Assembly: GCA_017889675.1 (NCBI GenBank)
Contig: JAGGAA010000001.1
Location: forward strand, 1-42,518
Source of the DNA: Bacillota bacterium
GTDB taxonomy: Bacteria; Bacillota; Negativicutes; Sporomusales; Sporomusaceae
Reading direction: 5' to 3'
Length of the DNA stretch: 42,518 nucleotides
A program made the position numbers and the translations under genes. The notes beneath the pieces are model-generated. The model was not told the DNA's origin and ran no database searches. It saw only the letters and a list, made by a program, of their open reading frames with translations. Every line of letters starts with the position of its first letter. Positions within the stretch are counted from its first letter, which is position 1. This document shows positions 1 to 42,518 of this stretch, in pieces.

Positions 1-52
1 CAGCTAAGGCTGGTTCTTTTCCTTGAAATCCTGGGAACGGCCATCAGCCTAG

Positions 53-186
53 TCAATTATCATAGAAGATCAAAGATACAGAGATTTCTTCACACACTCG
101 TTCAATTATTCTGTCCGCCTCCTCAAGGGTTCCATTGAATTTATGAAGCACATACAAAAAACAGACGTGATAAATACTAACCACGT
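53..186 (-). CDS. Possible small ORF or remnant (VVSIYHVCFLYVLHKFNGTLEEADRIIERVCEEISVSLIFYDN)
   Basis: Read by eye on the minus strand; protein-like composition, GTG start uncertain, no strong RBS. Confidence 0.25.
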
Positions 187-342
187 CTATTTTCTCAATG
201 CACTATTCTATTAAAACTTAGCGCGTAATTGTCTACTTTCATCCCAAAGCTATTTTAAGAGTCATCATCATTGAAAGCTGCGTAAAATAACAGCTAAATA
301 AACCGTTTAAACTACGAAAATTTAGCATCGTAACCACCATTA

Positions 343-651
343 TTAGGGCTTTGTTTTTCCCCTGTCTTCTTCTTGATCCCACAACAAGTCAAAAACCAAC
401 CGAAGTGCATCCGTAAAACCCTGACGATACACCAGTTCTTTCTCAACGGAGTAAGTCAATTCTAGGTCACTCACCATTTGGTCAAACGCCCCTTGCTCTT
501 TCAACGGCAACAGGCGTTTTATTTCCTCCTTGCATGTAGCTGCATACCGTAAAGCATAATAATGATCATATTCCCTCTGTCTAGTTCCCGCCTTCCTTGC
601 CTCCAATGCGAAGGAGAGCATATCATAAATATTCTCCATCCTTAAGCACAC
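343..651 (-). CDS. Small helical hypothetical protein (DUF6809-like); paralog of 5021..5320
   Basis: ORF; shares the YRQGFxDAxRL C-terminal motif with the ORF at 5021..5320. Confidence 0.7.
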   Translation of the reverse strand: MCLRMENIYDMLSFALEARKAGTRQREYDHYYALRYAATCKEEIKRLLPLKEQGAFDQMVSDLELTYSVEKELVYRQGFTDALRLVFDLLWDQEEDRGKTKP

Positions 652-783
652 CTTCGTTTTTATTATGTACCTTATTTCACGTTATAACTTTTGAGATAGC
701 AAGTCGACTCTATAGATATAATTATCACTATTTATTTTTGTTATAATATTTCTAAAGAAATAAATATTGGTAGATGAGCCCTA

Positions 784-1089
784 ATGGGTGTAGGAAAACG
801 GATTGTAGAATTGCGCTCCCGGAAGGGTTGGACAACCAATAAATTAGCAAATTTAGCAGGCATCGCTCAATCGGCCCTAAGATCTATTGAATTAGAAGAA
901 AAATCGCCTACAATTGATACATTATCCCTTATTTTAGATGCTTTAGCTATTTCATTTGCTGATTTCTTCGCCGAAGAAAATCGTGAACTAACCCCTGAAC
1001 TTTTCTCTTTGTTAGAAACTATCAAACAAATACCACCGGAACGAAGGGAACTTGCTCAGAGATTGTTACAATCTTTGAATAAAGATTAA
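784..1089 (+). CDS. XRE-family HTH transcriptional regulator
   Basis: N-terminal HTH_3 pattern GKRIVELRSRKGWTTNKLANLAGIAQSALRSIELEEKSPTIDTLSLILDAL. Confidence 0.9.
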   Translation: MGVGKRIVELRSRKGWTTNKLANLAGIAQSALRSIELEEKSPTIDTLSLILDALAISFADFFAEENRELTPELFSLLETIKQIPPERRELAQRLLQSLNKD

Positions 1090-1174
1090 TACCACTTAAA
1101 AGTACAATACTGCCTTAGATTGCTGGCAGTATTACAGATGAAGGATATACACGCTAAAAATATTATTTTAAGAC

Positions 1175-1207
1175 AAAAGTCAGAGGAAAAATCCCCTGAC
1201 TTTTCTT
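1175..1207 (+). terminator. Rho-independent terminator of the XRE gene
   Basis: aaaagtcagagg-aaaaat-cccctgacttttctttt hairpin with T-rich tail. Confidence 0.75.
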
Positions 1208-1248
1208 TTAGCTCTTTTCGTAAATCGTGTTGGTTTTTTACGTATCCA

Positions 1249-1260
1249 GAACAGATGTTC
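1249..1260. promoter_or_regulatory. LexA/DinR-type SOS box
   Basis: GAACAGATGTTC matches the Gram-positive GAACNNNNGTTC core. Confidence 0.5.
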
Positions 1261-1339
1261 TGTGTGTGCACTTATATCAGAAACAGAGGTGCCAACACGA
1301 CCTAAAAGAGCGGTTGTGTTAGGCAATAAGAAACAGTAA

Positions 1340-1377
1340 AAAAACGCCGCTCCAAACTAACTAGGATTAGCGTTTTT
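1340..1377 (+). terminator. Terminator-like hairpin (end of a possible sRNA)
   Basis: aaaaacgc ... gcgttttt stem with inner tcc/gga. Confidence 0.45.
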
Positions 1378-1430
1378 AGCATCTACATGGGACGCAATAG
1401 CACTACTCTTAAGCAACAATAATTAGCCAT

Positions 1431-1961
1431 TTATTCGTCTTCATTATCTTTTTGGTCTTTGGTTAATGGTTTAGCCGCCGCTGGTTGCAAATTTGGTGAA
1501 AAGCCATTTCTTTCAGAGCGGACGTAAATCCCTTCTTGCCATATTTGGAATTTGTACAGTATTACGGAAATAATAGATGCGAAAATAAATGCTATTAGGC
1601 TAGAATTAAAGTCGATAATCCCCCTGGTTCCCAACCAAGGTAAACCAGCAAAAGCATATACAGCATTAATAATGGTGTCTACAGTTAAATATAACCAGAA
1701 ACGGCCATATGTATATTTTATAAGCCACATTGGCAGTATTATAAAAAGACTAAAAAAGAAGGGGTGTACTCCAACAAATGGGTAAATATTTTCCCGAATA
1801 GCCCACCACATATTGCTGATACCTGTGTTCAATGCGATTATGGACAAAATCGCAGATAATAAGCCGACAGATATATATCGTTTTATATCCTCTTTAGGCA
1901 TAAATAGCAAAGTTAGCCAAGGGATAATTAACGTACCCCATAATATTACCTGATTACTCAT
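1431..1961 (-). CDS. CBO0543-like multi-pass membrane protein
   Basis: 176 aa hydrophobic ORF; WWAIREN..., YGRFWLYLTVDTIINAVYAF pattern typical of this family. Confidence 0.7.
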   Translation of the reverse strand: MSNQVILWGTLIIPWLTLLFMPKEDIKRYISVGLLSAILSIIALNTGISNMWWAIRENIYPFVGVHPFFFSLFIILPMWLIKYTYGRFWLYLTVDTIINAVYAFAGLPWLGTRGIIDFNSSLIAFIFASIISVILYKFQIWQEGIYVRSERNGFSPNLQPAAAKPLTKDQKDNEDE

Positions 1962-2162
1962 TGTAATCTCCCCATATCATTTTGAAATATTATATTTATT
2001 ATTGGGTTTCCGATAATAATTTATACCGATAAACTATTTCGAAACCCCAATCTGAATACTAGGCAATTAAGTGTTGGTCAGTGCCCCCGAACATATCGCC
2101 ATTTTGTGCAATTCGTGGTACAATCAAATTAGAACACCAGTTCGGTTCGAGGGGCGATAGCA

Positions 2163-3048
2163 TGGCAAAGGCAGAACATCTGAGTTTATTTGAATTTCAG
2201 CGAAAATTTACCAATGAGGCAACATGCGAAGAGTATATGTTTCACAAACGCTGGCCTGAAGGTTTTGTATGTCCCAAGTGCGGACATAGAGAGTATTACT
2301 ACATCAAAACTCGAAAGCATTATGAATGTAAGCGTTGCAGCTATCAGGCTTCGTTGACCGCAGGCACAGTCATGCATAAATCTAAATTACCGTTGCAAAC
2401 TTGGTTTTGGGCAATTTACCTGGTTGTTCATGACAAGCGTGGGCGATCCGCACTATCACTGGCAGGGCTATTTCAGCTAAATTACCGAACTACTTGGCGT
2501 CTTTTGCATAAGATAAGGCATGCCATGAAGGAGCGCGATGCCAACTACAAGCTTCTGGTATGATAGAAATGGACGATGCTTACTTTGGTTCTCCAAAGAC
2601 AGGTACTGACGGTAGAGGGACGAGCAAAGCAAAGGTATCTGTTGCACTGGAAACGGATGAAAAAGGCCATCCACTCTATATCAGAATTAATGTTATAGAA
2701 GCAGTGTCGTCAAGAGAATTACAAAGAGTCGCCAAGGAATGCATTGTTCCTGGTTCAACTATTATGTCAGATGGATTAAGCAGCTATAAGAAACTCAAAG
2801 AGAATTACATCCATACCTCAAAGGATTATTATTCTGCCGGAGAAAACTTCCTGAAATGGGTACACATCGTGATTTCGAACGCGAAAGCCTTTGTATTAGG
2901 TACTTACCACGGCGGCCTGGGTCCAGATCATTTACAAGCCTATCTGGATAAGTTTTGTTACCGGTTTAATAGGAGGTTTTTCCCCAACCAATTATTCGGT
3001 AGGCTCCTACATGCGTGCATTTCTTCCTCGCATATAGTCATCGCCTGA
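2163..3048 (+). pseudogene. IS1595-family transposase, frameshifted (ORFs 2163..2563 and 2560..3048)
   Basis: Zn-ribbon (CPKCGHREYYY...CKRCSYQ) and ISXO2-like DDE domain (EMDDAYFGS, WVHIVISNAKAFVLGTYHG, FCYRFNRRFFPNQLF) split in two frames at the ATGATAG overlap. Confidence 0.85.
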
Positions 3049-3119
3049 TATATGTGCGCACGCAGAACAGATGTTTGCGGTATACTGGATATACATAACC
3101 ATCTGTAGGGAGAGAATGC

Positions 3120-4174
3120 CATGTCCACCGACAGGCTAAGCTGCTAGTTGATACTATTCTATCGCTCGATGCAGGCATGCAACGGGCGATTCATGCTGAG
3201 TTGGGCCGGCAAATCTATGGCACGGACAGTAATCCCTCTGTCGATGATATGATTCAAGACCTTCGAGAGAGCCGTTTTGCTAAGGGACCAGTCTGCCCTT
3301 ATTGCGGTCAAACAACGGTGCAGCGTCACGGGTTTTATCGTACCAAGACTTCTAAACGGCAGCGATATCTTTGCACCTCATGCAATGACACATTTTCTGA
3401 CCTAACTTGTAGCCCGATGGCCGGGACTCATTATCCAGAGAAGTGGGCGGAGTACATCGCTTGTATGGTCGCGAGGAAGCCCTTGAGGAAGATCGCGGAA
3501 GAACTGCAAATCCACGTTTCAACCGCCTACTTCTGGAGGCATAGGATTGCCACGGCGATTCGGCAATTGAACTTGCCGTTGCTCAACGGAATTATTGAAG
3601 CAGACGAAACCTACTATCTTGAATCCCGTAAAGGCAAGAACAGGTCAAAAAAATTGGCGACCGTCCTGCTCGTAAGCGTGGCGGCGTAGCATCCAAACGC
3701 GGTATATCGGGAGAGCAAGTTTGCGTATTGGTTGCTATGGACCGCAATAAAGAGGTTTTGACTCAGGTAGCTGGCAATGGCCGGATCAACTATAAACAAG
3801 TTGGTGCCGTGGTCACTCCCCGTTTGGGTGAAGTTACAACGCTGTGTACTGACTCCGCAGCTTGTTTCAAAAAATTGAAAAATCCAAGGCATTGAGCATG
3901 AATTTATCAATGCGAAGAAGAAAAAGTATGTGATTAAAGGCATATATCCGTTCAGAACGTGAACTCCTACCACAAACGATTGCGCGACTGGTTACGCCCG
4001 TTTCATGGGGTAGCGACCAAATACTTGGACAACTATCTTTTCTGGCATCGTTTTCTGGATGTTAACCGCAAAGTATCAAGAAATGTACTCAAAATGATCA
4101 TGACGCAGGAAGCGTACAGAATGCCGGTGAAGTTAAGGGCAGTACAATTTCGCCCCTGCTTGGTCGCCGCTTAA
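3120..4174 (+). pseudogene. Second IS1595-like transposase, multiply frameshifted
   Basis: Zn-ribbon CPYCGQTTVQRHGFYR...CTSCNDTFSD, IIEADETYYLESRKG; downstream parts ([46 protein letters not shown]) in other frames; N-terminus (RQAKLLVDTILSLDAGMQRA) also out of frame. Confidence 0.85.
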
Positions 4175-4201
4175 TCAAAATCTATTAGAGGAGGTGAATA
4201 G

Positions 4202-4726
4202 ATGTCATTAATCGAACTGCGCAGGGAAATTAGTGATTTACGCACACAGTTGAACCAGGAACTTTCAGCGCATATCTACATATCAAAGAGTGAAAAACAG
4301 ATTATCTTTGCACCTGTTCGCTATATGGGTTTTAGTGTAGAACAAGACGATGTAACTATCTTACCATATGGCTCTTCTCCCGCTTTAATCGGGCAAACGG
4401 CATTTTCTGTCTTGACGCAATTTAAAGTAACCAATGTAGAAAAAATTGGGGCTAACTGGGCAGCATATAAGGCTTCCGGGCTAAGAACGAAAAAGGAATT
4501 TGAACGTAGATACACTTTCATTCAACTGGGAACAACGCACCCATGCCTTTATTTTCAGATTATCGGAAACCCTGTAAGCCTAAAAAAGGAACATGCACAA
4601 GATTTGACAGTCAATGCACTTATAAGTCTGCTTTGGAACGAATTCTCAGACGAGGTTCTTGCCAACAAAATATTGCAAGTATACCAGGCGTGCATAGCGT
4701 TAGACGAACATGATTTGCTGAGTTAA
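4202..4726 (+). CDS. Hypothetical protein, 174 aa
   Basis: ORF with gaggaggtgaata RBS and downstream terminator. Confidence 0.75.
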   Translation: MSLIELRREISDLRTQLNQELSAHIYISKSEKQIIFAPVRYMGFSVEQDDVTILPYGSSPALIGQTAFSVLTQFKVTNVEKIGANWAAYKASGLRTKKEFERRYTFIQLGTTHPCLYFQIIGNPVSLKKEHAQDLTVNALISLLWNEFSDEVLANKILQVYQACIALDEHDLLS

Positions 4727-4760
4727 GTTTGCCAAAGAGCAATCATTTGCAAGACTACCG

Positions 4761-4788
4761 GAACCCACTAGCAAGGGCTAGTGGGTTC
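4761..4788 (+). terminator. Rho-independent terminator
   Basis: Perfect 12-bp stem gaacccactagc-aag(g)-gctagtgggttc. Confidence 0.65.
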
Positions 4789-5020
4789 TTGCATGGGCGG
4801 CACCAGTCTCTAAAACCAACAATGTTTACGAAAAGAGCTTTTCTTTTTCTAGTTGGATCGTCTGACCACCTGCTAAATAGTCCAGCGAAACATCATCGAA
4901 TCCTCTTGACTCCTTGGATCGCTAGTCTTTATACTACTTCCTGACACAAGTAACATTACTGACCATATGTAACAAAAACAAGTAAGTTTCCATTATCAAT
5001 AGACCGAATACTAAAGGGAG

Positions 5021-5320
5021 ATGACCGCAATGACAACTTCCATCCTAAATCTAGTGACTAAAGCTTTAGAACTCGAACAAGAATGCTTAGCCTTAGAAGA
5101 ACTATCCAGTGAATATTGTTACGCCCAACAAAATGCTCAGCAGCTAAAAGAAGAAATTCTGAATTTACTGCCGCCGGATAAGAATAAAACGTTGACTTTA
5201 CTTGATGAGAAGTATATCACAATGTTTTCCGCTGGCACCAGCGTTTACTACCGTCAAGGTTTTGCTGATGCAATACGGCTGCTCGCCGAGTCCCTAACCT
5301 GGGGACCTACCAGGGATTAA
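5021..5320 (+). CDS. Small helical hypothetical protein (DUF6809-like); paralog of 343..651
   Basis: Shared YYRQGFADAIRLL motif; aagggagatgacc RBS region. Confidence 0.75.
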   Translation: MTAMTTSILNLVTKALELEQECLALEELSSEYCYAQQNAQQLKEEILNLLPPDKNKTLTLLDEKYITMFSAGTSVYYRQGFADAIRLLAESLTWGPTRD

Positions 5321-5463
5321 CGTAAACGCAAACCCTTCTTTTTATTAATGGCGGATTTTCACCCTCTTGGAGCCTCGGCAACCAGAATGAACATATCCTA
5401 TCATCTGTTCGTTGAATGACTCAGCAAGCTACCGGTGGCCAGCCGCAATCGTTGAGTTACTGC

Positions 5464-7038
5464 TTAAAATAACATACAATCAATGTACTTATTCATAAAA
5501 AACGCATCTGTGGATAGCTCAATCGTCTCTGCCTGTCTTGCAGTCAGTTCAGATTGAAACAACAGCTTACTGCTTTGGAGTAGCATGGCTGCGCCGATAC
5601 CGGCGGAATTTCCGATTAATTTTGCTTTTGGTGCAAGCAAAGGTGGAATCAATCCGATGGCAGCGGCGCTCGCAATATTCATATAGGTACCAAAACCGCC
5701 TGCTAGGAAAATCGTGTCAAGCTCATCTTCAGTAATATCACTATGATGAATCAGCGTATACATTCCCGCACAAATCGCTGCCTTAGCCAGTTGAATCGCA
5801 CGAATATCTTTCTGTGTAAGAATGACTTCTCCGTCAATCCGCAAAGCTAGCTCACCGTCGGATAAAGATAAAATATCTGCTGCTTCTGCTTTTTCTTCTT
5901 CGATACGTCCGCCCTCAGTGACTACACCCATTTCAAGAAGTGCAGCCAAAGCGTCTACAATACCGGAACCGCAAATACTGCTTGGCGTCAATTTGCCGAT
6001 AGTACTGCAAATAAGTTTTCCGTCAAGGAGCGTAACGGCGTGGATCGCTCCCGGTACTGCGCTGCTCCCCATTTTAATGCCGGCTCCCTCAAATGCTGGC
6101 CCCGCCGCGGTGGCACAGCATAGCATTTTCTGGTTTACCTGTAATACCATTTCCCCGTTTGTTCCAATGTCCACCAAAAGTGTGGCTTTTTGTGCCTCGA
6201 AAAGTCCAGAAGCAATGATTCCCGTTGTGATATCCGCGCCTACATAGGCGGAAATGCACCGCGGTAGATATATCTTCGTATCTGGTGAAAGGAAAAGTCC
6301 AAGCTGAGCCGGAGTTAGCATTTCGCCAAAATAGCGGTTTGGGATAAAAGGGAAAACTGCCAAGCTATTGACGGGTTCCTCACATAAGAGAAAGAGCATG
6401 GTTGTATTTCCCGTGATAACCGCACACGTAATTGCATCGATTTCTATTGCCGCACCCCGACACAGTGTTTGAATCAGTGTATTGATGCAATTTATAACTA
6501 GATGATGGAGTTCCTTTCCTTCCCCTGCAATCGCGTGCGCCATGCGGGAGATGACATCCGCACCGAACAAATTCTGCGGGTTGAGTTCAGAACACTGCGC
6601 AAAACAAGTTCCGGTTTCAAGTTGCAAGAGATATGTGACAATCGTCGTAGTGCCGATGTCCACGGCAATCCCAAAGGATTTTCCCCAAGGAAGTCGCTCA
6701 AAGGAATGCATAGTTCCTTGCATGAGAATATGTTCTTTTTTTTCTTCCGGCAACCGCACTACTACATTGCCAATCACTTTTGCCAGGCAAGCAAGCCGCA
6801 GTCCATTCCGCTTATCCTCTTCTGTTAGGAGTATTTGCTCCTGCACTGCAAGCGGCGATAAATCGCCTGACGCATAAACAAGGCACTTTCCGCAACGTCC
6901 GTTTCCTCCGCAGGGCTCCTTATGAGAGATCCCGATAGTCTTAAAAACACTTGAAAGTAATATCGGTTCTTCGCATGAAAAAACAATGGTGCGCTCTCCT
7001 TGTTTCAATGTAATTGTGATATGAAACACCTCCGTCAT
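5464..7038 (-). CDS. RACo-like reductive activator of corrinoid proteins (2Fe-2S ferredoxin + ASKHA/DUF4445)
   Basis: CGGNGRCGKCLV...C 2Fe-2S motif; AVDIGTTTIV, LVDIGTNGEMVL, SSICGSGIVDALAALLEMG; end of the corrinoid methyltransferase operon. Confidence 0.92.
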   Translation of the reverse strand: MTEVFHITITLKQGERTIVFSCEEPILLSSVFKTIGISHKEPCGGNGRCGKCLVYASGDLSPLAVQEQILLTEEDKRNGLRLACLAKVIGNVVVRLPEEKKEHILMQGTMHSFERLPWGKSFGIAVDIGTTTIVTYLLQLETGTCFAQCSELNPQNLFGADVISRMAHAIAGEGKELHHLVINCINTLIQTLCRGAAIEIDAITCAVITGNTTMLFLLCEEPVNSLAVFPFIPNRYFGEMLTPAQLGLFLSPDTKIYLPRCISAYVGADITTGIIASGLFEAQKATLLVDIGTNGEMVLQVNQKMLCCATAAGPAFEGAGIKMGSSAVPGAIHAVTLLDGKLICSTIGKLTPSSICGSGIVDALAALLEMGVVTEGGRIEEEKAEAADILSLSDGELALRIDGEVILTQKDIRAIQLAKAAICAGMYTLIHHSDITEDELDTIFLAGGFGTYMNIASAAAIGLIPPLLAPKAKLIGNSAGIGAAMLLQSSKLLFQSELTARQAETIELSTDAFFMNKYIDCMLF

Positions 7039-7050
7039 GGAATTGCGGGA

Positions 7051-7075
7051 AGTGCCCCGCGTTATGCGGGGCACT
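7051..7075 (-). promoter_or_regulatory. Intercistronic hairpin between MT-II and RACo genes
   Basis: Perfect 10-bp inverted repeat agtgccccgc-gttat-gcggggcact; no U-tract in the transcribed direction. Confidence 0.6.
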
Positions 7076-7081
7076 TTCATT

Positions 7082-8086
7082 TTACTTTTTATAGAACTCT
7101 TCCACCGCCGCAAAGAACGCGTCAATATTATCCCAGCTAGAGGCAGGGGGAATATCGCAACCAGAGGAAATCACAAAGTTTGGATGACTACAGCAGTCGT
7201 TCATAACAGAGAGCGTTTCTGTACGAACTAGTTCAGGGGTTCCTAAACGGAAGGTTTTTGCCGGACTGACGTTGCCCATGACCAGAACATCTGAGGGCAT
7301 CTTTTCCACTATTTCCTTCATATTCACCGCGTCGCCGAAGTGATAACCGCATGCATCGATATCTGCAATTTCCTTGGTCATTTTGAAGGTCGCATTGCCG
7401 CAGTTATGATAAATAACAGCAAAGGTATCATCCTGAACTGCATCAATGATGCGTTTAACATATACTCCAGAGAACTCAACCATGAGTTCGGGCGAAAGCA
7501 AACCGGCTACGGGTTCCGCGATCACGACACCATTGGTTCCGACTGCCTTGTAGCCCTTGATATACTTGATAATGAATTCGGTTACTTTCTCAAGTGTAGT
7601 AGTAACCATTTCAGGTTCCTCATAACAATTGACCATGATTTCGGTCATCCCAATCAGACGACCAGCGAGAGAATATGGACCAATAACACCTGCGAAAACC
7701 GGGCGGTCTGTGATCAGTTTGACCGCTTTGGAGATCGCTTCAATGTACAGGCCTGTGCGGCCTGTGCCGACAGCAGGAACCTTCAACGCCTCCACGTCCT
7801 CAGGCTCCTGCAGGATGGCGCCGATGACCGTGGGTACTTCGTCATCAGAAACACGAATTTTCGCGCCAAATGCCTCAGCTTCAATAGAAAGATCCATCAT
7901 GGAAACAGCAGCAGCGGTTTTGCAACGGTCAGCAACCATCTTCATTCCCTTGGACTGGAGATCGCTGCTAGAGATAAGCTGAGCTACGGTAATTCCCATT
8001 AACTGAACGGAGGGAAATGAGAGTACGGGCATAGCATTTTTTCTAGGTGCCGCAAGCTGATCAGCCACCCATTGCTTCATATTCAT
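7082..8086 (-). CDS. MtaA/MtbA-like methylcobamide:THF(or CoM) methyltransferase, UroD superfamily (MT-II)
   Basis: MNMKQWVADQLAAP...; conserved YHNCG and SSGCDIPP Zn-ligand motifs. Confidence 0.9.
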   Translation of the reverse strand: MNMKQWVADQLAAPRKNAMPVLSFPSVQLMGITVAQLISSSDLQSKGMKMVADRCKTAAAVSMMDLSIEAEAFGAKIRVSDDEVPTVIGAILQEPEDVEALKVPAVGTGRTGLYIEAISKAVKLITDRPVFAGVIGPYSLAGRLIGMTEIMVNCYEEPEMVTTTLEKVTEFIIKYIKGYKAVGTNGVVIAEPVAGLLSPELMVEFSGVYVKRIIDAVQDDTFAVIYHNCGNATFKMTKEIADIDACGYHFGDAVNMKEIVEKMPSDVLVMGNVSPAKTFRLGTPELVRTETLSVMNDCCSHPNFVISSGCDIPPASSWDNIDAFFAAVEEFYKK

Positions 8087-8109
8087 AATAATTCCTCTTT
8101 TCCCGAAAT

Positions 8110-8652
8110 TTAATATAGAATACAGCTTGTGTACGTAATGGTTTTTGGACCGTAATAGTACCTGATACCGGACTGCTTGCAAACCCTGCTGACAAAAAGT
8201 CCATATGCCTCCATCGATGGAATCATTTTGTCTGGGAAGCGGCAGGGCGCATCAGGATAAGTGCATTGTGCACACAGCGAGCATGCACCAGAAGCCATGG
8301 GAAGGCAGTCAAGATAGCGTTTCCGAATCTGTTCTGTAAACGCCAAAAATCTCTTTTTATGTAGTGATTCGGTTTTTTGCATGGTTTCGATGTCAAAGTC
8401 ATCCTCCAATGTAGCCGTGGACTGAACTAGGATACCACGACTGTAAGCGGATGCTTTTTTTGCAACATCCTCAAGGGTACCGCAAGCCGGTGGACAGCTC
8501 CAGCTACGGTTGTAGCTGCGACAGAGATCGGTGGAACACATAGATCGGACATCAGGCAGAAACTCTAACGCAAATACATTGAGCTCACCTGCCTGGGTAA
8601 AGCCGTATTCCAATGCGGAAGCAATCAGTTCGATTTGTCCCTTATTAAGCAA
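8110..8652 (-). CDS. DUF2284 predicted metal-binding (Cys-rich) protein
   Basis: CRSYNRSWSCPPACGTLEDV, GACSLCAQCTYPDAPCRFPDKMIPSMEAYGLFVSRVCKQSG; probable TTG start overlapping the corrinoid stop. Confidence 0.85.
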   Translation of the reverse strand: MLNKGQIELIASALEYGFTQAGELNVFALEFLPDVRSMCSTDLCRSYNRSWSCPPACGTLEDVAKKASAYSRGILVQSTATLEDDFDIETMQKTESLHKKRFLAFTEQIRKRYLDCLPMASGACSLCAQCTYPDAPCRFPDKMIPSMEAYGLFVSRVCKQSGIRYYYGPKTITYTSCILY

Positions 8653-9286
8653 AAATGGCCAGCAGTTCGATTGCTTTGTCAGCAGCCGAGGCAGCATCAG
8701 GAGTGTAGGCATCTGCGCCGATAAAATCACAGAAGGTCTGTGTGACTGGAGCTCCACCAATCATGATTTTGACCTGATTACGAATTCCGGCTGTTTTGGC
8801 GGCCTCAACCACAGAGGCCATTTCCGGCATAGTTGTGGTAAGGAGGGCAGCACAGGCAATGATTTTGCAATCATTGTCAATCGCAGTTTTAACGAAGGCT
8901 TCTGGCTCAGCATCAACCCCGATATCGATGACTTCCAATCCCTTGCCCTCAAACATCATGCGGACCAGGTTTTTGCCGATGTCATGCAAGTCACCTTTTA
9001 CGGTGCCCAACACGACTTTACCCTTTGACTCCGCGCCGGCCTCCGCCAGATAGGGCTTTAGCAGCTCGGTGCCTGCATTCATGGCGCGGGCAGCCACCAG
9101 TACTTCGGGAACAAAAACTTCGTTGGCCTTAAACTTTCGACCCACGATGTCCATACCGGCGAGAAGTGCTTCTTCCAGAATGGTCTGCGCGTAGACTCCT
9201 TCTTCCAATGCCTGAGGAACTAGTTGCTTGACCAGCTTGGATTTGCCAGCTTGCATGGCGGCGGAAATTTCCTCGATGATACTCAT
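8645..9286 (-). CDS. Corrinoid (B12-binding) methyltransferase protein
   Basis: Cap domain plus B12-binding motif GDLHDIGKNLVRMMFEGKGLEVIDIGVD. Confidence 0.95.
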   Translation of the reverse strand: MSIIEEISAAMQAGKSKLVKQLVPQALEEGVYAQTILEEALLAGMDIVGRKFKANEVFVPEVLVAARAMNAGTELLKPYLAEAGAESKGKVVLGTVKGDLHDIGKNLVRMMFEGKGLEVIDIGVDAEPEAFVKTAIDNDCKIIACAALLTTTMPEMASVVEAAKTAGIRNQVKIMIGGAPVTQTFCDFIGADAYTPDAASAADKAIELLAIFA

Positions 9287-9342
9287 AAATCACTTTCCTT
9301 TCAGAGTATTAAATATTTTATTTTTTTAAATCAATTTCAAGG

Positions 9343-10338
9343 TTAATTTTTTCCGACCAGTTCCATTGCATATTTCTCCGCTTCATCAATGATAGGAAGA
9401 TATGCACCAGCTACAATATTGGGGTCCAACGAGTTAACAATCTTCGCGCCGAAAAGCACATAGCCATTGTATGTTCCATACGTGTCGAAACAGCGCCTCA
9501 CCTCGCCGCGCACCTCTTCTTCGCTGGCATCGGTCATGCCAGGGCGGCCATTACTGTCAAAGCCTCCGATGATAGCTATCTGACTCCCGTAATTTTTCAG
9601 TAGAGACACAATATCATTGCAGGGCTGTACCGAGGTCCACCCTTGCGCCCCGGTTTCAATAAAGTCCTCAATCAGCGCTTCTGCCCTGCCACAACAATGA
9701 TACAGCGGCAGCATGCCAAGCTCTCTCACGGCATCGTTCAGTCTCTTATGGTGTGGCTTAATCAGCTTTCGATATATTTCTGGAGATATAAACAGGTTGC
9801 GTTCCATGGCGATATCGTCATAATTTGTAAATACATTTGCCTTGTAGTATGTTGCTACCTTTTCAGCTACCTTTATCTTATAGTCCGTTATCGCTATAAA
9901 AAAATCGTAGCAAACTTCCGGTTCCGTATATAGTGAGCAAAGAGCCTCTTCAAATCCCATCACCGCTGCGAGCCGCTCAAATATCCCATTCCCGCAACCA
10001 TAGTCCACAACAAATTCATCTCTGTCGCAACCGCTGAGCTCCTTTTTCGCCTCCGACTCCCAGTCAAACGCGCGAATATCAGGAAACGTTAAGCTCTTCC
10101 ATTCCATGATATCTTCAAGTACAAAGTTGCCCGGCTTGGGAATCGGTGCTCCGCCCCCCGAAGGCGGCGTCACCCAAGGCACGCCAAAGCCGTCGCGCCC
10201 TCCTCCTTGGGGGCCTTTTTCAAACCATGGTCCATTACCCGCACCGAAACCAACGCTGTGTACCGCGGAAAAGAATGTGGGAACAAATTCCGTTGGTCTG
10301 TGATAGAGCGCTTCCATATAATTTTCTTTGCGGTTCAT
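9343..10338 (-). CDS. UroD-superfamily methyltransferase, probable substrate:corrinoid MT-I
   Basis: UroD fold signatures (YHCCGRAEALIEDFIETGAQGW, IIGGFDS); operonic with corrinoid protein and MT-II. Confidence 0.85.
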   Translation of the reverse strand: MNRKENYMEALYHRPTEFVPTFFSAVHSVGFGAGNGPWFEKGPQGGGRDGFGVPWVTPPSGGGAPIPKPGNFVLEDIMEWKSLTFPDIRAFDWESEAKKELSGCDRDEFVVDYGCGNGIFERLAAVMGFEEALCSLYTEPEVCYDFFIAITDYKIKVAEKVATYYKANVFTNYDDIAMERNLFISPEIYRKLIKPHHKRLNDAVRELGMLPLYHCCGRAEALIEDFIETGAQGWTSVQPCNDIVSLLKNYGSQIAIIGGFDSNGRPGMTDASEEEVRGEVRRCFDTYGTYNGYVLFGAKIVNSLDPNIVAGAYLPIIDEAEKYAMELVGKN

Positions 10339-10517
10339 CTACTAATCCCTCCATTAGTTGATCGTAATTCAAATGGACGTCTAAAAACAGGGTTGTTTTA
10401 TATTTACGCATTTATTTTATTTCATCCAAAATTTTCTGTAAATTTTACAGAAACATTGATTTTTTAAACTTTGCCTTATACAATGTGTATAAGGCAATTC
10501 AAATGGGGGTAAAGTAC

Positions 10518-12074
10518 ATGAAACTATGTATAGGCATGATTGAAGACGGGCTGAACCAACGACACCTATACAAAAATTTTACGGGAGAAAATGACCCCTT
10601 TGATTTAGAGCGTTTCGAAATATACTGTAAAAGTACATACCTTTGTACCGGTGTCATATATCTAACCCTGGGAAGCTCACTGCCTGATGAACTGATCGTG
10701 CAGGATAGAGCAGCCATGATATCGCTTGGTATGCCTCCATCATTTTACACAAAGGCTCCTTTGCGGCTTCTGGTGATCGAAGAAAATATGGAACTAGCGG
10801 AACTGTCAAACGAAGTCGGCCGCATCTTCTTCGAATACAACGCACTTGAGCAGAGGCTGCAAGATTCCGTTAATGACGGTAGAAGTATTCAGTATTTAGT
10901 AGATCAGTTCGCTCCATATATCAAGAACAGCATATCCGTCCTTAATTCTGAATTTCGAATGCTTGCAACCTCCCACGGGCCAGAAGCAGATGAAAAAATA
11001 CTAGAAATTCTTTCTCTTACCGATACCGGTATGATACTGCCGGAAATCGTTAAGTTTTTTAAAAATGATACTAATTATGCCGAAGCAAAGAAACGCAGAG
11101 GGCCTTTCATATACGAGGCAAGTATATTTCCATGGCCTACCCTTTGCATGAATATCTATCATCACAATGAATATGTGGCCCGTGTAACAATATCGGAAAA
11201 TCAGAATCCATTCAGGGAATATGAAGCGGAACTTCTTAATTTTTTCACATCTTTCATCCAACGAATCTACAATTTTTCAGAAACCGTCGGCGATATCATG
11301 CCGCATCACCTTATGGCAGAACTCTGTGTCATTCTGCTGCAGGGAAAAACCGTGGAAAGCGGACGTCTCTGCGGCTGTCTTTTAAATCGAGGATGGGAAA
11401 TTAATGACAGCTATCTCTGCGCGTGCGTCCTCCCCAGTGAACGGGACTATTACAATCGCACAGTAACCTATTATGCACGTCTCATCAGTCAGGAATATCC
11501 AGGATCCTATGCATTCGAATTTAACCAAAAAATCATGATTGTGATTAATCTTAAGTACTATGACAATTCTGATGAAACGTTCATTCATTCCAAAATTGAG
11601 GTAATGAGGGATCTTTATTTCCGCATCGGCTTCAGCAATCCTTTTCACAATTTCGAGGAATTGAAAGCATATTATACGCAGGCTGAAATAGCCCTGCGAG
11701 TAGGTCTGGAGTATTATCCTTTGCTCTGGTATCACAGATTCTCAGACAGAGCGTTGCTTTATATGCTGTCCAGATTAAAAGGGGAACTAGACGAAAAATA
11801 TATCTGTTCGCAAGAACTACTGACTCTGGAGCAGTATGACAAAGAAAATCAGACCGATTACTTACATACACTTAGGACATATCTCGACAACGGTATGAAC
11901 ACCGTACAGACCGCCAATGCTTTATTTATCCACCGGGCAACAATGATCTATCGCTTAGATCGCATCAAAATACTGACAAAGATCAATTTCAAAGACCCAG
12001 AGCGTATGCTGGGCATTTCCATTTCACTCAGGCTGATTGAGAATGCTAAGTCGCATATACCGGAGATAGAATGA
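10518..12074 (+). CDS. PucR/CdaR-type transcriptional regulator, divergent from the methyltransferase operon
   Basis: C-terminal HTH LRTYLDNGMNTVQTANALFIHRATMIYRLDRIKILTKINF; gggggtaaagtac RBS at ATG 10518. Confidence 0.85.
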   Translation: MKLCIGMIEDGLNQRHLYKNFTGENDPFDLERFEIYCKSTYLCTGVIYLTLGSSLPDELIVQDRAAMISLGMPPSFYTKAPLRLLVIEENMELAELSNEVGRIFFEYNALEQRLQDSVNDGRSIQYLVDQFAPYIKNSISVLNSEFRMLATSHGPEADEKILEILSLTDTGMILPEIVKFFKNDTNYAEAKKRRGPFIYEASIFPWPTLCMNIYHHNEYVARVTISENQNPFREYEAELLNFFTSFIQRIYNFSETVGDIMPHHLMAELCVILLQGKTVESGRLCGCLLNRGWEINDSYLCACVLPSERDYYNRTVTYYARLISQEYPGSYAFEFNQKIMIVINLKYYDNSDETFIHSKIEVMRDLYFRIGFSNPFHNFEELKAYYTQAEIALRVGLEYYPLLWYHRFSDRALLYMLSRLKGELDEKYICSQELLTLEQYDKENQTDYLHTLRTYLDNGMNTVQTANALFIHRATMIYRLDRIKILTKINFKDPERMLGISISLRLIENAKSHIPEIE

Positions 12075-12330
12075 ATGTATTGACATACTAATGACTAATA
12101 TGTCTGGGTGGTGAATATGAAAACTATATAAAAAAAATTAGTATATGAAAAAAGCAATCCTACCAAAGGTTTATTTTTTACAATCTCTAAGGAATTGTCA
12201 AGCTAAGCGCAACACCCACCCGAAAATAATTCCATAATTATATATTCCTATGATTTAAATAATCACCCCTTGACTCACGTGACACAGGGACAACATACCT
12301 GTCCCTTTTCGTAAGATCAATTCCCTAAGC

Positions 12331-12385
12331 AAAAGTAGAGCTCCTGCCAAATTAACAAAAATTTGACAAGAGCTCTACTTTTTTC
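12331..12385. terminator. Bidirectional terminator-like long hairpin
   Basis: aaaagtagagctc...gagctctactttttt with inner ccaaatt/aatttg. Confidence 0.7.
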
Positions 12386-12386
12386 G

Positions 12387-12426
12387 CCATTACCAATGAT
12401 ACGGCTCGCCTCTGCTAATCTTAAAC
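12387..12426 (-). repeat. Dispersed 40-bp repeat copy B (encodes FKISRGEPYHW-stop on the minus strand)
   Basis: 33/40 identity by eye with 20994..21033. Confidence 0.75.
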
Positions 12427-12539
12427 GTTAATTTTAATAAATAATACTAAACTTCGTCTGGTTATTTTTTCCATATTTTCGAAATAGCTCACTCACAAAG
12501 TGCTTCGCCCCAATTCTCACGGGCCGGAGCATCTAACAA

Positions 12540-12961
12540 TATTTAATACCCCACCCCTCGGCGGGGGTAATTTCGTGTATTTGTATGTCGCTAAACGAAC
12601 GTTCGACATTATTTTGTACGTCTATGAGAACATAAAAACACATTTGTTAAATTTCTAAAAACCTGCGAAGCCTTATATATCAGGCTATTTCCGTTGTATC
12701 AACGCAACACACTCCACGTGTGTTTTGATAGAAAGATAATACTAATCCGCAAAATAGGAGATTCGCGAAAAGGTTCGACCCCCTTATCACAAAGGGGTGG
12801 TTTTGTTTGGCGGGTTATACTATTACGCAAAATTGCTACATACTTGATTTGTAAGTAAGCCTAATGCAATCCTAGTTCCCTGTGTTCTACCGTTTCAGGC
12901 GGTTTTATCCGCCCCCCCGTTGTGAGGTCGGCTCGGAGAAACGCCGAGGACGATATCCTGT
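12540..12961. ncRNA. Candidate structured non-coding region, family unknown
   Basis: ORF-free; hairpins taccccacccctcggcgggggta, aacacactccacgtgtgtt, ccccttatcacaaagggg, ggcggttttatccgcc, ctcggagaaacgccgag. Confidence 0.3.
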
Positions 12962-12962
12962 G

Positions 12963-13436
12963 TCAGGATTGCTGAAATTCCCCCAGGCGTTTTGTGACGT
13001 ACAAGTAGTAATATAATGCCGCGTGAATAATCAACGATAGAGTAAACGTATATAAGACATTCCACCCAACGTAGACAAGCATTCCTTGGCGCAAATAATA
13101 CCAGTGAACCACAGCAGCAAAAAAAGCAAAGACGCCTATTGCCAAGGCAATTTGGTAAAATTCATTGCTTTGGCTCGTCCAATAGCAATAAAGAATAACT
13201 AGTGGTATCCACGCAGCCGACAAAAACAGCGGCATTCCGGCTAGTGCGATATCCCCGCCAAAGAAACTCCAGTAGCCGAATACATTGTGCATTAGGTATG
13301 TAAGTACGAGCGCCAAACCTAATCCTCCGACGAGGCCCATTCCCCAGAATCGTGAAATGCCCTTTTTAGGTACCAATATATACAAGATGCCTACGCCGAC
13401 AAAAAAAAACAATGGTCCCGTAAAAATACCAAGCAT
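12963..13436 (-). CDS. CBO0543-like multi-pass membrane protein
   Basis: 157 aa hydrophobic ORF similar in layout to 1431..1961. Confidence 0.65.
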   Translation of the reverse strand: MLGIFTGPLFFFVGVGILYILVPKKGISRFWGMGLVGGLGLALVLTYLMHNVFGYWSFFGGDIALAGMPLFLSAAWIPLVILYCYWTSQSNEFYQIALAIGVFAFFAAVVHWYYLRQGMLVYVGWNVLYTFTLSLIIHAALYYYLYVTKRLGEFQQS

Positions 13437-13603
13437 TTTTCATCACCCCTGCATTATTCTTCCCTCTGAGAAACTTCTTATTTACCTAAATGTCCAGCCA
13501 GTATTTGGTGGATTTTAGCTGAGCCCTCTGCAGAAAATTTCAAGTATGCTGTGCGTTGGCTGTAGCAGACTAAAGCCGGGAGACGTTATTATGCTTATAG
13601 CTG

Positions 13604-14069
13604 GTGGTTGCAGCAACTGCAAAAATCTCTTGGCAAACAGGCAAGACTATGTATTGTACCATAGCGGCCCAAATCCACCTTGAAAAACATCCTGATCACG
13701 ACATACTAATCATGGAGGTAATGACATTACGCTATCAACTCTATGCGACACTACCAATTGAGGCTCGGGAGGCAAAATATGAAAAGAAACTTCTGGAGTC
13801 AATGTCGTCGATTCTTCCGTCCGCGAATTGATTCTACCGTCGATGAAATGCCTCCGGCTATGAACACGCTTTATGAGGGTTTGAAGCAGAACGCCACCCT
13901 TGTCATTGTACCCAGCACTGCAGTCGAATCCATGCAACTGGGTGGTTTAGCCAGGTTAACAGCTATGATTTTGGAAATCCAGGGATCCGCCGCAAATGGG
14001 CAGCAAAACCAGCCACTTAGTGGTTTCGGGCCGATACCAGCCTACAGGTTGCCCAAACATCTTCTGTAA
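13604..14069 (+). pseudogene. Degenerate coding region, possibly an SPFH/band-7 C-terminus
   Basis: Overlapping ORFs 13604..13831 and 13743..14069; NTLYEGLKQNATLVIVPSTAVESMQLGGLARLTA resembles SPFH tails. Confidence 0.3.
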
Positions 14070-14265
14070 TAAGTTGCTCTGGCAATCGTCGGATTCGTTA
14101 GTAGCGCCGTTGCATCCGGTAAGAATTCACTTCTAGATTATCCTCTAAACGCCGTAATACCTATCTGAATCGGCGGTCAGATGTATCGCCTGGTCTAGTG
14201 CTGCCCTTACCGAATGAATGGCGTATACCCATCCAGCGCACAATAAATGAAAAAGAGGTCATCAC

Positions 14266-14460
14266 ATGGACAGACTGGCATTAATCCTTGTTATTGTCGG
14301 AGCATTGAACTGGCTACTTGTAGACTTGTTTCAATTTGATCTGGTCGCCACCATCTTCGGTGGGCAATCTTCATTAATAAGTCGCGCTATCTACACTCTG
14401 ATTGGACTGGCAGGATTGTGGGCAATTTCCTTAGTCCTACGTGATCAGAGCCAAGCGTAA
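14266..14460 (+). CDS. DUF378 family small membrane protein
   Basis: MDRLALILVIVGALNWLLVDLFQFDLVATIFGG signature. Confidence 0.93.
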   Translation: MDRLALILVIVGALNWLLVDLFQFDLVATIFGGQSSLISRAIYTLIGLAGLWAISLVLRDQSQA

Positions 14461-14590
14461 ACACAACAAAGAAGGCTGGAATTTTCCAACCATTTTAAAG
14501 GCAGCGAAAAAATCGGGACCGTCTCTCATTAATTTTTTGCAGACGGGGCAAACCAACTTTTGGCGTCATGAAAACAAGGAAAGGGTGAAT

Positions 14591-15796
14591 ATGATGCATT
14601 TTGTTCCCAGCCGCGTTTTTTTTGAAACGACAGCCATGCCATGTATTATCTTTTGGGGCGAAAGATTTACGACCATCTTAATGCGTTGAAGGTCCCGATT
14701 CAGATCACCGGTCGCACAGCAGAGTAATGGGTTTCCCGGGAAGACAACTATGGAAGCCTACCGGGAAGCCAAGCGGACGCTGGTAGTCGGGGTCAGAAAG
14801 AAAGTTAATTTCGCGTCCTGTAAGCCCTCTGCGCATTATCAGCTGCCGCTGAATACCAGTTGCCCTGGGATGTGCGAGTATTGTTATTTAGCCACAACAC
14901 TTGGCAAACGGCCGTATCTTAGGGTGTACGTCAATATTGAGGAAATATTGGCCAAAGCTGGAGACTATATGACTCAACGTGCCCCGGAGATTACCGTTTT
15001 TGAAGGGGCGGCGACGTCAGACCCCATCCCTACTGAATATTTGACCGGACTACTCTATAAAACCATCGAGTTTTTTGGCGACCAACCGCTGGGCCGCTTT
15101 CGTTTCGTGACAAAATTTAACGACGTTAATTCCCTGCTTACAGCCCATCATAACGGCCATACACGTTTCCGCTTCAGTTTGAACGCCCCCAGCGTTATCC
15201 GCATGTATGAACACGCTGCCCCACCACTAGACGAACGGGTGGCAGCTGCAGCCATGGTAGCCCAGGCGGATTATCCCCTTGGGTTTATTATCGCACCGAT
15301 TTTTCATTATCCGGACTGGCGGCAAGAGTACAAAGGACTTTTCTCCAGCTTGGCGAAAGCCTTGCCAGAAACGGCTAGACGGGATTTGACCTTTGAGATG
15401 ATTACCCATCGGTTTACCAAACGAGCCAAGACCAACATTACTGCTATTTTCCCCCAGACTACTTTGCCAATGCCGGAAGATGATCGTACGTTCAAATTTG
15501 GCCAGTTCGGCTACGGCAAATATGTCTATTCCCTCTCTGCAATGGCTGAGATGAAGACTTTTATGATGGAGCAGATTGGGCAGCACTTTCCGGAAGCGAA
15601 GGTGGAGTATTTTGTGTATGTGTACTTATCGCCACAAAACGCCGCTTCCGCTCGCCGGTTTTTTCGGCAGTATAGTATCTTTCACCCAATCACCTCGGCT
15701 AACGCAAGGTCGCACAAGCCAGACCGGCACGCAAAAAACTTCATTTGGGTCGCTGCATTGCCCAAGCAGACAAATAAACAGGATCAGTATATCTAA
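14591..15796 (+). pseudogene. splB: Spore photoproduct lyase (SplB), N-terminus frameshifted; intact ORF only from 14750
   Basis: EAKRTLVVGVRKK...CKPSAHYQLPLNTSCPGMCEYCYL (radical SAM Cx3Cx2C); N-terminal MMHFVPSRVFFET and LGRKIYDHLNALKVPIQITGRTAE in different frames. Confidence 0.85.
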
Positions 15797-15907
15797 AAAT
15801 CTTTAGTTCAGACAATCCCATCAGCTTCTTGGCTTAGCGCTAAATCACGCATCTAATCGACTTTTGTGCAAAAACTAATCACATCTTTTTTACGGAGTGA
15901 TTCTGTT

Positions 15908-16501
15908 ATGACTGACAATACAATTAGCCCACTTCAACAATATATAACCAAAACGGCAGCAAATAATGAAGCCATTTTGATTGGTTACGCAAATATTAAA
16001 AAATTGCATTCAATAGCTATTATTCTAGGTTTTCATTACTCAGATACATCGTATTTTAAAAACACGTTTGGAATAGCCCAAAGAATCTACGAAGTTAACG
16101 CAAAAAGTAATGTTGTTCTTGATAAGTTGAGATCTATTCTCAAGAAAGAAAATCATACATCCTACGATAAAAGTGTTTTTTCCGTATATGGCGATATGCG
16201 CCCCTATATAGAGGCGGCAGGATTAGGTGGGTTCGGGAGAAATGGGCTCATCGTGAATAGTCAATATGGCTCTAATCTTCTATTTTCCATGTTACTTACG
16301 GATGCACCTTTTGAAACAGAAGAAATCCACCGCGGTTCTTATCAACCTTGTACCTATTGTAAAAGATGTATTGATGCTTGCCCTGTTAATGCTTTTGAAA
16401 ACAATCAATTTAATACCTACAAATGTTTCATTTCGTCCCTTAGAGGCTGTAAGGAATGCGTAACTCATTGTCTAAATGCTAATGGAATGGTCGGTAATTG
16501 A
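15908..16501 (+). CDS. 4Fe-4S double-cluster protein, QueG/reductive-dehalogenase-like C-terminal type
   Basis: AAGLGGFGRNGLIVNSQYGSNLLFSMLLTDAPF; CTYCKRCIDACP...CKECVTHC. Confidence 0.75.
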   Translation: MTDNTISPLQQYITKTAANNEAILIGYANIKKLHSIAIILGFHYSDTSYFKNTFGIAQRIYEVNAKSNVVLDKLRSILKKENHTSYDKSVFSVYGDMRPYIEAAGLGGFGRNGLIVNSQYGSNLLFSMLLTDAPFETEEIHRGSYQPCTYCKRCIDACPVNAFENNQFNTYKCFISSLRGCKECVTHCLNANGMVGN

Positions 16502-16843
16502 TGTCCCTTTATTACATTCTTTTTATGCCCAAGGTGGAGCTAATCGACCACCCCGTTAATATAAAAATCTACCATGTGTCAGTGGTTCCATGTTCATAAA
16601 AGGTAATATTTCATATGACATCTATCAGGAAGAAGCAATTGGTGCAGTTTTGAGACCGAAATAATAGAGGATCAGCAACTAATATGGCTACTGATCCTTT
16701 TGTATTACTTGTCAACTGGTTGAGCGTATAAACCTTTCCTGCAGTGAGTGACTGGTATCCGAGATTCGCTGTTGGCGGAGGAACTGTTTTGCCTATTCAA
16801 TAAGCTGCTCTCCTTTGTGGTTAGAACTAAGAGTATCTTTTAT

Positions 16844-17074
16844 CTAACACCGCTGAATTGGCATGACACTAATAATCTGCTGGCATCGTATAAAAGTCTC
16901 CACATGTCCAGTGTGCAATACAATGTGGTCACATTCAACTTCCAGCAATCTTCCGAATGTTGAATTTCGAGGTGTCTCGACTACTACATACATACCAACA
17001 TATGGCATTAATCTATTCAACCAAGACGGTTCAACCGGGGTAACTTTTTCAGGCAACCGAAACTCGGGCCTCAT
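16844..17074 (-). CDS. DUF2642-like small protein
   Basis: YVGMYVVVETPRNSTFGRLLEVECDHIVLHTGHVETFIRCQQIISVMP. Confidence 0.7.
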   Translation of the reverse strand: MRPEFRLPEKVTPVEPSWLNRLMPYVGMYVVVETPRNSTFGRLLEVECDHIVLHTGHVETFIRCQQIISVMPIQRC

Positions 17075-17256
17075 TATTCAATAGCCTCCTTTTGTGTGGC
17101 AGTATTATGTTACATAATATGCAGAAGAATAATTATTAGCTCCCTGCATTGAAATATTGTTCAGATGATTTTGAATGCCACCGGTTGCGGACACAAAGAG
17201 GTATTACTATATAAAGATCCACTTAAAAAACGGGCCAAGTATCAAAAGTTGGCTGC

Positions 17257-17334
17257 ATTAGAATAACTACTTCTTGCCCAACCGAAGCTGGCCAACCTAA
17301 CCTCAAATTATCCATTATTCTTATCAAAGCACTC
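17257..17334. repeat. Dispersed 78-bp repeat copy 1
   Basis: Near-identical to 35229..35306 (attagaataactacttcttgcccaacc...caaattatccattattcttatcaaagcactc). Confidence 0.9.
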
Positions 17335-17665
17335 TAAGAAATTATTTTATTTCACACTCTGTTTTTCCTATATACAGGAAGAAAATTTCTAAATATATAA
17401 ACCAATATAACTAACCCTGCTCCAGCGGTAATCCTTTTGAATCACGGATTGTCTGCTTCTGCTGCACCACTTGAACGTACCCGTTATACATGCCCTTCAA
17501 AATCTAGGATTTTCAACTCGACAAATAGCACCAGGCCGGACGGCATCAAATTTTTTGTATCAAACGCTGGAAGTAATATTCCTTTTGTTTACATGATAAT
17601 CTTCTCAGCCACACACTAAAGAGCTTCTCCCCGTTTATTCTAATAAACCATCAAAATATAATTAC

Positions 17666-19633
17666 CTATATCTTAAAACGAGCTATCATCTGATTTAAAG
17701 CATTTGCCTGCTCTAATATACTCTGAGCTTCATGAGCAATTGATTGAACCGCTGCCGTCTGTTCTTCTGTTGCAGCAGCAACTTGTTCAGTTGACGCTGC
17801 ACTGCTTTCAGAAACACCTGCGACTTTACTGATTGAACGAGATACTTCTTCAGCATTACCATTTGCTTGTTGAGTTTCTATTGCAATTTGTTGAATTCGC
17901 GAAATAAAATCATTGATAGATTGATTAATTTCTTCAAAAGATGATTTACTGACATCGGCAGATACTGCTAATTCATCAACTTTAACTTTGCTAACTGAAA
18001 TTTCTTTAACAGCTTCTTCGGTTTTTTCTTGAATCTCCTGAATTAATTTGGCAATCTCTTGACTAGATGATCCTGCTTGTTCCGATAGTTTACGTACTTC
18101 GTCGGCAACTACAGCAAAACCACGACCATTTTCACCAGCACGGGCAGCTTCAATAGCCGCATTCAAAGCTAATAAATTAGTTTGACCCGCGATCCCTGTA
18201 ATTACCTCAACAATTTGACCGATTTGTTTCGATTTATCAAACAGCTCTTCAATAGCAGAATTAACGCTATCAGTTGCTCGATGATTATCCTCCATTATCC
18301 CTGCTTGTCTAATAACTGCTTCTCTACCCAAATCTACCGCCTCACGGACCTTGTCAGCAGCCCCGTTTGCGCTTGTTACATTTTGGGTGATAATATTTAT
18401 TGATTTAGTCATACCACGAACCATGCTGGCACTATTTTGAATAATATCAGCTTGTTCAGTAGAATCTTGTGCCATTTCAGTAATAGTCGTAGCAATCTGC
18501 TCAGATACTTGTCCAGCTTCTTCCGAAGTATGTCGCATATCCGTCGCTGCACTAACCAAATATGCCGTTAAATTTTTAACCTCTTGTATCAAATTATGAA
18601 GATTATTTCCCATTTGATTAAACGATTGTGATAATACGGCAATCTCGTCATTCCCCTTTACAGATGTTTTAACTGTTAAATCGCCATCCGCCATTTTTCT
18701 GGCATTATCAGTTAAATCCAAAATGGGAGCAACCATTTTTCGCGCTAACAAAACCGTACAACAAGCCATAATTACTAAAACAAATAAATCAACACCTATA
18801 TATGTATTTCGTAATCCTATAAGCGGGGAATATACATCATCTTGCAATACTGTAAAAGCTAAAATCCAACCAGTGCTTGGTATTTTTCTAAATACTGTTA
18901 TCTTTTTTTCATCATTAAGAGTATATTGTACCTTTCCCGCCCCACCATTTAACATTTGCTGAGCAATATCCTTTAATTGCGGGTTTTCCGCAAGATTAGT
19001 GGAAAGTAGTTTTTCATCAGGATGGGCTAATACCACTCCGTGAGCATCCATGATAAACGCATACCCTTTTCCATCTAGTGTGTCTTTCTTGATCATATCT
19101 GATAATGTTTCCAGAAGAATATCTTCAGCAATAACACCTATTATATTCCCTTGTTCATCCTTTATTGGTAAAGAAGGTGATACACAATATTTTTTTGTAG
19201 TTGTGTCAATATAGGGATCGCTAAAGCCAACCCCATTTCTTTGAACAGCAGCTGTATACCACCCTCTTTTCCGAGGGTCATAGTTGGGAGGCATCGGCGA
19301 ACCTTCACCATGAATAAATCGCCCATCAGCAGAAAAGCCAAAATAAATATCTGAAATGCTTGAATCCTTTTTATCTAATTTAAAATAATAGTCGGGAACT
19401 TCCTTATTGCTTTTGCTATTTATAATAAAAGCAATATCTTCAATAGTCTTAGTTTTGTTAAGCAGCCAGGCATCTAATTGCTGTACTCGTTGATCAGCAA
19501 TGGCTCCCATTTTAAAATCAAGATCTTCCACTAGTTGTTTATTTGCATTCCAATACCCAATGCCAGAAATAGTCAGTAGTACAATACTTGTCAACAACAA
19601 AATATACATCGTCAATTTCACTTGTAATCTCAT
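17666..19633 (-). CDS. Methyl-accepting chemotaxis protein (dCache-HAMP-MCP signal)
   Basis: TM1, Cache region ([11 protein letters not shown]...[16 protein letters not shown]), [50 protein letters not shown]. Confidence 0.97.
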
Positions 19634-19968
19634 ATATCCTCCAATAAATGATGTGATTTAGTCCAATTTTACCAGCATTCATTTTTTATAGTGGTTCTAT
19701 TAGCCACCCCACATCCTAATTCTGTTATTTCTACTCCAGAACTACCTCCATTATTTCATATTCCGCTTCAATATTGGTTATAGCTTAATTAACTTATTCT
19801 TAACATTTAAAATGACTTGACTAATACTACTGCCTTTCGTACTCAAAACGCGTTCAAAGCCCCTGGATTCCTTGCAACGATATAAAAAACCACTTTTGTG
19901 TTCTAATTGTTTATTCCTTCATGAGTCACATATAAACAATGCCATAATAATTTTAAAAAATAAAAAAC

Positions 19969-19988
19969 GGTATGGAATTAACCATACC
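19969..19988 (-). terminator. Terminator-like hairpin
   Basis: ggtatgg-aattaa-ccatacc followed by a T-rich run on the minus strand. Confidence 0.45.
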
Positions 19989-20133
19989 AACTAAAAAATT
20001 CATAATGTGCTTACATCCAATGCCAATCATTACACAACTATTACTATCCTTCGATTAACTGCAAAATCTCAATACATCGGCCAATTATTCTCAAAATCAA
20101 TTAGATCCTTATAGATAAGCAACGTCCTTTAAA

Positions 20134-20406
20134 TTACGCCAATTTATCCACTTGCTTACTAGGTTCATTTTTCTTAATTTTTTCTTTTAACTTTTTCTTT
20201 TGATCTTTTTTACATTTTACCGCACTAGTACTTTTCTCTTTTTTATAGTTTTTTATGGTTTTAATCGCAGTAAAATAATCTGCAACGACTTGTTTAGAAA
20301 TTTCACAAATATTGTCGCCACTTGATTTCGATACAGCAAGAACAGCTAATTCGTTTAAAGTAGAAACATCTTTAAACTTTTTCCCCACTTCAACACTCTC
20401 CTTCAT
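20134..20406 (-). CDS. Lys-rich hypothetical protein
   Basis: ORF of 90 aa, alternative GTG start downstream of aaggag. Confidence 0.5.
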   Translation of the reverse strand: MKESVEVGKKFKDVSTLNELAVLAVSKSSGDNICEISKQVVADYFTAIKTIKNYKKEKSTSAVKCKKDQKKKLKEKIKKNEPSKQVDKLA

Positions 20407-20437
20407 ATTTTTACTAATTAACCCAACATTAATGTTA

Positions 20438-20647
20438 TTAAGCTGAGACAGAGTGATAATTTAAAAATGAAATAAGTTGTTCGCAAGTACACTGATTAGT
20501 CAACACTTCGCTAGCAATTTTTTCAATAGCTTCAGATTTGACAGTCACATCTATAAGATGTCCGGCAAAGCAACTGCTAAAAATGAGCCGAGTTTTTTCA
20601 TCAATAGATTCCTGCAATACCAATTGCCAATATCCTTTTTTGTTCAT
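20438..20647 (-). CDS. Small hypothetical protein, paralog of 26749..26976
   Basis: MNKKGYWQLVLQESIDEKTRLIFSSCFAGHLIDVTVKSEAIEKIASEVLTNQCTCEQLISFLN; aggagaagatat RBS. Confidence 0.75.
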   Translation of the reverse strand: MNKKGYWQLVLQESIDEKTRLIFSSCFAGHLIDVTVKSEAIEKIASEVLTNQCTCEQLISFLNYHSVSA

Positions 20648-20993
20648 ATATCTTCTCCTAAAGTACATTTCTGAAAATATATTAACATATTTTAAAAACA
20701 TTTTTATATTTCCTTAATAAACTTAACAAAAGTTTAACATTTCCATTTACTTTTCTAAAACAGCCGGCAGTCTCTTGTACGTTTCCCTTACCGTCGAACT
20801 ATCGATGAAACCTGTTTCTTATGATTTATCGGGCTAACGCTAAAACTGCTCATACTTCTCGTCTGAACCTCAAGAAGATGCACCTTCCGGATTTTTCGGA
20901 CAAACTCTGGGCTAAGCGTAAACCTTTGAATAAAGACTTACAAACAAAACTGCCTCAGTCCCTGATTTCACAAGGGTCGAGGCTGTTTTTTAT

Positions 20994-21033
20994 CCATTAC
21001 CAGTGGTACGGTTCTCCGCAGCTAATCTTGAAC
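20994..21033 (-). repeat. Dispersed 40-bp repeat copy A (encodes FKISCGEPYHW-stop on the minus strand)
   Basis: 33/40 identity with 12387..12426; terminator-like hairpin lies 3' of the stop. Confidence 0.75.
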
Positions 21034-21098
21034 AAAGCCACCAACGGCCCTCATCATCAAACAAATTAACCTACTTAGACATTGTGTATCTACTTATG

Positions 21099-21137
21099 AG
21101 GCCAAGAATGCTTAAACAAGGCGTTCTTGGCCTTTTT
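21099..21137 (+). terminator. Terminator-like hairpin
   Basis: aggccaagaatgc...gcgttcttggcctttttaa. Confidence 0.6.
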
Positions 21138-21242
21138 AAACAAGAAAATAACCTAAAATTAACGTTACTTGCCTTGTTTCAACACTAAAGCATTAATACA
21201 ATGAAGGCGACACCAGTAAAATACTGACGATTGAGGTGTACT

Positions 21243-21911
21243 ATGGAAAATACAGATGCTTTGCTATTTTGCTTTATCAATCACACGCACTTGCGCAGTA
21301 AAGGTTTGGATTGGTTCATGTTCTCTCTCACTCAGTTCGGTCAAGGTTGGTTGGTCCTTATATTGCTGACAGGAGTTTACTTTGGCAACAATTTTGAAGG
21401 CTCCTGGTATGCAGAATCTTTTGTTACCGTCTTGGCCGCAGGAGTAATCTGTCAAATTATAAAAAAATACCTACCCCGTTCAAGACCGGTATCTGTCCTC
21501 CCCCATGTAAATGTCCTAGGTAAAAGACTTGCTTCAGGCTCTTTTCCGTCCGGGCATACCGCTACAGCATTTTCTTTAGCTATAGTATTCAGCTCTCATT
21601 GGGAGATTATGACTCCCGTATTACTATTTACGGCTAGCCTCATAGGAGTGACGAGGATATATGTTGGGGCACATTTCCCGTTGGATGTCTGTTGCGGAGC
21701 AATTATCGGGCTGACCACTTCCAGCCTGGTATTAACTTTCTTACATATTGCCCCCGCCTACAACATCCAGTATCCGTTTACCCTGGTATTTGGCACAATT
21801 CTACTGCTTGCCTTATCTTTACCGTTTTTGGGCGGTTACACATTTGCGAAAATGGCGCAACGCCTTAGAGAGAAAATAGTCCGGGTACAAGTAGTCTTAC
21901 AGGGGAGATGA
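21243..21911 (+). CDS. PAP2-family phosphatase (membrane)
   Basis: KKYLPRSRP, GSFPSGHTATAFSLA, GAHFPLDVCCGAIIG motifs. Confidence 0.93.
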   Translation: MENTDALLFCFINHTHLRSKGLDWFMFSLTQFGQGWLVLILLTGVYFGNNFEGSWYAESFVTVLAAGVICQIIKKYLPRSRPVSVLPHVNVLGKRLASGSFPSGHTATAFSLAIVFSSHWEIMTPVLLFTASLIGVTRIYVGAHFPLDVCCGAIIGLTTSSLVLTFLHIAPAYNIQYPFTLVFGTILLLALSLPFLGGYTFAKMAQRLREKIVRVQVVLQGR

Positions 21912-21915
21912 TTCA

Positions 21916-22359
21916 TTGCTAAAAATGTTGATCAAATTTGCTTTAGTGGGACTGTCCGGAGTGGGATTGAACATGGCAGTATATGCCTACCTTCTTTCTT
22001 TAAATGCCGACTATTTAACTGCAGCTATTTGCTCCTTTAGCGTTGCAGTCACTAATAACTTTGTTTGGAATATGTTATGGACTTTTAGAGGACGCGCCAA
22101 AGAGAAAAACGTCCTCAAAAAATACGTTAACTTTTTTGCTATTAGCTTTATAAACCTTGTGATTAATCTTTTCGTCTTACACGCATTAGTTAAATATAGT
22201 CAAGTCGATGAAAAGCTATCCCAACTCCTATCTATTGCCGTAGTCTGCGGCTTAAACTTCCTATTGAATTATCGTATTACATTTGGTGAAAAGAGCACTA
22301 AGCAACAAAAGGAGGCTCCTTTATCTTATGAAGCTAATTGTTATACCCACTTACAATGA
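21916..22359 (+). CDS. GtrA-family membrane protein
   Basis: FALVGLSGVGLNMAVYAYLL...ITNNFVWNMLWTFRG-type pattern, TTG start. Confidence 0.9.
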   Translation: MLKMLIKFALVGLSGVGLNMAVYAYLLSLNADYLTAAICSFSVAVTNNFVWNMLWTFRGRAKEKNVLKKYVNFFAISFINLVINLFVLHALVKYSQVDEKLSQLLSIAVVCGLNFLLNYRITFGEKSTKQQKEAPLSYEANCYTHLQ

Positions 22360-23092
22360 GCGCAATAACTTAGCCCAACTTCTGCACTTGATTTACCAGC
22401 AGGACAAGACTTTTCACGTTCTTATCATTGATGACAATTCACCTGACGGTACAGGTGAATTAGTTCATGAACTCATACAAAAAGAATACCCTGATAACCT
22501 GTTTTTGCTAACGCGGCCCGGAAAGCTCGGCCTGGGAACAGCTTATATTGCCGGATTCCAATGGGCATTAGAGAGAGATTATCAATACATTTTTGAAATG
22601 GATGCTGATTTTTCCCACAATCCAAAATATTTGCCCCATTTTCTTGCCGTTGCTGAAAATTATGACTTGATACTCGGCAGCCGCTATGTTCCCGGTGGCG
22701 GAGTCACCAAATGGAGTATGCTTCGCCGGCTTATCAGCTACTGTGGAAGTTTATATTCCCGTGTCGTCTTGGGTATTCCTTATAAAGATCTAACCGGCGG
22801 CTATAAATGTTTTCGGAGGAGAGTATTGGAAACTATCCTATTGGATGACATTCGTTCAAATGGCTATTGTTTTCAAATTGAGTTAACGTATCGCGCTTTT
22901 CTCAAGTCCTTTACCATTCAGGAAATACCGATTGTTTTTGAAGAGCGGGCGGCAGGATACTCAAAAATGTCTTGGAAAATTTTCTTCGAGGCGTTTTGGA
23001 TGGTCTTAAAACTACGAGCAGCAAAAAGCCGTCTAAAATCATTAGAATTCAAGCAGATACTTCCTAAAAAGGAAACGTTAACTCACCCGTAA
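22328..23092 (+). CDS. Polyprenol-phosphate glycosyltransferase, GT2 (DPM1-like)
   Basis: MKLIVIPTYNERNNLAQLL, IIDDNSPDGTGEL, FEMDADFSHNPKYLP; aaaggaggctcc RBS. Confidence 0.95.
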   Translation: MKLIVIPTYNERNNLAQLLHLIYQQDKTFHVLIIDDNSPDGTGELVHELIQKEYPDNLFLLTRPGKLGLGTAYIAGFQWALERDYQYIFEMDADFSHNPKYLPHFLAVAENYDLILGSRYVPGGGVTKWSMLRRLISYCGSLYSRVVLGIPYKDLTGGYKCFRRRVLETILLDDIRSNGYCFQIELTYRAFLKSFTIQEIPIVFEERAAGYSKMSWKIFFEAFWMVLKLRAAKSRLKSLEFKQILPKKETLTHP

Positions 23093-23123
23093 CCAGCATG
23101 ACTCAAGAAGGAGCCAATCTCAA

Positions 23124-24644
23124 ATGCATGCAAAATCTCCCTCATTCATAATTTTATTAATTATCATTGCCAGCACTTTACTTCGAATTACTTTAGCCGA
23201 ATCTATAGGGCTCGGAGTGGACGAGTCTTATGTAGTCGCAATTGCCCGTAATCTCAGCCTGAGTTATTTCGATCACCCCCCGCTGCATTTTTGGATAATT
23301 TGGTTGACGGCTCACCTTACCGGCAGTGAAAACGCATTAGTACTTAGGCTTCCGTTCATTATTTTGTTTACCGGTACTACTTGGATGATGTACCGACTCG
23401 GAAGTAAGCTTTTTGGCGAATGGGCCGGAGTTTATTCTGCTTTGCTGTTGAACGTATCCGCTGTCTTTAGTCTTAGTACCGGCAGCTGGCTCTTGCCAGA
23501 CGGACCGTTAATGTTCCTGATGCTGGCAGCTGTTTTAGTGCTAACGGAAATATTTTTTGAATCTGAATCCACTTGGCGCCATTGGTTCGCAGTTGCTTTG
23601 CTAGTTGGGTTTGGTATGCTGGCAAAATATCATGCAATCTTCCTGGCCTTAGGCAGTTTGCTTTTTCTCCTAACTTCTAAAGCCCACCGCCGCCTGCTCT
23701 ATACTGCAAAACCATATTTTGCTGCCGGGACTGCCGCGATTGTATTTCTGCCGGTAATACTCTGGAATAAGGAACATCACTGGATATCCTTTTTATTTCA
23801 TAGTGCCAGAGGAACTGCAAAAGGATTCTTTCCATTGAAAATGTTAGCAAACATTGCCGGACAAGCGCTATGGATTCTGCCTTGGATTTGGCTACCTTTG
23901 ATCTCGATTTTACTTAAAAGAAGTTTCGACGGTCCAGGCAATCCCACATCCCTGCAAAACAGACGCTGGTTTCTATGCTGTTTGGCCGTTGGACCAATTG
24001 CTCTTTTTACAGCGGCAACATTGTGGGGGGCACAGGGACTATTTCATTGGCAGGCACCCGGATATCTTGTAGCAATTCCTTTACTTGGCCAGGCTGTAGC
24101 CGGCTGGACACAACAAGGCAGTAGAATAACCCAGATTTGGCTTACAGGTACGGTTTCTATATTTCTGGTATTAGCCACCGTGCTCGGCATTCATACATCA
24201 ACCGGTTGGCTGCGGCAGATTCAGCCCCAATGGTTTGTTTCCGGCGATCCGACCACGGAAGCACTAAACTGGTCTAATCTTCCACCGTATCTGAAAGAGC
24301 ATGGACTATTTGATTCCTCGGCAAAATTTGTAGTTGCCGCCCACTGGATCGACGCAGGGAAAATAGATTATGTATTAGAGGGTAAATTTCCGGTTTTGTG
24401 TTTAAACAACGAACCTCATCACTTCGCCTTTCTTCATAAACCGAATGATTTTAAGGGTAAGGACGCCCTTATTATTGGCCGAAAAGACGTTATTGAAAAA
24501 GCACTTTCCCTATATCAACCTAGGTTTGCATCCATAAAGTTCATAGGAACGCTGCCTATCACCCGTGCTGGAGTACCCGAGTTTGATCTCGCCGTATATT
24601 ACGCCCATGATTTCAGCGGAACATTTCCAATGCCCTATGAATAA
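23124..24644 (+). CDS. GT39/ArnT-like glycosyltransferase, PMT_2
   Basis: LGVDESYVVAIARNLSLSYFDHPPLHFWIIWLTAHL multi-pass N-terminus. Confidence 0.93.
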   Translation: MHAKSPSFIILLIIIASTLLRITLAESIGLGVDESYVVAIARNLSLSYFDHPPLHFWIIWLTAHLTGSENALVLRLPFIILFTGTTWMMYRLGSKLFGEWAGVYSALLLNVSAVFSLSTGSWLLPDGPLMFLMLAAVLVLTEIFFESESTWRHWFAVALLVGFGMLAKYHAIFLALGSLLFLLTSKAHRRLLYTAKPYFAAGTAAIVFLPVILWNKEHHWISFLFHSARGTAKGFFPLKMLANIAGQALWILPWIWLPLISILLKRSFDGPGNPTSLQNRRWFLCCLAVGPIALFTAATLWGAQGLFHWQAPGYLVAIPLLGQAVAGWTQQGSRITQIWLTGTVSIFLVLATVLGIHTSTGWLRQIQPQWFVSGDPTTEALNWSNLPPYLKEHGLFDSSAKFVVAAHWIDAGKIDYVLEGKFPVLCLNNEPHHFAFLHKPNDFKGKDALIIGRKDVIEKALSLYQPRFASIKFIGTLPITRAGVPEFDLAVYYAHDFSGTFPMPYE

Positions 24645-24661
24645 TCACGTAAAAGGGGGAT

Positions 24662-25294
24662 ATGACAATGATGAACGTTTTGTTAGCGAATCTTAGTCAG
24701 AAAGACGTCCTTAAGGCTACTTTGCTTGCGTTCTTTGTAGGCGGAACCACAAGTATTTTTGTTCTCACCCTGCAACCAACCGACAGCTATACAGTTTGGT
24801 CTATTGGAAACTTCTTGGGCAATACCGGAAATGATCTTTTTTTGCTCCTTTCCAATTTGCTTATTTTAGGCTGGGCTTGGCGCAGGCGGCTGACAAGCGT
24901 CATTAAACTCACCTTATCTCTTGACCTATCAGTTTGGATTTTGGTACAAGGCCTTAAGCTGATTCATTTGGGACACTGGTATCTACGTCCTAACGGCGGA
25001 GCCGGCGGCTTTCCAAGCGGGCACGCTGCCCATGCTTTCGGTATGGCATTTTTACTTTCTCTGTACTTTCCGCGTTTTTCCTGGTTGTGGTACTCCTGCG
25101 CCGCTGCCATATCCTGGTCAAGACTGGAAACAGAGTGGCACTCAGGATTGCAAATTACTGCCGGGATTATACTGGGTACATTCCTGGTCTGGGGACTTGT
25201 AGTTCGCTGGCTGACTCATCCTGATTATGAAGTTATTCAATCAGAACCATTACATTCGCCACTTGCCATTTCACAATCTTATGCTGCAGAATAG
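24662..25294 (+). CDS. Second PAP2-family phosphatase
   Basis: GGFPSGHAAHAFGMAFLLSLYFP, ETEWHSGLQITAGIILG. Confidence 0.88.
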   Translation: MTMMNVLLANLSQKDVLKATLLAFFVGGTTSIFVLTLQPTDSYTVWSIGNFLGNTGNDLFLLLSNLLILGWAWRRRLTSVIKLTLSLDLSVWILVQGLKLIHLGHWYLRPNGGAGGFPSGHAAHAFGMAFLLSLYFPRFSWLWYSCAAAISWSRLETEWHSGLQITAGIILGTFLVWGLVVRWLTHPDYEVIQSEPLHSPLAISQSYAAE

Positions 25295-25494
25295 CCATTA
25301 AATCCCTTACATTTTTCGTAGAAACTTTTCGATATTTGCCGATTATCTCTGGCTTGAGGACAGCCTCGTCTGCCAGTTTTTTCTTGGCGTACACAAAAAC
25401 CTTGATGCATTTTTTTTATTACACCAAGGTTCGTTACATAAAATAATGCTGCTGCAAAATTAAGCAGCATGTATAAGCATGCTAAAATGCAAGG

Positions 25495-26130
25495 CTAACA
25501 CCATAGCTGATGAACACCGACTAATATCAATAGCAAGCCAGAAATTGCTGTAGTGTAGTATCCTAATTTCTTAGCGGCATATTTTTCACCAAAATACACC
25601 CCCAATAGTATAGTGATAAAACTAACTACCCCAACTAAAGCTGATTCCCACAAAGAAGATATACCAATTGCCCCCGCATCGAATCCGCCTGCCAGTGCAT
25701 TTACCGATAATGCTACCCCAAGCAATATCGCTTCCCACGGGCCAATATCTCTTGAGCTATCAATATCGGCCCGTTCCGGGTAACGCAATATTTCCGTAGG
25801 CCCAACATATATTTTTATACTAAATAACTGTAAATTCATTACTGGTTGCTTAGCTTTTACTGCTAAAACTATTGGCTGCATAAGTATCCATACTCCTACA
25901 CCACATAATAGGACAGCTCCTATAATAGCAGCTATTTGGTGGCTTAAATAAACACAGATTAATTCACCCGCTTTGGCTGATAACCATGTCGCTATAAAAG
26001 ATATTACGGCGATTGTCAGATTGGCCATAAAAGATACCCGAATCCTTTGAATACCGTAAGCTATGCCTACCCCAAGATTATCCAAGTTAGCGGCTGAAGC
26101 AATAACAACACTAAGCAATACATAGCCCAA
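25495..26130 (-). CDS. ytaF: YtaF-like sporulation membrane protein (MntP-related)
   Basis: SAANLDNLGVGIAYGIQRIRVSFMANLTIAVIS; ALSVNALAGGFDAGAIG repeat. Confidence 0.88.
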   Translation of the reverse strand: MGYVLLSVVIASAANLDNLGVGIAYGIQRIRVSFMANLTIAVISFIATWLSAKAGELICVYLSHQIAAIIGAVLLCGVGVWILMQPIVLAVKAKQPVMNLQLFSIKIYVGPTEILRYPERADIDSSRDIGPWEAILLGVALSVNALAGGFDAGAIGISSLWESALVGVVSFITILLGVYFGEKYAAKKLGYYTTAISGLLLILVGVHQLWC

Positions 26131-26196
26131 GCTCTATACCTCCTACGAATTGTGCGGCCTTAGTCCATAAAAATACTGTACTCAGAACGTTTATAC

Positions 26197-26454
26197 CTAA
26201 TTTTCAGGCTGAATCTCAGATCCCATATGCTGACTTTCTGCTTGGACAACTTCATCCTGTCTTAGAGTCTCTCTCGCTTCGCGCCCAATGCTTTTGATAG
26301 ATTCAACACCCGAAAGGACTCCCGCTATTCCTGTCACCGCCACAGACCTTAACCCCTTCCTCACACCCGGAATAGCCAATGCCAGAGTAATACCTCCTAC
26401 AACTAGTCCCAAAGGAGCTACTCCTTGCAATATTCGCGAACCATAGCGTAACAT
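26197..26454 (-). CDS. Small single-TM PacL/DUF5132-like protein
   Basis: MLRYGSRILQGVAPLGLVVGGITLALAIPGVRKGLRSVAVTGIAGVL; strongly similar to the N-terminus of 33371..33955. Confidence 0.7.
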   Translation of the reverse strand: MLRYGSRILQGVAPLGLVVGGITLALAIPGVRKGLRSVAVTGIAGVLSGVESIKSIGREARETLRQDEVVQAESQHMGSEIQPEN

Positions 26455-26748
26455 AAAACTCCTCCTTCGAAAAAAGATTTTAAATTATTATTATCACTAT
26501 TAACCTTCTCTATACTGGTTATTAATGATAATAATTTTCTTAAACACCAGAGAAGCAAAAAATAATTATTCAAACTATCAATTTTTGATTATTTTTCTCC
26601 AAATCATAATAAATTCCCCAAAACGGTTAAATTAATCCAAACGAGCCGTTTGCATCCCTTACTGAACTTCAGTATTATTTTAGTAAGAAATATAATTTAT
26701 TTATAAGGAACGCATCAAATCTTAGAAAAGAAGAGAGGAATAGCTTCC

Positions 26749-26976
26749 ATGCCGGACTATAAAAGCCATTGGGAACTTAAGCTGAACCACTCCCTCGGTA
26801 ATAAAACACGTCTTCTCTTTGCCAGCACAAATCGGCGATATCTTGTCGATATTACCCTCCAATCTTCAATCACTAAACAAATAATCCAACACGTTTTAGC
26901 AAACACTTGGAATGGCGACGAACTTATTGATTATCTGAATTCTAAAGTAGCTAATGAGGCAACTGTGGCTTTATAA
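26749..26976 (+). CDS. Small hypothetical protein, paralog of 20438..20647
   Basis: HWELKLNHSLGNKTRLLFASTNRRYLVDITLQSSITKQIIQHVLANTWNGDELIDYLN; agaggaatag RBS. Confidence 0.75.
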   Translation: MPDYKSHWELKLNHSLGNKTRLLFASTNRRYLVDITLQSSITKQIIQHVLANTWNGDELIDYLNSKVANEATVAL

Positions 26977-27044
26977 GCAACACAAATGTTAGGAAATCCA
27001 ATCAACTTTGTTCCAAAGGTCATAACACATCAACGCCCCACGCC

Positions 27045-27080
27045 AAAAACACGTCTTGCTTTTGTACAAGACGTGTTTTT
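27045..27080. terminator. Bidirectional terminator
   Basis: Perfect 14-bp stem aaaaacacgtcttg-cttttgta-caagacgtgttttt between convergent genes. Confidence 0.9.
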
Positions 27081-27095
27081 GCTTCCTAACCACGT

Positions 27096-30000
27096 TCAAA
27101 TCAGCTTGGGCTTGCACGGTGTGACTGTTTCCAACTGTAACGCTGGCACTCCTGCCAACATCTTGGTTAATCCTAAATCCAAGATTGCCGATGCGGAGGC
27201 AACCATAAACGCGATTAACCACTCGGATAAAGTAATTCCAGTTGTACCGAGCACAGGCTGTAGAACCGGAATATAGACAGCGCCAGCCACCATCGCCATG
27301 GACAAAGCTACTGCCCCGACCAACCAGCCATTACTGAACAATCCCACCCTGCCGGAATGCTTTTCTAAACGACAATCAAAAATATGAATAAACTGGCTTA
27401 TCGCTAATTCAACCAACACTAAAGTCCGAGCTGCTAATAGATTACCACCCAATTTCAGTCTCCAATAAAATAATCCTAAACTAGTTAAACCAATACTTAT
27501 CCCCCTGCTAAGAATCTTTCTGCCTAGACCTCCGTCAAAAACACTTTCACTAGCGCTTCTTGGCGGCTGTTGCATAATATTGCGAGCCGGAGGATCATTC
27601 ACCAGAGCAATGGCTGGCAATCCATCTCCCACCAGATTAATCCACAACAATTGAATCGGTATGAGTGGTAACGGTAATCCAGTCATTACGGCCAAAAGCA
27701 TAAGCATTACTTCCCCAATATTCGTAGCAACCAAATAACGAATTGCTTTTCGTATATTGGCATATATGGACCGTCCCTCTTCCATTGCTTTTACAATGGT
27801 GGCGAAATTATCATCCGCCAACGTAAGACTGGCGGCTTCCTTAGTTACATCTGTCCCCGTTAATCCCATTGCGATCCCTATATCCGCCGCTTTTATCGCC
27901 GGTGCATCATTAACACCATCTCCAGTCATTGCAACGATAAATCCTCTCGATTTTAAAGCCGTAATAATCCGTAGCTTATGGTGAGGTGATGTCCGGGCAT
28001 AAACCGACACATGCCGGCTGATCTGCTCTAGTTCCTGATCACTCATATTATCAAGTTCAGAACCCGTTACAATCTGATCACCAGGCAACAAAAGATTAAT
28101 CTCTTTGGCAATTGCGCTGGCAGTATTAGGATGGTCTCCGGTAATCATCACTACTTTTACTCCCGCTTCGTGACATTTAGCAATTGCGGCAGGCACTTCT
28201 GGCCGGGGGGGATCAATCATTCCCTGCATCCCCGTGAAAATGAGACCTTGTTCTAGTTCCTTCTCGCCTTCGCATTCCGCATTGGTAACTGGTCGATAAG
28301 CAAAAGCCAGTACTCGTAAAGCGGCTGAAGTCATTTTCTCATTTGCCACTAAAATTTCGTGCCTTTTATTTTCATCCATTCTCACAACCTTTCCATTATG
28401 CAAAAGATACTCACATGCTACTAATATTTTATCCGGCGAACCTTTACAATGAAGGCTCTTTTCTCCATTCTCATCATAAATTACGGACATCATACGACGT
28501 TCAGATTCAAACGGATTTTCTAATATCCGCAGATATTTCTTGTCTAAATCCTGCTGCCATACTCCTGCCTTAGCAGCCGCCACGATAATGGCCCCTTCTG
28601 TTGGATCTCCGTTTATCCGCCACCCAAAAGCCTTATGGTCTTCCAGCGATACAATTTTACTTCGAACCGATGTTTTTCCATGTGCTAATTTCGCATTGTT
28701 GCATAATGCACCTGTTATCAGTGTCTGCATGATATCCCCATCATTTGTAGGATCAACGGGTACCCCGGAACAAGTGAATTTCCCCACTGGTGAATACCCT
28801 TCTCCGCTTACCTTCCAATATCGCCCATACGTATAGGCTTCCCTTACAGTCATTTCGTTCTTAGTAAGCGTACCAGTTTTATCAGAACAAATTACCGTTG
28901 CACACCCTAATGTCTCAATAGAAGATAGCTTGCGAACAATAATATTCCTTTTACTCATTCGCTGCAATCCCATAGCTAGGGCAATAATAACAATAGCAGT
29001 TAAACCTTCCGGAATTGCTGCCACAGCTAAACTGGCACCCGTCTGTAACATGCTTAATAACGGTTGCCCGTGTAAAAGACCGGCAAAAAACACTAAGCCA
29101 GATACAGCCAGACAACCCCAGACTAAATACTTAGCTAGTTCTTCAAGACGACGCTGCAAGGGCGTAATTTTCTCCTCGTATTCCTGAATTAGCTGGGCAA
29201 CCTTTCCCATTTCAGTAGCCATGCCTGTGGCTATAACTACCGCCGTCGCCCGTCCTCTTGTCACAGAAGTTCCCATATAAACCATGTTATTGCGCTCAGC
29301 AAGAGGTACTAAAGAATTAGCCACAAACATGGCTTCTTTTTTTGCCGGAACTGTTTCACCAGTCAACGACGCTTCTTCCACCTCAAACCGTCTGGAAGTA
29401 AGCAACCTCGCATCTGCCGGAACTTTATCCCCTGCTTCCAGGACAATGATATCTCCAGGTACTAATTCTTGGGCTTTTATTTTTCTTGTACGTCCCTCCC
29501 GAATCACATTCGCCTGAGGAGCAGCCATTTTTTGCAAGGCATCCAAAGATTTTTCCGCTTTCTGTTCCTGAACCACTCCCAGAATCGCATTGGCAACCAC
29601 AATAGCCAATGTCAAAAACGAGTCTTTTTTCCGTCCGAGTACAAAAGACAAACCAGCAGCACCAATTAAAACCTGCACCATCAAATCCTTAAATTGATGA
29701 ATCAGTAGTTTCCAAAAGCCGGGGGTTTCTTTTTTTTCAAGAAGGTTCGCCCCATACTGCATCCGCCTTGTATCTGCTTCTCTTTCACTCAGCCCACACT
29801 CCGGTGAAGTATCCATGCGCTCACAGGTTAGTTCGGGAGACAAAGAGAAAACCTCATTATTGGAATTCTCTTTTCCTTTTAAGGCGGGAAAAACTAGTTC
29901 GGCAGGAGATTTAGTGGGTACTACACCGGTTCTTACACTATTAAAACGTTGAAGATCTAATGCCGAATCTTTTACAACAGCGTTGTGCTTAAACACCCGC

Positions 30001-31970
30001 GCGGAATTTGCCAAAACCACCAACGTACTAAAATTTATTAACAGCGTCGCCGCAACCGGAGCAATAAATCGGGCCGCCGCCAGCGCAATTCCTACCACCC
30101 CTAATCCCACCGACACGGCCAAATTCTGACGGACGATTTCATCCGTATATTTGCTTAAATGCACAAGGTTAGGAAGCTTTCGTAAATCATCTCCTTTAAT
30201 AATAACATCGGCCGCCCGGGCAGTGACATTATCATGGCAACCTAAAGAAATACCAATATCCGCGTCCACGAATGCCTGTGAAGCATTTTTACCGGCACCA
30301 ACCATTACAACACGGCGTCCTTCTCGTTGCAATCCTCTGATTATTGCGGACTTATCATTGGCCCGAACATTACTCCACTGGTTCGTAAATCCAAGTTCAT
30401 CCGTAGCAGCGGTTTGCTCCTCCCCGCTAATTAACCCGATATGATCAATACCTAATACTCTGAGACGGGTTATTGCCTCATCACTTTCATTTCTAACCTT
30501 ATCTCTATAGCCAACCAGTCCCATAGGCCTCCCATCAACAGCAACATAAAGCACATGTAGTCCTAAATGCTGCATCCGGCGGATTCTAGCCTTGGCACGT
30601 CCTAGCTTGATGTTCTCTTGATTCATAAAAGCCTCGCTACCCGCCGCAACTTGATATTCGCCAACGTTACACCGCACACCCAAATCATCAAGCACAAAAC
30701 TGTCCGTCGGAATCAAACTCAAACCTTTTTTTTCCGCATACTTAGCCATCATTCTACCAACCGGCTTTTGGGTTGCAGCAACAGCTGAAGCGGTAAGTTC
30801 CACTGCTTCAGCCTCGGTGAATTTCTTTTCTAATATAACCAATTCCTCGATCTCGGGAAGCGCCGTAACAATAGTACTTTCCTTGTCCAATATAAAAGTA
30901 TCCGCCTTACTAATACTTTCGAAATGGCCTGCATCTTTAACATATACCCCGTCACGCGCCGCAGCCCCTAGCGCCGCCCCTACTGCTGTATGCCGCGAAA
31001 GAGCTACTGCTATTGGACACCCGGCAAGCAGTACCGCCAGACTTCGCGCTACATCCCGTGTCAACAAATAGGTTAACCCCGCAATCCCAATACTCCACGG
31101 AACTAACTTTTCAGCATAGTAATCCGTCTTAAGAGCAGCCGACTTCCTATGGTTTACATTGGGAATGAAATCCTCTTGTCCAACATCATTTCCATCCTTC
31201 CCACCTATTTTCGCTACATTCTCAGTCTTTTTGCCACTCAAACCGGAAACACAGCCATATTCGCCACCGGCCATTTCTCTAATAGCTGCATGAGTGCGAA
31301 CTTGCATCACATGCCTAAAAAGATTGCTTAGATGCACAATCCATAGCACCGACAACCCTGTAATACTCTCCCGCATAGCTAACAAAATCAAAGTAGCTGA
31401 GAAAATAATAAGATCGGAATTAAACTTTTTCTTTTGTGCCAACCGCTTTAAACCATTTCTCAAAATCGGATAACCTGAAATTAAAGTGGTAATGGCTGCC
31501 AGGTTAAAGACTCGCTGCGATGCAGCTAACGGTGAACGCCCGACAAACATCCGTTTTAAAAAAATTCCTGCCAGAGCACCGCCTGTAGCAATTGTATATA
31601 CCAATGGATAATTCGTCGGTTCACCAGATGTCGCTTGTATTGTAGCTGCAACTTCCGCTTGAACATTGGCGACACTTTTCTTTAAACTCTCCTTACTCTT
31701 AGAAGCTTGAACAATACCGTGCATGTATACCGTCCAGCATTGAGCAATTTGCTGTTGAATATCTGCAAAACCTATTACATCGACATCAAAATAAATCAGT
31801 GCTCTACCAGTCAAGGGATTGGCAGTCACATCTGTTATCCCTTTTAACTTACGTAAACGTCCTATCAAGAATCTCCCATAAATTGAATTTCGCCGGAGAC
31901 CATCTACCTCAATACGTAACCGCCCCGGAAGCAATCGATATTTGGGGGCCATAAAAACTGAAGTCACCAC
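27096..31970 (-). CDS. Giant double-module P-type ATPase (HMA-like N-terminus, degenerate ATPase module, active P2A-type ATPase module)
   Basis: C-terminal TGETVPAKK, AAIPEGLTAIV, CSDKTGTLTKNEMTV, MTGDGVNDAPAIKAADIGIAMG; N-terminal degenerate DKEST and VGAGKNASQAFVDADIGIS. Confidence 0.96.
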   Translation of the reverse strand: MVTSVFMAPKYRLLPGRLRIEVDGLRRNSIYGRFLIGRLRKLKGITDVTANPLTGRALIYFDVDVIGFADIQQQIAQCWTVYMHGIVQASKSKESLKKSVANVQAEVAATIQATSGEPTNYPLVYTIATGGALAGIFLKRMFVGRSPLAASQRVFNLAAITTLISGYPILRNGLKRLAQKKKFNSDLIIFSATLILLAMRESITGLSVLWIVHLSNLFRHVMQVRTHAAIREMAGGEYGCVSGLSGKKTENVAKIGGKDGNDVGQEDFIPNVNHRKSAALKTDYYAEKLVPWSIGIAGLTYLLTRDVARSLAVLLAGCPIAVALSRHTAVGAALGAAARDGVYVKDAGHFESISKADTFILDKESTIVTALPEIEELVILEKKFTEAEAVELTASAVAATQKPVGRMMAKYAEKKGLSLIPTDSFVLDDLGVRCNVGEYQVAAGSEAFMNQENIKLGRAKARIRRMQHLGLHVLYVAVDGRPMGLVGYRDKVRNESDEAITRLRVLGIDHIGLISGEEQTAATDELGFTNQWSNVRANDKSAIIRGLQREGRRVVMVGAGKNASQAFVDADIGISLGCHDNVTARAADVIIKGDDLRKLPNLVHLSKYTDEIVRQNLAVSVGLGVVGIALAAARFIAPVAATLLINFSTLVVLANSARVFKHNAVVKDSALDLQRFNSVRTGVVPTKSPAELVFPALKGKENSNNEVFSLSPELTCERMDTSPECGLSEREADTRRMQYGANLLEKKETPGFWKLLIHQFKDLMVQVLIGAAGLSFVLGRKKDSFLTLAIVVANAILGVVQEQKAEKSLDALQKMAAPQANVIREGRTRKIKAQELVPGDIIVLEAGDKVPADARLLTSRRFEVEEASLTGETVPAKKEAMFVANSLVPLAERNNMVYMGTSVTRGRATAVVIATGMATEMGKVAQLIQEYEEKITPLQRRLEELAKYLVWGCLAVSGLVFFAGLLHGQPLLSMLQTGASLAVAAIPEGLTAIVIIALAMGLQRMSKRNIIVRKLSSIETLGCATVICSDKTGTLTKNEMTVREAYTYGRYWKVSGEGYSPVGKFTCSGVPVDPTNDGDIMQTLITGALCNNAKLAHGKTSVRSKIVSLEDHKAFGWRINGDPTEGAIIVAAAKAGVWQQDLDKKYLRILENPFESERRMMSVIYDENGEKSLHCKGSPDKILVACEYLLHNGKVVRMDENKRHEILVANEKMTSAALRVLAFAYRPVTNAECEGEKELEQGLIFTGMQGMIDPPRPEVPAAIAKCHEAGVKVVMITGDHPNTASAIAKEINLLLPGDQIVTGSELDNMSDQELEQISRHVSVYARTSPHHKLRIITALKSRGFIVAMTGDGVNDAPAIKAADIGIAMGLTGTDVTKEAASLTLADDNFATIVKAMEEGRSIYANIRKAIRYLVATNIGEVMLMLLAVMTGLPLPLIPIQLLWINLVGDGLPAIALVNDPPARNIMQQPPRSASESVFDGGLGRKILSRGISIGLTSLGLFYWRLKLGGNLLAARTLVLVELAISQFIHIFDCRLEKHSGRVGLFSNGWLVGAVALSMAMVAGAVYIPVLQPVLGTTGITLSEWLIAFMVASASAILDLGLTKMLAGVPALQLETVTPCKPKLI

Positions 31971-32169
31971 TATGTTCCTCCTACCCGCATTGTTATCCGA
32001 TTTTTACCCAATGCAGGTAGTATTTTCAAACTCATAACTTAGTATGCAAAATATCGGGGGTAACTTTCCCCCAAAAATAAGCATGAAAGCAGATGCTATT
32101 TCACATCAACCCTATAACAAAAATAAGCAAAGCGTCTGCTTTGCCATAAGAGTTATCTTCTGAGAATTC

Positions 32170-32331
32170 TTATTGATATTTATCATTATATATATTTATT
32201 ATAGCGCTTCCAAATAGCACCAGTACCCCCGCACTCATTATGATCTTTAACAAACTCGAGGATAAGGTGCCGGACATAATTGCCAAAAAAGAAACCGTAC
32301 AAAGCAAAACTAAATTAGTACGATCTGTCAT
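32170..32331 (-). CDS. Unlisted 53-aa hydrophobic micro-ORF
   Basis: MTDRTNLVLLCTVSFLAIMSGTLSSSLLKIIMSAGVLVLFGSAIINIYNDKYQ; aaaggaagatag RBS. Confidence 0.6.
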   Translation of the reverse strand: MTDRTNLVLLCTVSFLAIMSGTLSSSLLKIIMSAGVLVLFGSAIINIYNDKYQ

Positions 32332-32365
32332 ATACTCTATCTTCCTTTAATATTTTTTCTCAAAA

Positions 32366-33277
32366 TCAACCAGCTATACAGCATCGCGTTTCTTTCTTGA
32401 AAGACTTATGCTCCATCCGCTTTTTGACTTTTTCTATTTCTTTTTCGTAGTGAAGCTCCCACACCACATCGTATAATTCGTAAAAGCTTATAGCAGCCAT
32501 ACGGCATGTGTCCTTTGCTAATTTTCGTTGAACTGAATTTAGAATGCCTGCAATTTGACTAATCATAGTCTGCCGGACTCGTAAAACGTTTTGTTTGGGG
32601 CAACAGTCAACCATTTTTAAAACACTTTCCCCTGGTTTCATCTTTTTAGCGAGCTTCTTAACTAGGAAAAACACTTTAAACTGATCAACATATTCCCGAT
32701 ATGACTGACTAATTAATTCTTCTGAACTCTCTATAATATGCATTGTTCTCAAATATTCTTGAATTAATCCATCAATATAATGTATATTTCCTTGAACCCC
32801 ATAGTCACCATAATGCATATTCACAAAAGCAACCGCTCCAAAATGTTTCTCTGTTTCCCTTTGTATAATATTCCTAAGCTCTTTCACGAGAATATCCAAA
32901 TCGCTTCGAGAAAGAATATTGTTATAAAAAGCGTCTTGGTCAAATACCTTTCTCTCAATTATTAGGTCAACAAAAATGCTAATTCTGTCCAAACGGCTTT
33001 GAAAAAACTCTTCTATTCGTTGGTTAATTGCCTGATGACAATAATCCACCTTATCACTCACTGCAGTAGCTTGCCGTTCTAAAGTCTGGTGTAAGAAAAA
33101 TATTCTCGCTGCAGCGTTACTCTGAAACCGTGCCTTCAGCAACATCGGAGTATTGATTGCCTTTATCTTCTTATATGGCCTATAATAATTTATTCCTAAT
33201 ATTTTACGTGCCACAAACCTTACGCTCCATCCTTTGCTACCTATACACATATAGCATATGTTATTTTGGTTTTTCAA
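32366..33277 (-). CDS. Hypothetical protein, about 300 aa, helical
   Basis: Long ORF; start uncertain. Confidence 0.7.
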   Translation of the reverse strand: MKNQNNICYMCIGSKGWSVRFVARKILGINYYRPYKKIKAINTPMLLKARFQSNAAARIFFLHQTLERQATAVSDKVDYCHQAINQRIEEFFQSRLDRISIFVDLIIERKVFDQDAFYNNILSRSDLDILVKELRNIIQRETEKHFGAVAFVNMHYGDYGVQGNIHYIDGLIQEYLRTMHIIESSEELISQSYREYVDQFKVFFLVKKLAKKMKPGESVLKMVDCCPKQNVLRVRQTMISQIAGILNSVQRKLAKDTCRMAAISFYELYDVVWELHYEKEIEKVKKRMEHKSFKKETRCCIAG

Positions 33278-33370
33278 TGGTTAAGGACATGTTAAACCTT
33301 TGTAAATATAATTACATAAGCCCTTTCTGACAAGGAAATACTGAATATAAACGCAAGGAGGTGCCCATTG

Positions 33371-33955
33371 ATGAATGTACTACGATGGGGAACAAAAATA
33401 ATTGAGAACGCATCGCCAGCTGGCTTAATTCTTGCCGGTACGGCGTTGGCGCTCACCACCCCACCGTTCCGCAGAAAACTGCGCGGTGTCGCAGTGATGG
33501 CCACTCGTGGGGTTCTTGTAGCAACAGAAACCGTACAAAACACCGCATTGACACTACGGGAAGGATTAGAAGACATTGTAGCCGAGGCGAAAGCATCTTC
33601 CGATCCATTGGCAGAAGATGAAAAAAACAAGTGTACGCTGACAACCGCTGTCAAAAATCACGGACGCCGCTTGGCAGTGACGGCTGCCGCTGGTGCCTTA
33701 GCCGTCCGCGATGAATTTAACAATATTGTTGAAGAAGCTAAAAAGGAATCCCCCACTAATGAAGAAAATACCGAGATGAATGCTTTGACCGAGTCGGCGG
33801 AAACCAAAGGTTCAAATGAAGCTGAATTTCAAGCTACTAATCAACCACTTGCACTCTCCGAAACTACTGCTCCAGACCACGAAATCCTTGAAGAAGTCGA
33901 ACCCGACATCGGTTCAACCACTTCTCTCAAAAGGCGTACCCGTAGTAATAAGTAA
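33371..33955 (+). CDS. PacL/DUF5132-like protein with duplicated helical tail
   Basis: MNVLRWGTKIIENASPAGLILAGTALALTTPPFRRKLRGVAVMATRGVL; aaggaggtg RBS. Confidence 0.75.
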   Translation: MNVLRWGTKIIENASPAGLILAGTALALTTPPFRRKLRGVAVMATRGVLVATETVQNTALTLREGLEDIVAEAKASSDPLAEDEKNKCTLTTAVKNHGRRLAVTAAAGALAVRDEFNNIVEEAKKESPTNEENTEMNALTESAETKGSNEAEFQATNQPLALSETTAPDHEILEEVEPDIGSTTSLKRRTRSNK

Positions 33956-33960
33956 ATATA

Positions 33961-33995
33961 AAAACTCTCTCCGCAGCAACGCGGAGAGAGTTTTT
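33961..33995. terminator. Rho-independent terminator
   Basis: Perfect 14-bp stem aaaactctctccgc-agcaac-gcggagagagtttt. Confidence 0.9.
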
Positions 33996-34227
33996 AAAAT
34001 ATCTTTAAACGAGTCCAAGAAATACCCGCCAAAAGGTTATCCTTAGATTGTTGGCTTCGCTTTTTTACATATCCGAAAAATTCCCCAAGAAATTCTTCCC
34101 ACAACTTTACTACCTCAGTCTTATCTTGAGCGGATTGTGCCCGAAGCTCAATACTCAAATCGACTGCTTCATGCAACTCTCTGGTCATGCCCTTAATCTT
34201 TTCCCGTAAAGATTCTACTGTAGCCAA
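33994..34227 (-). CDS. Small helical hypothetical protein
   Basis: ATVESLREKIKGMTRELHEAVDLSIELRAQ...; gggagggg RBS before a TTG. Confidence 0.6.
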   Translation of the reverse strand: MATVESLREKIKGMTRELHEAVDLSIELRAQSAQDKTEVVKLWEEFLGEFFGYVKKRSQQSKDNLLAGISWTRLKIF

Positions 34228-34244
34228 AAAATCCCCTCCCAATA

Positions 34245-34880
34245 TTATTCGTGCTCCGGTTCTAATGGCGCACCTGTTTCAGTAGTAGCCTCGTTTTCCA
34301 TTGACTCTTCCAAAATTCCCGAATCAATGGATTGTTTAAATTTTTCAAATTGAGCTTCACTAACAAGATCTTCTATATCTTCTTTGACTCCACTAAATAG
34401 GCCCTTTACTTGGTCTGAAAGTGCAATAACCCCTTGTACCGTTTTTACCGCTAGAGGCCGTATTTGCTCTCGCACACCAGGTAGTAACAATGCCCCAACT
34501 GCAGCAGCCCCCAGCCAGAAACTTGCATCTCTGCCGGTCGTTGTCTTAATCTGATGATTAAAGCGGCGGCGTGATCGGGCAAGCGCTCCCATATCCGGGC
34601 TGTTCTCCACTAAATCAATAAGCTCCGCCAATCCAAGTAGCTCCTTGCGTTCCTGCCGAATCATACGCTGTAGTGTTTTTCGAGCGTAAGGATCAGTGAC
34701 AGAAGCTAGCTGCTTCTCATATGTGTTTACCGCAGCCAGCTTAGCCTCAAAAATCTGTTCCATACCAATCATCGAATCTTCGTTAGCTGTTTCCGATAGT
34801 CGCTCCCTCAATCGCTGCGCTCGGGAAATTTTTCGGTCCTTTGGCGTAGTTTCCATTGCCTGATTCTCGATGCTTGCCAT
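34245..34880 (-). CDS. Ferritin-like helical hairpin plus PacL/DUF5132-like TM protein
   Basis: FEAKLAAVNTYEKQLASVTDPYARKTLQRMIRQERKELLGLAELIDLVE then FWLGAAAVGALLLPGVREQIRPLAVKTVQGVIAL. Confidence 0.7.
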   Translation of the reverse strand: MASIENQAMETTPKDRKISRAQRLRERLSETANEDSMIGMEQIFEAKLAAVNTYEKQLASVTDPYARKTLQRMIRQERKELLGLAELIDLVENSPDMGALARSRRRFNHQIKTTTGRDASFWLGAAAVGALLLPGVREQIRPLAVKTVQGVIALSDQVKGLFSGVKEDIEDLVSEAQFEKFKQSIDSGILEESMENEATTETGAPLEPEHE

Positions 34881-35010
34881 AATAAGCTCTCTCCCCATCT
34901 GGAATATTATTCTAATATACTATCCAAAATTAACCACATTTATACAGCATTCCATCCCCTATCCATGTTTTTATCTAATTTGTAGATACTACATCTAGGA
35001 GGTGATAAAT

Positions 35011-35133
35011 ATGCATTGGCTATTGATTCGTCCAGCAATCGGATGGGGAGCATTTTTACTCATCCACGCCCTCGGTATTCCTCTGGTCTATAAAACGGGA
35101 AAGGCTGTTTCAACTAAACTAAGACCGCAATAA
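35011..35133 (+). CDS. Unlisted 40-aa single-TM micro-ORF
   Basis: MHWLLIRPAIGWGAFLLIHALGIPLVYKTGKAVSTKLRPQ; taggaggtgataaat RBS and downstream terminator. Confidence 0.75.
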   Translation: MHWLLIRPAIGWGAFLLIHALGIPLVYKTGKAVSTKLRPQ

Positions 35134-35182
35134 CGACAAACGACGATTTCTTCCACTTAAAACTAAAACAATTGTTGCTACT

Positions 35183-35211
35183 AATGCTGCCATATTTTTA
35201 ATGGCAGCATT
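35183..35211 (+). terminator. Rho-independent terminator
   Basis: aatgctgccat-atttttа-like loop-atggcagcatt stem. Confidence 0.75.
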
Positions 35212-35228
35212 ATATATTTTTCTTTCCG

Positions 35229-35306
35229 ATTAGAATAACTACTTCTTGCCCAACCATATGCTAGCCAGCCTAACTCAAATTATCCATTATTCTTATCAAA
35301 GCACTC
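35229..35306. repeat. Dispersed 78-bp repeat copy 2
   Basis: Matches 17257..17334. Confidence 0.9.
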
Positions 35307-35666
35307 CATCACCCGTTACTAATAATGTACATTTTTTTTACCGTCATTGTAGTATAAATTCCTGTACATAATTGTCTAAATTAATGTTAATAGTCCAAAA
35401 TCCCTATTAATCTCATAGTTATTAACGCCTGATTAACATAATTTTAACACCACTACCGATCTATAGGACTAAAATAAGATTGTATGGATTAACTCTGCTT
35501 ATGGTGAACTTAATACCATAAAATACTTTAGCAAGGAGGCTACCTTTAGGACAAATTTACATAAACAGAACAAAGTAAGCAAATGGGATCCATTTCCACG
35601 AACTTTAACGCGAGGCCGCATGGCCAAATAGTGCTTTAGTCACAACTATAGAAAAGAGGTATACAG

Positions 35667-35870
35667 ATGTTTAGTTTTAATACAGGCGAACTTGTTCTAG
35701 TGTTAATTATCGCCTTAGTAGTCTTTGGTCCCGGAAAGCTACCCGATGTTGGCAAAGCAATTGGCCGAAGTGTAAAAGAATTTCGTCACGCCACAACAGG
35801 TGAGAATGTAAGAGAAAAAACTGAAGTCACTCATCACTGTTTGCCAACCGAGGCAGGAGAAAAAAAATGA
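35667..35870 (+). CDS. tatA: Sec-independent translocase TatA
   Basis: ELVLVLIIALVVFGPGKLPDVGKAIGRSVKEFR. Confidence 0.97.
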   Translation: MFSFNTGELVLVLIIALVVFGPGKLPDVGKAIGRSVKEFRHATTGENVREKTEVTHHCLPTEAGEKK

Positions 35871-35877
35871 GGTTATC

Positions 35878-36603
35878 ATGTCAGTTGTAAATAACTATCA
35901 CCCTGCTGATCTTGGAGCAATGACCCTCATCGGGCATCTTCAAGAGCTGCGTAAGCGGCTGCTTATTAGTATCATTGCTTTTGGAATCACTAGCAGCATA
36001 AGCTATTTCTTTTCTAGTAATTTAGTGCAATTATTAATATCTTCAGTTAATAAAGTATATTTTTTGAATCCGGCTGAAGCCTTTTTTACCTACCTTAAGG
36101 TCTCTGCTTTCAGTGGATTTATTCTGGCACTTCCCCTTATTATGCAGCAAGCCTGGAGCTTTGTCGGGCCAGCACTTACAGAACAAGAACGCAAGGTTTT
36201 CAGTATCCTGATACCCGCTTCCTATGTGCTATTTTTAGCTGGAATTACTTTTTCTTATTTTCTGGTCTTGCCAGCAGGAATTAAATTTTTTTTGAGCTTT
36301 GCTACGGACGAGCTTCAACCCCTATTTTCACTAGGTCAATATCTATCATTTGTTATTTCTTTTCTATTACCCTTTGGCTTTATCTTCGAAATTCCACTTA
36401 TTATTATTGGATTAGCCTACTGGCGAATTATTAGCTCCCTGTTCTTAGTCAAAAAACGCAAAATCATTTTAGTGCTGGCATTTATCATCGGTGCAATAAT
36501 TTCGCCAACCCCCGATATTTTTTCACAAACTATGGTAGCGGTGCCAATAGTATTGTTATATGAGATCAGCCTTTTTATCGTGAAATATGGTCTACACAAG
36601 TAA
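35878..36603 (+). CDS. tatC: Sec-independent translocase TatC
   Basis: LIGHLQELRKRLLISI; SFVGPALTEQERKVF; FGFIFEIPLIIIGL. Confidence 0.97.
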   Translation: MSVVNNYHPADLGAMTLIGHLQELRKRLLISIIAFGITSSISYFFSSNLVQLLISSVNKVYFLNPAEAFFTYLKVSAFSGFILALPLIMQQAWSFVGPALTEQERKVFSILIPASYVLFLAGITFSYFLVLPAGIKFFLSFATDELQPLFSLGQYLSFVISFLLPFGFIFEIPLIIIGLAYWRIISSLFLVKKRKIILVLAFIIGAIISPTPDIFSQTMVAVPIVLLYEISLFIVKYGLHK

Positions 36604-36677
36604 AAACAATTTGATTTTTAGCACTAGCAAAATAGCAACTCGACTTCGATTACTCACTGATAACTCGCACTATACGG

Positions 36678-36719
36678 AAAAACCGTTTTCAAGCTTTATG
36701 ACTTGAAAACGGTTTTTTT
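36678..36719. terminator. Terminator between tatC and the convergent metallophosphoesterase
   Basis: aaaaaccgttttcaag-ctttatga-cttgaaaacggttttttt. Confidence 0.9.
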
Positions 36720-36769
36720 CTTATAGAAAAATATATTTCTATACAACTTCTGACTATATCAATAACAAT

Positions 36770-38218
36770 TTACCAATTCTTCCCATTTTTACAATTAACA
36801 ATAAGATTGTTGTCACCCAACGGGGATGCTGTTCCGATTGATAATAAAAACTTGCCTAATACTTGCTGGTATTGCCCTGTCACTGAATCTTCCGAAGCAG
36901 CTAACGCTTGATATATGGCTTGTGTTTGCCCATCAATATCCACATCCCCGCAATAATGCGCAAGCATTGCATTAACAAACAAATCGCTAACGGTAACGGT
37001 AAAAAAGACTGGGGTCGTAGCAAACTTAGCCGCCATTGCTGCAGCTTGTGATTGTGAAAGTCCTGCATTTAGCTGCATAATAATAGCCGTAAGCTGCTGA
37101 ATAAACAATTCTTTCATATTCCCAGCCGTAAATTTTTTGGCATATCTTTGAAAATCCAGAGGAGCAACCGAAAAAGCAGTATGTGTTACCCGGGATGATG
37201 TAATTGCTAGCCGGTTCTTATCAGGGGACAACCGGACAAAACGATAAGGAATCGGATAAGTTACTAACGACCCGGTTTCAATATCTAACAACGTGTTATT
37301 ATCAAATATCGCTCTAGAAATATTCTGGGCATGAAAATGCCCTGTAAACACCACTTGTAACCCCAGCTCACTTAGACTACGCCCTACCTCATCATAATCA
37401 TCCAGTATGTACTCGGGGAAATAATCCGGTTGTGCCGAAAAATGCGGTACAATACCGTGATGCATCATGCCAATGATCATTTTCCCTTGCTGGCCTGCCT
37501 CTCGCAATTGATTTTTTATCCAAGTCAACCGACTATCCGGAAGCGCTCCAGATGTCACCGGTAAAGTATTATTAGCATCATATTTGCAAGAATCCATTGC
37601 AATAATCCGTAATCCGTCGACAGGTTCAACAACATAGCTTAATGAATTAGGATCTGTTGCAATAGCCTGCCTATAACCAAATTCACTGTAGATATTTTTA
37701 AAATCATCCGGTCCAATAGTCGGAACCCTCGTTTGCGAAGCTCCGCTATAACTATACGCATTGGGGTTGTAAATATCGTGATTTCCATTAATAACCAATG
37801 CCTTTTTGCCGCACTCGGTCAAGCCACTTAACATGTCCGCAACCCGCTGATGACAAATAAGTTCTCCATCTTTGGTAAGATCACCACAGATAAGCACTAT
37901 TTCGGCATTACTTTTTTTCACGGTATCAATGGCGCTGATCAACGTAGTATGACTTTCGGTCAGCATTTTTCTATCCCCGGCTAAATAAGTTTCAAACGCT
38001 GATCCTGTCGTCCCAAGTTCCGGTGCGTAATAGTGAATATCTGATAACACAGCAAAGTTTACATCAGCAATGGGCTTTGACGGCGATATCGCAGCCAAAG
38101 CATTACTTAACGGATTCAGAGCGAGTGTAACAGTTGTTCCAAGGGCTATCTGCAAAAAATGCCGACGTGACAGCGTTTCATTATTATTGCAGCCTTTATC
38201 CTTTGTATCATCAAACAT
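36770..38218 (-). CDS. Calcineurin-like metallophosphoesterase with Tat signal
   Basis: SRRHFLQIALGTTVTLAL twin-arginine; LSDIHY, CGDLTKDGE, INGNHDIYN, MMHHGIV, FTGHFHAQN. Confidence 0.95.
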   Translation of the reverse strand: MFDDTKDKGCNNNETLSRRHFLQIALGTTVTLALNPLSNALAAISPSKPIADVNFAVLSDIHYYAPELGTTGSAFETYLAGDRKMLTESHTTLISAIDTVKKSNAEIVLICGDLTKDGELICHQRVADMLSGLTECGKKALVINGNHDIYNPNAYSYSGASQTRVPTIGPDDFKNIYSEFGYRQAIATDPNSLSYVVEPVDGLRIIAMDSCKYDANNTLPVTSGALPDSRLTWIKNQLREAGQQGKMIIGMMHHGIVPHFSAQPDYFPEYILDDYDEVGRSLSELGLQVVFTGHFHAQNISRAIFDNNTLLDIETGSLVTYPIPYRFVRLSPDKNRLAITSSRVTHTAFSVAPLDFQRYAKKFTAGNMKELFIQQLTAIIMQLNAGLSQSQAAAMAAKFATTPVFFTVTVSDLFVNAMLAHYCGDVDIDGQTQAIYQALAASEDSVTGQYQQVLGKFLLSIGTASPLGDNNLIVNCKNGKNW

Positions 38219-38259
38219 AATAACATCTCCTTCTTATCTAAATTGCTACTAATGTCTGA

Positions 38260-39588
38260 CTAAAAGTACGCAGTTAACGATGCCCGATAGTAGCGATATC
38301 CAAGATCATAAGTCGTTAATTCTTTGTCACGAATTTTCATATAGTAAAGTTGTCCTTCAAAAGTCCGATTAAACCGATAAGTATATACAGCCCCATAGGC
38401 ATCCATATTGCGAAGGTCACATCCAGAACCAATCGCTTCCCCTGTGAGATCATACGTCAAATTTAAAATACTATACCGCGATATTGAATTCTTTCCTACC
38501 TTGTAGTAACCAAGCCAGAGATTATTATCGCCGCTTTTTGCCGGCAATTGATCACCAATCAGGGCAAATACCATATTTGTATTATTATTATTGCTATAAA
38601 GAGTATTGTTCACGTAGTCCCAGGATAAGCTCAAGTGCGGTGTAAACAGGTATTTTGTATAACTATATACATACTTAGCCAAATTGGCAGCATTAGACCC
38701 GTTATTTTTTAACGTGGCATAACCTAAACCAGCAATCATTTTACTAGATCCCGTAACCGCCTCAATAGAGTTCACATCAATCCCAACCGTCGAACTTTTA
38801 TCAATGCGTCCATAATTCCCGATTAAAGTAACCGGGAACTGGTACGTAGCAGGCAATACAACATTAATTCCATCAAAGTTGTATCCAGCATCATCATAAA
38901 TAACACCATCTGCGCCAAGCCTTAATGACTGAGCGCCAATTTTCGTATTTACAGAACCGACTTTGGTACTTACAAAAACTCGATCCATATCAAGGGTTTT
39001 CGTTGAAGTATCATTATTTCCGTGCGAACCAAAAGTAGTCCAGTTGCTGCTTTCATATTTATAAGTTGCGGAAGTGCCATAATAACTTGTGGCAATTTGC
39101 GGACTCGTTTTTAATCGCCAATTAACTGAGGTATTATCATCAATTTTAACGCTTTGATCAATCCGCAACCGATATTGAGAATATGCTTCGGTAATTCCCA
39201 TACATCGACCATCCATCGATCGGACATCAAATTCACCATGAGTAATAAAAGCCGGTTCTTTCTTATCTATCGCCGCTGTATGCACACCCATGTTTTTCAA
39301 CTCAACCGCAAATTCATTAACTAATTTTTCAATCAATGCTTTTTGACTTGGTGTAGCTTTGCTCTTATTTTCCATGGCTTTGCCTACAAGCATCGCCATT
39401 TCATACCGAGTAAGTATTTTCCCATTTAGAGGATTATCCATACCATCAATAAGTCCCGCTGCTTCTAGCTTATCTATTGCTGCATAAGTCCAATGGTTAA
39501 CCGGAATACTGGAAAAAGGTCCTGCTGCCCATGCTGTGCTCTGAATACAAATCATAATTAGCATAAAAGTTACCGCTAATCTTTTCAT
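38260..39588 (-). CDS. SLH-domain outer membrane porin (OmpM-like)
   Basis: Signal peptide, SLH domain PVNHWTYAAIDKLEAAGLIDG...LTRYEMAMLVGKAM, beta-barrel with terminal aromatic (LTAYF). Confidence 0.88.
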   Translation of the reverse strand: MKRLAVTFMLIMICIQSTAWAAGPFSSIPVNHWTYAAIDKLEAAGLIDGMDNPLNGKILTRYEMAMLVGKAMENKSKATPSQKALIEKLVNEFAVELKNMGVHTAAIDKKEPAFITHGEFDVRSMDGRCMGITEAYSQYRLRIDQSVKIDDNTSVNWRLKTSPQIATSYYGTSATYKYESSNWTTFGSHGNNDTSTKTLDMDRVFVSTKVGSVNTKIGAQSLRLGADGVIYDDAGYNFDGINVVLPATYQFPVTLIGNYGRIDKSSTVGIDVNSIEAVTGSSKMIAGLGYATLKNNGSNAANLAKYVYSYTKYLFTPHLSLSWDYVNNTLYSNNNNTNMVFALIGDQLPAKSGDNNLWLGYYKVGKNSISRYSILNLTYDLTGEAIGSGCDLRNMDAYGAVYTYRFNRTFEGQLYYMKIRDKELTTYDLGYRYYRASLTAYF

Positions 39589-39716
39589 AAACTCCTCCTG
39601 TTTTTATATTTTATTGATTCTTTCTCTAATAATTATAATGGTAAAATAATCCACAACTGTTACTGTTTCATTATGTTATTGTTAATTTGCATTTCATCGC
39701 ATGTATTCCATATAAA

Positions 39717-39748
39717 AACCTCCCTCAGTCACACGACCAAGGGAGGTT
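39717..39748 (-). terminator. Terminator of 39879..40223
   Basis: aacctccct...agggaggtt with T-run on the minus strand. Confidence 0.7.
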
Positions 39749-39878
39749 GCTCATTTCATATTAATATTTATAGGTAAGACCGAAGCCTAAGGCTTTATTG
39801 GAAATTTTAAACTAGTTGGTGGTTTTTATGGTGGAGGCAAGCCAAATAATTCAAGTAGAAATTATATCCACTATGTAG

Positions 39879-40223
39879 CTATGCCAATAGTCTAAAGGAT
39901 AGAATACCCATCTCGATAACAAATAACGTCGTAAATATTTTTTTGTTATGTATGGCTAACCATTTTGGCAAAAAAATATCGAATCCATCTTCCTGGCTTT
40001 GTGAATACTTTGCTGCAACTAAGGTAAGTGGGCATCTCCACCTGTTTATCATAAGCACTATACCTTCAAAACAGATTAAAGATATACATATCCATAAATA
40101 GATATCTATTCTGCCAATTGTAACTGCAAAAAAAATATATAAGAGTATAAAAATAAAGAACGCCCAGATTAAAGTATGCAGTAGTTTTATAATAACTAGC
40201 GTTTTATTCTCACTAACAATCAA
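39879..40223 (-). CDS. Membrane protein, DUF2784-like
   Basis: Hydrophobic 114 aa ORF with RWRCPLTL motif. Confidence 0.5.
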   Translation of the reverse strand: MIVSENKTLVIIKLLHTLIWAFFIFILLYIFFAVTIGRIDIYLWICISLICFEGIVLMINRWRCPLTLVAAKYSQSQEDGFDIFLPKWLAIHNKKIFTTLFVIEMGILSFRLLA

Positions 40224-40403
40224 ATTGCTTCCTCCAACCAGTCATATTGGTAACTAACTGAGAAATTTTCTTCCCTGTAGTGCATTTTTAATGATTAATA
40301 CATAGTTTCTGCGCATACCCAAAATCACCTTTCAATGCTCCTCATAGCAGCGTTTCAGCTAATCCTACTAGATACAGTTCTCCATAACACCTCTACCGGC
40401 AAA

Positions 40404-41009
40404 TTATTGCCGTAATTGCTTTATGTATTCCCAAGCAACCACGTTTATGTATTTCCATCCAAAAATTTTCTTGTACCAGTTGTAATCATGCCTCGGTTTA
40501 AAACCAGCGCGAAACGCCCAGTTATCAACCGATTGTTTCTCTAATCGCTCACTAGTCCGAGGCCCAAGGGAATAGCCCTCCTTGGCAAACTCCACAATAA
40601 AAAGACGGCCACCACTTCTTAATATTCTGCTAAGTTCAACGAGAAATTGTTCCGGCTCATCCAATTCGTGCGCTACAAAAGCCATAAAAATTCCGTCAAC
40701 ACAATTATCCGGCAAAGGAAAAATGCTCTCTTGTGACAAAAGCGGTTCAATGTTTGTTACTTGTTGATCTAAAATTTTAGCGCGAAGAATGTTCAACATT
40801 TTGTCACTAATATCTAATCCATAAACCTTCTCTACATGTTTTGATAAGGGTAAGGTATAAACCCCGGTTCCGCACCCTATATCTGCCCATATCTCTTCAA
40901 GCCCAGGAGCCAGATCAGCTAATATTTGGCTTGGCGGTAACATCCAAGTACGAAGTGGACTATCGAGCGTTTCAGCCTTGTTCGGATTAAATTTATGACC
41001 CATTGTCAT
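40404..41009 (-). CDS. SAM-dependent class I methyltransferase (UbiE-like)
   Basis: IWADIGCGTGVYTLPLSKHVEKVYGLDIS. Confidence 0.93.
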   Translation of the reverse strand: MTMGHKFNPNKAETLDSPLRTWMLPPSQILADLAPGLEEIWADIGCGTGVYTLPLSKHVEKVYGLDISDKMLNILRAKILDQQVTNIEPLLSQESIFPLPDNCVDGIFMAFVAHELDEPEQFLVELSRILRSGGRLFIVEFAKEGYSLGPRTSERLEKQSVDNWAFRAGFKPRHDYNWYKKIFGWKYINVVAWEYIKQLRQ

Positions 41010-41385
41010 TGCCGCCCCTCCCCTTTACTCGTTCCGTATATGCTTGAAAATGTTGCTTGCCTTCATCTTGCCACCATTCACTATAATTGGGCAAATCGCA
41101 ACGACCATGATTCCGAACGTTTAAGCCATGATGCTTGCCATAGTTATGATATTTTGCACCATGACCTATAGTTCCAAATAGCAAGCGCATCATAAGCACA
41201 AGGCCCGCCCCTTGCCAATAGTTAATTGTAGTAAGTCCAAAAATAGTTGGCATAAGCCAATTCCAAAGCAGCATGACAAAAATTCCAAATATGAGACCAA
41301 AAATAATCGCTAATACAATTCCGTTAAGGACATGACTCACTAGCTTCATTCCCTTTTGCCCCATGTGTCCATGGTTATTTTCCAT
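40993..41385 (-). CDS. His-rich membrane protein
   Basis: MENNHGHMGQKG, TM segments, GHGAKYHNYGKHHGLNVRNHGRCD; ggaggagag RBS. Confidence 0.75.
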   Translation of the reverse strand: MENNHGHMGQKGMKLVSHVLNGIVLAIIFGLIFGIFVMLLWNWLMPTIFGLTTINYWQGAGLVLMMRLLFGTIGHGAKYHNYGKHHGLNVRNHGRCDLPNYSEWWQDEGKQHFQAYTERVKGRGGNDNGS

Positions 41386-41401
41386 AAAATACTCTCCTCC
41401 T

Positions 41402-41977
41402 TTAATTGAATTCAAATACGTCTTTTAGCATAACCTGCAACGCTTTTGTGGCTCTGCTTTTTCGGGCGAGCAGAGTACCAACAGGCTCCCCCCAATCAAT
41501 CGATAATTGTTTGAACGTCCGCTCTTCAAATTCGGTTGCAATCCAAACTTCACGCTGTTTAGCTTCTAGCCTACCAATAGCATCATATAGCCGCTCTGTT
41601 AGCTCCTGCTGATACAAGGTTTTATCAATGCTGGCGCGCGGGTCGGCTATGCGTTCTGACAGAGGTGTTTCTTCTTCCAAGCCTATTTGGTCGATAGATA
41701 TCATTAATTTAACTTTTCGCTGATAGTCTACTATTTTATTCGCTAATGAACGATAAATGTAAGCGGTCAGATTTTCAACATGGCATGATATATCTGCCTT
41801 ATTAAAAAGATTAAACAAAACGTCCGCTACGATGTCTTCTGCATCCATATAGGATATACCCGAGATTTTACGAGCAATATAGCCGACGAATTTTGAACGC
41901 TGTGTTGCAAAAACATCAACAATTCGCTTTTGGTTTTCTTCAATATGCCTACTCACCCATCCAGCCACCTCCTTCAC
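41402..41977 (-). CDS. ECF-like sigma-70 family RNA polymerase sigma factor
   Basis: DAEDIVADVLFNLFNKA (region 2) and LEAKQREVWIATEFEERTFKQLSIDWGEPVGTLLARKSRATKAL (region 4). Confidence 0.93.
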   Translation of the reverse strand: MKEVAGWVSRHIEENQKRIVDVFATQRSKFVGYIARKISGISYMDAEDIVADVLFNLFNKADISCHVENLTAYIYRSLANKIVDYQRKVKLMISIDQIGLEEETPLSERIADPRASIDKTLYQQELTERLYDAIGRLEAKQREVWIATEFEERTFKQLSIDWGEPVGTLLARKSRATKALQVMLKDVFEFN

Positions 41978-42192
41978 CGCTCTAATAGTAATAACGAAAA
42001 GACTGCAATTTTATTGCATACTTAAAATAAATTTCCCACCATTTTTGATACCCCTAACTCTTTCCATTATACCATTCTCGTACTTTAGGATATCCATTTT
42101 ATATATCACCCAATTTTCTAGTAAATTAAATAGTAGTACTGTTTTGTCACTCAGGGGAGAAAAAACAAGGCCTCAATCCCACACCCTCTTTC

Positions 42193-42369
42193 TTATTTCC
42201 CGTTCTGCCTGAATAATAAGAAATCTTTTAGCGTTGTTTCAAGCTGTTTACAGATTTCAGTTGAGTCCCTTCCCTCGCTACGTAACCCTTCCAAGGTTTG
42301 AACTAATTCTTCAATTTTATTGCAATACTCGGAGATTCTTTTCTTGTATTCCTCTACTTTACTATTCAT
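42193..42369 (-). CDS. Unlisted 58-aa coiled-coil small protein
   Basis: MNSKVEEYKKRISEYCNKIEELVQTLEGLRSEGRDSTEICKQLETTLKDFLLFRQNGK read on the minus strand. Confidence 0.5.
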   Translation of the reverse strand: MNSKVEEYKKRISEYCNKIEELVQTLEGLRSEGRDSTEICKQLETTLKDFLLFRQNGK

Positions 42370-42518
42370 GTTTCTTTAACGGTAATAATGGCATTTTTTT
42401 GTGTTTTGGCTTTATATAAAGCGCAAATTGCAAGTGCAAGTTGAACACTTTGGTAAAATGGCAGCGAACTCAAGCAGCATAAAGGCTGTCGAGAAACGCA
42501 TCAAAAAGTTCTTCTGGC

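Follow-up and report, generated by a model that had tools for sequence, protein, structure and literature searches.

The window, meaning the whole 42,518-nucleotide stretch analysed, from a member of the Sporomusaceae, holds the gene of a giant P-type ATPase amid those of three related single-TM proteins, S1, S2 and S3, together with ytaF, coil303, h82 and tm40 (Table 1). This arrangement had been described in the sequence-only reading of the DNA, and its coordinates were all confirmed; the YtaF and the small TM or helical proteins listed there are likewise genuine, with h82, coil303 and tm40 kept in relatives. The P-x-x-R motif said to be shared by S1-S3 was also recovered: PxxRxx[LI]Rx[VL]AV has exactly three matches when the window is translated in all six frames, one per S protein (PGVRKGLRSVAV, PPFRRKLRGVAV, PGVREQIRPLAV), and when the related loci are included (975 called proteins, 253,369 residues) all ten matches belong to the S family. 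Searching the window's own assembly with S2 returned S2, S1 and S3 as sole matches (E 1.9e-119, 2.1e-9 and 0.005, respectively), and the S1/S2 and S3 profiles aligned with an hhalign probability of 98%. S2 had no match in plasmid records.

Table 1. Features of the cluster, with positions in the window.
Feature	Position	Strand	Description
ytaF (product YtaF)	25495..26130	-	MntP-like membrane protein, adjoins S1; TIGR02840 161.4 bits (above its cut-off), Mntp 4.6e-16
S1	26197..26454	-	85 aa; PacL/DUF1490-like single-TM protein (one TM and one repeat) by motif, profile match and 38% identity to S2
Fur-like box	26526..26540		Ahead of S1-ytaF; differs from TGATAATNATTATCA at 2 positions; weak alone
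Giant P-type ATPase	27096..31970	-	1624 aa, no internal stop; HMA_2, degenerate P1B6-derived half and P2A half
ATPase C-terminal half	27096..29870	-	About aa 701-1624; P2A Ca/Mn-type ATPase
ATPase N-terminal half	29901..31970	-	aa 1-690; HMA_2, then P1B6-like half, predicted catalytically dead
coil303	32366..33277	-	All-helical protein, kept in clusters; heads the Fur-box unit in sister clusters
S2	33371..33955	+	194 aa; PacL/DUF1490-like single-TM protein, two predicted cytoplasmic repeats (AVxxTRGxL...DIVxEAR)
h82	33994..34242	-	Short helical protein, mostly adjoining S3
S3	34245..34880	-	211 aa; encapsulated-ferritin-like N-terminal hairpin (ligands lost), TM and PacL/DUF5132-like repeat
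tm40	35011..35133	+	40-aa single-TM protein, RPAIGWGxFLLxHAxGIPxVY

The neighbourhood conservation across Negativicutes that had been anticipated was borne out. Among 24 Negativicutes loci, S proteins occur in 23, coil303 in 21, h82 in 19, tm40 in 11 and ytaF in 8, and a P-type ATPase lies beside the S proteins in all Negativicutes loci and in 18 of the 20 other Bacillota loci fetched. The set of ATPase, S proteins, coil303, h82 and tm40 is conserved across Negativicutes and occurs in a looser form in other Bacillota; the S3 profile found matches in 24 of 398 Bacillota genomes. Culturable carriers of the cluster among Negativicutes include Lucifera butyrica and a Propionispora strain. An AF2 model of coil303 (pLDDT 83) matched nothing in the PDB at E<=0.001.

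By profile comparison S1 and S2 are PacL/DUF1490-like and S3 is DUF5132-like, and these two likenesses support the kinship to PacL, in agreement with what had been proposed from the sequence. The S1/S2 profile aligned to DUF1490 with an hhalign probability of 92% (E 6.7e-7; the score of 39 compares with at most 18 for 60 column-shuffled nulls) and to DUF6110 with 85%, equal in level to DUF6110 against DUF1490. In the alignment of S1/S2, a TM helix is followed by a repeat ending DIVxEAR, which occurs twice in S2. DUF1490 (PF07371) matches 10 of 19 S1/S2 proteins, and its curated cut-off of 28.4 bits is exceeded by one relative, the S2 of locus L060 (32.5), with the window's S proteins and the others below it. 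Whole-genome searches of 120 Negativicutes genomes with DUF5132 (PF17195) gave 16 matches, 13 of which were S3; the curated cut-off was passed in none of these genomes and in none of the 398 Bacillota genomes, S3 still being the best match in 13 genomes. DUF6110 (PF19605) did not reach its cut-off (E 0.17 for S2), and its matches in the 120 Negativicutes genomes are other genes, none of them in the S-protein cluster. The His-rich C-terminal metal-binding motif of PacL is absent from the sequences and alignment of S1, S2 and S3, and the conserved GxxG of the PacL TM is absent from S1/S2, whose TM has one invariant Gly (G23) and the spacing GxxxxG in the alignment (A4). It is highly improbable that the S proteins and PacL share no homology and look alike just because both combine TM helices rich in Ala and Gly with amphipathic repeats. 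Such a reading would suit the position of the window's own S proteins under the Pfam cut-offs and the weak matches also given by YtxH, apolipoproteins and other amphipathic families, but the likeness was not reproduced by column-shuffled, reversed or unrelated-family controls (<=22 against 34-39 for the real comparisons), a relative does lie above the DUF1490 cut-off, and S proteins and PacL are both paired with the same pump type.

Judging from its sequence, S3 also bears a ferritin-like domain, which the sequence-only reading had missed. Its N-terminus resembles the two-helix hairpin of encapsulated ferritins (EncB/EncC match). The name DUF2383 was set aside for this domain because that model also matches many other genes in these genomes and the EncB/EncC match is more specific. 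At the ferroxidase ligand positions, all 20 Negativicutes S3 proteins aligned have K and E/Q (K/E in the window), which separates them from EncB, EncC and EncFtn, whereas the distant S3 proteins keep E, Y and ExxH among them, with E...ExxH in L134, L135, L141 and L142. A further difference from these cargo ferritins is that S3 would be membrane-tethered via its PacL-like module.

The ATPase had been called a double P-type ATPase; it is a giant of 1624 residues as claimed, but not two pumps, since the halves are unlike and only the C-terminal one is intact. The N-terminal half matches HMA_2 (31.2 bits), finds its best PDB matches in the P1B-fold structures of CopA (4bbj) and ZntA (4umv/4umw), and is modelled as a P1B fold without an A domain, of which an unstructured remnant is left. 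Its catalytic motifs are degenerate (DKTG to DKES, GDGxND to GAGKNA, with TGE gone along with the A domain), and in its metal site CPC (TM4) has become CPI and HN (TM6) has become IN. On these motifs it is a P1B6-derived half that has lost its A domain, its catalytic motifs and the residues that would ligate metal; for the window, DKES, GAGKNA and the missing A domain rule out a tandem of two active pumps. The P2A half alone is catalytically intact by its motifs (TGET, PEGL, DKTGTLT, DPPR, TGD and TGDGVNDAPA) and looks active. It scores 738.9 bits against TIGR01522, under the equivalog cut-off of 798.3, its nearest solved relatives are LMCA1 and SPCA1, and its site II residues are compatible with Ca2+ as well as Mn2+.

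In relatives, the dead half is under purifying selection (dN/dS 0.11-0.24 for comparable N-terminal halves in three pairs of relatives, the window's gene not among them). The clade of pseudo-halves has an SH-aLRT of 88% with several long branches, and in some relatives the dead half is a separate gene, which in L065-L069 lies beside S3/h82 without any P2A half. Two active pumps may occur in relatives whose N-terminal halves have intact DKTG, though among these halves TGE is missing in most and both CPC and HN in nearly all, the exceptions being L058, which retains TGE, and L133, which retains CPC and HN. Separate neighbouring pumps of P1B6-like type with intact CPC and HN are present in 13 of 44 clusters; none was found in the window's genome, which is 58% complete.

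The S-protein/ATPase family is probably iron-controlled, because sister clusters have perfect Fur boxes in front of coil303. In 857 kb, all five perfect Fur boxes and three of five one-mismatch boxes lie directly upstream of coil303, a position held by none of the matches to five artificial control palindromes. Boxes of the PerR, Zur and MntR types were never perfect and were not enriched to a similar degree; the signal found is that of Fur (iron), not one for zinc or calcium. The window's own coil303 has no good Fur box upstream, the sole candidate being the two-mismatch site before S1, and Fur-like sites in the window alone are not significantly enriched (9 found, 4.9 expected). A Mn riboswitch (yybP-ykoY) was considered and rejected, as neither it nor any other Rfam RNA occurs in the window.

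The explanation we favour, at somewhat better than even confidence, is that the cluster encodes a multi-protein P-type ATPase membrane assembly scaffolded by PacL-like proteins, belonging to a Bacillota family tied to iron control via Fur. The divalent metal handled is probably iron or manganese. The Gly/Ala TM helices of S1-S3 would associate within the membrane, and their cytoplasmic AV..T.G...DIVxEAR repeats may bind HMA_2 and the pseudo-P1B half, by analogy with PacL repeats on the CtpC metal-binding domain. The dead half would be retained as a docking or regulatory subunit, and ATP would be hydrolyzed by the P2A half alone, which would export a divalent cation, with Mn2+, Fe2+ and Ca2+ as the probable ones. 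In sister clusters the iron work would fall to the intact P1B6-like pump and the membrane-tethered ferritin-like S3, and the whole may therefore be a platform, held together by scaffolds, that handles iron or serves iron/manganese efflux. A more specific proposal, tentative and on balance doubtful, is that Bacillota have a membrane compartment or platform for iron under Fur control, where the PacL-like module tethers an encapsulin-type ferritin that P1B6-like pumps load; in Negativicutes the ferritin domain would have become a pseudoenzyme, as would one copy of the pump, which, now dead, would be fused to a P2A ATPase as a docking or control subunit.

The main rival is ferrosome-like iron storage, which we consider unlikely: the P1B6-like pump of sister clusters would fill membrane-bound compartments with Fe2+, PacL/DUF5132-like proteins would organise these compartments together with S3 and its tethered ferritin-like domain, and the window would be a derived remnant. 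The Fur boxes ahead of coil303-P1B units, the E...ExxH of the four distant S3 proteins named above and the PacL-like proteins alongside P1B6-like pumps all agree with such a store, as does FezB, a putative ferrous iron transporter according to PMC10979944; by description, fezA/fezB combine a Fur-controlled membrane protein with a metal transporter, a pairing that the sister clusters, with their clear Fur boxes, would probably share. However, no FezC-type cytochrome was noted in the clusters, the window has no intact P1B6 pump and its S3 lacks the ferritin ligands, and neither a pseudo-P1B and P2A fusion nor an encapsulin-type ferritin domain is reported for fez in the available part of that literature. 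Plain Ca2+/Mn2+ efflux, with the P2A half pumping Ca2+ or Mn2+, YtaF/MntP exporting Mn2+, an inert pseudo-P1B half and S proteins as minor accessories without a scaffold role, is quite unlikely. The solved relatives and TIGR01522 match of the C-terminal half would fit it, as would ytaF at a third of the Negativicutes loci, but against it stand the purifying selection on the N-terminal half in relatives, its stand-alone gene in L065-L069, the S proteins beside P1B6-like pumps and the probable Fur control.

Among the known systems closest to the scaffolded assembly is the mycobacterial effluxosome, composed of PacL (DUF1490) and CtpC/CtpG/CtpV, in which small proteins gather metal pumps into membrane patches (PMC9374683, PMC13043812). 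In both, the genes of P-type ATPases adjoin those of small single-TM proteins whose repeat ends in D[IV]VxEAR, and there are several PacL-like proteins per cluster; the P1B6-like pumps of sister clusters carry CPC and HN, as CtpC does (PMC9374683). In contrast to the effluxosome, the S proteins are without the His tail and GxxG, S3 is extended by a ferritin-like domain, the window's partner pump is a pseudo-P1B and P2A fusion, coil303, h82 and tm40 are additional conserved members, and Fur boxes occur in the S-protein family. DUF6110 proteins of Firmicutes, found with P1B6 ATPases, are also PacL-like (PMC13043812), and a P1B ATPase lay alongside in all 16 DUF6110 loci checked; they nevertheless form a separate family with its own genes elsewhere and no Fur boxes at its loci. 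The PacL idea of small scaffolds gathering metal pumps is hereby carried from Actinobacteria to diderm Firmicutes, where Fur and the ferritin-like domain tie it to iron.

New here are the pseudo-P1B and P2A ATPase, the intact P1B6-like pumps with CPC and HN in related clusters, the Fur boxes and the ferritin-like N-terminus of S3. A literature search gave no description of a P-type ATPase with a dead P1B6 pump as its N-terminal half, apparently retained as a subunit. The giant P-type ATPases CtpH and CtpI (FUPA24; PMC3573892, PMC10654040) are similar by description, being about twice the normal length and P2-type with the functional motifs in the C-terminal half, but they are not known as scaffolded; counterparts of this type sought in plasmid records amounted to P2A halves only. 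For CtpH and CtpI, which are uncharacterised, the retained dead half offers a concrete, testable guess at what their long N-terminal half may be.

Judging from sequence, the cluster most likely encodes P-type ATPases assembled on a scaffold, which handle a divalent metal in a role connected with iron supply. The island layout proposed in the sequence-only reading, with its ORFs and coordinates, agreed with ours on checking (see table). In Pfam/NCBIfam searches YtaF matched TIGR02840 above cut-off, and the giant ATPase carried HMA_2 at its N-terminus and a PMR1/SERCA-type Ca ATPase in its C-terminal half; S1, S2, S3, coil303 and h82 had no match above cut-off in these libraries.

Coordinates of the cluster and of associated features in the window and related loci
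Feature	Locus	Positions	Strand
X75 family, copy 1	window	20438-20647	-
YtaF	window	25495-26130	-
S1, single-TM protein	window	26197-26454	-
X75 family, copy 2	window	26749-26976	+
Inverted repeat, then T run	window	27037-27081
Giant ATPase, 1624 aa (N-half ~aa 1-690, C-half ~aa 701-1624)	window	27096-31970	-
coil303	window	32366-33277	-
S2, single-TM protein	window	33371-33955	+
Inverted repeat, then T run	window	33960-33997
h82	window	33994-34242	-
S3, single-TM protein	window	34245-34880	-
tm40	window	35011-35133	+
TatA, TatC and phosphoesterase-like protein	window	35667-36603 and 36770-38218
Decayed cluster	L068 (G074 C122)	8000-12800
DUF445 pair	L057	15711-18270
Two genes of matching length	L056	9211-11770
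P1B ATPase and three HMA2 proteins	L093	2626-6162
S3 relative	L136	6218-7261
S3 relative	L137	9846-10856
S3 relative	L139	9235-10143

By profile comparison (hhalign 98%) and a search of their own assembly, S1, S2 and S3 are a single family. A six-frame translation of the window yields three matches to their common motif, PxxRxx[LI]Rx[VL]AV, one in each S protein as had been noted. Among 975 proteins drawn from the window and related loci the motif has 10 matches, every one in an S protein. Compared with DUF1490, the family of the mycobacterial pump scaffold PacL, S1/S2 reached a probability of 92% and a score of 39 (hhalign), with 18 for the best of 60 column-shuffled profiles and at most 22 for reversed or unrelated families; the probability for DUF6110 was 85%. 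DUF1490 was the family most commonly matched by S1/S2 members (10/19), and the S2 of locus L060 lay above its curated cut-off and was the top match in a DUF1490 search of the whole genome (G083), where it adjoins the giant ATPase. DUF5132 matches fell largely in S3 (13/16), and the suspected profile likeness to both families was thus recovered. However, the S proteins have neither the His tail nor the GxxG of PacL, which counts against strict membership. The best plasmid matches of the intact neighbour pump include Rhodococcus and Pseudonocardia pumps, and those with annotation are encoded directly after a DUF1490 gene. PacL repeats bind the N-terminal metal-binding domain of CtpC, and PacL clusters pumps (PMC9374683, PMC13043812); if the analogy holds, HMA_2 or the catalytically dead, P1B6-derived pseudo-half would be the binding partner of the S repeats.

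When genome contigs were scanned, relatives of full length turned up in four places (UBA5324, Lucifera butyrica, Propionispora and a Selenomonadales MAG), surrounded by differing subsets of S, coil303, h82, tm40 and ytaF. For the wider neighbourhood sample, 200 genomes of the class were searched and 20 neighbourhoods retrieved, gene starts in related loci being taken from our own ORF caller. Among 24 Negativicutes loci, the window included, S proteins were present in 23, coil303 in 21, h82 in 19, tm40 in 11 and ytaF in 8. The S3 profile detected the family in 24/398 genomes of the phylum, and P-type ATPases were also present in 18 of the 20 retrieved phylum loci. Given this recurrence, chance does not account for the grouping of the genes, in keeping with the neighbourhood conservation that had been anticipated, and the system is real, conserved and unusual. 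In L068, a near relative, the ATPase is reduced to three short pieces, coil303 and S3 are truncated and S2 is absent, while h82 and S1-ytaF are still there, ytaF as two tblastn pieces. The locus looks like a natural partial knock-out of the cluster, and its pattern of decay is a hint that S1-ytaF may be a separate unit.

The giant ATPase consists of HMA_2, a P1B-type half and a P2A half, in that order. Its description as a double P-type ATPase holds for the two halves, not for two alike functional pumps, as the N-half is without catalytic motifs and the P2A half is intact. The latter retains all catalytic motifs and PEGL. Among proteins of solved structure it is closest in sequence to LMCA1 and SPCA1, and its TM5 NxGE and TM6 NLxGDGLPA residues are consistent with a single Ca2+/Mn2+ site like that of PMR1/SPCA pumps. 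Separate neighbour pumps carry the full P1B motifs (ALTGEP, CPC, DKTGT, GDGINDSP and HN in TM6), of which CPC and HN form a CtpC/P1B6-like signature (PMC9374683). In the fused N-halves, with L133 as the sole exception, CPC lacks its second Cys and HN its His; nearly all have also lost TGE, and several have lost DKTG and GDGxND. The window's N-half reads CPI, IN, DKES and GAGKNA, and its A domain is deleted; the AlphaFold model, best matched by CopA and ZntA, has good P/N domains and an HMA fold, with a low-confidence stretch at the expected A-domain place. Fused and stand-alone pseudo-halves cluster in the tree beside intact P1B6-like pumps (SH-aLRT 88, long branches). N-halves are less conserved than C-halves in 120/120 pairs (medians 42% vs 61%). 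Even so, in the three pairs of relatives tested a dN/dS of 0.11-0.24 indicates purifying selection on the N-half in these lineages.

The two halves are also naturally separated. In G143, G107 and G111 the pseudo-half is its own gene and the P2A pump carries its own HMA_2; in L065-L067 and L069 a ~500-aa pseudo-half adjoins S3/h82 together with an intact P1B6-like pump and without a P2A half. No intact P1B6-like pump was found in the window's genome (assembly 58% complete, 382 contigs). On a Priestia megaterium plasmid (L093), a P1B ATPase is flanked by three separate HMA2 proteins, a further way in which HMA_2 and P1B pumps are combined.

The most likely reading of S3 is an encapsulated-ferritin-like protein tethered to the membrane, with its site lost in the window's lineage. 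EncB_fam was matched by 13/14 Negativicutes S3 (best 3.9e-5) and the encapsulated-ferritin model by 9 of the 14; the window's own S3 had zero NCBIfam matches, even at E 1. Two distant S3 proteins (L134, L135) gave 2.8e-8 and 7.3e-8, under the curated cut-off, and match EncC and bacterioferritin structures. The E, Y and ExxH residues are retained in four distant S3; all 20 Negativicutes S3 have K in place of the first E, and E or Q in place of the H. The link to ferritins goes via the distant members, since direct profile comparison of the Negativicutes N-domain with the local ferritin-like cluster gave 11%. Long low-complexity N-terminal regions, rich in Gly/Tyr/Asn or in His, precede the TM module of the L136, L137 and L139 relatives.

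The search for regulatory boxes covered 857 kb in 45 loci. All perfect Fur boxes (5/5) lay within 150 bp upstream of coil303, as did 3/5 one-mismatch boxes, the one in L051 overlapping a called short ORF. Across the same sequence, five artificial palindromes and the Zur box gave zero sites upstream of coil303 at any mismatch level, and the PerR box no perfect site there. The Fur-box loci (L051, L057-L060, L065-L067, L069, L129, L131, L134, L136, L137 and L139) belong to several Bacillota families. The window itself offers no better than a 2-mismatch box before S1-ytaF, which is not significant on its own. Taken from sequence, there are strong hints of an iron role. The main rival to a pump assembly is storage of iron in a ferrosome-like compartment; ferrosomes require FezA and FezB, both of them Fur-repressed (PMC12574912). 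In the scaffolded pump assembly that we favour, which would be a PacL-type pump platform in a new form, the P2A half would be the motor, and the dead P1B6 half would act as a subunit for docking or control.

The small X75 family also has members in five related loci. Both inverted repeats of the window lie between converging genes and are, by eye, putative terminators; an Rfam match of the one at 33960-33997 to a miRNA was dismissed as meaningless. TatA and TatC adjoin the island; after them, on the opposite strand, comes a phosphoesterase-like protein that carries a twin-arginine signal. L057 has two paired DUF445 membrane proteins beside the cluster, and in L056 two genes of equal lengths occupy the matching place.
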